This document shows positions 1-64,000 of a stretch of 64,000 bases of DNA, piece after piece (the stretch's first letter is position 1; each line of letters starts with the position of its first letter). Source of the DNA: an uncultured Clostridia bacterium (GTDB lineage: Bacteria; Bacillota; Clostridia; Christensenellales; UBA3700); assembly GCA_945872615.1 (NCBI GenBank), contig CAMBZZ010000001.1:1-64000 (forward strand), read 5' to 3'. A program made the translations under genes and the position numbers. The notes beneath the pieces were generated by a model that was not told the DNA's origin, did not search any database, and was given only the letters and a program-made list of their open reading frames with translations.

Positions 1-55
1 CGATTCATACGCCATTCTTTAACTTGTAATAGTGTCCATAAAAACAAACAGCAGT
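1..55 (+). mobile_element. Putative right end (attR-like) of a second, upstream integrative element of the same att family
   Basis: CGATTCATAC at 1-10, GTGTCCATAAA at 32-42 and GT at 54-55 have the same spacing as the right end of the downstream element (CGATTCATAC 15033, GTGTCCATAAA 15064, GT 15086). Recombinase coding sequence starts at the GT. Confidence 0.6.
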
Positions 56-262
56 TATTTATGCTAGGTACAGCAGCGATAGCCAAACCGAGCAGTCTAT
101 TGAAGGACAACTTCGCGTTTGTCAGGACTATGCCAAAAGCAATGACATACTAATCGTCGATACCTATATCGACCGAGCAATGACGGGAACGAACGATATG
201 CGCCCCGACTTTCAGCGTATGATAAAAGACAGCAACAAGCGTCAATGGGACTACGTTTTGGT
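54..262 (+). pseudogene. Serine recombinase, N-terminal catalytic fragment (VIYARYSSDSQTEQSIEGQLRVCQDYAKSND...DFQRMIKDSNKRQWDYVLV), interrupted by an element
   Basis: Translation of 54..262 gives the resolvase N-terminal motif YARYSSD. It joins in frame to the fragment at 15088 to restore DYVLVYKLDRFSR. Confidence 0.85.
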
Positions 263-284
263 TGTTACACATTTTTATGGACAC
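263..284 (+). repeat. Left terminal att arm TGTTACACATTTTTATGGACAC
   Basis: 19/22 identical to the reverse complement of the right arm at 15064..15085. Confidence 0.8.
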
Positions 285-403
285 TTTTTATTCAACAATA
301 CTACCGCCCGATTTATCGCCTTTCGTCTTCGTTTTGTAGCACAGTGAAAAGCGTAAGTCAACGGCAAAAATAATTGCTGAAAACATCCAAAATATATCAA
401 AAG

Positions 404-436
404 CCAAGGAAGATTATCTCAACCTTGGTTTTTTTT
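404..436 (+). terminator. Intrinsic terminator CCAAGG...CCTTGG-T8
   Basis: 6-bp stem followed by TTTTTTTT. Confidence 0.6.
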
Positions 437-592
437 ATTTTTCAAAAATGTATTTACAATTAACAACAACGCAATAATTTTTGCGTTTTCGTTGAATTCC
501 GTAATGCTAACATCAAAGCAAAATACATCTATCTTTTCCCGGTGCTACTTCCGTTTTTGCCGAAAGGCGGAATAAATCGGAGGTAAATAAGA

Positions 593-1213
593 ATGGAAAA
601 AGAAAAGAATGCTTTTAGCATTTTCAAAGAAGAAATCTCTCAAAACAACGTACTTGCTATGTCAGAGTTAATAGCAATGGCTGAAACGCGCTTTCTCATA
701 GGATATATGGGAAGCCCTATGCAGAAAATGCACGCAGATTTATATGTGGATATACTGCACAAAAATGAATTAGGATATGCATTCAGTGATAGTTACGACT
801 TAGTCCAAGAAGGTGCGTTGTACCTTTGCGAACATTACGGCAAACACTTGAATGACATAATAGGCTATTCAAAGAAAGGCAAGCCCATTACTATAGAGAT
901 TGCTTGTTGCAAGAAAATGATGAAGCTGATGAATCGAAAAACACGCGACAACTACCGAAACGTATGTTACGATGCTTTAACGCCCCTATACGACGAATTA
1001 CAAGAAGAGACGACACAAGACTATACCGTCTATGACAAAATCGTAGAAAACCTTAATTTGACGGAAAATATGCGCATTGCTTTGGAGTGTCGTATAAAAG
1101 GCTTGAGCTTTCCCGAAATAGGTAGGGTGCTTAATAGAGCACAATCCACCGTGTTCGAATACTTCATAAAAATGCGACAGAGGTATATGATGATTTATGA
1201 AAAAAGCCAGTAA
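593..1213 (+). CDS. Sigma-70-like / HTH RNA polymerase sigma-type regulator
   Basis: 206 aa; YDLVQEGALYLCEHYGKHLND and C-terminal HTH (LSFPEIGRVLNRAQSTVFEYFIKMRQRY). Paralog at 17693..18310. SD cggagg upstream. Confidence 0.65.
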   Translation: MEKEKNAFSIFKEEISQNNVLAMSELIAMAETRFLIGYMGSPMQKMHADLYVDILHKNELGYAFSDSYDLVQEGALYLCEHYGKHLNDIIGYSKKGKPITIEIACCKKMMKLMNRKTRDNYRNVCYDALTPLYDELQEETTQDYTVYDKIVENLNLTENMRIALECRIKGLSFPEIGRVLNRAQSTVFEYFIKMRQRYMMIYEKSQ

Positions 1214-1299
1214 CAAAAGTGATTTTATGAAATCGGCAAATAACACCCCAATAGGTGCTTGACATATAAGATACTATGTTATCGCATGTTATCTATTTA

Positions 1300-2040
1300 T
1301 TAAACAATAACGTTCTTATATATCTTTGCGTAATAATCGATCAATTCTTCATTGAGTTTTTCCGTCACGCACTTATACATAAATCGATTTCTTGCTTTTA
1401 TCATTCCATAAATAAAATTTCGATCTCCCCAAAGAGGACGCTCTATATCAATAGCACATTGTAATTTACCATGATTAAAAATGAAATTAGCCATGTTGCA
1501 ATCAGTTAAAACAAAGGCACTTTCAGTTAACTCCGGTACAATATCAAAATCTGCAAGCAACTCTGCTTTTAGTGCCGAATTGGTCTTGTCTATTAAAGAC
1601 TTTAAAAAGGAAGACCATGAGGTATGTTCCGATTTCCCGTATTTATCCATAAAGCCAAAAGCAGAAGATTTAATATGAGCTACTCGTTGAATGAAAGATA
1701 CAACCTGCGACAATATTGTTGTGTCGCAATCTTTATTATAAAATACTTGTCCGTCTTTTTTCTCTTCTTCTAAAACGACAAAGTCATCAATAAGTTCGCC
1801 CTTATCGTATATTTTATCTATTTTAACCACAGGGAAATTATTCTTGATTAGAATATCGTGCGAAAACTTTTCAATATAATAAGATTCGTCTATAGTTGGG
1901 TTATTATAGCTTGCTCGCGCAATTTTTATAATCTTATTCCCTTTGCTAAATATATAATGTTTCTCGCTATAATTGAAAGGCACATATCCCAGCGAGATCA
2001 AATTATTATAGTATGGTTCTTTTTGAGGTTCATTCTTCAT
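1300..2040 (-). CDS. Aminoglycoside phosphotransferase (APH)-like kinase
   Basis: LTDCNMANFIFNHGKLQCAIDIERPLWGD resembles the APH catalytic loop/metal motif. Likely start MKNEPQKE overlaps the upstream gene. Confidence 0.6.
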   Translation of the reverse strand: MKNEPQKEPYYNNLISLGYVPFNYSEKHYIFSKGNKIIKIARASYNNPTIDESYYIEKFSHDILIKNNFPVVKIDKIYDKGELIDDFVVLEEEKKDGQVFYNKDCDTTILSQVVSFIQRVAHIKSSAFGFMDKYGKSEHTSWSSFLKSLIDKTNSALKAELLADFDIVPELTESAFVLTDCNMANFIFNHGKLQCAIDIERPLWGDRNFIYGMIKARNRFMYKCVTEKLNEELIDYYAKIYKNVIV

Positions 2041-2794
2041 TTTTCTTATAAATTTTATTTTTATCCATAACACTCTGTAAAAGAGTGGTATCTACGCCGT
2101 GTTCGTTGCCTTGAGCTGTGATTGAGGCAATGTCCTTTGGTAAGCAACTACCGCCATAGCCTCGGTTTTCTTCATAAACAAATGTATGACTTGCACCAAT
2201 TCTTGGGTCTGCGATCCAGATCTCTCTGGCTAAATTATAGTCTGCTCCGAGAGATCGTGCTATATCATACATTTCATTACAGAAAGTCACCTTGGTTGCC
2301 AAGAATGCGTTCTCCATATATTTTGCCATTTCCACAGTCTTAGCATCGGCTTGATAAATGCGCACGTTAGAATTTATAACTGTTTGATATGTCTTAATAG
2401 CTAAATCTATGCCATTTTTAGTTCCGCCAAATGACAACCATGTTCTATCATTCAAATCAGCAAACGGATGAGCAACCGTTTCGCCATAATATTCTGGTTG
2501 AAAGACTATTTCTTTACCGATCTTTTTCATCATCTCATCGGTAAAGCCAACGTAAACGGTAGACCTTAAAACGATTAACGGCACATTTAACCAATTTAGC
2601 ACTTCTTCAACAATACTTGTATCGCAATGCCCATCTGCTCGCTGTGGAGTGGGAACACATACGAATACTGTATTACAACTGTTGATTTCCTCTTGTGAAC
2701 CTATATTAAGACATTTATCGTATAATATAGCATTTTTGAATAAATTGTGCATGGCTTTGCCAACATGTCCGTATCCAACAATTCCAATTTTCAT
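2030..2794 (-). CDS. UDP-glucose/GDP-mannose dehydrogenase-like protein, short (254 aa)
   Basis: N-terminal Rossmann motif GIVGYGHVGKA, VCVPTP, LRSTVYVG and catalytic-Cys motif GYGGSCLPKD; ends shortly after it. Confidence 0.75.
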   Translation of the reverse strand: MKIGIVGYGHVGKAMHNLFKNAILYDKCLNIGSQEEINSCNTVFVCVPTPQRADGHCDTSIVEEVLNWLNVPLIVLRSTVYVGFTDEMMKKIGKEIVFQPEYYGETVAHPFADLNDRTWLSFGGTKNGIDLAIKTYQTVINSNVRIYQADAKTVEMAKYMENAFLATKVTFCNEMYDIARSLGADYNLAREIWIADPRIGASHTFVYEENRGYGGSCLPKDIASITAQGNEHGVDTTLLQSVMDKNKIYKKNEE

Positions 2795-2798
2795 AATT

Positions 2799-3362
2799 TT
2801 ATCCTCTGTACTTTATTCCGTGATGATACCTTGTATAGATATCCAAATATTTTTCTAAAATTTCAATGGCTTGTTGAGGTGTTTCAACAGCATATACTTT
2901 ATCATCTACCGATTGATAGCGTTCTCTAGAATCCAACTTCCTTCCTGCGAGTTCGCTACTCCAACCATCCACATTGGTATAAGCGATTACCAATCTAAAA
3001 AGCGACCAGGCAAGCGCCATTTCGGAAAGCGTACCGCTTCCGCCACCAATAGCGATTACACCATCTGCACTGACAACCATTCCGTTTCTCATAACATCTA
3101 TGCCAGTAGGTACAATAATGTCGGCAAAATGGTTTGCATCTGTTCTATCAAAAGATGGGATAATCGCAATAGTATCGCCGTCTTGATATTTTGCAGAGGA
3201 TTTTGCACCTTGAAACACAGCCTCCATAACGCCACCCAAACCTCCGCTTTGAACTCTATATCCGGCATCTACAAGGGCTTTTCCTGTTTCAAATGCAAGC
3301 TTGTATTTTAAACCGTCTTTTTCTATTTTTCCGTCGCCAATTACGGCAATAATCTTTTTCAT
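2799..3362 (-). CDS. TIGR00725/LOG-family (SLOG superfamily) protein
   Basis: GGLGGVMEAVFQGAKS and AIGGGSGTLSEMALAWSL are LOG/TIGR00725-type motifs. Confidence 0.8.
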   Translation of the reverse strand: MKKIIAVIGDGKIEKDGLKYKLAFETGKALVDAGYRVQSGGLGGVMEAVFQGAKSSAKYQDGDTIAIIPSFDRTDANHFADIIVPTGIDVMRNGMVVSADGVIAIGGGSGTLSEMALAWSLFRLVIAYTNVDGWSSELAGRKLDSRERYQSVDDKVYAVETPQQAIEILEKYLDIYTRYHHGIKYRG

Positions 3363-5272
3363 ACGTTCTGCTCCTTAATTTTATATGTTTGAATAATTAA
3401 TATACCTTCCTCACGGGTATTTATGAGTTCAAAATCAACCGCCATTCCGCTTGATTTAATTTTACTGAAATCTGTTGTCGGTGTTTTAAAAAACACCAAT
3501 TCGTCCTTCTCCAAAGGGACATTATTTACACTCAAATTTTCGCCTTGAATTTTTATTAGCGTCAAACGATCAAAGTAAAATTTATTATCCGAAAACTGAT
3601 AGACTTTGGCAGGAATATTAAAATTAAATTTATCTATCGAGCAGGAAATAATGATGCGTTCCGTTTCGTTATCGATAATCGAACTATTTGCAGTTTTTAA
3701 TGCCCGATCGATGTCTGAACAACATTCTATTACCTTACCTCCATTACGTTGGAACAACGAAATAGATTGTTGAAAAATACGCTTATATTTTACACCGATT
3801 AAATTGTTTAAAATATGATAATGAAAATTTTTCCTTACATAATCAGCGCAATTTTTATTTTCCATTGAATCAAGATAGGCAATAAAATCATAAAACGTCG
3901 AAAAAACAAATGGCAAATCAAGATAATATCCTATCTCACGGCTATAGAAATAGTAGTCGTTCAACATTCCATAATGTGCGGCAAAATTTCTTAATACAAT
4001 AAGCCGTGACCCTAACTCGAGCGGGGCGTTTAGCTTGTTCAAAATCATAGACAATTTAGAATATGTATTATACACAGGTATTCCTAATTCAAATACAAAT
4101 TTCTCTTCAATATTTAGAAGTGCCTTTTGAACACCTTCACTTGCGCTTTTGTTAATTTCACGCATATCGGAAAAGTTTGCTCCGCAACAAAGGATCGTTA
4201 AGTTTTTATTTCTATAAAACTTAGGTTTATTTAGTTTAGAAAGCCTTTCCATATTCACATCTGAAATATCTTTTAACTCTGTTATATTGTTATGATAAAG
4301 ATATGCTACACCTAAAAACGGAGGGGCACTTTTACATATATCGCTAAATGTTTTTGTGTCATAGATTTTTAATACATAGTCCTTATCAAAATATTTTCCG
4401 ATATTACTTCCTTTATCAATAGTCATAATACACTTGTCCATCGTCATTTCAATTTGACCTGACACACAAAATCTTGGCGCTTTTACCCGTTCAGACAAAT
4501 CAAGCGAAAAACGCCGGGCGTTTTGATTTATCATTGTGATTTGAACGTCAGGATATATGAGTCCAAAGATGCTTTCAAGTAAATTCCCGTCATTATTTTT
4601 CTCTCGGATGTTCACTTCATAGTTATTCCGGAACGTATCGGTTAGGGCTTGTTCCAATGTGTTTCTGCGTTCATTTATGTCAGCACTTCCCATATTTCCC
4701 CACAGTGCTTTACCCCAAATATTCGCAAAATTGCAAATAAAAGATTTTGAATCCCTCTGTGATAAGACAGCGAGAACCATAATCAGCATTCCGGCAATCG
4801 TCAACTCACCATCCTTCACATAACAAATATCATCTGCAATCTTAGGGAAAGCCTGAATAAAAGACTCGTCAATGCGCATTGTATTGCTCAGGGGAGTTGA
4901 GATGAATGCGTGCAAATTGATATTTCTGAATCTTTCCAAAATCCAAGTATAATATGTGATACCATCCACAATTTTCTCGCTGCCATCGGCATTATAAATC
5001 GAATAGCAATTGTTTGCGAAACGTTCATAGAGAAAAGGGAATTGTTCTCGGAAAAGCCGTTGATCTATTCTTTCACTTTCCAAACTGATATCCGAAAAGT
5101 AAACATAGCGAAACCCACGTTCTATTTGAACGAGAGTAGCTGCCAACATTCCTTTTAAGTAAGACAAATCTTTCCCATTAACAAAATGCTTCTTGCTGTA
5201 ATATATTTGACTGATTGGAGCATTAAGAAACTCCAAAGAATGCAAATCATATATCGTTTTTTTAACACTCAT
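3359..5272 (-). CDS. Uncharacterised protein with two RNxxxH motifs (putative double-HEPN ribonuclease)
   Basis: FRNINLHAF (ORF residues 124-129) and LRNFAAHYG (436-441). Start MSVKKTIYDL has SD AAAGGAG; the ORF track extends 8 aa further. Confidence 0.5.
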   Translation of the reverse strand: MSVKKTIYDLHSLEFLNAPISQIYYSKKHFVNGKDLSYLKGMLAATLVQIERGFRYVYFSDISLESERIDQRLFREQFPFLYERFANNCYSIYNADGSEKIVDGITYYTWILERFRNINLHAFISTPLSNTMRIDESFIQAFPKIADDICYVKDGELTIAGMLIMVLAVLSQRDSKSFICNFANIWGKALWGNMGSADINERRNTLEQALTDTFRNNYEVNIREKNNDGNLLESIFGLIYPDVQITMINQNARRFSLDLSERVKAPRFCVSGQIEMTMDKCIMTIDKGSNIGKYFDKDYVLKIYDTKTFSDICKSAPPFLGVAYLYHNNITELKDISDVNMERLSKLNKPKFYRNKNLTILCCGANFSDMREINKSASEGVQKALLNIEEKFVFELGIPVYNTYSKLSMILNKLNAPLELGSRLIVLRNFAAHYGMLNDYYFYSREIGYYLDLPFVFSTFYDFIAYLDSMENKNCADYVRKNFHYHILNNLIGVKYKRIFQQSISLFQRNGGKVIECCSDIDRALKTANSSIIDNETERIIISCSIDKFNFNIPAKVYQFSDNKFYFDRLTLIKIQGENLSVNNVPLEKDELVFFKTPTTDFSKIKSSGMAVDFELINTREEGILIIQTYKIKEQNV

Positions 5273-8200
5273 GTTCTCGCTCCTTTGCTTTTTCAAGCAA
5301 AATATCTTTTATCTTTTGTTTATAAGTTTCGCTGTATTTCCCAACGCGATTAACATTATTCGTGCTTGGTTCAAAATAATACAATATATAAGGAATATAC
5401 ACATTCTTCTTTGATTTTGCTATCATAGGAAGCATTATAGCAAAATCTGTATTTACATCTACAAACAATCCATCTATTTTGAGATCGTTTTCAATATTAA
5501 TGAAGTCAAACAATTTCCGCTTGAAGCACTTTGGGTGCAACCAAATATTGTCGCCGCCGCGTTCCCAGACACGTTCAAAGGAGTATATTTTATAAGTTTT
5601 AAGAGGTTTGTCATAGCGTATGCAATTACCGCAAGTTATCTCCGCACCATTATGGAACTCATTTACGATTATCTCAATCGCTCGTCGATTCACAAGATAA
5701 TCGTCATTGTCCAGATTGATTACAATACAGTCAGGATTCAGAATAATATTTTGCATGACAAAAACAAAGTTTTCGAGTTCACCGACCTTAGTATCGTTGA
5801 ATACGGATATAACCGTTTTGCTCTTGAAATAATTGTCGTAACGTAAAATACAGTCCGCATAATCAGCACTCTCATTTTGCGAAGCGTCATCAACATAAAC
5901 GACGGAAAAATTCTGATAAGTTTGAACCTTTAGACTGTCAAACATTCTTTTTAGTCTTTCAGGAGGAGTATTATATCCCCGAATATAAACCACGACGTCT
6001 GCAGTTGTTGTCTGCAACCAATCTTTTTTGTCGCCCGTAAGATTCACTTGGTTGTATTGCATATCCGGGATTTGATTTTGTTCAACCCTTCTTTCCGCAT
6101 AGGAAATGAAATTGACTTCGTGTTTTTTGCGATTTTCAGGATGAATAAACCAAACATTCCTATCAGATAGACGAACACTGTCTTTTGGTTGCAAGCCTTT
6201 ATCCAATGCTCTGTGCCAAGGCGATTGGACGACGCCGTCTATCATTTGATTTTTGAGCGGAAGCATATTCTTCAACCTATCTAATGCCAAAAAACAAGTG
6301 CGGACTTCCGTTCTACAACCATAAATGGGATTGCTGTCTGCTTTTTTTGCAATAGAAAGCGATACGGTTACGGCACCGTTTTTCAGTGCGGTTAAACCAT
6401 CTATAAATCCATTCACATCTTCGTTATGATAAAGAATATCGCTGTCTGTCTGGAAAACATATTTCGTCTTAATGTTTTCAAAGCCGCAAAGAGTTGCGTA
6501 TAATCCTTGTCCGTTTGCGCAATGCCCCTCCGTGCTTTCTACACCAAAATATTTTATGTATAAGCTTTTAATTCTTTCGTCATCGGTTTCAGCATAGACA
6601 ATGTCGTCAATAAGCCCGTTTGACTTTGCCCGCTGCAATTCCGTCCGCAAAGTTTCTTCATCATCAAAATCATACCTTCTCACTCGTTCAGAAGTCCATG
6701 TTAAATCGGCGACAACTACTTTACGGACAAATCTACCGCCCTTTTCGAGGCTACCGACAATATGCGAAATATTTCGATAAACAGACCTATATTCCATAGG
6801 ATTGGTTTTAATCAATAAAGATAGATTATCAAAAACTTGCGACTCAGATATTTTTTTACAGTCGAATATTATATGTTCCGATATAGGCATGAGAGTGTCC
6901 AGATCCGCTCCGTCGCCTTCAACAATCTGTTCAACACGCAACCCATATTTGCTGAATAAATTTCTATAAAACTCTATCGGTCGATGATATTCTTTTCGAA
7001 TCTTGCTATTTTCCGCAGAGTGCTTTTCAAACACTTCGGAAATATGATAATTTCCCTGTAAACCCGTAGTTCTTAGTTCAGTGTTTTGAACACTATTAAA
7101 AAATGGATTGCAGACGCTTATTATTGCTCGTCCGTTCAATTTTAAAATTCTGACTATATTGCGTACTACTTCTTCCGCAATTTCGTTATCGATGCAACAA
7201 AGCACAAGATTACTTATCACCAAATCGTAATCCGCAGAGGGAATATCTTGGACAAGTTTATAAACAGTAACCGAAGGGTTTGCGCGTTTGATGACGGTGT
7301 CCAAATCGATATCGAAAACACTTACGTCGTAGTTTTCTGAAAGCGTATTTGCAATTTTACATTTTCCTGCACCATAGTCTAAGATTTTTTCGGGATGATA
7401 CTGTTTGACTAAGTTTATAATTTTCCCGTCATGTAAATCTTCTTTGTAGCGCTTATCGACTACCTTCTTAAATAACTCGCAACCATCGTCCAAATACAGA
7501 CTGTCACCTTGATAGTAGCGCTGTATTAACTGTTTAAAATCCTCATCGCTTAAAAAGGGATACCGCAACAGTTCATACGCCCTGTCGACTGACTTATCAT
7601 ATTTCTCTGTATCGAACGGCAAAAATGATTTCCCGTAATCGATCAGCTTCAATTTGCCGTTTGCCACAACAAAATTGCATGTCTTAATGTTGTCGAACAC
7701 GCAACCGTTTTTCTTTAAAAATCGTAAAAGGTCTATAAACTGCCGTATATGTCCGCCATGATAAGGTTTTGATTTTTCATAGGGATATCTGATAATATCA
7801 ATGCCGTCAACCTGAAAATACTTCAACGGATACAAGGCTTCACATTCTTCAAACGTTTGCCCGATTGTTTTAAGATAATTGAGATTTTTTAATGGTTTAT
7901 AGAAGTACTTATAGACATAAGCGCCGTCGGTAAATACTGCGCCTTCGCCGCCACTCCCCAATAATTTTAAAGCATCGTGTGATACTGAAAATTTCTTCTC
8001 TATTTTTGCCTTTATTTCGTTAATATTTAGCAATTGCGACTGAATATGCAGTTTGTAATTCAACGACTCAAAAGCACAGGCAACCTTATTAAACTCCAAA
8101 TATACGGAGGCTTCTTTGATAAAAGCCTGCAAATTTCCGTCTGAAAACAATTCAGAATATTTAAAGTCGTTTATAATAGAAAGCAACCCTTGAATCCTTC

Positions 8201-10112
8201 GGAAGGAAGCTACAAATCTTGCCAAACGTTCAACAAAATATCCTCTATAAAAGTCGTAAAAATCTTCTTTTTTTGCATCAACGCCGACCTGCTCAATGGC
8301 TTTTGTAAAGGAAGATCCGATTAAATCCAACAACAACTTATTCTCTTCCTTTTGCATATTAAAAGGACTATTCCGTCGATTGTGAAGAGTTGCAAAAGGA
8401 GCATTTACGATTTTATACCCTGCGATTTTTGTTTGTAATACCCAAAAATAATCGCTGCGCCGTCCTATCTTATCTCCTATTTGAATAGACCAATTAGGAA
8501 TATTTAAAAGTTCACGATTGAAGATTAGCGTATTACCACCACGGCTTTTTACTTCTTTTATCCGCATGTCTTGCAAAAACAATGGACGGCTGTATGCTTT
8601 ACCTCCAAACACATCGTCAAGATTACAGTTTTTTCTTAGAGCAATAGGTGTTTCCAAATGCGTTTCGCCGTAATCTGTCAAATCATAATAATAATCGGTC
8701 TTATCTGAAAGCGTGTCTATTTCCCCAATGCTTGCAGTTTTATTATATACATAGTCCAACAATGCCGTTCGAATCGTAGAAAGAGTAGGTAAAGGCGCGT
8801 CCAAGGAATAGTTTCCGACAACTGCATCATAGCAGTCTTTATAAGTCTCAATTACGTTATCTATATTGAGTGGCACGTTTTCGATATTTCCATTCCGTGA
8901 GACAAGCTCTTTTAGTTCCATATCTTCGTCTAATATCCAAATGATGTCTCCGTCTTTTGTAAATTGATAAAGATACTTTTGCAAAATAGTACGGGCAATT
9001 GCAATATCTTGTATAACGTCACCTTGCAATTTATCTCTAGTGACAAACTGATCGAAATCGCCTTTTTCAATACGTGCAAGCACTCTGTTTTTATCTATGA
9101 TTTCATAATAATACCCGCTTGCCTTGAGCAAAGCCATATAAGGATATCTATCTTCGGTAAAATTTATAAAAATGACAATCTTGGTGTTATAGCGACGCAA
9201 TGCTATCAACTGTTCCAAAAGTCGTAAGCCTAACTTGTATTCGGTTACGATAAATCCGATTGTTAAATTCCCATTATAGTTTTTTGTTGTGCTTTTATCC
9301 CCAAAAAACAGTTCCTCTTTTCTCTCTACAGTTTCAATCGCCGTCCTGTCCACGTCAAACAGTTTTTTTGCACGCTCAAAAAAACCTTTTTTCACGTCAT
9401 CTGACATATATCCGTTGTATTTATAATAGAATTTTCTGAGTCCTTCTGTTTTTTTTGCTTTCCCGTTTGTAATACGTTCACGGTCGTTATAGGCATTTAC
9501 TTCCACAAAATACTCGTTTAATACAGCATAAGTGGGGCGCAACAACATAATTCGGGTAAATATATCTCTATCGGTTGTTGAACTCATATTTTCGTCAAAT
9601 AATCCGGCCTTGAGCAATATATCAAGTTTAACAAATGTATTTGAACCTTGAATATGCGGGTTTCCTTTCAAAAAACTGTCAACGGAAAGAATTTGCGGGA
9701 TAGAAAGCCGTTTCGCACCATCTTCGTTACGATAAATCAAACCGCTGACTAAAAAATCTTTTCCACGAATCGATTTTTCAGCTTCCTCCAAATACGTATT
9801 TAACCAAATATCATCATCATCTAAAAAAGCGATGTATATGTTCTTATAGTCTTTTTGCAAAAACAAATTCTTTTGCAGAATAAAATGAATAGCGGTATTT
9901 AAGGACCCCGCATAATTGTGGGCATTTTTATTATTGAGAATAGTCGCTCCCGAATTTTTAATCAGCCGTTTTTCTATAGCTTTATTTTCATCCGTCGAAT
10001 CAGTAACAACAATAATCTCATCCGCCTGACGTGTTTGAGACAGCACGGATTTCAATGCTTTTGCAAATAATTCCGTCCTATTTTTCGTTGTAATAATCGC
10101 GATAATTTCCAT
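5262..10112 (-). CDS. 1616-aa fusion: GT2-like domains plus kinase-like and SAM-methyltransferase-like domains
   Basis: GT2 (IIAIITTKNRTELF...AFLDDDDIW), second GT-like (IIWILDEDMEL...GRRSDYFWVLQTK), kinase-like (LLGSGGEGAVF...KLIDYGKS), methyltransferase (KILDYGAGKCKIANTL), GT-like (VFQTDSDILYH), GT2 (NFSVVYVDDASQNES...INLDNDDYL). Confidence 0.8.
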   Translation of the reverse strand: MEIIAIITTKNRTELFAKALKSVLSQTRQADEIIVVTDSTDENKAIEKRLIKNSGATILNNKNAHNYAGSLNTAIHFILQKNLFLQKDYKNIYIAFLDDDDIWLNTYLEEAEKSIRGKDFLVSGLIYRNEDGAKRLSIPQILSVDSFLKGNPHIQGSNTFVKLDILLKAGLFDENMSSTTDRDIFTRIMLLRPTYAVLNEYFVEVNAYNDRERITNGKAKKTEGLRKFYYKYNGYMSDDVKKGFFERAKKLFDVDRTAIETVERKEELFFGDKSTTKNYNGNLTIGFIVTEYKLGLRLLEQLIALRRYNTKIVIFINFTEDRYPYMALLKASGYYYEIIDKNRVLARIEKGDFDQFVTRDKLQGDVIQDIAIARTILQKYLYQFTKDGDIIWILDEDMELKELVSRNGNIENVPLNIDNVIETYKDCYDAVVGNYSLDAPLPTLSTIRTALLDYVYNKTASIGEIDTLSDKTDYYYDLTDYGETHLETPIALRKNCNLDDVFGGKAYSRPLFLQDMRIKEVKSRGGNTLIFNRELLNIPNWSIQIGDKIGRRSDYFWVLQTKIAGYKIVNAPFATLHNRRNSPFNMQKEENKLLLDLIGSSFTKAIEQVGVDAKKEDFYDFYRGYFVERLARFVASFRRIQGLLSIINDFKYSELFSDGNLQAFIKEASVYLEFNKVACAFESLNYKLHIQSQLLNINEIKAKIEKKFSVSHDALKLLGSGGEGAVFTDGAYVYKYFYKPLKNLNYLKTIGQTFEECEALYPLKYFQVDGIDIIRYPYEKSKPYHGGHIRQFIDLLRFLKKNGCVFDNIKTCNFVVANGKLKLIDYGKSFLPFDTEKYDKSVDRAYELLRYPFLSDEDFKQLIQRYYQGDSLYLDDGCELFKKVVDKRYKEDLHDGKIINLVKQYHPEKILDYGAGKCKIANTLSENYDVSVFDIDLDTVIKRANPSVTVYKLVQDIPSADYDLVISNLVLCCIDNEIAEEVVRNIVRILKLNGRAIISVCNPFFNSVQNTELRTTGLQGNYHISEVFEKHSAENSKIRKEYHRPIEFYRNLFSKYGLRVEQIVEGDGADLDTLMPISEHIIFDCKKISESQVFDNLSLLIKTNPMEYRSVYRNISHIVGSLEKGGRFVRKVVVADLTWTSERVRRYDFDDEETLRTELQRAKSNGLIDDIVYAETDDERIKSLYIKYFGVESTEGHCANGQGLYATLCGFENIKTKYVFQTDSDILYHNEDVNGFIDGLTALKNGAVTVSLSIAKKADSNPIYGCRTEVRTCFLALDRLKNMLPLKNQMIDGVVQSPWHRALDKGLQPKDSVRLSDRNVWFIHPENRKKHEVNFISYAERRVEQNQIPDMQYNQVNLTGDKKDWLQTTTADVVVYIRGYNTPPERLKRMFDSLKVQTYQNFSVVYVDDASQNESADYADCILRYDNYFKSKTVISVFNDTKVGELENFVFVMQNIILNPDCIVINLDNDDYLVNRRAIEIIVNEFHNGAEITCGNCIRYDKPLKTYKIYSFERVWERGGDNIWLHPKCFKRKLFDFINIENDLKIDGLFVDVNTDFAIMLPMIAKSKKNVYIPYILYYFEPSTNNVNRVGKYSETYKQKIKDILLEKAKEREHEC

Positions 10113-10943
10113 TTATTTTTGTTCCCCCACGGTAATATCCTTTGCGTATTTCGTGTCGCCGTCACAATAATTACAAGCGATGGACAACTTTCCGCCATAC
10201 ATTTTTTCCAACTGCTGTCTCAATTGTTTTTTTGGAAGAAAAACCGATATCCCATCATCAGGAATATATCCCAATTTTGTCATAATTGCAGCTCTTGAAC
10301 ACACATAAATCTTACCATCGTAGAAAGATGTGCATCGTTTAATGCTACAATCGTCAAACCTATTGCTGTCACGCAATGTTATTTCGCCAAAATCCTTCCA
10401 GGTTTGATCCTCAAGATATATATACCGTACGCCGAATTCCTTAAATTTATCTATCAATTGTTGCGTTTTTGTATTCGGTAATCTATAATTGCTGATTTGC
10501 ACTACAATTTTACTGCTTGCAATTAACTGCAAAATATTATTAGCCGGAATAATTGTTCCGTTTGTTGTTAATCGTATCGATTTAATTTTTGGTTGATTGT
10601 TTACGTAAGCAATAAATTCGGTCAATCTTGGGTGAAGAAATACTTCTCCACCGTGAATTTTAAGACGATAAAGACTATCTATCTTGGACAACAACTCATT
10701 CAACCAATCAATCAAAGTTGAGATTTCATAGTTTTGTCTGCTATTTATCGCTGGAATTAAATTTGAGCAATGCTTACAACGTAGATTGCATTTAGTTGTA
10801 ATAAACATTTCCAAATAAGGCATTTCAAACTTTCTCTGTACAACTTGGCGAAACCAAATCTGAAAAGACAACAGAAACCTTGAGGTTTTTTTGTTTTCCT
10901 TTTGACAATAATGCAGGCATTCTTTACGATTAATAAGCTTCAT
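10113..10943 (-). CDS. Radical SAM protein
   Basis: CNLRCKHC (CxxxCxxC) and HGGEVFLHP; C-terminal Cys cluster CNYC. Likely start MKLINRKE; the ORF-track start lies inside a hairpin. Confidence 0.8.
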   Translation of the reverse strand: MKLINRKECLHYCQKENKKTSRFLLSFQIWFRQVVQRKFEMPYLEMFITTKCNLRCKHCSNLIPAINSRQNYEISTLIDWLNELLSKIDSLYRLKIHGGEVFLHPRLTEFIAYVNNQPKIKSIRLTTNGTIIPANNILQLIASSKIVVQISNYRLPNTKTQQLIDKFKEFGVRYIYLEDQTWKDFGEITLRDSNRFDDCSIKRCTSFYDGKIYVCSRAAIMTKLGYIPDDGISVFLPKKQLRQQLEKMYGGKLSIACNYCDGDTKYAKDITVGEQK

Positions 10944-10960
10944 ATTTCCCCAAAAAACAA

Positions 10961-10991
10961 AAATCCTCGACTTTATCATCGAGGTTTTTTT
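10961..10991. terminator. Hairpin CCTCGA-N8-TCGAGG flanked by T/A runs (terminator or attenuator)
   Basis: Perfect 6-bp stem. T7 on the + strand; ATTTTTGTTTTTT follows on the - strand just before the operon start. Confidence 0.6.
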
Positions 10992-11460
10992 ATTCGACGA
11001 TAAAATTACATAATCAGAATTTCTTTATGCTGACCTATTGATGCGTCCTAGCATCTGAAAGCCATTTAGGTTTTATCTATTTTATTTATATCACAAATGA
11101 CGATGTAGGTCAAGTTCTTGAATAAATACCAAAATATGTTCAATAAAATCATTGAACACTGATATGAAATACAAATGAAAATTGCAAACGAACAAAAAGA
11201 ATAAAATTTTTGAAAAGTAAAAACAAAATTAGATCTTGCAATAGAAAATATCTTGACCGCAGGTGAAAAAAGCGAGAGTTCAACCAAATAGATAAATAAA
11301 AAGGCGTAATACCAAAAAAATATTACTAACCACAAAGCTATAAACACTAAAATATTATAAAATACTGCGAGCGGCAATTAAAGATGAAAACGAGACATTT
11401 ATTAGCATATGTTGGAATATTCTATGCGATTAATAAAACAATCTTTAAATGGCACTTTCA

Positions 11461-11512
11461 CGGGTGCTTGACATATACAAGCGCGGAGCAAAGCTCCGCG
11501 GTCAAGCACCCG
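11461..11512. repeat. Large inverted repeat/cruciform
   Basis: CGGGTGCTTGAC (11461-11472) pairs with GTCAAGCACCCG (11501-11512); inner CGCGGAGC-aaa-GCTCCGCG. Confidence 0.85.
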
Positions 11513-11555
11513 CCAAAACAACTCACTTCAACTCAGATAAAAAGGTCAACTCAAA

Positions 11556-11630
11556 GCCGAGCGGATCGGGGCGTTCGCCGCTAAACCGCTTTGCGAATCG
11601 CCCCGTAAAACCGCAGTCGGCATTTTTTGA
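11556..11630 (+). ncRNA. Multi-stem structured region ending in a T-run (candidate structured RNA or single-strand origin)
   Basis: GCCGA...TCGGC closing stem followed by ATTTTTT; internal stem CGGGGCGttCGC...GCGaatCGCCCCG. Confidence 0.45.
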
Positions 11631-12019
11631 GTTTTGCTCCTTTTTAATTTCTGAGTTTTTTTCGTTTAGTGTTGTTTCGGACGGCGTGTTTTTCACGTCG
11701 TTCTTTTTTGTTTCAACGCATCACAAATTGGCCCTTTTTTTGTCACACGAGTGTTCTGGTATCCATTTATTCATAATGGTATTTTTATGTTGCTTCTTAA
11801 AAACCCAATTTATTTTTTTAATTCGGACAAAAGCTGTCGTAATTAAAAGTTAATCTATAGGCAGGAATAATTTTTAATTGTCGCAAAACCTGCAACAGTT
11901 GGTATGTATTATTTTCTCAAACACAAATTATTTGAAGAAAAAATACAACATAAAAGTTTCGTCACGTTTCAAAATCTGCAACGTGAGCCATGTAGATTAA
12001 GGGCAAACAGAAAAATATT

Positions 12020-12052
12020 TTTCAAAGTCGCAAAGAACTTGCGAGTTTGAAA
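12020..12052. repeat. Inverted repeat upstream of rep
   Basis: TTTCAAAGTCGCAA-agaac-TTGCGAGTTTGAAA, one mismatch. Confidence 0.75.
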
Positions 12053-12084
12053 GATACAATCTCAATCAAAAAAGGAGGAAAACA

Positions 12085-12999
12085 ATGAACAACCAAGATA
12101 TGAAAATCTACTTTGACGGCAGTCACTACATAGGAATCCCCAAAGGGGCGTTCCCAAGTAAAAAAGGACGAAAAAGACGTGTCGTCAAACCAATGCAACA
12201 AACGCAAAAAGAACAGACGGTTGAAACACCACCCGAAAGCACAAAAGAACGCTTTGAAAAGGCATATAAGGAAAGTCAATCTCTACCAAAGAAAGAACGC
12301 AAAGCCCATATAAAAGAGAAATTGAAAGACCATTTTGATAGCAAAGAAGAATTGAACGCTTTTGTGGATGAAAACGTAGAAAGAGCAAAGACCAACGCAA
12401 TAAAACGCAAGGTACGGCTTATGCGTAAACTACGGCTGCAAGATTGGGACTATTTTTGCACTTTTACCTACTCGGACGACCTTCACACCGAAGAGTCTTT
12501 CCGCAAGAAGCTATCCAACACACTCAAACACCTTGTGGCAAGAAATGGTTGGAAGTACGTAGGAGTTTGGGAGCGTGGCAATGAAACAAACAGACTACAT
12601 TTCCACGGAATATTCCATATCCCAAAGATGATTGGAGAGTTGGAAAAAATAAAGGACTACGATACACGCAACCACCGTATGCAAACCACCTACCAAAACA
12701 CCCACTTTCTCAAACATTTTGGCAGAAACGACTTCAAAGATATAGCCACACAAGATGACGTTGCCGATGCGGCGAAGTATATAACTAAATATATGGAAAA
12801 GTCCGGAGAAAGACTTGTATATGGTGGCAAATTACCAACCTATTTTCTTTCGGACGTGTTGGACGAAGACGTAGCTTGTCCTTACGGAGTGGACGATAGA
12901 AAAGTATTGCTATTCGACAACTTCACTTGTATGAACGAAGGTGAAATACTTGGAAAAGTAAGCAAAGAAGTCATAGACCAGTTGCCTAAGAGCAACTAA
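12085..12999 (+). CDS. HUH rolling-circle replication initiator (Rep) protein
   Basis: CTFTYSDD, RLHFHGIFHI (HUH) and AAKYITKYMEKSG motifs; SD aaaggagg upstream. Confidence 0.8.
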   Translation: MNNQDMKIYFDGSHYIGIPKGAFPSKKGRKRRVVKPMQQTQKEQTVETPPESTKERFEKAYKESQSLPKKERKAHIKEKLKDHFDSKEELNAFVDENVERAKTNAIKRKVRLMRKLRLQDWDYFCTFTYSDDLHTEESFRKKLSNTLKHLVARNGWKYVGVWERGNETNRLHFHGIFHIPKMIGELEKIKDYDTRNHRMQTTYQNTHFLKHFGRNDFKDIATQDDVADAAKYITKYMEKSGERLVYGGKLPTYFLSDVLDEDVACPYGVDDRKVLLFDNFTCMNEGEILGKVSKEVIDQLPKSN

Positions 13000-13039
13000 A
13001 ATAAATCGTCTTTCGTATCGGGAGCGTAAACGAAAACGT

Positions 13040-13089
13040 CTTGTCCGTCAAGGGTAAAGTGCATTGTTTCACAACCCTTGACGAACAAG
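13040..13089. repeat. Strong inverted repeat between rep and the next ORF
   Basis: CTTGTCCGTCAAGGGT (13040-13055) against ACCCTTGACGAACAAG (13074-13089): 15/16 paired, 18-nt loop. Confidence 0.85.
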
Positions 13090-13187
13090 AGTTAAGCAAT
13101 AAAAGAACACAACTTCGACCGTTGTCGTTTATCTCGTTCCCGTCGAAAGACAAACCGAAAACAAAAAATAAAAAGGAGGAAAAACAC

Positions 13188-13391
13188 ATGGAAACAAGCG
13201 TTAAGAAAGTATTTATCGAAAATGCAGAAGACTTCGAGAATTGTTATTTCTTTTCTCCGTCTATCGGCAAAAAGAAAAATATAGACGGCAAAACCTATCA
13301 CGTTAAAAGATATTTCAACGGTGATAGAGATTTTGAAACATCAATGAAAAAGTTTGCAACAAACAATTATTACAAGAAAGGAGAAAAATAG
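13188..13391 (+). CDS. Small 67-aa protein preceding the integrase (TnpW-like or accessory factor, tentative)
   Basis: Good SD aaaaggagg before METSVKK; position and size resemble small ORFs upstream of TnpX-type integrases. Confidence 0.5.
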   Translation: METSVKKVFIENAEDFENCYFFSPSIGKKKNIDGKTYHVKRYFNGDRDFETSMKKFATNNYYKKGEK

Positions 13392-13392
13392 A

Positions 13393-15009
13393 ATGAAACA
13401 GAAAAAATATGTAGCGGGACTTTATTTTAGATTGTCCCAAGAAGATGAGAGGCAAGGCGAATCGGCATCTATCGACAACCAAAGAACGATACTACGTAAA
13501 TACGCCGAAGAACGTGGTTTTGAAATTCACGGCGAGTATATAGACGACGGTATCTCAGGCACAACGTTTCAACGCCCCGAAGTACAACGACTTTTGGACG
13601 ATGCCAAAACGGGAGTCATAAACACGATTATCGTCAAAGACTTATCTCGTTTTGGAAGAAACTACATAGAAGTCGGACAATACATCGACTATGTATTCCC
13701 TGCTTTTGGTATACGCTTCATCGCTATTCAAGATAACGTAGATACGGAAAATCGAGATAGTGGCACAATGGAAATGATGCCTATTATGAACGTTTTCAAC
13801 GAATGGCACGCGGCAAATACGAGTAAGAAGATTCGTGCGGTATGGAAAGCGAAAGCCAATGAAGGTGTATTTCACGGCAAGAAAGCTTGTTACGGCTATA
13901 TTAAGTCAACAAATAATAAAGGTACGTTTATGATAGATGAAGAAGTTGCTCCTATCGTTGTGCGGATTTTTGAAATGTACGCTTCGGGAATCAGTCCGAA
14001 AAGAATATCCGAGATACTAAACGAAGAAAATATTCCTTGTCCCGGACAGTATGCCTTTGAGAAACTCGGTCATAAAGGTAAAACGGGTGATCGCAGGCTA
14101 TGGGGACAGATGACGATTGCTTCGATGTTGAAAAATATGGAATATATCGGACATATGCCACAGTTAAGGTCTACTTCAATTTCCTACAAAAACCATAAGC
14201 GTTACAATAAGGACCAAAGCGAATGGGTTATCGTTCATAATACTCATCCGGCGATTATCTCTCAGGATTTATGGGATAAGGTTCGCGAAAGAGAAAAGTC
14301 CGTTGCACAAGGCAGGAAAACTGCTACAGGATACACTCATCCTTTGTCCGGCTTTCTTTTCTGTGCCGATTGCGGTTGCAAAATGAAGCTGAACAGTGTT
14401 GGAAATAATAAATATGCATTTAATTGCGGCGACCATATGCGTTTTGGCAAAGCAATATGCTTCTCCCATCATATATCTGCAAAGACACTCGAAAAAATAA
14501 TTCTTGACGATATACGTGAGATGGCACAAAGAATCGTCCTCGACGAAAAAACTATTCGCGAAGAGTTTATACATCATAATGCCGAACTTGCCGACACGAC
14601 GATAAAGAAAACCCAAAAGGAATTACAAGCAAAGCAAAAACGTACGGAAGAATTATCTCGCTTGATGCAACTTGCCTACGAGGATAAACTGAAAGGCAAA
14701 ATGCCTGAAGATATTTGTATAAGCTTTATACAAAAATACTCCGAAGAACAAAAAAGACTTGAAACCGAAATATCTACGTTAGAAACCAAGTTGACCGAGG
14801 CTAATAACACAAAACAAAGTGCGGACGATTTTATATGCAACATAAAAAAATATCTCGAAGCTCCTGAACTAACACGTGAAATGTGCTACGAACTAATAGA
14901 ACGCGTAGTGGTCGGCGGACTGCCAAAAATAACGGGCAAAGAACGTGAAATAGATATTGTATACAAAGTGGATATTGCTTCCGTTTTACGTCATAAACTC
15001 AAAAAATAA
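13393..15009 (+). CDS. Large serine recombinase (TnpX/TndX-like site-specific integrase)
   Basis: YVAGLYFRLSQEDERQGESASIDNQ...DDGISGTTFQRP...VKDLSRFGRNYIEVGQYID, recombinase domain, CADCGCKM zinc ribbon and C-terminal coiled coil. Confidence 0.95.
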   Translation: MKQKKYVAGLYFRLSQEDERQGESASIDNQRTILRKYAEERGFEIHGEYIDDGISGTTFQRPEVQRLLDDAKTGVINTIIVKDLSRFGRNYIEVGQYIDYVFPAFGIRFIAIQDNVDTENRDSGTMEMMPIMNVFNEWHAANTSKKIRAVWKAKANEGVFHGKKACYGYIKSTNNKGTFMIDEEVAPIVVRIFEMYASGISPKRISEILNEENIPCPGQYAFEKLGHKGKTGDRRLWGQMTIASMLKNMEYIGHMPQLRSTSISYKNHKRYNKDQSEWVIVHNTHPAIISQDLWDKVREREKSVAQGRKTATGYTHPLSGFLFCADCGCKMKLNSVGNNKYAFNCGDHMRFGKAICFSHHISAKTLEKIILDDIREMAQRIVLDEKTIREEFIHHNAELADTTIKKTQKELQAKQKRTEELSRLMQLAYEDKLKGKMPEDICISFIQKYSEEQKRLETEISTLETKLTEANNTKQSADDFICNIKKYLEAPELTREMCYELIERVVVGGLPKITGKEREIDIVYKVDIASVLRHKLKK

Positions 15010-15013
15010 ATGA

Positions 15014-15050
15014 AAAAGTGTATGCTTAATTACGATTCATACACTTTTCT
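15014..15050 (+). terminator. Terminator after the integrase, overlapping the att right arm
   Basis: AAAAGTGTATG-N13-CATACACTTTT, 11-bp perfect stem. Confidence 0.7.
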
Positions 15051-15063
15051 ATTGATATTCATA

Positions 15064-15085
15064 GTGTCCATAAATATATGTTACA
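15064..15085 (+). repeat. Right terminal att arm GTGTCCATAAATATATGTTACA
   Basis: Inverted relative to 263..284 (19/22); followed by the GT core. Confidence 0.8.
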
Positions 15086-15087
15086 GT

Positions 15088-16402
15088 GTACAAGTTAGAC
15101 CGTTTCTCACGAGATAAATATGAAACGACTATCCACAAACACACCTTGAAAGAAAATGGTGTCAAATTATTGTCTGCTATGGAGAACATACCGGATAGCC
15201 CCGAAGGGATTATTCTTGAAAGTTTGCTTGAAGGTATGAACCAATACTATTCGGCGGAACTTTCTCAAAAAGTACACCGCGGCTTGAACGAAAGCTACCG
15301 CAAAGGACAGTATACCGGCGGTGCGGTTATCTACGGATATGACGTTGTGGATAAGAAAAACGTTATCAACCCTGAAGAAGCCGAGATTATTAAGGAGATA
15401 TTCACCAAGTATTCGCAAGGATACACTGCAACGGCTTTGGCGAAAGATTTACAAGCTCGCGGCATACGAACAAAAAAGGGCAAGTATATTACCGATAAAC
15501 AAATCTACAAAATTCTTGCCAACACCAAATACAACGGAAAAATACGGCACGGCGATACCGTTTACGACAATATCTATCCAAAAATCATCGATGACGTAAC
15601 GTGGCAGAAAGTTCAGGACATTCACGGAGAGAACAAACACGCTCCCGGTCGCAAGAAGGAGATCTTTGATTTCATCCTTTCAGGAAAACTGTATTGCGGA
15701 GATTGCCACCGTCTTATGGTTGGCGAAAGCGGAACAAGCAAACTCGGCAGGATTTATTACTATTATTCTTGTCTCGCAAAACGGCGTAAGCAACACCCTT
15801 GCAAATTGAAGTCGGTAGACAAACAGTGGCTTGAAGATATAGTTATAAATTCTACGTGGACTTTGCTTGCGGACAAAAGCATTGTAAGATACATAGCCGA
15901 AACTCTTTGCAAGATGCACGAAGAAGAAAGCAAGAAGAATACGAAAATTAAAAGTCTTGAAGCGCAACGACAAAACGCATTGAAAGCGTCTAACAACCTG
16001 ATATCCGCTATTGAGCAAGGCATTATTACCGAGCAAACGAAAATCCGCTTGAAAGAACTTGAAGCAAAGATAGCAGGACTTGACTTCGATATTGAACAAG
16101 AAAAACAGCGCTGTTATACGTTCCTTGACGCCGACAAGATAGAGAGTTACTTAAACTCCGTAATTTGCGGAGATATACAGGAAATGCCCGTGCGAAAACT
16201 GATTGTAAAAACCTTTGTAAGAGAAGTCATATTAGATAACGACAGTGTAACGATTACCTACAACTTTACCGAAACACCCACAAAGTACAAAATAACGCCG
16301 GAAACCCTACAGCAAATAAAAAGGCAGTCCGTAAAAAAGACTGCCAATAATAAAACTCTGTGTTCAAACAAGCTCCCTTCGCTTCCGCCAAGTGAAACCT
16401 AA
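15088..16402 (+). pseudogene. Serine recombinase, C-terminal fragment of the interrupted target gene
   Basis: YKLDRFSRDKYETTIHKHTLKENGVKLLSAMENIPDSPEG...GKLYCGDCHRLM...; continues the 54..262 fragment in frame. Confidence 0.85.
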
Positions 16403-16434
16403 ATCGAATACGAAAGTATTTGGTTTAGGTTTTT
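16394..16434 (+). terminator. Terminator of the interrupted recombinase
   Basis: AAACCTAAA-tcg-AATAC-gaaa-GTATT-tgg-TTTAGGTTTTT. Confidence 0.75.
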
Positions 16435-16717
16435 CTTTTGCAAAAAATAAGGTTTTATCTGCGTTTTTCGGTTGTCGGCGTCCTGCCGTTTTGGTCTTTT
16501 CGGGGTTCGTATGGGTGTGTTCGTATCCATTTTGCCGTATCATATTTTGTGCAGACAGAAAAATTCATTGACAAAACACTTTTTGTATGGTATTATACAT
16601 TTATCCGAAAGAAAGGGTTAGTTTCCTCAAAGTAATTGAGTAATGTAATCTGTTTACGCTTTTCTTTGCAAGCGGAAAAGTTTAAGTGGAAAATCTTACA
16701 ATAATTGTTTTGATAAA

Positions 16718-16788
16718 ATGAGACCTATCGTTAGGAGTAGTCTATCGCGCCAGAGGTGGACTCTCTTTGTCGGAGAGGTCTTTTTTGT
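16718..16788 (+). promoter_or_regulatory. Structured leader upstream of the RNase III gene
   Basis: gagaCCTAtcgtTAGG...CGCCagaGGTG...CTCTCtttgtcgGAGAGgtcTTTTTT; ends like a terminator/attenuator. Confidence 0.5.
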
Positions 16789-16826
16789 TTCCTTCGGATA
16801 AATATCATATTTTTGGAGGTATCAAA

Positions 16827-17657
16827 ATGAAAATGCAAAATCTTAACGAACATCTCGATGAGGTGCAAGAAAAAATCGATTACTATTTTAATAATACCGA
16901 TTTACTCTTGCAAGCATTTACGAGAAGTTCTTATTCTACCCAATATGGTGGAGAAAACAACGAAGTTCTTGAATTTATCGGTGATACAGTTCTCGATTTT
17001 TATGTTGTAAAAACAATCGTCGATGAATTCGGGTTTATGAAATCTCAATCGGAGTATTATGACAAAGACAACGATAATGAAGAATTCTGTATCGTAGCCC
17101 ACAAAAACGAGTCGGATTTTACTGAAATTAAGAAAGAAATCGTTTCAAATAAAACGCTTGCAAAAAGAATCGATTACTTTGGTTTCGCTAAATTTATGTA
17201 TTTGGGCGACAGTGACATTGATAATAATGTAGTAACACAGGAAAAAGTTAAGGCGGATTTATTCGAGGCTATTTTAGGAGCAATTGCAATAGACAGTGAC
17301 TGGAATGCCGATGAAATTCAAAATTCCGTTTCAACCATGCTCAATATCGATAAGTTTTTGGCAAATATCGATACTACAGAAGAACGACCTGAAAAGTTTA
17401 AGGAAGAAAACGCCGTAACTACGTTAAAAGAACTTGCGGAACACGGAATTTGCACTAAGCCCGAATATGATTTGAGCGACGGACAAGTGGAACAAAACGG
17501 TCGTTTATGGTGGGCTTGCACTTGCACTGTTAGAAGTTGGAGCATTCAAAAAACATGGCTTGCCGATTCTAAAAAAGCAGCAAAAAGATATGCTGCCTAT
17601 TTAGTCCTTTGCGAACACTACCAATTACCCGACGAATTTGTCGAGGATAACGAGTAA
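16827..17657 (+). CDS. Ribonuclease III family protein with dsRNA-binding domain (divergent)
   Basis: NNEVLEFIGDTVLDFYVVK signature, EAILGAIAIDSDW and C-terminal KKAAKRYAAYLVL dsRBD; SD ggaggt upstream of MKMQNLNE. Confidence 0.85.
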   Translation: MKMQNLNEHLDEVQEKIDYYFNNTDLLLQAFTRSSYSTQYGGENNEVLEFIGDTVLDFYVVKTIVDEFGFMKSQSEYYDKDNDNEEFCIVAHKNESDFTEIKKEIVSNKTLAKRIDYFGFAKFMYLGDSDIDNNVVTQEKVKADLFEAILGAIAIDSDWNADEIQNSVSTMLNIDKFLANIDTTEERPEKFKEENAVTTLKELAEHGICTKPEYDLSDGQVEQNGRLWWACTCTVRSWSIQKTWLADSKKAAKRYAAYLVLCEHYQLPDEFVEDNE

Positions 17658-17680
17658 ACACTATTCATAAATAATTTGAA

Positions 17681-17718
17681 TATGGCTACCTACTATTGCA
17701 AGGTAGCCATATATTTTT
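17681..17718. terminator. Convergent terminator
   Basis: TATGGCTACCT-N9-AGGTAGCCATA followed by a T-run. Confidence 0.75.
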
Positions 17719-18310
17719 TACGAATACTGTTTTGTCTGCGCCATATTGTCGTGCGGTTGACGTTCAAAATCCGCCCTATTTGTAGCATTGTAAATCCCGC
17801 CATTAGAATAGAAAGCGTTTCGTATTCTACAGCGGTTAATTTCATCTTCGCTACAATCCCGTCAAAGGCGGTATAATCGTTCTTTTGTTCGTCGTCGAGC
17901 GTTGTTTCAGGCTCGGTCATAATCTGCTCGTTAAGGCTTGTTGTATTCAGCATAGGGCTTACAAAGTTTTTAGCCAAGTATCTGTCGCCTACGCTGAAAC
18001 ATGCCTGTTTAATAGTAATTTTTCTGCCCGTTTTGGTGTAGTAAACGTCATTAAGCCTTTTGCCCATATGTTGGCAAAGGAACAACATTGCTTCTTGCGC
18101 AATATCGTAACCGTCTGAAAAACGGCTCATATCGTCATTGGTATGTTTTATATCTTTTAATAATCCCTTGTAGAGATTATGCAAATCTTTACTGCCACGG
18201 ACTATTACCGTTTTAATAGCACACAAGGCAATCACTTCGCCCATACGTTGCACATTTTCTACCGAGATAACTTTGTCGTTATCTAAAATACCTTTTTGAA
18301 ACTCTTTCAT
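17693..18310 (-). CDS. Sigma-70-like / HTH regulator, paralog of 593..1213
   Basis: SDGYDIAQEAMLFLCQHMGKRLND and C-terminal HTH MLQIGRILNVNRTTIWRRQNSIRKKY; same leader and SD as the first copy. Confidence 0.65.
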   Translation of the reverse strand: MKEFQKGILDNDKVISVENVQRMGEVIALCAIKTVIVRGSKDLHNLYKGLLKDIKHTNDDMSRFSDGYDIAQEAMLFLCQHMGKRLNDVYYTKTGRKITIKQACFSVGDRYLAKNFVSPMLNTTSLNEQIMTEPETTLDDEQKNDYTAFDGIVAKMKLTAVEYETLSILMAGFTMLQIGRILNVNRTTIWRRQNSIRKKYMATLQ

Positions 18311-18756
18311 CTTTCTTACCTCCGAAGTATTTTCTTTGCCTTTCGGCAAAAACGGAAGTAGCACCGGGAAAAGATTTTTCTTTCATCTCTTTGTTTTATG
18401 TAAGACGGAAGTCAACGAAAAAGCACAAAAATTGTTGCGTTTATATTTTGTATCTTAATAGTTTTAAGCAAGAATTTTTTTGCCGTTTACTTCCGCTTTT
18501 CTCTGTGCTACAACGCCAAGCCGAAAGGAGAAAAATTCGGAAATAATGCGGTTTATAGCCGCATTATATGTCTGAAATCTTTCAAGCCGTAATACTTCTT
18601 GTTTTGTATCACGTAGGGCATTTTTACGTTTTTGTCGTGTTATTCGTTGTATAACGCTTGCAAAGAGCAATGGCAATTTTGCCGTGTTTTGAAGTTTCAT
18701 TTCTATTTAGCGATATTGCTATTGAGGATTTCTATATTATATGTTAAAATATATTT

Positions 18757-20745
18757 ATGAAAACAAATAATAATACTGAGAATATTGGTTGGCAAAAAAG
18801 ACTGTGTATTTTGGTAGCGGTAGTGATTATAGCGACGTGTCTATGCCTTACTATGGTTGGCTGCAACAAGCGTGACAAAAGTGTGATGTCGAGCGAAACG
18901 CTGAATATTACGTCGCACTTGGGCGAATACGACGAAACCGAATTTAGAGCGCAAATGAGCGTGGAAAATGATATAGAACTTGCCGTAAACGGAGAATCTG
19001 CGTACAAAATTTTGATAAATCAATATGCCGAGCCCGACGTGGTGGAGCTTGCCGAAACTTTAAGCGAATACCTCAACCAAATAATTGGCAGTACAAACAA
19101 CTTCAAGGTGGCGGACGACAGCGAGGCAATACCCGAGCATTATATTGCTATCGGCGACTGCATTGCCACCGATGCCCTATCCAAAGACGGCGTAAAGGAC
19201 GACGGCTATCGTATCGTAAGCCAAGACGGCAATATACATATCCTTGCACTTGACGACGACGCCTTATCCAACGGCGTGTACGGCTTTCTCGAGGACTATC
19301 TCGGTTGTATGTTCGTGAGGAACGACTACGACTACGTGCCCACCCTGCCGACGATTTATCTTGACGATATGGACGAGATAAGCAACCCCGACTTTGCTTG
19401 GCGCAAGGTCTTCCAGTACGAAATAGCGCAAAACGGTTGGTACAAAAAACTCAAAAACAACGGCGTTGTGGCGGACGAGATAGAAGAACACGAAAACTGG
19501 GGTACGTGGTGTCACACGGCGTTTACCTTCGTAAGCCCCGAAGAATACCTACAGTCCCACCCGGAATTTTTCGTAATCAGAAACGGTGAGTCTAAGCAAC
19601 TGTGCCTATCCGCCGACGGCATCTATCCGATAATCGAAAAGAAAATGGAAGAACTCATAGCCGCCAGCCCCAACAAAAAATATTGGGACTTTAGTATTAT
19701 GGACAACTACGACTACTGCACTTGTACCAAGTGCCTTGCCGTAAAAACGGAAACGGGTTCGATTATGGGCACGATGTTACCTATCATCAACAAGTTGGCT
19801 AAGCGTTTCCCCGACAAAATCATCTCTACCCTTGCCTACTTCTTCAACGAAACCCCACCAAAGGGTATGACGTGCGAGGACAACGTCAATATCGTCATTG
19901 CTCCTATCCAATGCGGGCAAATGTACAGTTACCTCTACGGCGCAACGGGTCAAAGCGCCAAAGCAAAGAAATTGATTGAGGGCTGGGGCGAGATTGCTCA
20001 CAATATTTTGGTGTGGGACTACGTGGTGGACTTTAGTCACCTACTGTTGCCGTTCCCTAACTACGACGTGCAAAAGGACAATCATACACTGTATCTGGGC
20101 AACAACGTGACGGCTATCTTCCACCAAGGCAGTAGAGAGCGCGGTGACGAAATGGCGCACCTTAGGACTTATATCCTCTCCAAGCAAATGTGGGACAACG
20201 ACGTGGACGTGAGCAAAACGCTGGCGAAATATCTGCAAGTGACCTACGGCAAAGGAGCAAAGTACGTGGCGCAATATCTCGATACGTGTACCCAAGAACT
20301 CAAAAATAAGGGCAAAAATCTCGACATATTCGACGCATCCAACTACCACACCTTGGACTACCTATCCCCTAGCAATACCGACCAATATCTGTCTTGGCTC
20401 AACCAAGCCATAGAGCAAGAAAAGGACAACCCCGCTATAGTAAGCCATATCAACGAAATCAAGGTCAACGTGCTATACGCCATAATGGAAGAATCTATCC
20501 CCGACTATAGCCGAAAACAAGCCGCTTTCGACGAGTTTAGCACCCTCGTAACACAACTAGGCATAGAGCAACCATACGAAGCCCACACCCCTACTATGCA
20601 AGAGTATCTGCAACAATACCCGAGCCGAATAGTCGGCGATAAGGTAGCCATAGCCGCCATAGTGATATCACCTTTTGTCCTAGTGGCGATAGTAATAGCG
20701 ATAGTGGCAGTAGTAAGGAAGAAAAAGAAAATAAAAAATATTTAA
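18757..20745 (+). CDS. Secreted/membrane-anchored DUF4838-like (glycoside-hydrolase-like) protein
   Basis: N-terminal lipobox/TM (LTMVGC); DNYDYCTCTKCLAV and HTAFTFVSPEEYLQSHPEFF resemble DUF4838; C-terminal TM plus RKKKKIKNI. Confidence 0.7.
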   Translation: MKTNNNTENIGWQKRLCILVAVVIIATCLCLTMVGCNKRDKSVMSSETLNITSHLGEYDETEFRAQMSVENDIELAVNGESAYKILINQYAEPDVVELAETLSEYLNQIIGSTNNFKVADDSEAIPEHYIAIGDCIATDALSKDGVKDDGYRIVSQDGNIHILALDDDALSNGVYGFLEDYLGCMFVRNDYDYVPTLPTIYLDDMDEISNPDFAWRKVFQYEIAQNGWYKKLKNNGVVADEIEEHENWGTWCHTAFTFVSPEEYLQSHPEFFVIRNGESKQLCLSADGIYPIIEKKMEELIAASPNKKYWDFSIMDNYDYCTCTKCLAVKTETGSIMGTMLPIINKLAKRFPDKIISTLAYFFNETPPKGMTCEDNVNIVIAPIQCGQMYSYLYGATGQSAKAKKLIEGWGEIAHNILVWDYVVDFSHLLLPFPNYDVQKDNHTLYLGNNVTAIFHQGSRERGDEMAHLRTYILSKQMWDNDVDVSKTLAKYLQVTYGKGAKYVAQYLDTCTQELKNKGKNLDIFDASNYHTLDYLSPSNTDQYLSWLNQAIEQEKDNPAIVSHINEIKVNVLYAIMEESIPDYSRKQAAFDEFSTLVTQLGIEQPYEAHTPTMQEYLQQYPSRIVGDKVAIAAIVISPFVLVAIVIAIVAVVRKKKKIKNI

Positions 20746-20762
20746 AAAAAATAAAAAAAGTA

Positions 20763-20791
20763 TTGACAAGTAAAAATATTAATGTTAATAT
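20763..20791 (+). promoter_or_regulatory. Putative promoter TTGACA-N17-TAATAT
   Basis: Consensus -35, 17-bp spacer and near-consensus -10 located 27 bp before a structured hairpin. Confidence 0.45.
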
Positions 20792-20818
20792 ATATATGCT
20801 TACTCATATTGAAATATT

Positions 20819-20872
20819 GCCTCGCTGGCTTATATTAATTTTTTTATTATATAAGCAACCGAGGCGTTTTTT
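20819..20872 (+). terminator. Structured hairpin copy 1 with T-run
   Basis: GCCTCG-CTG-GCTTATAT...ATATAAGC-AAC-CGAGGC-GTTTTTT. Confidence 0.75.
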
Positions 20873-20921
20873 ATGCGCGTATATTTCTTCATTGAAAATA
20901 ATATACTTTTATTAATTATAA

Positions 20922-20963
20922 GCTTCGCTGGCAAATAATCTTTTTCTTATTTGCAACCGAAGC
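20922..20963. repeat. Structured hairpin copy 2 (covarying with copy 1)
   Basis: GCTTCG-CTG-GCAAATAA...TTATTTGC-AAC-CGAAGC. Confidence 0.75.
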
Positions 20964-20965
20964 AT

Positions 20966-22834
20966 TTATTTTATACCTCTTAAAATCTGATATACTTCTT
21001 TCGCATAGTTATCAGTCATTCCAGAGATATAATCTATAACCAATCTAAAACGATAGTAAATGTGTTCCAAACCATTTACATCCAAATTGGCTGTTTCTTT
21101 TTTAAATTGTTCGACAAAGTTATTGGATATAAGAGAAAATATTTTTTTCTCTTTTATTGTTTCACTTCTATTATTTTCATCAATTAAAATAAACTCGTCG
21201 TTATTTTTATTGAAATTCAGTAATAAAACTGAATTAATAAAAGTTTGTAATAAAAACGTAATTATCTCATATCCTTCTAATTCAATTTCAACTATTTCTT
21301 TATTAACAAACACTTTATTTTTAAATATATCCTTCTTTATCCATTTTATTAAAGGCGCAGAAGTCACTAAATCTAATAATTCATAGGAACTATTATTGTT
21401 AATCTGAATTTTATTTTTATCGTCTTGTGTATTAATTGAAATACCTTTTATTATTTGTTCATAATGTTCACAAAATGTATGTACTACTTCATCAATAAGT
21501 TCGTTTCTTAAATCATTAATCATTCTTTTAATAGTTAATTCAAAAGGAGAATTTACTGCTATATCTTGATTTTCCTTATAATACTTATAAAAATTATCTT
21601 TAAACTCGCAAACAACTCTATTATCTTTAGCCACTCCATCAAGTATAAGCACAAAATCCTCATATGTAATAATACCTTTCTTAATAACGTCTTCAAAATC
21701 TGATGTAACATAACTAATATCATCAGCAGCTTCAAGTAATAAAACTAGTGGATTTCTTATGTTATCCTTATATACATTCTCCATTTTTAATTGTTTGATG
21801 TTATCTCGTTCTGAATAAAAATAACCAAATTTTGATTTATCTTTATCCATTTCATATGCATTAATTGGATATTTAATTATGGATCCTAAAACAGCAGCTG
21901 TTAGCTCTAATGAATGGTTTGGTTTGTACAGTTGTAATTTTAAAGCAATTCTTAAACTTTGAGCATTACCATCAAAATATTCAAAATCTTTTTTAAACCA
22001 TTCTTGTAATTCTCCATTTTCACAAGGCGCTTCTGTAATTTTTTTTAAATTGACAGAGCAATTTCCACGATATTGCATATATTTCAAGTTATTCCAATTT
22101 TTACGAAAATAATTCCTTATAACATCCTCGCCAAAATGTCCAAACGGCGGATTTCCTATATCGTGTAATAAAGCAGCACAGGACAACACTTTTTCCATCT
22201 GGAAAGAAATATTCTTTTTCATACTCTCGTTATCATCAAAAATATTTAACGCACACAAGTTTGCTAATTGTGAGGCAATAGATGATACTTCAATGGAATG
22301 AGTTAATCTATTCCTGACATAATCATATTTTTCCAATGAAAATACCTGTGCTTTATCTTGAAGTCTTCTAAATGCCGAACAATAAACAATACGATTATAG
22401 TCATTTACGAAAGAATGTGTATAGTAGTGTTTTTTTGATTTTAGTTGATTTAAAAAAATATCACATATGCTATCAAAACTTCTCATTTTTCTTTCATCAA
22501 AACTCATTAGTGCCGCATTTGCTTCTCCAAGCAATTGCGACAACAATTGGTTTTTGTTATTATTTGCTTTTTTTAATGTCTGAATTATATTAAATGTCAA
22601 ATCAAAGCAAGAAAGATAAATCGTTTGTGCTCGAATTGATACTCTAATAATATTTAATGTTTTAATAAGTATATTAACATGTTCTTTGTTATCAAAATTA
22701 AATACGCCACCTATTAAAATATCATTAATTTTATTATTATATTCTTCTAATAATTCATAATTAGGTAACCTATTTTTATTCAATACACCTTTGCTTTTTT
22801 CTAATATCCATTTATCATTTGTTTTACCACTCAT
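20966..22834 (-). CDS. dgt: dGTPase (HD-domain deoxyguanosinetriphosphate triphosphohydrolase)
   Basis: FRRLQDKAQVFSLEKYDYVRNRLTHSIEVSSIA...CAALLHDIGNPPFGHFGE HD motifs; SD gaggt before MSGKTND. Confidence 0.85.
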   Translation of the reverse strand: MSGKTNDKWILEKSKGVLNKNRLPNYELLEEYNNKINDILIGGVFNFDNKEHVNILIKTLNIIRVSIRAQTIYLSCFDLTFNIIQTLKKANNNKNQLLSQLLGEANAALMSFDERKMRSFDSICDIFLNQLKSKKHYYTHSFVNDYNRIVYCSAFRRLQDKAQVFSLEKYDYVRNRLTHSIEVSSIASQLANLCALNIFDDNESMKKNISFQMEKVLSCAALLHDIGNPPFGHFGEDVIRNYFRKNWNNLKYMQYRGNCSVNLKKITEAPCENGELQEWFKKDFEYFDGNAQSLRIALKLQLYKPNHSLELTAAVLGSIIKYPINAYEMDKDKSKFGYFYSERDNIKQLKMENVYKDNIRNPLVLLLEAADDISYVTSDFEDVIKKGIITYEDFVLILDGVAKDNRVVCEFKDNFYKYYKENQDIAVNSPFELTIKRMINDLRNELIDEVVHTFCEHYEQIIKGISINTQDDKNKIQINNNSSYELLDLVTSAPLIKWIKKDIFKNKVFVNKEIVEIELEGYEIITFLLQTFINSVLLLNFNKNNDEFILIDENNRSETIKEKKIFSLISNNFVEQFKKETANLDVNGLEHIYYRFRLVIDYISGMTDNYAKEVYQILRGIK

Positions 22835-23166
22835 AATATACCTCAACTATATAATAACTAAAATTTATCATATATTTAAAAAAAAATCAATCAATTATAA
22901 TATTTTAACTGATAATATGCTCATTTAAATGATAAAGCATACTTAGTCTTGCCTTATAAATTCTAATTTCGAATCATCATTCTATTAAAGCAATATATAA
23001 ATTATAATTACAAAATACTCTACACTTGTTTTTTATTTATCCTTTGCGCGGTCGTATCTACTTATTCGCATAGCAAAAATTCGGCAATCGTCGCCATAAC
23101 CATTGGACTTAGCAAAAGTATTGACACCTAGACGGCACCGTATTAAAATAATATCGGGAGAAGATT

Positions 23167-24750
23167 ATGAAGACCATATCACGAAAAATTTGTTTTACTT
23201 TGGCATTACTTACTATGCTTGCAGTAGCTTTGACTGCTACACTCGTCCACCCTACCACCGTCTATGCAATCAACGACAGCCGCGTCGGATGGGAAGAGGG
23301 CGTATTTAACCATTTAGACTACGGCATCTATTGGTACCAAGACGGCAAGGACATCCCCGTCAAAGCAGGTACGGCGGGCGTAGAGTTCGACCCGACCAAA
23401 CCGACTATTATCTTTACTTACGGTATGAAGTACAAAGAAGGCTACAACCGTAGAGATTTGCTCTCCACTTGGGAAGGCACGTACGATAGATTTGCCGAAG
23501 GAACCTTCCCTTATAGCACGCAATACTTCCAAAAATACATAGATATGGGCTACAACGTCGGTCACTTTTATTGGAATCAACTCTCCGAGGAGAGCATTCA
23601 AGGAGACCCTAAGATTTGGTCTTCCGACACGCCGCTGGGCATGCGCTATTACGTCTCCACCCAATCGGGCAAGAGAGTGCTAGGCGACCCAACCCTCAAT
23701 CCTACCTCTTCGGTATCTATGCTCTACGCCCAAGCAATAATCAACGCCCTTGGCAAAAACTTCTCGGGTACGCTGCAGTTGGCAGGTCACTCAATGGGTG
23801 GCGACCTATCGCTTGCAGTAAGTGAAAACCTATTGATGATGAGCGAGCGTAAAGAAATAGGCACCAACCTTATCCCTCAGCGCATCACCCTACTCGACCC
23901 GTATCTCAGCACCAACAAAGTAAAAGGACATATCGACCACCGCGGAGGTGAAGACGCCAACGGACGCACTATTGCCGAGCTTTGCTCGGAAGCCGTGGTA
24001 AAGCTTGCAGATTATGGCGTGGCTATCGAAGGCTACGGCGCAGGCAAGGCTATATACACCATGTACGCCACGTTAGGTGGAAACATCTATTCCAAAGCAA
24101 CCATGTCAACCCTCAAAGAGCGCTTTGGCGACAATATCACTTGGGTGCACCTAGACGGACTTGACAAACAGTACGGAATGACCAACACTCACAATATGGT
24201 GCCCGACTACTACTTCCTAACGCTCTTCCAAGACGCCGTCAAGGACGACTTCGATCAAACCGTTCCGTCGGCTCTCATGGACGTAAACACTCTGCGCTCT
24301 CTCAAAGGCGTGGCTTACAGCCAACAATGGAACGACGGCAACTCGGTATTGATGAAAGATTGCACCTTCGCTCGTGTGGATAGATACCAAAATCCAGTCA
24401 CGTTGACTATAGATATTCCGTCAGACGACGTGTACGGCATGCAAATATCGGACAAGGACGGCAACGTCGTATTCTCACGCACTTCCACTTCACCTATTAC
24501 GCACGCCGAAGTAGGCTTGGGAGACGGCGATTACACCGTCAAACTTACGCTTAAATCGGGCAAAACCGCACTACTATCCGACAAAACGATAACAATCAAC
24601 GAAACGGTAAACCTTGCGATAGACGAAACGGAATTGGTAAGCCACCGCGACAAAATTATACTCGCCGTAGTCATTCCAGTAGTGTGCGTGGCGGTCATCG
24701 CGACAGTAGTCTCCCTAGTCATCGTCAAGAAGAAAAAGTCGCAAAAATAA
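23167..24750 (+). CDS. Secreted membrane-anchored alpha/beta hydrolase (lipase-like)
   Basis: Signal peptide; LAGHSMGGDLSLA nucleophile elbow; C-terminal TM plus KKKKSQK. Confidence 0.7.
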   Translation: MKTISRKICFTLALLTMLAVALTATLVHPTTVYAINDSRVGWEEGVFNHLDYGIYWYQDGKDIPVKAGTAGVEFDPTKPTIIFTYGMKYKEGYNRRDLLSTWEGTYDRFAEGTFPYSTQYFQKYIDMGYNVGHFYWNQLSEESIQGDPKIWSSDTPLGMRYYVSTQSGKRVLGDPTLNPTSSVSMLYAQAIINALGKNFSGTLQLAGHSMGGDLSLAVSENLLMMSERKEIGTNLIPQRITLLDPYLSTNKVKGHIDHRGGEDANGRTIAELCSEAVVKLADYGVAIEGYGAGKAIYTMYATLGGNIYSKATMSTLKERFGDNITWVHLDGLDKQYGMTNTHNMVPDYYFLTLFQDAVKDDFDQTVPSALMDVNTLRSLKGVAYSQQWNDGNSVLMKDCTFARVDRYQNPVTLTIDIPSDDVYGMQISDKDGNVVFSRTSTSPITHAEVGLGDGDYTVKLTLKSGKTALLSDKTITINETVNLAIDETELVSHRDKIILAVVIPVVCVAVIATVVSLVIVKKKKSQK

Positions 24751-24782
24751 CGGCATACGATCAACTCAATATACCATATCGA

Positions 24783-24812
24783 GCCTTGCAATTAGCAGGG
24801 CTCTTTTTTGGC
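24783..24812 (+). terminator. Intrinsic terminator
   Basis: GAGCC...GGCTC followed by TTTTTT. Confidence 0.65.
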
Positions 24813-24874
24813 AATTTTGCTCAGAAAAATTCTACGAAATTTGACAAAAAAATTGAAAATATATATCAAAATTA

Positions 24875-24903
24875 TTGACATATATATCGGGGGTGTATAT
24901 AAT
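24875..24903 (+). promoter_or_regulatory. Consensus promoter TTGACA-N17-TATAAT
   Basis: Perfect -35 and -10 hexamers with a 17-bp spacer upstream of the XRE/pot operon. Confidence 0.8.
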
Positions 24904-24909
24904 CAAAAC

Positions 24910-24982
24910 AGTTTACTAAATCTAAACTCAAAGTTTAACAAAATTTTCACTTAATAATTTTGAAGTTTACTTTTACTAAACT
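24910..24982. promoter_or_regulatory. Paired operator AGTTTA-N7-TAAACT
   Basis: Two 19-bp dyads at 24910-24928 and 24964-24982, plus half site AGTTTA at 24932. Confidence 0.65.
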
Positions 24983-24999
24983 CGGAAAAGGAGGTAACT

Positions 25000-25533
25000 A
25001 TGGAAATCGGTATCAAAATCAAGTCGCTGAGACTCCAATGCGGTCTAACGCAAGAAGAGCTTGCCGATAGATGCGATTTGACCAAAGGATATATCTCGCA
25101 ATTAGAAAACGACATTGCCTCGCCGTCTATAGCGACACTCATCGACATACTATCCGCACTCGGCTCCGACCTCAAGAGTTTTTTCAACGACGACAGCGAC
25201 GAGCAAATAGTATTCGAGGAGGACGACTTCTTCGTCAAGGAGAGCGACGACAACTCTATCACGTGGCTAGTGCCAAATAGCCAAAAGAACGAAATGGAGC
25301 CGATATTGATGACCCTCAACGCTCATAGCAAGACGCTGGAAGATATGCCTCACGAAGGAGAAGAATTCGGATATATGCTCGAGGGCAACGCAACGCTGAT
25401 AATAGGCAAAAAGAAGTACAAACTAAGTCAAGGCAACTCTTTTTATTTCGTCAGCAACAAAAAGCACTATATAGTCAACGACGGCGACGCGCCCGTAAAA
25501 ATACTGTGGGTATCTTCCCCTCCTACATTCTAA
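25000..25533 (+). CDS. XRE-family regulator with C-terminal cupin domain
   Basis: [34 protein letters not shown]; cupin [22 protein letters not shown]. Confidence 0.9.
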
Positions 25534-25546
25534 GAAGGACACGACG

Positions 25547-27184
25547 ATGGAAAACAAAAAATATATACTCGAACTAAAAAACATCAACAAGTATTACGAC
25601 GACAAGAGGGTCGTCAACAACGCCAATCTCAAGATAGAGAAGGGTCAATTCGTCACTCTCTTAGGTCCCAGCGGTTGCGGCAAGACCACTACCCTACGCA
25701 TGATAGCGGGATTCGAGCAGCCAACCGAAGGGCAAGTTTTCTTTGACGGGGAAGACATCACTTCTCTACCGCCTCACAAGAGAGAGGTCAATACGGTATT
25801 CCAAAAGTACGCTCTCTTCCCTCACCTCAACGTATTCAAAAACATCGCCTTTGGTCTTAAGATGAAAAAGGTAGAAGTGGAATACGTCAATCGCAAAGGC
25901 GAAAAGGCGACCAAACTCGTCAATCTAAAGCGTAAACCCGTAGAACAAGAAATAATAGGCAAAAACGGCGAAAAAACAGTCAAAATCGTGCCTTTTTGCC
26001 GTCAATACAAGATGGTAACCACCAAGGATAGAAAGGGCAACGTCACCACCAAAAAGGTAAACTGTTACAAGGCTTTTATCGAAGAAAAGGTACGTCGCGC
26101 GCTCAAAATCGTTGGTCTCAGCGACTACGAAAATCGTGACGTCAACTCTCTGTCGGGCGGACAGCAACAGAGGGTCGCCATAGCAAGAGCAATCGTCAAC
26201 GAGCCTAAGATTTTGCTCCTCGACGAGCCTTTGGGCGCACTCGACCTCAAGATGCGTCAAGAGATGCAGCTCGAGCTAAAATCCATGCACCAAAAACTGG
26301 GCATCACCTTTATCTACGTCACCCACGACCAAGAAGAAGCCTTGACGATGAGCGACACTATCGTTGTTATGCGCGACGGCAAGATTTGTCAAGAAGGTAG
26401 CCCTATCGACATCTACAACGAGCCTAAGACGGCGTACGTTGCTGACTTTATCGGTGAGTCAAACATTCTCGACGGCGTAATGCCCGAGGACAAAAAAGTA
26501 ATATTTGCGGGAGTGCAATGGGACTGCGTAGACGTAGGTTTCGAGCCTAACCAAAAGGTGGATATAGTAGTAAGACCCGAGGACTGGGAAGTGCGCGAAA
26601 AGGGTAAAGGCATACTTGATGGCAAAATCGTCTCCTCGATTTTTAAGGGTGTACATTACGAAATGTCGTGTATCGCGGGCGGTTACGAATTTATCATTCA
26701 CAACACTATAGAAAGCCCCGTAGGCAGCGAAGTCAGCCTCTACGTCGACCCCGACAATATCCACATCATGACCAAAGAACTCTACGCCAACGATAAGCAA
26801 GTGGAATTTTTGTCCAACACCACCCTCGACTTGTACGGCGGAACGTACGACTTCGACCCTACTACGTTGTTCGACGATGCAACCTATGACGGCGATAACG
26901 ATATTCTCACCATAGACGGCGAAGAGACGGCGCTCAAAGGCAAAAAAGCCGTGGTTAGATTCGAGTTTACCGACGTGGAAATGACCGACGACGAGATGGA
27001 CGCGCCTCTTGCCGCCAACGTGGAATCTATGATTTATAAAGGCAAAAACTATATCGTCTGCCTAAGGACCGACAACAACCACCATATCTTTGCCGACACC
27101 GAATATCTATGGGACGACGGCGACAGAGTGGGCATTGCAGTCAAACCCGACCGCTTTAAGTTGATAAGGATGATAGAAGAATGA
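25547..27184 (+). CDS. potA: Spermidine/putrescine ABC transporter ATP-binding protein, with internal insertion
   Basis: Walker [31 protein letters not shown]; first gene of a potABCD-like operon. Confidence 0.9.
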
Positions 27185-27993
27185 AAAAGAGAAAACTAAG
27201 CGGATTTACTCGCAAGTATTTGGCAATTCCTTACGTGGTATTTATGGCGATATTCGTCGTACTGCCATTGTTGATTTTGCTACTCTACTCTTTTTGCGAG
27301 ACGAGAAGCGACGGCTCGCTGTCTTGGAACTTCACCTTTGACAACTACAAGACGATCTTTAGTCCTTCCAGCGTGCAAATGCTCACCCGTTCGATATACG
27401 TAGGGTTGCTGACTACTCTGATATGCTTAGTTGTCGGCTATCCCGTTGCGCTCTTTCTCGCCGACAAAAAGTATAACAAAAGCCCCGTGCTCGTTATGCT
27501 GTTTATGTTGCCGATGTGGATCAACTTCCTCTTGCGTACCCTTGCTACCAAAGCAATGTTCGAAGCAATGGAGGTCGACCTAGGTATGGGTACGGTAATA
27601 TTCGGTATGGTGTACAACTACTTGCCTTTTATGATAATGCCTATCTATACCACTATATCCAAGATAGACCCGTCTTTGCTGGAAGGTGCCGCCGACCTCG
27701 GCGCTTCGCCTCGCAAAGCCTTCGTCAAAGTGACGCTTCCGCTCTCCCTCCCCGGAGTGCTTAGCGGAATTACGATGGTATTTATGCCGACTATCACTAC
27801 TTTTGCAATTTCGGGACTGCTCAGCGGTAACAAAATCAGCCTCATCGGCGACTTTATCGACTTGCAAGTAGTCAATAGTCTCAACGTTGCCAGCGCGATG
27901 TCCTTTATTATTTTGATTGTCATCGGCATTTCTATGATTGTCGTCAACAAGTACGACAAGGACAACACTTCTACCGGAGGTGGATTATGGTAA
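27181..27993 (+). CDS. potB: Spermidine/putrescine ABC transporter permease
   Basis: Multi-TM protein with [28 protein letters not shown] motif. Confidence 0.9.
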
Positions 27994-28814
27994 AGAAAAT
28001 AATTGTCAAATGCTTGTTTGCTCTCGTATTGGTATTTTTGTATCTACCTATATTGTGGATGATAATCTTTTCCTTTACCAATACGCCTTCTTTCAGTTCT
28101 TGGGGCGGCTTTAGCTTCGACGCTTACAAAGAACTATTTACGGGTAGAGATAGTGCCGCCATATTCGAAGCTTTGCGCAACACCGCTATCATCGGTATAT
28201 CGGCTAGCTTGATTTCTACCGTGCTCGGCACGATGGCTGCTATCGGTATCAACTCCATTAGGTCGAAGAAGGCAAAAGCCGTCATCACGAGTATCAACCA
28301 AATTCCTATGGTCAACAGCGAGATAGTCACCGCCGTTTCGCTAGTGTTGCTCTTTGGCATTTTGCGTACCTTTATCCAACTAGACGGACAAGTACAAATG
28401 CTCAACGTAATTTTGGCTCACGTTACGTTTTGTACCCCGTACGTCATACTCAACGTACTGCCTCGACTAAGACAAAGCGACAACAAGATTTACGAAGCGG
28501 CTCTCGACCTTGGTTGCACGCCGACGCAAGCATTGTGGAAAGTAGTGATTCCCGACATACTGCCGGGCATATTGATGGGCTTCGTGATGTCATTTACTCT
28601 ATCGATAGACGACTTCGTAATTACCCAGTTCAACATCGACGGTTTCCAAACGCTGTCGACGCTCATCTATCTCAAAGCACACGGCAAAAAATCTCTGCCT
28701 GCATCTATGAGAGCTTTGTCGTCAATAATATTCGTAGTAATCCTCGGTTTGATGGCTCTTATCAACCGCAAACCGAAAAATAAAACTTCAAAACAAGGAG
28801 CTTACAAAAAATGA
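27987..28814 (+). CDS. potC: Spermidine/putrescine ABC transporter permease
   Basis: YEAALDLGCTPTQALWKVVIPDILPG EAA motif; overlaps potB. Confidence 0.9.
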   Translation: MVKKIIVKCLFALVLVFLYLPILWMIIFSFTNTPSFSSWGGFSFDAYKELFTGRDSAAIFEALRNTAIIGISASLISTVLGTMAAIGINSIRSKKAKAVITSINQIPMVNSEIVTAVSLVLLFGILRTFIQLDGQVQMLNVILAHVTFCTPYVILNVLPRLRQSDNKIYEAALDLGCTPTQALWKVVIPDILPGILMGFVMSFTLSIDDFVITQFNIDGFQTLSTLIYLKAHGKKSLPASMRALSSIIFVVILGLMALINRKPKNKTSKQGAYKK

Positions 28815-30100
28815 AGAAAAAACTTTGTATCGTGTTGATTGCGGTTATGCTATTAGCCGTAAGTATGCCGACGTTGAGTGCTTGTACCTCCCGTGAGGAC
28901 ACCCTCAAAATCTACAACTGCGCCGAATATATCGGAGAAGACGTCATCGACCAATTCAAAGAATATTACCAATCCGTCACGGGCAAAAAGATCTCTATAG
29001 TATACGACGAGTACGACACCAACGAGACCATGCACTCCAAAGTCGCTATCAAAAAGTCCGACTACGACGTCATTTGTGCCTCCGACTATATGATAGAAAG
29101 AATGCTTAGAGAAGAATTGCTCCTCGAGCAATCTCCGCTTGGCAACGACCTCGACGGCAACGCTATCGAAGACTATCGTAAGGTCAACATATCGGAATAC
29201 TTCCTTGACAACACCGTCAACAACTTCACCTACGACCCGAGCGGAAAATACTCCACTCCTTATATGTGGGGTACTATGGGTATCGTATACGCAACCGACA
29301 AAATTTCTCTCGAATACCTCGATTCAAAGGGCTGGGGTGCATTGTGGGATACGGCTTATCAAGGCAGAGTCAATATGAAAAAGAGCGTACGCGACACCTA
29401 CGCCGTAGGCGCAATCTATACCTTCTGCAACACTGCTTCTTCTAGCTATGACGCCAATATTACACCGGAAATGGCTCTCAACAACGTTGCCAACGCTAGT
29501 GCCGTTCAACAATCTCTCGTATGGCAAAAACAAAACGTCAAATGCGGTTACGAGACCGACGAGGGTAAGTCGGCTATCATCGAAGGCAAGGTCGATATGG
29601 CACTACAATGGTCGGGCGACGCAATCTATTCTATGGGCGAATTGCAAGAAGAATTGGGCATCTCAAGAAGCCTCGACTACTACGTACCTCAAGAAGGCTC
29701 CAACGTTTGGGTAGACTGCTGGGCTATTCCTAAGTACGCCAAAAACACCGTTGCCGCCAACCTTTGGATCAACTTCTTGTGCCAAGAAGACGTTGCTATC
29801 GAAAATATGGAGTGGATTGGCTATACCTCTTGCGTGGCAACTCAAGCAACCTTTGAGTGGTGTCAAGGCTACTACGACGACAACGACAATTTCGTGCCAT
29901 ACACCGAAGAAGACTACGGCACTTCCAACCTCAGCTACTTCTTTGGTGGAGAGCTCAGCAAACAAGCCGAGAGCATTATCGTAAACCCTGCTCAATTCCC
30001 ATCCTTGGATATTGTCAATAGATGCGGAGTTATGTCCGACTTTGGTGAAGAAAACACCAAAATCATAGACAACGTTTGGGCAAACGTACTCAACGCCTAA
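28811..30100 (+). CDS. potD: Spermidine/putrescine ABC transporter substrate-binding lipoprotein
   Basis: Lipobox LSAC; LKIYNCAEYIGEDVIDQFKEYY and SDYMIERM, PotD-like. Confidence 0.9.
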   Translation: MKKKLCIVLIAVMLLAVSMPTLSACTSREDTLKIYNCAEYIGEDVIDQFKEYYQSVTGKKISIVYDEYDTNETMHSKVAIKKSDYDVICASDYMIERMLREELLLEQSPLGNDLDGNAIEDYRKVNISEYFLDNTVNNFTYDPSGKYSTPYMWGTMGIVYATDKISLEYLDSKGWGALWDTAYQGRVNMKKSVRDTYAVGAIYTFCNTASSSYDANITPEMALNNVANASAVQQSLVWQKQNVKCGYETDEGKSAIIEGKVDMALQWSGDAIYSMGELQEELGISRSLDYYVPQEGSNVWVDCWAIPKYAKNTVAANLWINFLCQEDVAIENMEWIGYTSCVATQATFEWCQGYYDDNDNFVPYTEEDYGTSNLSYFFGGELSKQAESIIVNPAQFPSLDIVNRCGVMSDFGEENTKIIDNVWANVLNA

Positions 30101-30106
30101 ATAAGA

Positions 30107-30132
30107 AAAAAGTCGATACGTATCGACTTTTT
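30107..30132. terminator. Palindromic terminator AAAAGTCGATACGTATCGACTTTTT
   Basis: Perfect palindrome flanked by A/T runs. Confidence 0.7.
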
Positions 30133-30142
30133 GACATAATCA

Positions 30143-30185
30143 AACAACGAAACAGACGCTAATCGATAGCGTCTGTTTCGTTGTT
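30143..30185. terminator. 19-bp perfect stem, convergent terminator candidate
   Basis: AACAACGAAACAGACGCTA-atcga-TAGCGTCTGTTTCGTTGTT. Confidence 0.65.
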
Positions 30186-31827
30186 AATATCTCTTTTTGG
30201 ACGGATATTTTGATTTAGTATCTCGTGCACTCTTGGTGCTACCCTTGACGCTTCTCTTACCTATTTCTTCCTTGCCGTTTCTCTTTCTTACTCCCTTTTC
30301 GCTATTATTGTCTGACTTTTTACTAGATTTGTACTCTCTCTTTTCGTCTTTGGTGGGCTTTTTGCCGCTCTTGTAGTCGTTTTTGACATCTTTGGACGGC
30401 TTATGCATTTTCTCTTTATCGGCTTCTTGCAAGGTCAACTTACGCTTGTCTATAGTCATACCTTCGAGTTTTTTGAGTTCCCCTTCCTTGCCCTTGACCA
30501 CTTCGACGAAGCCGTAGGTATCTCTCAATTTAATGTCGGTTATCTCGTATATTTTGATAGCAGTCTTGGTAGTAATTATCTTGATTACGGTATCCTTGTC
30601 GAGCATATCCTTTTTGCCCACGTTGACAAAAAATCTCGACACGTTAGCTTCCACGCATTCACGATTTAGGCGATTAGAACTATCCTTAGGCAAAGTAAAA
30701 CTATCCACCTCTCCGTCCGTTTCCATATATTGCAAGGCATTGTTCGTTGCCTTTTGATATAACGGAATATTGGCGGTTTGCTCCCCGTCTATAAAGGTAT
30801 AGGCGGCACCGCCCTTGCTTGCCCTCGCCGTTCTTCCTATGCGATGAACGTAAAAGTCGGGGGTCGTAGGCGGATCGAAGTTGATTATCGCTTGCACGTC
30901 GTCCACGTCAATACCCCTTGCCGCCACGTCGGTAGCTATAAGCATCTCGACTTGTCCGTTTCTAAACTGCTTCATCATAGCCGTTCTTTGCGCTTGTTTG
31001 AGGTCTCCGTGAAGCACCGCGGCACTCCTACGCTTTTTGATAAGTGCTTCGCCGAGTTTGTCGGCGCGCTTTTTGGTATTGCAAAAGATAATCACCCTAC
31101 TATATTTATTTTCGTCTATGATTCGTAGAAGGTATCCCACGCGTTGACTATCCTTGACAACGGTATATTTTTGTTCAATCTTAGGCGTATTTTCGCCGTC
31201 TATCGTGGCTTTGACGTATTTGGGAGCAGATAGTCTCTGGTCTATAAGCGATTTGATTTCGGTTGGGATTGTCGCCGAATAGAGCATCTTTTGGCAATCC
31301 TTCGGACACATAGACATAATACTTTCTATATCTTTTCTAAATCCCATATCGAACATTTCATCGCACTCGTCCAATACTAGTGCTTTGATATTGCCGAGTT
31401 TTAGAGTTTTGCGCCCGATATGGTCCAGCACTCTACCCACCGTACCTACGACGATTTGCGGTTTTTTTCGCAAAAACATAAGTTGGCGTTGTATATTCTG
31501 TCCGCCGTACAATCCCGCAACTCTAATCTTTTCGGTATATTTGAGGGTATCGCTAAGCACGGCGCATATCTGCATAACAAGTTCTCTAGTAGGACACAAA
31601 ACCATAATTTGCACGCCGTCATAATCTCTGTCTATCGCATCGAGCATAGGCAAAACAAAGGCGAGCGTTTTACCCGTACCCGTAGGAGCTTGTCCTACCA
31701 CGTCGCCACCCTGCATCGCAAGCGGAATAATTGCCCTTTGAATCGCAGTTGGCTCAATAATGCCGTTTTCCGTCAAGGCTCTAACGATATTTTTGTCTAT
31801 ATTTATCTCTTCAAAAAAATTATTCAT
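30184..31827 (-). CDS. DEAD-box RNA helicase with DbpA-type C-terminal RNA-binding region and basic tail
   Basis: APTGTGKTLAF, LDECDEMFDMGF, SAT and HRIGRTARA motifs; start MNNFFEEINID. Confidence 0.9.
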   Translation of the reverse strand: MNNFFEEINIDKNIVRALTENGIIEPTAIQRAIIPLAMQGGDVVGQAPTGTGKTLAFVLPMLDAIDRDYDGVQIMVLCPTRELVMQICAVLSDTLKYTEKIRVAGLYGGQNIQRQLMFLRKKPQIVVGTVGRVLDHIGRKTLKLGNIKALVLDECDEMFDMGFRKDIESIMSMCPKDCQKMLYSATIPTEIKSLIDQRLSAPKYVKATIDGENTPKIEQKYTVVKDSQRVGYLLRIIDENKYSRVIIFCNTKKRADKLGEALIKKRRSAAVLHGDLKQAQRTAMMKQFRNGQVEMLIATDVAARGIDVDDVQAIINFDPPTTPDFYVHRIGRTARASKGGAAYTFIDGEQTANIPLYQKATNNALQYMETDGEVDSFTLPKDSSNRLNRECVEANVSRFFVNVGKKDMLDKDTVIKIITTKTAIKIYEITDIKLRDTYGFVEVVKGKEGELKKLEGMTIDKRKLTLQEADKEKMHKPSKDVKNDYKSGKKPTKDEKREYKSSKKSDNNSEKGVRKRNGKEEIGKRSVKGSTKSARDTKSKYPSKKRY

Positions 31828-31883
31828 ACGTATAATATACACCAAAAGTTGCTTTTCTTCAACTGCTTGGTTATAATTGTAGT

Positions 31884-32615
31884 ATGAAAACGGCAATTAT
31901 TACGGGAGCAAGTAGGGGCATAGGCAAAGCTACAGCCATCCTTCTTGCAAAAAACGACTACAACGTGGTAATCAATTACAACCACTCGGAAGAGCAAGCC
32001 AAGGCGCTTGTCGACGAGTTGACCACGCAAGGGCTGTCGGCTGTTTGCTACAAGGCGGACGTGTCCGACGAGACGCAAGCAGAGGCTCTTGTTAAATTTA
32101 CACTTGACAATTTCGGCAACGTCGACCTACTCGTCAACAACGCAGGTGTGTCGGCGAGCGGACTGTTGATTGACACCTCTACCCGCCAAATAAACGAAAC
32201 AATCGCAGTCAATCTTACTGCTACTGTTTTGATGACGCAAAAGGTCGCTAGAGGCATGCTATCCAATCAATCGGGCAATATTATCAATATTTCGTCGATA
32301 TGGGGCGAAATAGGCGGATCTTGCGAAGCCGTCTACTCCGCTACCAAAGGGGGAATAATTGCCTTTAGCAAGGCAATGGCAAAGGAACTCGGCTACAACG
32401 GTATCAGGGTCAACTGCATTGCTCCTGGAATAATAGATACGGATATGAACGCTCACCTAAGCGCGTGCGACGTGCAAAACATAATAGACGATATTCCTTG
32501 TCAGAGGATAGGTCATGCCGAAGATATTGCCAAGGCTGTGCTGTGGCTGGCAAGCGACGAAGCCGATTATATCAACGGACAAGTCCTATCAATCAACGGA
32601 GGTTGGAATACCTAA
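31884..32615 (+). CDS. SDR-family oxidoreductase (3-oxoacyl-ACP reductase-like)
   Basis: TGASRGIGKA, NNAG, YSATKGG and SINGG motifs. Confidence 0.9.
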   Translation: MKTAIITGASRGIGKATAILLAKNDYNVVINYNHSEEQAKALVDELTTQGLSAVCYKADVSDETQAEALVKFTLDNFGNVDLLVNNAGVSASGLLIDTSTRQINETIAVNLTATVLMTQKVARGMLSNQSGNIINISSIWGEIGGSCEAVYSATKGGIIAFSKAMAKELGYNGIRVNCIAPGIIDTDMNAHLSACDVQNIIDDIPCQRIGHAEDIAKAVLWLASDEADYINGQVLSINGGWNT

Positions 32616-32657
32616 GCTAAAGACCGACTAACCGCTACTATAAGTTAAAACTCAAAA

Positions 32658-32694
32658 GAAAAAGAGCAAACGTCAAAGCACGCTTGCTCTTTTT
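32658..32694 (+). terminator. Intrinsic terminator
   Basis: AAAGAGCAA...TTGCTCTTTTT. Confidence 0.75.
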
Positions 32695-33119
32695 AGAGGA
32701 AAAAATAATGAAATAATGTCTAATTGAATACGCGTCTATAGCGTCTTAGTTATACACAACAACGCTACTATCAACAAGAAAATAATATCGACGAGCGCAA
32801 CGCTTATAATCTTTTGCCAAAACACGCTTTTCTTTTGCGCCTTTAGCACTTCTTGAAGAATTTCTCTATATTCTTATCTTCCATTGTTAGTATCTATTAC
32901 TTATCTCGTATTAATAATAACATTACTCTTATGTTTTTTCAAGCAAGGATTTCTTGCATCGCGCAAAATTCTCTTGCATTCGTGCCCATTTTTCTTGCAT
33001 TTTGCTTTTTTAATACTAAGTACGATCTTCATGTTGCCGTCACGATTCATACGCCATATCGAATTAGTCGACAAAAAATAAAAAAAGCCGACAAGTATCG
33101 ACTTTTTGCAATGCAATAA

Positions 33120-33150
33120 AAAAGAGCCAACCTTATATCGGTTGGCTCTA
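33120..33150 (-). terminator. Terminator of the LRR protein gene
   Basis: AGAGCCAACC-N7-GGTTGGCTCT followed by T-rich sequence on the - strand. Confidence 0.8.
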
Positions 33151-33165
33151 TACCCAAGCAATATT

Positions 33166-34887
33166 CTATTTAAACATCTCGTCCATCCAGCCGAATTCTA
33201 TCGTCGCACCTTCTTCTTGCATTGTGCTTATTTGCTCTTGTACGCGTCCGCCACTAGTACCCTTCATCAGATAAACCGTCAAGTCGCTCTGAGTACTATC
33301 AAAGGTATCGCTATCGAAAATGCAGTCGTTACTACCAAACAATACGACGTCTACGTCACTACCCTTAAAGGCAAAGTTACCTATATTCTTAACCCCCGGA
33401 ACGATATAAATTCTATCGAATCTCACTCCCGCAAAGGCGTAATCGCCGATTGTCGTCAAAGTATTGCGAATCTCTTCCGTATCAAGGAAAGTAAAAGCAT
33501 TGTGCGTCTTATTGTTGAGGTCGGACGGGTCGGTGCGATAGCAACCGTTGTATTCACTGTCGCTCGTGCGCTCGAAGGTCGTGTAAGTGCCGATGTACGC
33601 TATCAAAGTTTGACCGCTCTTGTCCATCAGCAGACTGTGTCTCGTCCTCGACAATTCCGTCGTGTTAGGTCTTTTGAAGCCCCCGAGTGCTTGCATCTTA
33701 AAGTTTTCGTTTTGATTGTCGACTTTTAGTTCGTACAAAGTTTGTGTTGCTCTTGAAGAATACGTGCTATTGTACAATGCAAAAGCTCCGCTACCTATCT
33801 CGGCGATATTTTTGCCTATTACGAAGTCTTTTTTGTTGAGCAAATTGTAGCAGCCGCTAAACGTCAGCTCGGCTATCGTCGTCATACTCTCCGGCAAGGA
33901 GTTGGAGGCTGACAAAGCACTATCTTTAGCCTGCAAGGTCACTAGGGCGCTGTCATTGAAAAAGACGCCTTTGCCCGTACTTGTCAAAGCAATATCCTCG
34001 TCATAATGCACCGTCGTAAGATTGCTACAACCCGAAAAGGCATAGTCGTCTACCAATTTTACGCTCTTGACGAGATAAAAGTAATTGAAGTAAGAGGTAT
34101 TGTTGGCAAAAGCATATTTGCCAATGTTCTCCAACTTAGGGAATACTATCGGATCGGAAGTCGTCGATTCTAGCTTTGCCGAGTCGAACGCATGGTCGCC
34201 CAACGTGGTCAACGAGCTACCCTCTCCCACAACCAAAGTCTTGAGATTGCTGGCTTTGTTGAAAGCATATTCTTCAATGCTTTCCAGTTTGTCGTTGAGG
34301 GTGAGTTTGGCAATCGCGTTGCAACCGTAAAATGCGTACTTGCCTACGCTGAGAAGGTCGCTAGGAAAAATCATTCCGTCGTCTTCGCTCGCTCCCGAAT
34401 ACACGAGTGACGAACAGTTGTAAAAGGCGTAATCGCCAATGTTCATGACGGTGGAAGGAATAGTTACGTGCGTAAGTTTTTTGCAATCATAAAAAGCCTT
34501 ATTAGGGATTTTGGTCAAACCTTGAGGGAGTTTGACGTAAACCAACGACGACATGTTAGAAAACGCGCCTTCTCCAATGCTTATATCGCCATAATTGCCG
34601 TTAAACTCGATATTTACGACGCTTTTGCCCTTAAAAGTACCTTCTTTGATGGCAACGACCTTTTTGCCCGCTATTCTTTCGGGGATATAAACCGTTTCGT
34701 CGTCGCCCGTATAGCCCGTTATGGTACAACTCATACCCGAAGTGGTATATTCAAAATTTCCGCTGGAACTCTGGTCGCCGTGCCTTGTTGCAAACACTAT
34801 AACCATTATGATAGAAGCGATAATCGCCACTATCAAAAGGGTAGCCAACGTGATTATTCTTGCGTTTTTGCTCATTTTGTTCTCCAC
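33166..34887 (-). CDS. BspA-like leucine-rich-repeat (LRR_5) surface protein with N-terminal TM
   Basis: Repeats such as LTHVTIPSTVMNIGDYAFYNCSSL and LTTIGDYAFAGVRFDRIYIVPGVKNIGNFAFKG. Confidence 0.85.
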   Translation of the reverse strand: MENKMSKNARIITLATLLIVAIIASIIMVIVFATRHGDQSSSGNFEYTTSGMSCTITGYTGDDETVYIPERIAGKKVVAIKEGTFKGKSVVNIEFNGNYGDISIGEGAFSNMSSLVYVKLPQGLTKIPNKAFYDCKKLTHVTIPSTVMNIGDYAFYNCSSLVYSGASEDDGMIFPSDLLSVGKYAFYGCNAIAKLTLNDKLESIEEYAFNKASNLKTLVVGEGSSLTTLGDHAFDSAKLESTTSDPIVFPKLENIGKYAFANNTSYFNYFYLVKSVKLVDDYAFSGCSNLTTVHYDEDIALTSTGKGVFFNDSALVTLQAKDSALSASNSLPESMTTIAELTFSGCYNLLNKKDFVIGKNIAEIGSGAFALYNSTYSSRATQTLYELKVDNQNENFKMQALGGFKRPNTTELSRTRHSLLMDKSGQTLIAYIGTYTTFERTSDSEYNGCYRTDPSDLNNKTHNAFTFLDTEEIRNTLTTIGDYAFAGVRFDRIYIVPGVKNIGNFAFKGSDVDVVLFGSNDCIFDSDTFDSTQSDLTVYLMKGTSGGRVQEQISTMQEEGATIEFGWMDEMFK

Positions 34888-34967
34888 AATATATTATCAA
34901 TTTATTATATCACAGCCGAGCCGATATATCAATACCAATTTTTGTATAGTAAAGAGTATTTGCAATA

Positions 34968-36557
34968 CTACAACTGTCTTATGACTTTGAGCGCCATATT
35001 TATTCCGTCCACGCAAGCCGACATTATTCCGCCTGCGTATCCCGCGCCCTCTCCGCAAGGAATCAAACCTTGCACCGAACTGTTGCCGTACTCGTCCCTC
35101 AAAATTCTCACGGGCGAGCTCGAACGAGTTTCGACGCCCGTCAAGAGAGCGTCCTCGTTGCCGAATCCATTGATTTTGCTATCGAATATGCCTATTGCCT
35201 CTTTGATACCTCCCACGACGTAACTAGGCAGACACGCCCTTATGTCGCTTGGCTCTACGCTCGGCAGATAAGTTGGTTTTACCTCTCCCCACTTGCTCGT
35301 AGACTTACCCGAGAGCAAGTCGCCCACTCGCTGACACGGAGCCTTATAAGACGAAGATACGTTATAAGCCAATCGCTCGTATTTTCGTTGGAATTCCACT
35401 CCCGCAAGCACGCCTTGCCCCTCGAAATCGGCAGGCGACACTCCCACCAGCAAAGCGCTATTGGCATTGACGCCGTCTCTATCGTGATAACTCATTCCGT
35501 TGGTCACCACTCCGCCTTGCTCCGAAGCCGCCGCAACTACGTAACCACCCGGGCACATACAAAAGGTATAGCACGACCTTCCGCCCTCCAAATGCGCTGC
35601 AAGTTTGTAGTCGCTCGCTCCCAATTCTTTGGCGTCTCGTCCGTATTGCGCTCGGTTGATATTGCTTTGCAAATGTTCTATCCTCACTCCGATAGAGAAG
35701 GCTTTTTGCTCCATCATCACTCTGCCCGACAGCATTTCAAAGGTATCTCTAGCGCTGTGACCTATAGCAAGCACACATACGTTGCAAGGCAATTCGTATT
35801 GTGCTCCTTTACTTTGCAATGTCACGGCACACAGTTTGCCGTCCTTCTTCTTGACGTCCACGAGTTTGGTCTCGAAGCGATATTCTCCGCCCAATTCCTC
35901 TATTTGCTTTCTTACGTTTTGCACACATTCAGCCAAAATATCGGTACCTATGTGAGGCTTGGCGTCCCACTTGATATTGACGGGCGCGCCCGCTTCGACA
36001 AGTTCGTTCAAAACCATACCTATTTTTTCGTTTGCGATACCCGTATTGAGTTTTCCGTCGCTAAAGGTGCCTGCTCCGCCCTCTCCGAACTGGATATTGC
36101 TCTCGGGGTTTAGTTCTCCGCCTTGCCAAAAGGTCTTGACGTCGGATTGCCTTTCTATGACGGGTTTACCTCTCTCTATGACGATAGGTCTTGCTCCCGC
36201 TAATGCCAAAGTCAATGCGGCAAACATGCCCGCAGGTCCGCTACCCACCACTACGGGGCGAACGAGAGGATTGACCTTGGTGTCACCCAATAGTTCTCTT
36301 ATCGTTGACTTGGACGGTACGAAAAGCATTTCATTTGCTTTAGGATTGCGTCTCAAATAGTCATTCTCGTTGTCGAGTTGCACCAATACGCTAAGCACGT
36401 ATTTGATGTCGTCTTTTTTGCGACAATCAAGAGATTTTTTTGTTAGTTCCCAACTTTTGATGCGACTCGGTTTGACCCTAAGAGTATGCGAGAGACAATT
36501 TAGCACGTCTATATCGCTAAAAATAGTCGGTACTTTGATATTGTTGACCTTAAGCAT
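34968..36557 (-). CDS. FAD-dependent oxidoreductase (uncharacterised FAD-dependent dehydrogenase family)
   Basis: VVGSGPAGMFAALTLALAGARPIVIERG FAD motif; GEGAGYAGGIMSACVDGI C-terminal motif. Confidence 0.85.
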   Translation of the reverse strand: MLKVNNIKVPTIFSDIDVLNCLSHTLRVKPSRIKSWELTKKSLDCRKKDDIKYVLSVLVQLDNENDYLRRNPKANEMLFVPSKSTIRELLGDTKVNPLVRPVVVGSGPAGMFAALTLALAGARPIVIERGKPVIERQSDVKTFWQGGELNPESNIQFGEGGAGTFSDGKLNTGIANEKIGMVLNELVEAGAPVNIKWDAKPHIGTDILAECVQNVRKQIEELGGEYRFETKLVDVKKKDGKLCAVTLQSKGAQYELPCNVCVLAIGHSARDTFEMLSGRVMMEQKAFSIGVRIEHLQSNINRAQYGRDAKELGASDYKLAAHLEGGRSCYTFCMCPGGYVVAAASEQGGVVTNGMSYHDRDGVNANSALLVGVSPADFEGQGVLAGVEFQRKYERLAYNVSSSYKAPCQRVGDLLSGKSTSKWGEVKPTYLPSVEPSDIRACLPSYVVGGIKEAIGIFDSKINGFGNEDALLTGVETRSSSPVRILRDEYGNSSVQGLIPCGEGAGYAGGIMSACVDGINMALKVIRQL

Positions 36558-37725
36558 CTATATCCTCCGCAACTGCCAAAGCGCTAGCGATAGCCCAATG
36601 GATATTGTATCCGCCGCACTCTCCGTCCACGTCCAGCACCTCACCCGTGGCATACAGTCCACGGTTAGTTTTGCTCTCCAAAGTTCTCTCGTCAAAGCAG
36701 TCTAGGCTCAAACCTCCACACACCGCTTGTGCGAGACTGAGCCCGAGCGTACCGTCTATCTCCGCCACGTAATCTTTGCACACGGCGGCTATTGCATTCG
36801 CCTTGACGTCGGACATAATCAACGACTTATCCATAGCGACGTGCTCCATAATATTGGCTGATATGGTTTTATGCAGCAAGCCTTCGAGCATAACGCCGCG
36901 AGGGTCGTAGGTATCGATTATATATCGGGCGAGTTGCCGTGTGGTCATATCGGGCACGAAGTCTATATGCAGCGAGCATCTATCGTAGCTTCGTCTACTC
37001 GCCCTAGCCACGTGCGACGACATGATAAGTGCGAGCACACCCGAAATCGCCCCGTCCTTAAACAAATATTCTCCTCTATACTTTGGATAAGCCTTCCCGT
37101 CAATCTCAACGTAGCTCTCAACTTTGGCTCTTACCCCGTTCGCGCCCTTGACGCTCTTGCTCTTCAAAGCGACAAGGGTAGGGCGAAGCAAAGTAGTAGG
37201 TATGCCGAGATGCTCTACCAGCCCGTAACTCTCCACGCCGAACGTTGCTTTGGAACCTGTTGCCAGCACGACCTTTGCGCAACGATAATCTCCTTGATCG
37301 GTGACAACCTTCCAACCGTCGATTTCGGGTACTATCTTGGTCGCCAAAGTCTTGGTCATAACGCTGACGCCGCGTCTTCTAAGCATGGACAAAAAGACGT
37401 TGAGCACTGCAGTCGCGCTTTCGCTGTAAGGATATATTCTTCCCTCTTCGCTCTTGGTCACCAAACCGTATTCAAGCAACTTATCGCGCACTTTTTGGCA
37501 GTCGTATCTTGCCAAAATAGGCGCTACAAACTCGCTGTTGTAGTGCTCCGCTCCCATAGCCTTGTTAGAGAGGTTGCATCTGCCGTTGCCGCTGACAAGA
37601 ATCTTTTTGCCAATCTTGTCCCCCGCATCTATCAGCGCAACTCTCTTATTTCGAGCGCACTCGACTGCGCATACTATACCCGACGCGCCTCCGCCTATGA
37701 TAATTACGTCAAAATCGTATTTCAT
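36550..37725 (-). CDS. HI0933/YhiN-family flavoprotein
   Basis: DVIIIGGGASGIVCAVECA, GNGRCNLSNK and GEVLDVDGECGGYNIHWA motifs. Confidence 0.9.
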   Translation of the reverse strand: MKYDFDVIIIGGGASGIVCAVECARNKRVALIDAGDKIGKKILVSGNGRCNLSNKAMGAEHYNSEFVAPILARYDCQKVRDKLLEYGLVTKSEEGRIYPYSESATAVLNVFLSMLRRRGVSVMTKTLATKIVPEIDGWKVVTDQGDYRCAKVVLATGSKATFGVESYGLVEHLGIPTTLLRPTLVALKSKSVKGANGVRAKVESYVEIDGKAYPKYRGEYLFKDGAISGVLALIMSSHVARASRRSYDRCSLHIDFVPDMTTRQLARYIIDTYDPRGVMLEGLLHKTISANIMEHVAMDKSLIMSDVKANAIAAVCKDYVAEIDGTLGLSLAQAVCGGLSLDCFDERTLESKTNRGLYATGEVLDVDGECGGYNIHWAIASALAVAEDIDA

Positions 37726-37792
37726 ATCGGTATTATAACACATTGACGCGCCAAAGTAAAACGCTACGTCGATTTTGCCTACTTACAAAAAA

Positions 37793-37831
37793 AGGCGACC
37801 CCTCAAGCTTATGCGCTCGAAGAGGTCACCG
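37793..37831 (-). terminator. Terminator of the giant surface-protein operon
   Basis: Imperfect stem GGTGACCTC...GAGGGGTCGCC followed by T7 on the - strand. Confidence 0.7.
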
Positions 37832-37845
37832 TTTTATTGATTGTT

Positions 37846-38343
37846 TTAGCCTACCTTTACCGCGATTTCAACCGCATAGGTGCCGGAGGACTTCACCACG
37901 TCGTATTTGATAGTGGTGGAAGCCAAAGTCTTGGCTTCGGTGTTGACAACCACTTCTATGGTTGCGTTTTGCGCATCGTTTACTCCCAAAAAGGCGTCCG
38001 TATCGACGATATTGGCGGTGTATTTAGAAGTTGCACTTCCGTTGACTACCACTTCGCTTTCGAAGTAAGACTTTTCAAACTTAAGCCCGTTACCCACCTC
38101 TTGCGAGATTGCGTTGCCAAAACCTATGTTGTACGGGTCTTGCACTTCACCGTCGACGTTGCTGTAAATCAGCGTTTCGCCTTGTTTAACGGTGACGGAT
38201 ACACTCCTCGTCTGAGACGACGAGGTAGTGTAGGAGGCGATGTCGTAGAAATCTTTGGTTGTCAGCTTGGTCTTACATCCTGCCAAAACTCCCACCAAAA
38301 CCACTGTCAGTACCAATATTGCTATCAACAATTTCTTTTTCAT
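37846..38343 (-). CDS. Small lipoprotein (165 aa)
   Basis: Lipobox VLAGC; last gene of the surface-protein operon. Confidence 0.75.
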   Translation of the reverse strand: MKKKLLIAILVLTVVLVGVLAGCKTKLTTKDFYDIASYTTSSSQTRSVSVTVKQGETLIYSNVDGEVQDPYNIGFGNAISQEVGNGLKFEKSYFESEVVVNGSATSKYTANIVDTDAFLGVNDAQNATIEVVVNTEAKTLASTTIKYDVVKSSGTYAVEIAVKVG

Positions 38344-38355
38344 ACTATTTCCTCC

Positions 38356-41300
38356 TTACGCCAACGTTTTCTTTTTGACGATTGCCAGTGCTATTGCGCC
38401 CAAAGAAAACGCCATACTTGCCGCAGCAGCCGCTCCGACTTGTCTGCCCGCTGCCTTTCCCGCAACGTTTTGAGCACCGTTTACAACGCTCTTAGCGTCG
38501 TTGATAAGCGCGTTATATGCGTTTCTCGCATTAGTCAATTTACCTGCGTTGACAACTGCCATATCGATGTCGGCAATATCTTTGAGCAACTCTTCGATTT
38601 CTTTCATAGTCGCGATGTCGTCAAATCCGAAAGTGCCGATTGCATCGAGTTTTGCATTGACAACGGTTGGGTCTCCGCCCGTCTTGATATTGCTTACGCT
38701 TATCGGAGCGCTTGCGTTATGGTTATCGTCAGCCACGAGTTTTACATAGACGGTATAGGTTGTCTTTGGCTTAGCGGTAAACACGTTGCTCTCTTGCCAG
38801 TTGGTTCCGTCAAGGCTATAACGTGCGTTGGCAGCACTCACGCCGTTGATTGTCAACTTGTTGTAGTTGGCGATTACGCTAATATCGTTAGCGTCAAGTT
38901 CTACGGTCGATTTTTCAATCGTCAAAGTAACCAAGTCGCCTCTCGTCAACTCGTAGTTGGCTGCAACCACGCCGTTAGGGTCCAAAGCCACGTAGCCCGT
39001 GTAGGTACCCGCATTGATAGGTGTAAGGATATTATCCTCTTCGTCTACCAAGACGTATTCTACCACTTCGTCGCCTATCACGCCGTCGAAGACTACTTCG
39101 AGAACTTTGACGTTGCCATCGTATGCGGCATCCGTTCCGTCTACGCTAACTATGGTGATCGTCTTCTTGGCAATGGTTAGTTGTCCTGCCACATAATCTG
39201 CCAAGGTGTAGTTGTCGCTGCCGAGTACGATAGTCACTACGTAAACGCCCGCATTGATTGCAGTTTCCGTAGGGGTTTCGTCACCTATTGCATATCTTAC
39301 GGAGAACAAATTTTGTGTCTCTTCCGCAGGGATATTGTTGAGGATTGCTCCCACAGTCTTTGCAGTGCCGTCGTATTCGTAACTGCTCTCGTAAGTAAAC
39401 TCTTGGAGAGCCAACTCTCTCGGAGCGATAGTCATATTCTTGCTGTAGTTGCCTACAAGTTCGTAATTGGAGTTGTTAGCAACAACGGTAATCACGTAGT
39501 CGCCCGCATTGATTGCTTGTTCCTCGCCGTTGTAGAGAATCATAGCCTCCGCATCGTCGCCGCCCAATACGCCGTTAAGGATTACGCTTGCAACCTTAGC
39601 CGTTGCACTATAGACCAAATCGATTGGCAAAGTCACGTCGCTGACGGTTATTTGCTTAGGTGCGATGACGAAACTATCTTCGTATTCGTCCCAGATATAA
39701 TTATCCTTTTGCGTTCCGTTGACTTGCAAGGTTACTTGGCAAGTACCTGCGTTGACGTTGTCGCTGTATACCAAATCTATGCTAATATCGTCGCCGTTTA
39801 CAACTCCGCTAATAGCCGCACCCGCTTCTTTAGCAGTCTTGTCGTAGACTGCGTCCGTAGGCAAATCTACGATGAAGGTCAACGACTTCTTTGCCACGGT
39901 AATCTGTACGTCTTGAGGCAAGTTGAAGATATAGTTGTCGTTGACAGTCGCCTCGTAGGTCACGTTGATAGGCGTGCCTGCAGGAGAAGTTTCGGTATAA
40001 GTTTCGGTAACCGTTATAACAAGTCCGTCACCGTCAATCATTTCCAAGCTTCCTTCCGCATATGCCCAGAAAGTTGCAGGCTTAATGTCGCCGTAAGTCA
40101 ACTCGGTATTGACGGCAACTACGTCGATAGTTCTCTTCTCTACCACATATTGCAGCTCGACGGTCATTTCACCGTTGTACTTGCTTTGAGCTTCGGCTTT
40201 GACCTCAACGATTACTTTATAGGTGCCTGCCTTGACGATAGAGGCTACCGTAACGTCGGTAGAATCCTTGTAGGTAACGATAATATCGTCTTTATTGACA
40301 TTGAGCACGTTGATAGTTGCGGTCTTGTCGGTTGCGTCGTATACGCTCGACGATTCTTCGAGCACGGCATTGCTCAAGGTGTTGCTTACGATAGTGATGC
40401 TACCCTTGGTCTCGGTAACTGCCTCGTAGTTGCTTGCCTTGCTTCCGCCAAGGACTACGTAAATCATTTCGGCAGTAGTCTCGCCGATTACTTGTTGCTC
40501 TATAGGGAGAGCACAAGCCACGGCTATAGTCACTTCGGACGCATCTCTATCCTCGATAGTACCTTCGACAAATTCGTAAGGCGCTACACCGTCTGCAAAG
40601 ACGATGACGTCGGAGCCGTAGCCCTTTTCGCCGTTGTTTGTCAAGAACTTGATAGTCTTAGGCGAGATAGTGAAGTTGTCGGTGCCTTCTACGGCAACGG
40701 TGTAGTTGGCGTTGGTGCTAACGACGGTCACTACGTAGTTGCCGGCGTCTATCGCGCTTGCAGAGCCGTTGTATAAAATATCTACGTCAACGATGTCGCT
40801 GCCTAACACTCCGTTGAGATTAGCCTCTACGGTCTTTTCCAATCCGTTGTACACCAAGTCGGCAGGCAACATGAGCGTTGCGGTAATAGCAAGCGCGCCC
40901 ACAACGACTTTTGCGTTTTCCGGCAAGGTCACGTCATAGTTGCCGCTCGCGGTGGTCTCTACGGATATTGCGTAGTTGCCAACCGCACTATACTTGGTAT
41001 AATCGGTAAATACGTTGACTATTACGCCGTCCGCTTGTACGAATTGCAAACTGCCGTCTGCATATTTCCAAGTAATGGTTGGTACGTCGGCGCCGTAAGT
41101 CACGTTGACGTCGTCTACTGCCAAAGCCACTTTTCTTGCCGTGATGACTAGCAATTCGGAAGTATTTTGGTCGATATAGTAGTTATCGTGAACGAGGTCG
41201 ACGTTGACGGAATAACTACCCTTGTCAATCGCTTGCGGCTGTCCGTTGAAGGTATAGATAAACTCGAGGACGTCGCTGTTGACAGTGTTGTTGTACACCG

Positions 41301-44300
41301 CTTGTACTACCTTGGCTGTGCCGTCGTAAGTCTTGTCGACAGGCAAGGTAATAGCCGTTACGTTGATTCCTCTCTTGTTGACAACGAGTTGTCCGACGGA
41401 GCCAAACTCGAGATTGTAGTTTTCGGCAAGTTGTACGTCGTCGTCAACGTTGTCGGCAATGGTTGCCAATATATCGTAACTTCCGCAGTTATCGTAGAGT
41501 ACGTAATTGCTATAGGTAGATACCACGATACCGTCCTCTTCTACGAAAGTAGCGCTACCGTCGGCATAGTTCCAAGCAAAGGTACCGATTTCGTCGCCGT
41601 AGGTCACTTCTTTGCCCACGGTGTCGATAGTTACGGTCAACTTGTCAATCATAAAGTTGACAACCGAGCCGTAGGTAATGGTAAAGTATTTGCCTGCATC
41701 TTCGGTCAACTGAACGGTTACGCTATACTTGCCCGCATTGCGTATATCGCTAGCCGTGATGACCGTTCTATCAATCTTGAAGTATTCGTATTGCAAAGCC
41801 ATCTTGCCTTCTGCGTCTACGAAATCTTCGTTTTGATAGGTGAGGATAGGAGTGGTAAAGTTCTTGACGGTGCCGTCATAGACTACTACGTTGTCTACCG
41901 CACCCTCTACGCCAAACTCGATGTCCACGCCTCTCTTGTCAATGGTAAGAGCGGTATTTTCGATGATCGAAATCACGTAGTTGCCGCCTTGCGCTCCGCC
42001 CACGCTCGCCAAGGTTACGGCATACACACCCGGTGCGCTGTATTGCTCGGAAGCAAGGAACGTAGGAATTACTTCGTCATCATCAAACAAAGAAGTATAT
42101 CCGCCCGCAACTGCCCAGTCGAACGTTGGGTCAAGGTCGCCGTACAATTTGCTCGTAGGGGTCACTTCTATCGTCGTTGCGACAGGGGTGATTTGGAAAG
42201 CAAACTCGCCGTTTAGCATATTGTAGTTAGGCGCAGTAGTCATGATTGGAGATACTACGTAATAACCTGCGTTGGTCGCGCTCTCCACTTCCACGTACTC
42301 GTCTTCCTCATTTGCCTTCCACATATACTTATAGCCCTTGATAGCATATGCAGGTTTTACCGCGTCGTTTTGGAAAAGACCTTCTCTGTTTACGTCGCCG
42401 TAATCGTAACTATCGGAGATATAAGGCACGATTTTCTTAGCTTCTCTCTCCTCTTCGGTTAGGTTAGGGAACCAAACGATAGTCATATCTTTGGCTTTGA
42501 TTTTCATATCGATAGAGCAAATAGCAACGTTGTAGTTGGTATTGAAGCCCGCCTCGCTGTCAACGGTAGCGGTAACGGTGTACTCACCGCCTCTGTTGGC
42601 GCCGTTGGCTATTGCTACTCCGCTTTCCTTGTTGAGGTAATTCTCCGTCAAAACAGGCTCTTCGCCGTTTTCAGGTTTAGTTATCGTCCATTTTACCTTT
42701 TGGAAAGTGGAATTATATTCTTTTACGACAACGCCGTCTTGCAAGGTCTCTTCTGCCGATGCGCTTATGGTGACGTTGGCTTTGCCTATCTCGATGATAA
42801 AGGTAGTCTTGTCGAAGGTGTAGTTGCCTGACATCGCTCCGCTTTCCTTCTCCAATATCATCTTATAAGTACCCGCGTTGACAAATCTATCGTCGGTAGC
42901 GTTGGTCGTCTCGGTGGCGAAAGGCTCGTAAGTCACCTTGATTACGTTGTTGTCCACTACGTTGAGAATCTTGATCAAAGCATCGTCTTCGCTTACCCCG
43001 TTGCCGAATACGCTATACGTAGGCAACTTTTCTAAGCCGTCGTAGACGAAGATTGGATTGGTTGCTTGCAATTCTTCAGGCAAAGGCGTTACGCTTATCT
43101 CTCTCGGAGTAATCGTAAAGTCGTCTGACAACGGATTGGCTACCACGTAGTTGTTAGAAGACATAGTCGTAATCTTAGCCCTATAGGTGCCCGCGCTCTC
43201 CGCTTGATTGTCGACTATGGTAATCTCCTCATCACCTACCAACTTATAATATTCTACGATAGGCGTAGCGTCGTATCCGCTCACCAGTCCGCTCGCAGTT
43301 GCGCTAAAGGCTGCAGGCGAAGAGTTGTAGACGAAGTCGGCTGGTGCGTTGGTATAAGATACCGTCACCGCCTTAGGGGTAATCTCTTGTCTAATTCTCA
43401 TATTCTCGGAGCCTTCATTGAAGACTACGACGTTCATCTTTTCGGTATTGACCGTCGTAAACACGATTCCGTTGACGGTGTCTTTGATAGGACAATATAT
43501 CTCCCAAGTAGCCACGTCCTTAGCGTCGGCAAGTTGATACAACACGCCCGGTGCGCCTTGTTTGTACGCGGTAAAAATCGACGAGTCTCCCGTTACCGTT
43601 CCTACTTGCTTAGTCTTGGCAGAATCGGAGTACAATCTGATAGTAGGTATCTTGAGTCCCGTACCGTCGAACTCGTGTCCGTCGGCGATATAGATATTAG
43701 AGTATTCTGCATCCGTCGGCATATCGGTGATTACGCCGCTACTGTTTTTAGGATTGCGCGGATTGCCGTAAGTCGCCACGATACCCGTCTCAAACGTAAA
43801 AGTAAAGCTTTGATTGTCACCCGTCAATGCGCGAGGTATTCTACTCTCGGTATTCCAACTAGTAAAGTTGTTGACGTTGTCCACACTACCTACCGTCTTG
43901 TATATATCCAACGTTCTGTCGGTTTCGGTCGGAGTGCTATACTTGACTTGCCATACGATTCCTTGCGCGCCGCCAAAAGTAAAACCGTCACCGGAATAAT
44001 AAGGAGCGGCGTAAGACACCTTAGGCACAGCCGTATCGGTGGTACCGTCAAAATATATCTTTAGCGTGCCCGTATCGGAGAATAGAGTGGTGTTGACCGT
44101 GGTATTGACGGTGGTCTTGATAGACGCTGTACCGGTAGGGATAGTAGTGGTGACGTTACCCGAAGTAAAACTGTTCCAGTTCTTGGCACATACAGCGCTA
44201 GGTACGTCCATATTGATGTAGAAGACGTTTTTGAGTGTAACGCTTCCGTTGCCGGTATAGTTGCCCGCAAATCCGCAAATTACGCCTTGACCCGTAAAGT

Positions 44301-45492
44301 CTCTGGTATCCTTATTAGGTCCCAATTCCGCACCGAAAGCCGAACTTACGCAAGTCCTTGCGGTACCCGTCCAATAGTTCATTACGCCGTCAATCATACC
44401 CGCACCGCCAAGCGAAGTCCAGTTAGATTGATTTTCGGCATTGCTGTCGGCAGCCACCGCGTTACATCCTGCGATGATTCCAGAAGCTGCTATTGCGTTA
44501 TTTTGGTTGGTTGACAGCGTAGGATTAGAATATCCGTCGATTTTACCGGTACCGTAAGTGGTAGCGTTATATATAGTTCCGCCTTGAGTAATAACTCCGC
44601 AGAATCCACCCGTCCACAGTTTGTTATTACCGCCTCGTTTGGTACCCCAATAACTCCATTCTCTACCTTCTTGTTGCGTTACTATATCCGCTTTGAGATT
44701 GATGGAAGAGTTCTTGATTGTACCTGCCATCAACGTACCCGCATAGCCGCCGAAGCCAACCGTACGGTGATAAGAGTCCCAGTTATATGAATTACCGCTT
44801 TCCGCCATGGTCATCTTAAAGTTGACGCGAGTATAATTGTTGACGGTAAGGCTACAGTTGTCTATAGTACCGGCGTTGATACCGAAAATCATACCGAATG
44901 ATACCGAGAAGTCACTGTTAATATCATACGTAGCGTTGCTGATAGTCGCGCCGTAATCTATAGAGTTGTTCCATACGAAGTTGACGTCTTTGATAGTACC
45001 GCAGTTGATCCTAGCAAGACCGCCCGCGCACTTGATAATTCTACCGCCCGTGTAACTGTTGTTGATAGGCGCGTAAGTATTGGAGCCGTTTCTTCCGTCT
45101 CCGCTATAATCGCCCTTGGAGAATGAAGTTGCACCCGTCAAGGTTATGGTCTTGCCGTTACCGTTGAGGACGAAGCTATCGCTAAGCATTCCTATGGTAG
45201 AGGTAGTACCGCTCCACAGCGACGCCGCATTGAGAGTAACGTCTTTATACAACGTATGCTCGCCGGTACCGGAGCTCAATGCCGTTATCAAATCGTTGGC
45301 ATCATATATAATGCTACCGCTTAGCGTCGGCGTATTCTCGCCAATTTCGTCCGAAGTATTGGCGAGGTTATATCCGTCTTGGGCGTAGCCCGACGGTGAC
45401 GCAAAGCTCAACGCCATTGCGCCCGTCAGAGCAACTATTGCCAAAACGGCAATTACTAAAGCTATAAGAGATTTTTTGTTTATATTACTCAT
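38356..45492 (-). CDS. Giant (2378 aa) surface protein with many MBG-like repeats and C-terminal TM anchor
   Basis: Recurrent DLVYNGLEKTVEA / VTYGADVPTITWKYADGSLQFV / ATLPVDKTYDGTAKVV units; C-terminal TM plus KKKTLA. Confidence 0.85.
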   Translation of the reverse strand: MSNINKKSLIALVIAVLAIVALTGAMALSFASPSGYAQDGYNLANTSDEIGENTPTLSGSIIYDANDLITALSSGTGEHTLYKDVTLNAASLWSGTTSTIGMLSDSFVLNGNGKTITLTGATSFSKGDYSGDGRNGSNTYAPINNSYTGGRIIKCAGGLARINCGTIKDVNFVWNNSIDYGATISNATYDINSDFSVSFGMIFGINAGTIDNCSLTVNNYTRVNFKMTMAESGNSYNWDSYHRTVGFGGYAGTLMAGTIKNSSINLKADIVTQQEGREWSYWGTKRGGNNKLWTGGFCGVITQGGTIYNATTYGTGKIDGYSNPTLSTNQNNAIAASGIIAGCNAVAADSNAENQSNWTSLGGAGMIDGVMNYWTGTARTCVSSAFGAELGPNKDTRDFTGQGVICGFAGNYTGNGSVTLKNVFYINMDVPSAVCAKNWNSFTSGNVTTTIPTGTASIKTTVNTTVNTTLFSDTGTLKIYFDGTTDTAVPKVSYAAPYYSGDGFTFGGAQGIVWQVKYSTPTETDRTLDIYKTVGSVDNVNNFTSWNTESRIPRALTGDNQSFTFTFETGIVATYGNPRNPKNSSGVITDMPTDAEYSNIYIADGHEFDGTGLKIPTIRLYSDSAKTKQVGTVTGDSSIFTAYKQGAPGVLYQLADAKDVATWEIYCPIKDTVNGIVFTTVNTEKMNVVVFNEGSENMRIRQEITPKAVTVSYTNAPADFVYNSSPAAFSATASGLVSGYDATPIVEYYKLVGDEEITIVDNQAESAGTYRAKITTMSSNNYVVANPLSDDFTITPREISVTPLPEELQATNPIFVYDGLEKLPTYSVFGNGVSEDDALIKILNVVDNNVIKVTYEPFATETTNATDDRFVNAGTYKMILEKESGAMSGNYTFDKTTFIIEIGKANVTISASAEETLQDGVVVKEYNSTFQKVKWTITKPENGEEPVLTENYLNKESGVAIANGANRGGEYTVTATVDSEAGFNTNYNVAICSIDMKIKAKDMTIVWFPNLTEEEREAKKIVPYISDSYDYGDVNREGLFQNDAVKPAYAIKGYKYMWKANEEDEYVEVESATNAGYYVVSPIMTTAPNYNMLNGEFAFQITPVATTIEVTPTSKLYGDLDPTFDWAVAGGYTSLFDDDEVIPTFLASEQYSAPGVYAVTLASVGGAQGGNYVISIIENTALTIDKRGVDIEFGVEGAVDNVVVYDGTVKNFTTPILTYQNEDFVDAEGKMALQYEYFKIDRTVITASDIRNAGKYSVTVQLTEDAGKYFTITYGSVVNFMIDKLTVTIDTVGKEVTYGDEIGTFAWNYADGSATFVEEDGIVVSTYSNYVLYDNCGSYDILATIADNVDDDVQLAENYNLEFGSVGQLVVNKRGINVTAITLPVDKTYDGTAKVVQAVYNNTVNSDVLEFIYTFNGQPQAIDKGSYSVNVDLVHDNYYIDQNTSELLVITARKVALAVDDVNVTYGADVPTITWKYADGSLQFVQADGVIVNVFTDYTKYSAVGNYAISVETTASGNYDVTLPENAKVVVGALAITATLMLPADLVYNGLEKTVEANLNGVLGSDIVDVDILYNGSASAIDAGNYVVTVVSTNANYTVAVEGTDNFTISPKTIKFLTNNGEKGYGSDVIVFADGVAPYEFVEGTIEDRDASEVTIAVACALPIEQQVIGETTAEMIYVVLGGSKASNYEAVTETKGSITIVSNTLSNAVLEESSSVYDATDKTATINVLNVNKDDIIVTYKDSTDVTVASIVKAGTYKVIVEVKAEAQSKYNGEMTVELQYVVEKRTIDVVAVNTELTYGDIKPATFWAYAEGSLEMIDGDGLVITVTETYTETSPAGTPINVTYEATVNDNYIFNLPQDVQITVAKKSLTFIVDLPTDAVYDKTAKEAGAAISGVVNGDDISIDLVYSDNVNAGTCQVTLQVNGTQKDNYIWDEYEDSFVIAPKQITVSDVTLPIDLVYSATAKVASVILNGVLGGDDAEAMILYNGEEQAINAGDYVITVVANNSNYELVGNYSKNMTIAPRELALQEFTYESSYEYDGTAKTVGAILNNIPAEETQNLFSVRYAIGDETPTETAINAGVYVVTIVLGSDNYTLADYVAGQLTIAKKTITIVSVDGTDAAYDGNVKVLEVVFDGVIGDEVVEYVLVDEEDNILTPINAGTYTGYVALDPNGVVAANYELTRGDLVTLTIEKSTVELDANDISVIANYNKLTINGVSAANARYSLDGTNWQESNVFTAKPKTTYTVYVKLVADDNHNASAPISVSNIKTGGDPTVVNAKLDAIGTFGFDDIATMKEIEELLKDIADIDMAVVNAGKLTNARNAYNALINDAKSVVNGAQNVAGKAAGRQVGAAAAASMAFSLGAIALAIVKKKTLA

Positions 45493-45504
45493 ATTTCCTC
45501 CCCT

Positions 45505-48500
45505 TTATATAGCCGAATTCTTTTTCTTCTTGATTGCAATCGCAACGCCTGCGATTACGCCGATGAGTACCACGACGCCTGCTACGGCACCGATGATAAT
45601 CATCAGTTGTTTGCTTCCGCGGCTAAATCCGCCTTCATCACTCGTATTGGATACGATAGTAAACTCAACGTAGTTGCTTATCTCGTAGTTTTGGTCTGTC
45701 GCTACGTAAGCTCTATAAGTACCCGCAGGTAGAGTTCCGTCGGCTTTGAGACCTACTTCCGTCTCCACGCCGTCTTCAACCTTGTAGAATCTCAATCTAT
45801 TGGTCTGAACTTCGCCGTTAATATCGGTAAAGCTTGCCTTGAGTTCGCTGAGGTCGGTCGTCGTATTGAATTTGACGGTGGACAACTCTTGATAAGATAC
45901 GTCGCTCGAAGGCACCGCGTATGGCTGAATGTTGATAGTCGTCTCCACAGTCAAAGGATTGTAGTTGTTGACGATTATCACGTACTTACCTTTCTTGATG
46001 CCTACGTTGGTAGCCTCTACGTCGGTAGCGGTAACCAAAGCGTCCAATCCGTTGTAGGTATAGTTGCCGTTGCTGTCTTTGGTCAAGCCGTTGAGTTCCG
46101 CTCTATGAGGCTTGCCGTCGTAAGTAATGCTTACGTTTCTTGCAGACACACCCGTGAGGTTGATTTTTTCTATCTTGACTTCTACCGTCTTTTCCCAATC
46201 TTCGTAGTTGTCCATAGTAATTACAACCTTAACTTTGTAGGTATTGGCGTCTACGAAACTAAACGGATCAGATTGAGTCTTTGCGCCGCTGCTATATACT
46301 AGGTTGTATCCCACGTAATCGTCAGGCACGGTTGCCACTACGCTTACGTTCTTACCGCTATAAGGCTTGGTTACACCCTCGAATACTATGCCTTCGAACG
46401 TTGCCTTGTTGATGATAAGCTTGACTTCTTTCTGGCAAGGCATATGGTTTTCGTCGCCGGCGTAAATCAACATATAGGTATAAGTGCCTACGTTGCTAAA
46501 CGAGCCCGTCGTAGAAGTAACCTCTTCGTAAGCGTCCGTCTCGGCATTACGTCTATTGATAGTCACCAAAGTGTTGTTGATGATATTGATAGGATTGCCT
46601 TCTTCGTCCTCGCCGCTATTGTTAGCCAATACCACGCCGGTATTTTTGCCCATCAACATACTGTCCGCGTCTTGGTGATTGAAGATAAAGTCGTCGCCCG
46701 TATAGGTCTTGACTACGTCGTTAGCCACGATTTCCGTCTCCGCTCTGACGATAACGAGCAAACTGTCGTTGTAGGTCTGCGTATAGAAGTTGGCGTTTTC
46801 CTTAAATTCGATAGTTACCGAATAGTATCCTACGTTGATTACGTCTTCGGCAGCGATAGGAGTGGACAAAGGTTTACCTCTCGTAATCGTTTGCGTCTTA
46901 GGGTCGTACACGGCAGTAGAAGGATATGGATAATAGGTCAGCTTAAAGTCCTCCATACTATACAACGAAGGGTCCGCATTGACGGTAAAGTCGTAGGAGA
47001 TTGCTCTGCCCTTATAATCCATCTCTCGCGTGCCGAGTACCAATTCCATAAAGGCTTTGACTATCTGCAATTCAAATTCTTCGGCATTGACGATATTGTA
47101 GTTGGTATCGCTCGTGCTGAACTTGACGTAGTAGTAACCCGCATTGCGTATGGACTTGATCATCAATCCCGCTTCGTCGGTGTACGGAGTAGTTCTCGCT
47201 TCGTTTTGGAAGAACTGTACGTTGACAGGTTGCTGATTACCGTACACGTCCTTGTAAGTAGCCGCGAAGAAGTGTTCTTGATTGTCGTAATCTCTCTTTG
47301 CCGAGAAGTTCTTTTCTCCGTCCAAAGTAGGTATTGCGCTTACGTTTTTCTTATTGACCACTACCGTAGTGGATACGGGACTAAAGTCAATGTCTGCGTG
47401 CACCCTTTGCGCTTTGCCCGATACGGTATAGGTGTTGGCGTTGCAATAAGTAGCCAGTCCGCCCGTCACGTCAAAGGTCATGCTCGTACCGTCAAGCAAA
47501 TCTACGTCAAAGGTGGCAGGGATAGCGTCTCCGAAAATATAGGTAGGTCTGATATACGTAGAGACGTCAACCGTCATATTGTATTTGGATATAGTCGTCT
47601 CGCAGACGATATTTTCGTCGGGATTGAGAGGTATGCTCTCTGGCACTATGTATCCCTCACTCGAATATCTAATTTCTTCTCCCTCACCCAAGAAGTAAAC
47701 GGGATAGAGCTTCGTATAGTCTTTGTCTAAGTAATTTTCGCTACCTTTGACGTATAGATAAGCAGTCGTTTGTCCCGCGTGCTTATTTTCGTATTGCACG
47801 TAGACTTCCAAAGCCTCTTGGACAACTTTATCCGTTGCCGCCGATCTTCCGTCGCAGTAAACTATACCGCTCTTGCCGTATCTGGTGTTGCCGTCTTCTT
47901 GATAGAGTTTGACGGTTGCACCCTCAATCTTGTTAAGGGTTTTGTTATCAAAGGTTTTGCTCAATACTTGAGACAAATCCAACTCGCTAAACGCAACGCC
48001 GCTTCCGTCGAAGATGTTCTCGGTATTGATATAGATTTTGGCTATAGCAAGCCTTATCGTAAAGGTAGTCAACGTGCCGCTTGTCAGTTGTATAATCTTT
48101 TCCGGATACAAGTCTTGTTTGTTGACCAGCTTAAACCAAATCTCTCGGCTTTCTATATTGTCGTTGACAACTATTTGACCCGACGAAGCTATAGTTTCGT
48201 CGTAATGTACCCATACTCTCTTGTCGGGACCGACTATACTGCTGTCGGTTTGAGTAGACACGTAGAGGTCGTATCCGCTCTCGCCCAACGTAGAGTTGTA
48301 AGTAATCTTGAGCGGGTCAAAGTAGTAATACGTCTCACCGTCGTCTTGCAATACGTTTTCCGCAGATACGATGACGTTGAATTGAGGCGTAACGTTATCT
48401 ATCTTGACGTTGTAGGACAATGATACCGTATTGTTGGTTGCGTCGGTGTAGGACAAGGTATATTGCTTGGTATCTTTGAGCAATACGCTACAACTCCAAG

Positions 48501-51024
48501 TGCCGTCTTCATTGACGGTGTAATCGCTATGTCCGCTACCCGACACGATACCGCTACGCTCGTAATCGTTGACGTTGTAGGTCATAAGGATAGGAGTAGT
48601 TCTCCACTCGTTGAGGTCGCTTACCGCAATTTCTTCGCCTTTATTACCCATACTGTCACTGAGGTAGTAGTGCACGTCCTCAATCAAAGGTTTTTCGTTG
48701 TCTATACGCACCTTAACTTGAGTACTCGACTGGGCAACCAAAACCTCTTGACCGTCGACAAATACGTATGCTTGGAAGGCATAAGTTCTACCCGCCTTAC
48801 CGGTGGACACGTTATCTTTGAAGATAAACTTAGCCATTCCCGCAGTAGGCACCAGCTGAGACCAGGAGCCGTTGACGTAATATTTGATGTCGGTAAACAT
48901 AAGGTCTCTGTTTTTGTCTATATATATACCGATATTGGCTTGGTTGAGCCAAACGTTCTCGTTTGGTGCGTCAAACTTGAGTTCTGCGGTATTGACTGCA
49001 AAGGTCTCCTTTTCGCTATCTTTGTATCTTGCCAAAACCTTGTTGTTGGCGTCGTAATACGCCAGTTTTTCCTCATCCAACATCTTGAATGCTCTATATG
49101 TGTACACTCCCGGCAAATAGGTTTGCGCATTGGTGACAGGCGTAGTACCTTTGAGCAATTCCCACTCGTATGCGGATTTATTAGGTGTCAGGGTGTTGCC
49201 GAGTTTGGACTTAAGTACCAAGGTAGGCTCGTTGATAGGGTCGCTATCGTAAGCTTTGCTAGACAACAGACCGTTGTTGGAAGATATAGAATAGTCGGCA
49301 ATCTCACCAAAGCTGTAATTCATCGTGCCGTAGTCGGTAGCCTTGAGCAAGAAGATCTCGCCGCCTATAAACTGCTCTGCTTTGATGTGTTTGTCTTGTT
49401 GACCGTTTTTGTTGATATTGGCTTCCCAAATACAATATCCGTACGAACCTTCGGCAATTTCGAACTTCTTATAGTAAGTAGAAGACAATTCTTCACTCAA
49501 ATCTTGTTCGAAGCCGTCGGCTTTGGCTTCTATTCTAATATCGTATTTGGTATTGCTACTATCGAAACTTACGTTGACTTGTCCGCCCGTACTCGTCGGA
49601 TAAATCATCGTACCTATATTGTCGATAGAATACTTCATCCACCAACTGTCTATATAGGTGCCGTTGACGCCCTTGGTTTCACAGAAAGTCCTATAGTCGT
49701 ACAAGAATACCATTCCGTTTACGCCCGTGAGGTCGCCCGTGATGCTACCTATCGCGCCGAACAACTTAGCATAATCCGTCTTCATATTCTCGTAATTTAC
49801 TTGGTTGTTAAAGCGCATTCTGCCCTTCCAATCCGACATTATCGCGCTAATTTCCGCCTCAGGATAATTCGACATTACGAAGTTTTCCCAGCTAGCCACG
49901 CCCGTAAAGCGGAAGCTGCCGCCGATAACGCCACCCGCAAAGGTGTGGAAGTCGTAGTCGTGCGCACCGCTACCTGCGATAGACGACATAGTGCCGTTGC
50001 CGAGCACGGTACAATATTTGACGGTGGTACCTCCGATAGGTACGAAGTTGCCGATGATACCGCCCGCGCAAGTCAGCGTTGCTCTTGCGGAGTTGGCGGT
50101 ATTGGTGTTACCTCTGCACACTACGGAGAAAGAGGATTGTAGATCTACCGTGATATTGCTTATAGTGGCGCCGTTGGTCACAAGTCCTACCGCACCGCCC
50201 GCAATGGCACTGTTTTCTCTAAATCTTCCGTTAGAAGTAAGGCTTCCGCTACCCGTTCCGTACAATACGAAAGGATTTTTGATTATAACCTTACAGTTGC
50301 TTATCTCGCCGCCGTCGCTCATACCCGCGATGATACCGAATGCAGGGGTAACGCCGTGTTCGAAAGAATTGTACAACGAGCTACCGCCGTTGGCGTCTCT
50401 GCCGTTAGGCTCGATATGCGTCGAGGTGTAACTAAAAATAACGTTTTTGATAATGCCTTCGTTGATTGCTACGAAGAAGCCCGACGGAGCAATATATATA
50501 GGCATACTTGCAGTATCCGAGCCTCCCAACGAAGCGTCGGTATTGATTATATGCTTAGCTGCATATCCGCTGGCAAAAGCGCCCTTGCCTATACCTGCCT
50601 TGATATTGATGGTATAGCCGTTGCCGTCGAAGGCGCCTCTCATATATTTGTTACTGCTGGCGTAGTTATCGCCCTTCTTCCAGTCCAGCGTCAAGTCACC
50701 CGACACGTTGTACAATGCGCCGTAATCGGTAGATACGTTGTTAGCTAAGAAGTCCTCCAATTCGCTTTGGGTACTTATCGTCTTCAGCGTCTTACCTGAG
50801 GCTATTGCTTTGTTTTGCAATTCCGTCAGAGTGGCGTGCTTACCTTCCACCCCGTCTATCATACCGTCGGTAGTGGTGCTGTTGGCGGAAATCAATTCTT
50901 CCGCCACAGCCTCTTGCTTCGTCGTGTCTCTATCAATCAGCACAAGCAAGGCACATACCAACGATACGATGAGTATCGCGGATATTATAGTAATGAATAA
51001 TTTTTTGTTTATTTTATTAGTCAT
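45505..51024 (-). CDS. Giant (1839 aa) surface protein with MBG-like repeats and C-terminal TM anchor
   Basis: N-terminal TM, MBG-like modules in the C-terminal half, C-terminal TM plus IKKKKNSAI. Confidence 0.8.
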   Translation of the reverse strand: MTNKINKKLFITIISAILIVSLVCALLVLIDRDTTKQEAVAEELISANSTTTDGMIDGVEGKHATLTELQNKAIASGKTLKTISTQSELEDFLANNVSTDYGALYNVSGDLTLDWKKGDNYASSNKYMRGAFDGNGYTINIKAGIGKGAFASGYAAKHIINTDASLGGSDTASMPIYIAPSGFFVAINEGIIKNVIFSYTSTHIEPNGRDANGGSSLYNSFEHGVTPAFGIIAGMSDGGEISNCKVIIKNPFVLYGTGSGSLTSNGRFRENSAIAGGAVGLVTNGATISNITVDLQSSFSVVCRGNTNTANSARATLTCAGGIIGNFVPIGGTTVKYCTVLGNGTMSSIAGSGAHDYDFHTFAGGVIGGSFRFTGVASWENFVMSNYPEAEISAIMSDWKGRMRFNNQVNYENMKTDYAKLFGAIGSITGDLTGVNGMVFLYDYRTFCETKGVNGTYIDSWWMKYSIDNIGTMIYPTSTGGQVNVSFDSSNTKYDIRIEAKADGFEQDLSEELSSTYYKKFEIAEGSYGYCIWEANINKNGQQDKHIKAEQFIGGEIFLLKATDYGTMNYSFGEIADYSISSNNGLLSSKAYDSDPINEPTLVLKSKLGNTLTPNKSAYEWELLKGTTPVTNAQTYLPGVYTYRAFKMLDEEKLAYYDANNKVLARYKDSEKETFAVNTAELKFDAPNENVWLNQANIGIYIDKNRDLMFTDIKYYVNGSWSQLVPTAGMAKFIFKDNVSTGKAGRTYAFQAYVFVDGQEVLVAQSSTQVKVRIDNEKPLIEDVHYYLSDSMGNKGEEIAVSDLNEWRTTPILMTYNVNDYERSGIVSGSGHSDYTVNEDGTWSCSVLLKDTKQYTLSYTDATNNTVSLSYNVKIDNVTPQFNVIVSAENVLQDDGETYYYFDPLKITYNSTLGESGYDLYVSTQTDSSIVGPDKRVWVHYDETIASSGQIVVNDNIESREIWFKLVNKQDLYPEKIIQLTSGTLTTFTIRLAIAKIYINTENIFDGSGVAFSELDLSQVLSKTFDNKTLNKIEGATVKLYQEDGNTRYGKSGIVYCDGRSAATDKVVQEALEVYVQYENKHAGQTTAYLYVKGSENYLDKDYTKLYPVYFLGEGEEIRYSSEGYIVPESIPLNPDENIVCETTISKYNMTVDVSTYIRPTYIFGDAIPATFDVDLLDGTSMTFDVTGGLATYCNANTYTVSGKAQRVHADIDFSPVSTTVVVNKKNVSAIPTLDGEKNFSAKRDYDNQEHFFAATYKDVYGNQQPVNVQFFQNEARTTPYTDEAGLMIKSIRNAGYYYVKFSTSDTNYNIVNAEEFELQIVKAFMELVLGTREMDYKGRAISYDFTVNADPSLYSMEDFKLTYYPYPSTAVYDPKTQTITRGKPLSTPIAAEDVINVGYYSVTIEFKENANFYTQTYNDSLLVIVRAETEIVANDVVKTYTGDDFIFNHQDADSMLMGKNTGVVLANNSGEDEEGNPINIINNTLVTINRRNAETDAYEEVTSTTGSFSNVGTYTYMLIYAGDENHMPCQKEVKLIINKATFEGIVFEGVTKPYSGKNVSVVATVPDDYVGYNLVYSSGAKTQSDPFSFVDANTYKVKVVITMDNYEDWEKTVEVKIEKINLTGVSARNVSITYDGKPHRAELNGLTKDSNGNYTYNGLDALVTATDVEATNVGIKKGKYVIIVNNYNPLTVETTINIQPYAVPSSDVSYQELSTVKFNTTTDLSELKASFTDINGEVQTNRLRFYKVEDGVETEVGLKADGTLPAGTYRAYVATDQNYEISNYVEFTIVSNTSDEGGFSRGSKQLMIIIGAVAGVVVLIGVIAGVAIAIKKKKNSAI

Positions 51025-51039
51025 ATTCTATATACCTCC

Positions 51040-54000
51040 TTATGCCGCTTCGGATGCCGTAGGCTCGGTAGCCACGTACACTTCGATTTGAATCTTTTGT
51101 TGTATCTCTGCATATTGCATGATATACGCGTCGCACTTGATTGCGTCTCCGATAAACTTAGCGTTATCGGTATCGTAGTTGGCAACAGTAAAGTTGACAG
51201 GCGACAAGTCGAATACGATGTCCAACTTTTGCATCGTTCCGTCTTCGAAGAATGCGTTGAGTTGCTTCGTTACCATCTTGGTCGCAATCTCTTGTTCCGT
51301 CAGATTGCTTCCGCCGTAAGAGATAAAGTATTTATATACGGCGTTGCTGTTGATACCGACGAATATCTTTTCTTCGATTGTCACGTTGACCGTCAAAGTC
51401 TCGAAGCTTTCGGTTGCACCCGTGATCTTTGCCTTGACGCCGAAGTTCTTATCCGCGTTCTTATCACTCGTCACAGCCATATCGACGTCGCTTATATCCC
51501 AACTTACAGGCAAGTCGAAGGTGTCGTAGTTGTACTTGGTTGCTATGGCGTACAAGCCCGTGTTAGCGCCCGTCGTGTACTGATTTACGAGAGCATTCTT
51601 CTCGTCGTCGAACAAGCCTTCGAAGATAGTCTCTTCACCCGTCTCGTTGTTGGTAACTACGAGTGTGTAACTAGTAAAGTACTTGACTGCAATCGTCTCG
51701 GTAAACTCGCTGTACACTCTCTTATCGCCTTCACCCAAGGTAAAGTTGTAAGGATTGAGCGAGATGGAGTCGTTGACTACTTCCGGCGTAGATCTGTCGA
51801 GTATTCTGCAAGTCACGTCGAAGGAGTTGTCGGTACCTCTGATAGTAGCCGTAGCAACGAGGTTTTCGCTTCCGTAGATGCTTATGTCGAACTTGTAATC
51901 CCAAACGACAGGGAGTACCGAGCTGGAGCCGTCGTTGTAAACTACAGGTACCGTTGCAGGCAATGCGCTCTCGCCGAGATATTTTACCTTGACAGGGTCG
52001 ATGACGTATCTTCCACCCTTGAGTTCGCTACCCGCAATATCGAGACCTACAGCTTCCAAGCCCTCTACGCGAGCATTGACTACTATTCTTTGCAACATCT
52101 TGCCGCTGATACCATTAGCCGTACAGTAATCGGCAATACCCAATGCACTGGTTGCGTCGGCTCTTGGGATACGGTTGTTGGTATAGGTATCGACGTCGTA
52201 GCCGATATATACTCTAAACTGTCTGCTTTGTGCCTCGTAAGACACTTCGAAGTTATCTACTTCTTCTTGTATCCAAGCGATAGGCAAGTTGATAACCGTT
52301 CCGTTGGTAAACTTAACCCATGCGCTGGTTGGGAAGTTGTCGATGCCGTCCTCTTCGTTGATCTTGAAGAGATATGGGTCGATAATCAAAGTATTTTGCG
52401 TCAATTCTTCATCGAAGTAGATTGCTTGAACTTCGTTTCTGTCCATAGTGATGTTGACAGGGAAGGTCCAATCGAAGCTGGTCTCATAGATTCTGACAGG
52501 AGTTTCCGCCGTTGGGTCTTTCACGCTAGTGGTATCCAGCGATACGGAGCCGTTCTTCTTGAGACTGCCGTCAGGATTATATTCTGGAGCGTTGTTGTTA
52601 TCCCAAGTAAAGTTGAGACCGTCTTTGTTCCAGTTGACGTAAACCATTTCGCTATAAGCCTCGTTTACCAATACGTTAGCGTCCTCAACCGCATCGTAAG
52701 CGTATGCCTCGTTGTAGGTCGCGAGTACTTGGCTTGGGAACGGATTGTCGTTTTCGTCACCTGTAATCAAGTACTTGTAATATTGATATGGACTTATTCT
52801 TATATTGTTGAGGTTGCCGTTTGCTTCTATCGAATCCACCGTCTTGGACTTGACGACGAACTTGATATTTACCTCTTGCAACGTCGCTCCGCTACCGATA
52901 GTATTGGTAATCCAGTAGATACCCGCGCTGAGGTCGCTTGGATCTCTGTCCACGAGTTGCTGAGCAGAACTTACGTTCCAAGCGCCGTTGACCGTTATCT
53001 TATCCGACGAGCCGTCGTTGTAAGTAAAGTACAACAAGTCAGGAGTATATACGCTGAGGTCAACCGCAGTTTTGTCGTATTGATACAAGTCAATATCTAC
53101 CTCTATGCCTCCCATAATATCCTTTATCGTACTATCAAGATACTCGAAGCGTACGTTCTTGGACGTTCCGTTCTTGAAGGTAACCGTACCGTCTACGCCG
53201 TGCTTCGTATATGCGGTAGGCGCATAACTTGTAAAGGTCATCGATTCGGCAGGTATTCTTCTCATATAGTTGCCCAGTACGTCAGGCGTATCGTAAGTGA
53301 TTACGATATACTTAGGGATCTCACTATACGCGTATATATCTATATAATTTTGATATTCTTTATTCAAATTATATTCGCCTACGCCCGTTATCGTATCCGC
53401 TCCGTAAATCGTCAAGTTGATTGGCTTAGTTCTTACGACTGCTCCGCCGTTGAAGCTTGCCGTTGCGACGATTTCGTACACGCCCGCGGTGCCAAAGTCG
53501 AGGTCGTTGATATTCATAGATACCGATTGACCGTTCTTCTTAGTAACTTCGTAGGTAGGAGTGGTCTTGTAGAGTTGCTCACCCTTTTGGTAAGACACTT
53601 CTTTACCCGAGAAGTTTTGTGCCAAGAACAACGACTTACCCTCGCTGTTGTTGCTATAGCAATATGGGTCGTAAGTAGGCGCTGCGTCTATGCTTCCCCA
53701 AGTCATTACGCCCTCGGTCGAACCGTCGATACTATATTCCGGATCGCCTACGGAAGGAGAGCAGTTGAACAACTTGATTTCCAGATAGTAGCCGTTGCTT
53801 CTGTTGTTGTAATAATACGTATAACTTGCGCCTTGGTCGTCGTTAGCGTCGGTGCTACGGTCGTATTTACGTGTATAGGTACCCTTAGCAGGAACGTCAG
53901 AGCCAGGTGCCGCATCGGAGTATGCTTTAAATACGTAAATCTCACTCTGATCTTCCTTGGCTATCTTATTGCCGTTTTCGTCATACGCCTTATATACCGG

Positions 54001-57000
54001 CTCGTCGTAATCGTAACCGAATATATACAAGTTGGCAATCGTACCGTCCATTATGTTGATACCCGCAGTCACTTCGTTGAATACCGGGAATGGCAACAGT
54101 CTTGTAAACAACCTTCTTACTTGGAAGTAGAATGCGTTGAGGATTGCATTGGTAAGCAAAGGTGCCGCCCAACCGTAACCGACGCCGTTGACTACGTCCT
54201 TAAGCAAAGGCAACAAGATTTGCTTCAAGCTTACCCAAGTATGCTCCGCATCGATTCTATCCCAGTTGACAGACTTGAGATAGTTGGTACTAAACATAGA
54301 CGAACCCGTCGTAGCGTCTCTTGTCATCTCTACGAGGTCGATGATGGTATCCCAACCGAATACGCTAGCCAAAATTTCGTCTAGCAACCAGTTGATGGTA
54401 TATGGGTCAAAGGTAATATTAGCATTGAAGAGACCCGTATTTCTGAGATATACGTCTATTCCTCCGCCAAGCAGTTGAACTACGTTTAGATTTGCAAAAG
54501 CTTTGTCAAGTCTCGTAGGCTCGGTAGGAGTGGTTTCTCCGCCGCCTTCGGTGCCGCCGCCGCTTTCACTTCCGCCGCCTTCGGTGCCACCGCCCGTACT
54601 TCCACCGTTGTAGTCAGGGTCGATAGAGGCAAAGAGGCTATCGATGGTAGGTGCAAGCATATTGACAAGGTCTAGCGCAATGGGAATATCGATAAAGCTT
54701 GCAAAGTCAAGAATCGATCCAAGCGTCAGCACGCCTTGGCAAAGCACGATTCTGAGGTTGCCTGTGTTGTAGTTGAGTTCCGCATACAACAAAGGTTGTT
54801 GATTGGTATTGCTGTTAAGTTGATCGGTGTTCTCATACTTCGATTTGTTGATAGAAGCCAAAGTTACGAGAATAGAGCCCGCAGACGCCGTCTTACCGCC
54901 CGTGTTGTACAGCGTGGTGTTGGATTGCAATTTTTGTATTATAAGACGAGTATAATACTTGTTGCCGTCCTCAACGCCCGAATCGGAGTGGTTTGCATTG
55001 TAGTTTGCCATAATATCGGCGGTGCTCATTGCATAATCGAGTGCAAATGCTATATCGAGACCGTCGAGCATCGTCTTGACGAAGGCTGCTCCGTTGCTTG
55101 CGTCCCAGTCAGGGATTTCGTCAAGCGGTAAGTTGAGGTTGATAGGCTCACCCATCAACATCTCGAATACCACGGACACGCTTATACTCTCGACTTCTAT
55201 ATCCAGTTTGATTACGCCGTCTACGAAGTCGATTTCTCCGCCTACGCCGATACTCATACCAAGTCCGAAGCCGAGGAATTGTTTGAGGATAGCGTCAATC
55301 ATCATAGCGTCGAGTTTGAGGAAGATGTTGGCGTTGTGAGCCGAAACCGCACTGATAATCGTGGCGATAAGGTCCATGATTTCAGGGCTAAGTCCCGCTC
55401 CCGCATCAGCCTGAGCCGCCGCTCCGCCGTCTTCCGTTCCCTCGTCAAGTGCTCCGTTCAAAGCCCCGTCAAGTGCTCCGCCCAGAGTTAGGTCGCCGAG
55501 TGCGTCGTTGATGATATCCGTAAGATTGAAGTTACCTATCTGGTCAATAACGTCTGTCAAAGCGTTGTTGATGACCTTAACGAAAGGAGAGTTGACGATT
55601 TCGAGTTTGAAGAATCCGAGTCCCGACAAGTCAAGGATGATATTGCCTTGGTATATATCGACTTCGAGCAATGTCTTCTCGAGATAAGAGAAGGTAACTT
55701 GCAACTGCGTCTTCTTGAAGTTGCGCATGTCGAGATTCCAAGCAATGGTCAATATTACTTCGGTATCCCAGTCGTCGAGGTGCAGGTTGATAGGCAAAGC
55801 CAACTCCTTACCGCTCGAGGCAAGTATATTATTGATTATCTTAGTAATATTAAACGTTTCTTCCATCGTCTTGAGGTTTACCGTTGCCTTAAACGAAGCT
55901 TTGCCGACGGTGTTGACGATAGCAGCGATAAGGTCGTCCTCATAAGTCGCAAACTCTTCTTGCTTTTCTATGAGTTTGATTTTGAGTTCGTCAAGATTAC
56001 CTATTCTGATAGGATTATTTTGGGTACCCGTCTCGAAGTGAATCTTGAAGTTGCTATTATAAGTAGGCTCGCCTATTACGTTGCCCGATGGGTCCAACTC
56101 TACTGTAGGCACCAATTCTGCCGCCAAATCGAGTTTGACGCCTTGCAATCTCGAGAACATAAGGTCGAGTTGCGCGCTGTTGATAAAGCTGATGTCAACG
56201 TTGACTCCAAAGCTGGACAACAATCCGAGTATTGCCGCAAGGGTCGTGCTAACCGTTAGGGTGTCGGCGTTTACTCCTACTATGATTTGTCCCGCAGGGG
56301 TCAAAATATCGCCTTCGGTGCCTTCTTCAAACATCAATTCTTCGGCTTGTTGAGCTGCGGAGCTTTCCGTACCGCCCTCGCTGCCCTCGCCGGTAGAGCC
56401 GAACAAGGTAGAGAGGTCGAACGCCAATCTATAGTCAAAGTCGCCGATAAAGTTGTAGACGATTTCCGTAAAGTCGATTTCCGCCTTAAGTTTTGGCAAG
56501 GTTATCTTAGCAATCTTGATGTTGGATACGTCGATGAATACGCTGTTGGCATAGCCGTAAACGCCCAATATTACGGAGTTGGCAGGGAAGAGAATATCCG
56601 AGCCTATTCCGATTGCTTTATTCGTTCTCAATTCGATGACTATCGAACTGTTGTAGTGGTTATTCTTATCCAAAGCTATTTGAATCAACAACTCACCGTC
56701 GAGCACGAAGTTGTCGTCGAAGGTCCACAGCAAGTGTTGTCCTTCCAGACCCGTCAAGCCAAAGCCCGTCAGCAAAGGTATGAAGTCGTAAGTTCCTTTA
56801 TTGAAGGTCATGTTGACGCCAAACTGCAGATGTATGTTGGACAGTACGTCGTCAAGCAATTCCGCTACCGAGTTGGTATATCCGTCTTTGTCGCCTATAG
56901 CCGCGGTGATGTAGTTGTCAAGTCCTTCGATAGGGAAACCTATATTGAAGTTGCGCAAAGATAGCGACAAATCTATACCGCCGATACTTACGGCACCCTC

Positions 57001-58929
57001 AACGCCAAAACTCTTTTTGCCCGTTTCGAGGTATTGTTGATATGCCTCTGCGTCGGTCACTTCAGGAGTAACGAGTTCGCCGATATTGAGCACGATGTCG
57101 CTTATTCCGCTTGGCAGTCTAAACGGTATTTCACCCACAAGTCCTTCCAACGCCATCAACAATCCGTTGCCGAACGTTATGTTGAGATATTGATTGCGTT
57201 CGCCGTTATCAGGGTCGATTGGGTTAGGCTCGAACACGAATTTAATATATTCGTTGACGCCGATAAGTTTGGTAATAGCTTCCAACAGCATAGCATAGCC
57301 AGGCTTGATGAAAGCATTGCCTTCTTCATCTACGGTCAAGGCAACCATGTTAGAACTATTGTAGACTTTGTTTTGACCGAGAGCAGGCTCGTTGCCGTTG
57401 ACCGCCTCGTCAAAATCGGTGCCGAGGGCTTTGTCTATTTCGCCCGTCAACAAGGTTACGAGTTGTCCGATCAGCGCGTCGAGATTGGTATCTATTCTGA
57501 TACTCTTGCTTCTATAGTAGTTAGGCAAAAGATTGCCGAGATTTACGTACGCAGCTCTTTGTTGGTAATACAATCCGAGTTGCGGCGTTGCTTCTATTTT
57601 ATTATGATTTCTGTCGATAAGGAAGAGTTCGATAGCTATGAGGTTTTTGTCAACGTCCTCAGCCGCATAGTTGAGGTCGAGATCCAGCTTAAAGCTAAGT
57701 CTAAAGCCCATAGCAACGTCAAGGAGAATTACGCCCGTAGGCAAAGTCTCTTGACCCATAAACATATTGATAAGTTGTCCTACGTCCACTTGTTTAGGAG
57801 CTCCGCCGTCCTCGAGACCGCTGTCGACAACCAAATCGATGTCAAAGGCAATATTGGTCAAGCTGAATTCCCTAAACTCCTCTACTACAGGCAAGTCGAT
57901 TATAGGCGCGTCTTCACCAATATCGAATTTCGCCGACAAAGAGGTTGCGGTGTTGGTATCGTTGTTGACTACGTTGAGTTTGATTCCAGGGTCTGCAAGC
58001 AAACCGTTGACTAGCGTAGCCGACATGGTAATATCCGACTGAGGAATCAACTCCGCGATAGTGCTTATCAACGCGTTGATGTCAAGGTTGATAGGCAACT
58101 TACTCGACAAGCCGAGCGAATCCAACAAGCCCGATATTTTTGTCATAAATTCCTTGAGCTTTATGTCTACGGAAAGTTCGGTCGTCACGACGTTGTCAAC
58201 GGTAGTCTCTTCGTAGACAACGTTTTTACACAAAATTGACAACACGAGATTAAGGACGCCGTTGAGATCTATTCCCAGTCCGCCCAAAAGCTGTTCGAGG
58301 TCAAAGCCTTCGAGAAGCCCCGGCACCTTGGATAACATCTGCGCAACGTAGTTCATATTGAAGTCGGAAAAATAAATCAAAGCAGAGCTTCCTTCCACTT
58401 GAAGATAAGCTTTGTCCTCGATTATGTAAAAGCCGAAATTAACGACGCCGCTGTCTTTATCTTTGAGCACCATTGCCAACTCGTTCCTAGACACGCTGGC
58501 ATTTTGCTCGGCAAGCAGTCCGAACATATTGGTCTTAAACGAAAACTCGTATCTCGTAGGCGTCAAAGGTGAGCCGTCTGCCGAATCGGTAATCGTAATA
58601 TCGCTCAAAATTTCGAGATAAAGTCGCTTCTCCTCTTCGGAGTTGTCGATACCGCCAATCATCGCTTGAAAGACGTCAAGCGCAGACCGTACGATAGGAT
58701 CGTCCTCCTCGATTGGTGGAGGTGGTGGGGGCAAATCCGGGTCCTCGTTACCGCCGCCGCCTTCTCCGTTACCACCGCCTTCTCCGTTACCGCCGCCTTC
58801 TCCGTTACCGCCGCCTTCTCCGTTACCACCGCCTCCATCGGTAGGGGTACAAGCTGCAAGTATCAACGAGAATGCGACAACCAGAATAATTAGCAAAGCC
58901 AATAGGGCTATCAATTTCCTGTTTCTCAT
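51040..58929 (-). CDS. Giant (2629 aa) lipoprotein
   Basis: Lipobox SLILAAC followed by (GEGGGN)n and poly-Pro linker, then a long repetitive extracellular region. Confidence 0.8.
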   Translation of the reverse strand: MRNRKLIALLALLIILVVAFSLILAACTPTDGGGGNGEGGGNGEGGGNGEGGGNGEGGGGNEDPDLPPPPPPIEEDDPIVRSALDVFQAMIGGIDNSEEEKRLYLEILSDITITDSADGSPLTPTRYEFSFKTNMFGLLAEQNASVSRNELAMVLKDKDSGVVNFGFYIIEDKAYLQVEGSSALIYFSDFNMNYVAQMLSKVPGLLEGFDLEQLLGGLGIDLNGVLNLVLSILCKNVVYEETTVDNVVTTELSVDIKLKEFMTKISGLLDSLGLSSKLPINLDINALISTIAELIPQSDITMSATLVNGLLADPGIKLNVVNNDTNTATSLSAKFDIGEDAPIIDLPVVEEFREFSLTNIAFDIDLVVDSGLEDGGAPKQVDVGQLINMFMGQETLPTGVILLDVAMGFRLSFKLDLDLNYAAEDVDKNLIAIELFLIDRNHNKIEATPQLGLYYQQRAAYVNLGNLLPNYYRSKSIRIDTNLDALIGQLVTLLTGEIDKALGTDFDEAVNGNEPALGQNKVYNSSNMVALTVDEEGNAFIKPGYAMLLEAITKLIGVNEYIKFVFEPNPIDPDNGERNQYLNITFGNGLLMALEGLVGEIPFRLPSGISDIVLNIGELVTPEVTDAEAYQQYLETGKKSFGVEGAVSIGGIDLSLSLRNFNIGFPIEGLDNYITAAIGDKDGYTNSVAELLDDVLSNIHLQFGVNMTFNKGTYDFIPLLTGFGLTGLEGQHLLWTFDDNFVLDGELLIQIALDKNNHYNSSIVIELRTNKAIGIGSDILFPANSVILGVYGYANSVFIDVSNIKIAKITLPKLKAEIDFTEIVYNFIGDFDYRLAFDLSTLFGSTGEGSEGGTESSAAQQAEELMFEEGTEGDILTPAGQIIVGVNADTLTVSTTLAAILGLLSSFGVNVDISFINSAQLDLMFSRLQGVKLDLAAELVPTVELDPSGNVIGEPTYNSNFKIHFETGTQNNPIRIGNLDELKIKLIEKQEEFATYEDDLIAAIVNTVGKASFKATVNLKTMEETFNITKIINNILASSGKELALPINLHLDDWDTEVILTIAWNLDMRNFKKTQLQVTFSYLEKTLLEVDIYQGNIILDLSGLGFFKLEIVNSPFVKVINNALTDVIDQIGNFNLTDIINDALGDLTLGGALDGALNGALDEGTEDGGAAAQADAGAGLSPEIMDLIATIISAVSAHNANIFLKLDAMMIDAILKQFLGFGLGMSIGVGGEIDFVDGVIKLDIEVESISVSVVFEMLMGEPINLNLPLDEIPDWDASNGAAFVKTMLDGLDIAFALDYAMSTADIMANYNANHSDSGVEDGNKYYTRLIIQKLQSNTTLYNTGGKTASAGSILVTLASINKSKYENTDQLNSNTNQQPLLYAELNYNTGNLRIVLCQGVLTLGSILDFASFIDIPIALDLVNMLAPTIDSLFASIDPDYNGGSTGGGTEGGGSESGGGTEGGGETTPTEPTRLDKAFANLNVVQLLGGGIDVYLRNTGLFNANITFDPYTINWLLDEILASVFGWDTIIDLVEMTRDATTGSSMFSTNYLKSVNWDRIDAEHTWVSLKQILLPLLKDVVNGVGYGWAAPLLTNAILNAFYFQVRRLFTRLLPFPVFNEVTAGINIMDGTIANLYIFGYDYDEPVYKAYDENGNKIAKEDQSEIYVFKAYSDAAPGSDVPAKGTYTRKYDRSTDANDDQGASYTYYYNNRSNGYYLEIKLFNCSPSVGDPEYSIDGSTEGVMTWGSIDAAPTYDPYCYSNNSEGKSLFLAQNFSGKEVSYQKGEQLYKTTPTYEVTKKNGQSVSMNINDLDFGTAGVYEIVATASFNGGAVVRTKPINLTIYGADTITGVGEYNLNKEYQNYIDIYAYSEIPKYIVITYDTPDVLGNYMRRIPAESMTFTSYAPTAYTKHGVDGTVTFKNGTSKNVRFEYLDSTIKDIMGGIEVDIDLYQYDKTAVDLSVYTPDLLYFTYNDGSSDKITVNGAWNVSSAQQLVDRDPSDLSAGIYWITNTIGSGATLQEVNIKFVVKSKTVDSIEANGNLNNIRISPYQYYKYLITGDENDNPFPSQVLATYNEAYAYDAVEDANVLVNEAYSEMVYVNWNKDGLNFTWDNNNAPEYNPDGSLKKNGSVSLDTTSVKDPTAETPVRIYETSFDWTFPVNITMDRNEVQAIYFDEELTQNTLIIDPYLFKINEEDGIDNFPTSAWVKFTNGTVINLPIAWIQEEVDNFEVSYEAQSRQFRVYIGYDVDTYTNNRIPRADATSALGIADYCTANGISGKMLQRIVVNARVEGLEAVGLDIAGSELKGGRYVIDPVKVKYLGESALPATVPVVYNDGSSSVLPVVWDYKFDISIYGSENLVATATIRGTDNSFDVTCRILDRSTPEVVNDSISLNPYNFTLGEGDKRVYSEFTETIAVKYFTSYTLVVTNNETGEETIFEGLFDDEKNALVNQYTTGANTGLYAIATKYNYDTFDLPVSWDISDVDMAVTSDKNADKNFGVKAKITGATESFETLTVNVTIEEKIFVGINSNAVYKYFISYGGSNLTEQEIATKMVTKQLNAFFEDGTMQKLDIVFDLSPVNFTVANYDTDNAKFIGDAIKCDAYIMQYAEIQQKIQIEVYVATEPTASEAA
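58747..58836 (-). repeat. 18-bp tandem repeat encoding the GEGGGN linker
   Basis: About 4-5 copies of gttacc(g/a)ccgccttctcc. Confidence 0.9.
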
Positions 58930-59614
58930 ACTTCCTCCTAATCGCAGATATGTGTGCGATTTCTTTATTTATTATATATTAGGAAGATAAACTTAAACCA
59001 ACCTTAAATTTTTGCCAAAAAAATTTTTAAAAAAACGTAAAATATAACCTTTACTTGTCAAATCTTTCGTTTTCTCTACAAAATCGCTGTTTTTCTTTCC
59101 AAAAATATCGATATTGCTAGCTATGTAAAATTTTTTTAATCTTTAGTTTTTTTGCGCATATAAACTTAGTCGCGTATTGTTTTAATGATTTTTCGCTTTT
59201 GCGTTATCTTTTTGACAAGCGCCTGCTCCATCTATTTGACTTTGCAATTCACTCAACTATTACGTAGCCCGTTGCGCTATATCAAGCGGTTTATCCACAG
59301 TTTCTATATATAACCGTTTTGTCCATATTCATATTTTAGTTTACGAATTTATTCATCTTGTTCACAACAAGAAATATTAGTTACAAAAAAATAAAAAAAG
59401 ATACTCCTCTTGAGTATCGTACTTAAATAATGCAACCATCGTTTGGAAAAGTAAGCTATACATATTTGTTTATTAATTTAGTATCTATTACTATCTATAT
59501 GACATAATATTATATATTAACTATATATCATATACTTATATCTCGTTCACTATCACATTCGATTCTCCTATATACGACCGACTTAGCTTTACAAATTTTT
59601 CCATATTTATTTTC

Positions 59615-60289
59615 TTATCTGTCTGGCTTGTCGTACCACATATAGCCGATATTTTTCACGGTTTTGATATAATCCTTTACTCCGAACTTGTCCAATTTTT
59701 TTCTAAGACTGCTGATATACACTTCCGTCACCGTCATAATCGTGTCGCTGTCGTTGCCCCAAATTCTATTAAAAAGTTGTTCTTTAGAGATTATTATATT
59801 GCGGTTGCGTATCAAAAATTCAACTATCTCATACGCCTTGCCGGAGAGTTTTACATACTCCCCTCTCACGCTTAGCATCTTATTTCTGAAGTCCATCACT
59901 ACGTCGTCGCAAGTGTAAATATCCGAAAAGTTATTATTATATCTTCGCAACACGGCAACGATTCTTGCTCTCAACTCCTCTTGGTCAAATGGTTTGACAA
60001 CGTAGTCGTCCGCGCCGAGATTAAGTCCTTCGACAATCTTGCTCTTGCTATCCAACGACGACACCGCAATAGCGGGACACACGCTCTTTTGTCTCAACTT
60101 AACCAAAAACTCCGAGCCGTTGAGTTTAGGCAATATCATATCGAAGATTATGAGGTCGTATATATTGCTCTCTGCCATATACAGCCCCTCTTCGCCGTCA
60201 AAAGCACATTCGCTCTCGCCCAAAGAAGCCACGCATTCTTTGATTCTATTGCTCCATCCGATATTGTCTTCGACTATCAAAAACTTCAT
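59615..60289 (-). CDS. OmpR-family response regulator
   Basis: Receiver IIFDMILPKLNG...VKPFDQEELRARI; winged-helix C-terminus. Confidence 0.9.
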   Translation of the reverse strand: MKFLIVEDNIGWSNRIKECVASLGESECAFDGEEGLYMAESNIYDLIIFDMILPKLNGSEFLVKLRQKSVCPAIAVSSLDSKSKIVEGLNLGADDYVVKPFDQEELRARIVAVLRRYNNNFSDIYTCDDVVMDFRNKMLSVRGEYVKLSGKAYEIVEFLIRNRNIIISKEQLFNRIWGNDSDTIMTVTEVYISSLRKKLDKFGVKDYIKTVKNIGYMWYDKPDR

Positions 60290-60421
60290 ATCTCACCTAT
60301 GCCAAAAGTCTAACACATCGTTATAGTGCTGTCAACCTTAAAGATAACTGAAACGCGAAATTTGCACAAAATTTGAAATATGTAGACCAAGCCGTAGGCG
60401 GCGACAATATGTTCCCAAAGA

Positions 60422-60922
60422 TTAATACGTCCTCACGCCCACGATCTTGATAGCCCTAGAAGCATAGTAGTCGTAGCTGCTTAGAAGTCTATCGAACGAG
60501 TCGACGGTATGCGAAGACACCAACGGCTCGCCGTGGCGAAATCCCGTCACGACCAACGTATGATAAAACTTCCCTTGCGCGTTGCCTAGTTGTATAAAAT
60601 CTCCCAATCCGACTTTATCCGCCGTAATCGGCGCTCCGAAAGGTCCCGTCTCGTTGCCTACGCCCTTAAAGTTGTTGATCAAAAAATTATAAAAATATTC
60701 TACTCCGCTCCAAGCTGGCGCTCTATCTCTCAGCGAGATATAGTACCACCCTAAGGTCGGCGTATAATTCATCACACCGCTACCCGCCAATAGGCATTGC
60801 GAGGCAAAAGCCGTGCAATCGCCGCCCAGTTCGTCGAAATTATAATAAGCGGGATTTCTTCTATGCGCCCATTTTTTGGCGTATCTCACCGCTGCCGCCG
60901 CGTCGTACTCGATTATTCTCAC
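60422..60922 (-). CDS. Amidase_6-like (putative cell-wall amidase domain) protein
   Basis: DAAAAVRYAKKWAHRRNPAYYNFDELGGDCTAFASQCL matches the amidase-domain pattern. Confidence 0.8.
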   Translation of the reverse strand: MRIIEYDAAAAVRYAKKWAHRRNPAYYNFDELGGDCTAFASQCLLAGSGVMNYTPTLGWYYISLRDRAPAWSGVEYFYNFLINNFKGVGNETGPFGAPITADKVGLGDFIQLGNAQGKFYHTLVVTGFRHGEPLVSSHTVDSFDRLLSSYDYYASRAIKIVGVRTY

Positions 60923-60962
60923 GCGACATTGTATGCTACGGCAATTATTTTTGACACGACGG

Positions 60963-61274
60963 TCACTTCAGAGTGATACCTATCATAACCGTAGTTTCGT
61001 TGCTATCGTTCCACACGCTATGAGGGACATTGCCCTCAACCAGATACGATTGGTCTTTTTCTAACAATATTGTTTTGTCACCCGATTGTATTCTCGCTCG
61101 CCCTTGCGTCACCACAAACAAATGGTTATGACCGTGAGTATGTTTCTCGGTAGGAGCTCCGCCGTGCGGCTCGATATAGGCGATTGACACGTCCGTCAAT
61201 TCTCCTACTCTATCAAAGAGTTTCTTTGCTTTGAAGCCGACGTGTTTCGGCGGCGTAACGAATCCTTCTCTCAT
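60963..61274 (-). CDS. Cupin-domain protein
   Basis: EKHTHGHNHLFVVTQGRARI ... VEGNVPHSVWN. Confidence 0.85.
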   Translation of the reverse strand: MREGFVTPPKHVGFKAKKLFDRVGELTDVSIAYIEPHGGAPTEKHTHGHNHLFVVTQGRARIQSGDKTILLEKDQSYLVEGNVPHSVWNDSNETTVMIGITLK

Positions 61275-61436
61275 ATTATCTCCTTATTAGGCGTACAGCC
61301 AACTTCTTTGACGCGATTATACGACTTTGCCTATCCAAAGTCAATAGCGATACAGCCTCAATATTTTCGGTACGTTTACAAAATCTATTTTCGGCAATAA
61401 TACTCATACAAGCATACCCAAGCAAGGAGATTATCT

Positions 61437-61622
61437 ATGAAATATTACGTCAACGAAGACTGTATAGGCTGCGGAGCGTGCAACGACACCTGCCCCGAAA
61501 TCTTTGAGATGACCGAGCAAGGAACGGCTCAAGCATTGAATATCGAAGCTACTGACGCTATCGGCGACCGCGCAGAGCGCGCCATGGCAGAATGCCCCGT
61601 CAACGCAATAGAGCAAATCTAA
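61437..61622 (+). CDS. Ferredoxin
   Basis: CIGCGACNDTCPEIF ... CPVNAI. Confidence 0.9.
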   Translation: MKYYVNEDCIGCGACNDTCPEIFEMTEQGTAQALNIEATDAIGDRAERAMAECPVNAIEQI

Positions 61623-61633
61623 CGAGGCAGACA

Positions 61634-61963
61634 ATGTCCGTCATCAAAAATATCCCTCATCGTCAGATATTGCAACTTGCCGACCAAATCGACATCCTAC
61701 AAGGTCAAATCGTCAGCAGGACGCTTTGCCAAAACGACGCCGTCAGCGTGACCTTATTTGCCTTTTCTCAAGGAGAGGAGATTGCTTCGCACGTATCTGA
61801 AGGCGACGCCTTGGTCTACGTGTTGCAAGGCAGTGCCAAACTCACCGTAGGCGACGAAGAGTTTATCTGCACGCAAGGTCAGTCGTTGGTGATGACGTCG
61901 CGCATACCGCACGCCGTCTACGCACAAGAGGACTTCAAAATGCTTCTTACGGTTATTTTCTAG
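61634..61963 (+). CDS. Cupin-domain protein
   Basis: EIASHVSEGDALVYVLQGSAKLTVGDEEF ... MTSRIPHAVYA. Confidence 0.85.
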   Translation: MSVIKNIPHRQILQLADQIDILQGQIVSRTLCQNDAVSVTLFAFSQGEEIASHVSEGDALVYVLQGSAKLTVGDEEFICTQGQSLVMTSRIPHAVYAQEDFKMLLTVIF

Positions 61964-62192
61964 CCTAAGCGTTTGCCTACTCTTGGCGCGCGATAATCGT
62001 CAATTTTCACGGTTATACTTCGCCGTGAATATCTTGTTTATCCAAAATTTTCTTACTCCCGCCACCTTTATTTTGTCCGAATTATTCCAACCAAAATTTA
62101 CCCGCGACTTTATAGGTTTTTCTGTTCAAAATTGCTTTGAAAAACGACGAATTACTATTATAATATAACCAACTAAAGAGTAAGGAGTGCTT

Positions 62193-62789
62193 ATGAAAAA
62201 GTTTTTCAAAGAATTCAAAGATTTCGTATGCCGCGGCAATATTTTCGATATGGCTGTCGGTATGATTATCGCAACGGCTTTCAACAAAATCGTATCCAGC
62301 CTCGTAAATGATATTATCATGCCTCTCATCACTTGGGCTACGGGCGCGGGCTCTCTCAAAGAGCTCAGCATACCTCTAAGATACAACGAATTGGGCGAAG
62401 CCACCCTCACTTGGGCTTACGGCAACTTTATACAGACTATCATTGACTTTTTGATTATCGCAACGTCGATATTTATCGTTGTCAAAGTTATCAACTCTTC
62501 TCGCAAAAAACTTGAAGAATTGGGTGAATTTGCAAAACAACAGAGCAAAAAAGAAGTCAAGGCAGAAAACAAAGCCCTCAAAGCTAAAGCTAAAGCCGAA
62601 GGTCGTTCTTTCAAAGAAGTTTACGAAGAAAACAAAGCCCTCAAAGCCAAGCAAGCCGAAGAAACAAAACTTGCCAAAGAAGCCGAAGACAAAGCCAAAG
62701 CCGAAGCAGAATTGCTTGCCAATCCGACCACCGAGATGTTGCTCAAAGATATTAGAGAACTTCTCCGACAACAACAAAATCAACAATAA
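62193..62789 (+). CDS. mscL: Large-conductance mechanosensitive channel with extended charged C-terminus
   Basis: FVCRGNIFDMAVGMIIATAFNKIVSSLVNDIIMP motif. Confidence 0.95.
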   Translation: MKKFFKEFKDFVCRGNIFDMAVGMIIATAFNKIVSSLVNDIIMPLITWATGAGSLKELSIPLRYNELGEATLTWAYGNFIQTIIDFLIIATSIFIVVKVINSSRKKLEELGEFAKQQSKKEVKAENKALKAKAKAEGRSFKEVYEENKALKAKQAEETKLAKEAEDKAKAEAELLANPTTEMLLKDIRELLRQQQNQQ

Positions 62790-62802
62790 AGGATTGTTCG
62801 AT

Positions 62803-62837
62803 AATCGGGAGCGAAAATTCGCTCCCGATTTTTTTGA
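62803..62837 (+). terminator. Intrinsic terminator
   Basis: AATCGGGAGCGA-aaat-TCGCTCCCGATTTTTTT. Confidence 0.9.
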
Positions 62838-62916
62838 TATTTTTCTTTTGTCTATCGACATTGCTTGCGATATAAGATATAATATCGGTAGCGACAACAG
62901 TTTAATGGGAGGCACT

Positions 62917-63393
62917 ATGCAATCAAGCAAAACGAAGGTGGTCTTGCAAGCAATCAAGTTTGCTCTCTTTTCCGCTTCGGCAGGCATCATACAAGTATTG
63001 GTCGACGTCTTTTTCAACGAGGTCGTGCATTTGCCCGCCCAATACAGTTATCTTATCGCATTGGTATGTTCGGTACTTTACAACTTTACCGTCAACCGCA
63101 AGTTTACCTTCAAAGCCACGGGCAACGTACCCGTCGCCATGCTCAAAGTCGCACTATTCTATTGCGCGTTTACCCCTCTCTCTACTTGGACGACCAAGAT
63201 TCTCACCACACACGGGGTGCACAAATATATCGTGCTTGCGGGCACTATGATATGCAACCTCGTACTAGAGTTTTTGTATTGCAAATTTTTCGTGTATAGA
63301 GAAAAGAAAAAACCTCAAAATTCGCAATCCGAACAATCTCAATCTACAGACGATAAGTCTTGCAACTCAAACGACGAAGATAAATCCGCTTAG
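62917..63393 (+). CDS. GtrA-like membrane protein
   Basis: Four TM segments; SVLYNFTVNRKFTFK motif; SD gggagg. Confidence 0.85.
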   Translation: MQSSKTKVVLQAIKFALFSASAGIIQVLVDVFFNEVVHLPAQYSYLIALVCSVLYNFTVNRKFTFKATGNVPVAMLKVALFYCAFTPLSTWTTKILTTHGVHKYIVLAGTMICNLVLEFLYCKFFVYREKKKPQNSQSEQSQSTDDKSCNSNDEDKSA

Positions 63394-63506
63394 CATATCA
63401 CAACTTTTGTTTAGCCGTCTAAATGCTTCCAAACGACGCATTGATTTAGTGCATTGCTCTAAAAATTGACAATTTTTATACGCATTGGTATAATCTAGAG
63501 TTGCGT

Positions 63507-64000
63507 ATGAAAAATCCTTTTGCCAAACTGACAAAATTCGAATTAGGGCTGTGGATATTCTCACTCGTTGCGGTGAGTATATGTTTTATAGCCATGCCGC
63601 AAAAAAACTGGCTGACGTTGATTGGCTCTCTCATAGGCGTCACTTCGTTGATTTTTTGCGCCAAAGGTATGATTATCGGTCCTATCCTTACCGTTGTTTT
63701 TTCGATATTTTACGGTATAATTTCTTACTTTTTCCGCTACTACGGCGAGATGATAACCTACTTGTTGATGACGACGCCCATGGCTATAGCATCCATTATT
63801 TCTTGGCTCAAAAATCCCTATCCTCAATCGGATAGGGTCAAAGTCGGACGTGTCACGCCGTCGTCAATCACGCTCGTCGTCATACTTACCGCCGCCGTAA
63901 CGGTTGCGTTCTATTTTATTTTACGCGCCCTCGACACAACCAATCTAATCATCAGCACCATATCGGTTACCACGTCGTTTTTGGCGTGTTCTTTCGTCCT
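63507..64000 (+). CDS. pnuC: PnuC-like nicotinamide mononucleotide/riboside transporter (truncated by window end)
   Basis: NWLTLIGSLIGVTSLIFCAKG...ISYFFRYYGEMITYLLMTTPMAIASIISWLKNPY. Confidence 0.85.
   Translation, partial: MKNPFAKLTKFELGLWIFSLVAVSICFIAMPQKNWLTLIGSLIGVTSLIFCAKGMIIGPILTVVFSIFYGIISYFFRYYGEMITYLLMTTPMAIASIISWLKNPYPQSDRVKVGRVTPSSITLVVILTAAVTVAFYFILRALDTTNLIISTISVTTSFLACSFV

Follow-up and report, generated by a model that had tools for sequence, protein, structure and literature searches.

Enzymes that assemble several sugars are usually classed with surface glycans, and HEPN RNases with immunity. The window analysed here, a 64,000-nucleotide stretch of contig CAMBZZ010000001.1 from an uncultured Clostridia bacterium, carries an operon in which a large sugar-handling enzyme lies next to a putative HEPN protein. 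An operon that is conserved, moves horizontally and combines both kinds of gene, with no gene for export, fits neither class, and no description of this six-gene combination was found in the open-access literature.

Gene content of the operon

Read 5' to 3' on the minus strand, the operon encodes a radical SAM enzyme, a 1616-aa multi-module protein (the giant), a 645-aa protein, a LOG-type protein, a short UDP-glucose-dehydrogenase-like enzyme (UGD) and an APH-like kinase (Table 1). The six reading frames, with the overlapping or abutting junctions given in a first-pass annotation of this DNA, were all confirmed by an ORF check. The radical SAM gene starts at an ATG at 10943 that is common to its homologues, and the 645-aa gene has, besides the ATG start, an alternative TTG at 5296.

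The radical SAM protein matched Pfam Radical_SAM (1.8e-9), the giant matched Glycos_transf_2 in two stretches (3e-26) together with Methyltransf_11, the LOG-type protein matched LDcluster4 (3.7e-29) and TIGR00725 (score above the family cut-off), and the short UGD matched the UDPG_MGDP_dh central domain (2.9e-24) and the N-terminal domain. The 645-aa and APH-like proteins had no Pfam or NCBIfam match. Comparison of the operon proteins with PADLOC models gave weak partial matches only, such as that of pVip to the radical SAM core. No strong hydrophobic or transmembrane segment was seen in any operon protein, and no membrane, lipid-carrier or export gene lies within the operon.

Table 1. Features of the operon and of the insertion that carries it (window positions)
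Feature	Position	Strand	Basis or remarks
Radical SAM enzyme, C-terminal twitch/SPASM-like Cys cluster	10113-10943	minus	Pfam/NCBIfam
1616-aa giant	5262-10112	minus	GT2, GT-A-like, kinase-like, methyltransferase, GT-A-like, GT2
Giant module 1, GT2	9333-10112	minus	residues 1-260; LDDDD; Pfam Glycos_transf_2
Giant module 2, putatively GT-A-like	8148-9266	minus	residues 283-655; DE/DDDM motif
Giant module 3, kinase-like	7473-8015	minus	residues 700-880; GxGxEG, K735, N808, D825-Y-G
Giant module 4, class I methyltransferase	6933-7460	minus	residues 885-1060
Giant module 5, putatively GT-A-like	6033-6800	minus	residues 1105-1360; TDSD
Giant module 6, GT2	5283-6020	minus	residues 1365-1610; DNDD
645-aa putative double-HEPN protein	3359-5272	minus	637 aa from ATG; motif conservation
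HEPN motif 1, R124-N-I-N-L-H129	4910-4927	minus	invariant in 7 homologues; shuffle test
HEPN motif 2, R436-N-F-A-A-H441	3974-3991	minus	RN and H invariant in 7 homologues
LOG/SLOG-cluster-4 protein	2799-3362	minus	TIGR00725 family; Pfam/NCBIfam
Short UGD	2030-2794	minus	NAD and central domains
APH-like kinase, accessory	1300-2040	minus	DCNMAN and DIE motifs; no Pfam match
Mobile insertion (14.8 kb) carrying the operon	263-15085		inverted ends, interrupted recombinase
N-terminal piece of interrupted resident serine recombinase	50-262	plus	translation VIYARYSSDSQTEQSIEGQLRVCQDYAKSND...
C-terminal piece of same	15086-16402	plus	first half of resolvase domain missing
Second large serine recombinase, right end of insertion	13354-15009	plus	
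Sigma-region-4-like/HTH protein within insertion	593-1213	plus	weak HTH_38, Sigma70_r4_2
REP_ORF2-G2P (HUH-type replication/transfer) protein	12085-12999	plus	
15-bp direct repeat, operon 3' side	1254-1268	plus	GGTGCTTGACATATA
15-bp direct repeat, operon 5' side	11463-11477	plus	begins apparent hairpin-bearing terminus of multicopy Rep element

The mobile insertion

The proposal made at first pass that the operon is cargo on a serine-integrase element is supported. A large serine recombinase, inverted ends (263-285 and 15063-15085) and an interrupted target are all present, and they bound the element at about 263-15085. The resident serine-recombinase gene is split, with ...RQWDYVLV ending at about 262 and YKLDRFSR... 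resuming at 15086; when the flanks are joined, a single open frame is restored from about 50 to 16402. Its C-terminal piece matched Pfam Recombinase and Zn_ribbon_recom, and Resolvase only from profile position 70.

Inside the insertion, exact copies of a 15-bp direct repeat (at 1254 and 11463) flank the operon, and four of the five genomic copies of this repeat begin a conserved GC-rich hairpin (Rep elements at C1, C23 and C28; a solo copy on C3). The repeat with its hairpin (1254-1268, 11463-11515) looks like the terminus of the HUH-type Rep element, which occurs several times in this genome and may mobilise the operon. A Rep relic also lies directly after the operon in genome G191.

Distribution and horizontal transfer

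Of 396 genomes from this order, seven carry the 645-aa family, seven the giant family and five both, a co-occurrence with a Fisher p of 5.5e-9 when relatedness is ignored. The two genes are adjacent in all five genomes having both, and the 645-aa gene adjoins the giant in five of the six intact giant loci. The co-occurrence elsewhere on which the first-pass annotation had made its interpretation depend is thus real, and it does not lie inside capsule loci. Outside the order, two class-level samples (391 and 240 genomes) and a sample of 399 genomes from the phylum yielded no additional members. A phage origin was rejected: phage records held no homologue of either protein, and viral contigs held no 645-aa homologue and only 25-34% matches of the giant, to its first GT2 module.

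The full six-gene order is present in the window, G126 and G264, representing three families of one order; the G126 operon, in which the contig end cuts the APH gene, is the same as that on public contig L003. Five genes, without APH, were found in G029, and four, without LOG and APH, in G191. The G266 locus comprises only the giant and UGD, and a degraded giant fragment remains in G001, which belongs to the window's genus. UGD accompanies the giant in each of the six intact loci. G191 and G266 lack the LOG gene, and the APH-like gene is restricted to the window, G126 and G264. These gene contents suggest a core of giant and UGD to which the radical SAM and 645-aa genes, then LOG and then APH would have been added.

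Since G266 keeps the giant and UGD without the HEPN gene, the glycan module is independent of the latter. In G163 and G305 the 645-aa gene occurs without any sugar gene, beside a coiled-coil protein of 269 or 273 aa (70% mutual identity) and a membrane protein; the HEPN protein is therefore separable from the glycan module. In this pair the HEPN family has another, hitherto undescribed set of partners, and the occurrence of the pair in place of sugar genes is an effector-like module exchange. At L015:9594-13487 and L017:11835-15145, a 645-family gene stands with a conserved coiled-coil protein (NAHKHKGE motif) and a membrane protein.

The window and G126 operons share 87% DNA identity over 9.46 kb, whereas G126 belongs to another family and its RpoB identity to the window genome is about 62%, so the block has moved horizontally. 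For G029, from the window's own family, RpoB identity is 72% but operon protein identity is 43-74%. Sequence comparison thus indicates that the six-gene block moves between distantly related gut bacteria. Between the window and its nearest copy (G126), dN/dS is 0.15 for the radical SAM gene, 0.12 for the giant, 0.17 for the 645-aa gene, 0.09 for LOG, 0.05 for UGD and 0.20 for the partial APH gene, so that purifying selection acts on every one of the six. These values, the same order in three families and the invariant HEPN motifs show that the operon is not a chance assembly. The suggestion that the six genes act as a unit is also supported by conserved order, joint transfer and overlapping junctions.

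The 645-aa protein

Two RNxxxH motifs are common to the seven homologues of this protein, which are 32-82% identical to the window member, and H129 and H441 are the sole invariant histidines. In 200,000 column shuffles, one invariant RNxxxH motif arose in 0.03% and two in none. HEPN RNases have a conserved acidic residue upstream of the Rx4-6H motif, typically within Ex3[KR] (PMC3710099). Upstream of motif 1, E59xxxR63 is invariant in the seven homologues; E397, ahead of motif 2, is also invariant but without the [KR]. The protein therefore has the Rx4-6H arrangement with a polar residue after the arginine and an upstream acidic residue. The earlier double-HEPN call is supported by the invariance of both motifs, and the protein is very probably a double-HEPN protein, as judged from motif and conservation rather than from fold or activity.

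AlphaFold2, given two input sequences only, predicted helices around both motifs at low confidence (pLDDT 31 for the protein and 45 for the second HEPN region). A PDB profile search with the family alignment gave no match, HEPN and defence profiles gave none at a meaningful E-value, and hhalign of the two HEPN halves did not detect an internal duplication.

The presence of two RNxxxH motifs in one chain is shared with Cas13 (PMC3710099, PMC12165695), and the second motif, LRNFxAHxxxLN, resembles the RNxCAH motif of AbiF. Profile comparison with AbiF aligned the motif region only (single-pair E 0.004), and Abi_2 (PF07751) matched none of the seven family members, so that the protein is not a detectable AbiF. 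A Cas13-like, guide-RNA reading was rejected, with no CRISPR array in window positions 1-20000 and no Rfam match, such as abiF RNA, in 1-24000. Compared with AbiF/AbiD, Swt1 and Cas13, the protein further differs in having no significant profile match to them, in its extra middle and C-terminal beta-rich regions and in its partners. The family would thus be an undescribed double-HEPN family with no Pfam or PDB relative and with two exchangeable partner sets.

The giant and its partner enzymes

Methyltransferase module 4 of the giant matched Methyltransf_11 (1.3e-5) and PDB 3g5l (7.8e-5), and module 6 contains the second Glycos_transf_2 stretch, a match to PDB 5hea over residues 1385-1421 and a conserved motif. 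Modules 2 and 5, each with a conserved motif, gave 29% and 27% matches to giants of Pseudoalteromonas and Salinivibrio, respectively; the DXD-type motifs and these partial matches to plasmid multi-module glycosyltransferases suggest that both are GT-A-like. The related enzymes sit on plasmids, that of Salinivibrio together with a radical SAM gene. On the Pseudoalteromonas plasmid (L005:11986-18508), a multi-module glycosyltransferase with a kinase-like domain is followed by a GTP cyclohydrolase II-NADAR fusion, an AsnB-like protein and an arylamine N-acetyltransferase. This gene set, inserted among conjugation genes, is possibly an unexplored biosynthetic cassette.

The kinase noted at first pass holds as a kinase-like core with the glycine loop, the lysine and the DFG-type Asp-Gly (DYG; DIG in one sequence), but N808 replaces the HRD aspartate in all eight sequences compared. 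The domain may therefore lack classical kinase activity; the combination of HRD and DFG aspartates typical of WbdD-type kinases is absent from the giant. Matches to TTK kinase were weak and reflect the kinase-like core only.

The dehydrogenase call likewise stands for the NAD-binding and central domains, with the catalytic GGSCLPKD and AKYMENAFLATK and the catalytic Cys, Lys and Asn all kept, but at 254 aa the protein is short, and the C-terminal UDP-binding domain is absent. UGDs of about 259 aa that also lack this domain lie directly after a glycosyltransferase gene in Microbacterium phages (Ariadne gp93/gp94); the phage pairs differ in having a single small glycosyltransferase and no methyltransferase, kinase or HEPN gene. 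The LOG-type protein belongs to the TIGR00725/SLOG-cluster-4 branch. Its R92 and E114, the LOG catalytic pair, are invariant, but GGGSGTLSE replaces the PGGxGTxxE of LOG (PGG to GGG), and the gene is an accessory here. It had been taken as a pointer to a nucleotide-linked system; this is weakened, since a generic family missing from G191 and G266 is an accessory rather than a signature of nucleotide signalling.

Possible functions

Conservation, joint transfer and separability argue for two modules, one glycan-building and one a HEPN effector. We tentatively favour, at something short of an even chance, an uncharacterised mobile cassette in which a cytosolic glycan-building module and a HEPN RNase effector are coupled in a conflict system. 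We infer that the first module, whose core is the giant and short UGD and to which the radical SAM enzyme, LOG and the APH-like kinase would have been added in turn, would build a methylated glycan of several sugars, probably bearing uronic acid, on a cytosolic acceptor, and that the double-HEPN protein would cut RNA when its HEPN halves come together as a pair. Both modules would be made together via their overlapping genes, and the product or modification made by the first might control the RNase or mark its targets. The most likely purpose would be conflict inside the cell, either against phages or in the manner of a toxin-antitoxin pair. The operon thereby offers a defined test case for complex intracellular glycans in bacterial conflict with phages or plasmids. 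It is very unlikely, but conceivable, that the first module decorates the cell's own RNA or nucleobases with a methylated uronic-acid glycan and that the HEPN protein cuts undecorated phage RNA, which would amount to a glycan-based RNA restriction-modification with RNA or a nucleic-acid component as its target.

Clear defence genes were found within 10 kb at two of the nine family-bearing loci, namely type I restriction-modification and TIR genes in G191 and AbiE in G264; a GmrSD gene lies alongside the degraded G001 copy. Control stretches of the same genomes also match PADLOC models, so these neighbours, which are not clearly commoner at the family loci, are not counted as proof.

The operon might instead be a mobile island for modifying surface or secreted glycans, in which the giant acts as polymerase and capping enzyme for a glycan, UGD supplies uronic acid, host machinery exports the product and the HEPN protein is a regulator or an unrelated passenger; we consider this doubtful. 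The closest architectural precedent of the giant is indeed the O-antigen polymerase-terminators WbdD, WbbB and Klebsiella O7 ORF6, in which glycosyltransferase modules share a polypeptide or complex with a kinase and a methyltransferase (PMC3482155, PMC11231755), and the minimal locus, giant plus UGD, and the Salinivibrio enzyme beside a radical SAM gene would also suit such an island. However, polymerase-terminators work with membrane exporters, and no copy of the operon encodes a priming transferase, flippase/polymerase, ABC exporter or membrane protein. The giant further differs in its four GT-like modules, in having no recognised coiled-coil ruler, in the Asn found for the HRD Asp in all copies and in its HEPN gene partner, which it has in all but one of the intact loci.

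Improbable, in our view, is a specialised-metabolite cluster for a nucleoside or sugar antibiotic. LOG would then free a base, the radical SAM enzyme and UGD remodel the sugar and the giant glycosylate it, with the APH-like and HEPN proteins serving self-protection or regulation. A LOG-type phosphoribohydrolase does supply adenine in angustmycin synthesis, the short UGD has its nearest plasmid homologue in a Kitasatospora cluster with aminotransferases, ACP and AMP-binding enzymes, and RibA-NADAR, AsnB-like and NAT genes come after a Pseudoalteromonas giant. Against this, exporter and dedicated resistance genes are lacking, LOG and APH are missing from several copies and a HEPN gene is atypical of such clusters. 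Nor is it probable that the glycan module and HEPN effector are unrelated cargo sharing an operon for transfer and expression only: each is found without the other, but the internal position of the HEPN gene, with overlapping coding ends, is constant in loci that are only 32-45% identical.

Other features of the window

Two similar sigma-like/HTH proteins (593-1213 and 17693-18364) lie in inverted orientation, one inside the insertion and one beyond it, with inverted repeats at 531-603/18303-18375 and 311-370/18477-18536. An RNase III-domain protein (16767-17657) is encoded just outside the insertion, adjoining the broken serine recombinase. A 626-aa HD/dGTPase-like protein (20966-22846), possibly defence-related, is encoded where the GC content drops to about 25%, much lower than nearby, and this stretch is a probable recent acquisition. 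Further along, 38356-58929 holds three very large consecutive minus-strand ORFs of 2378, 1839 and 2629 aa.
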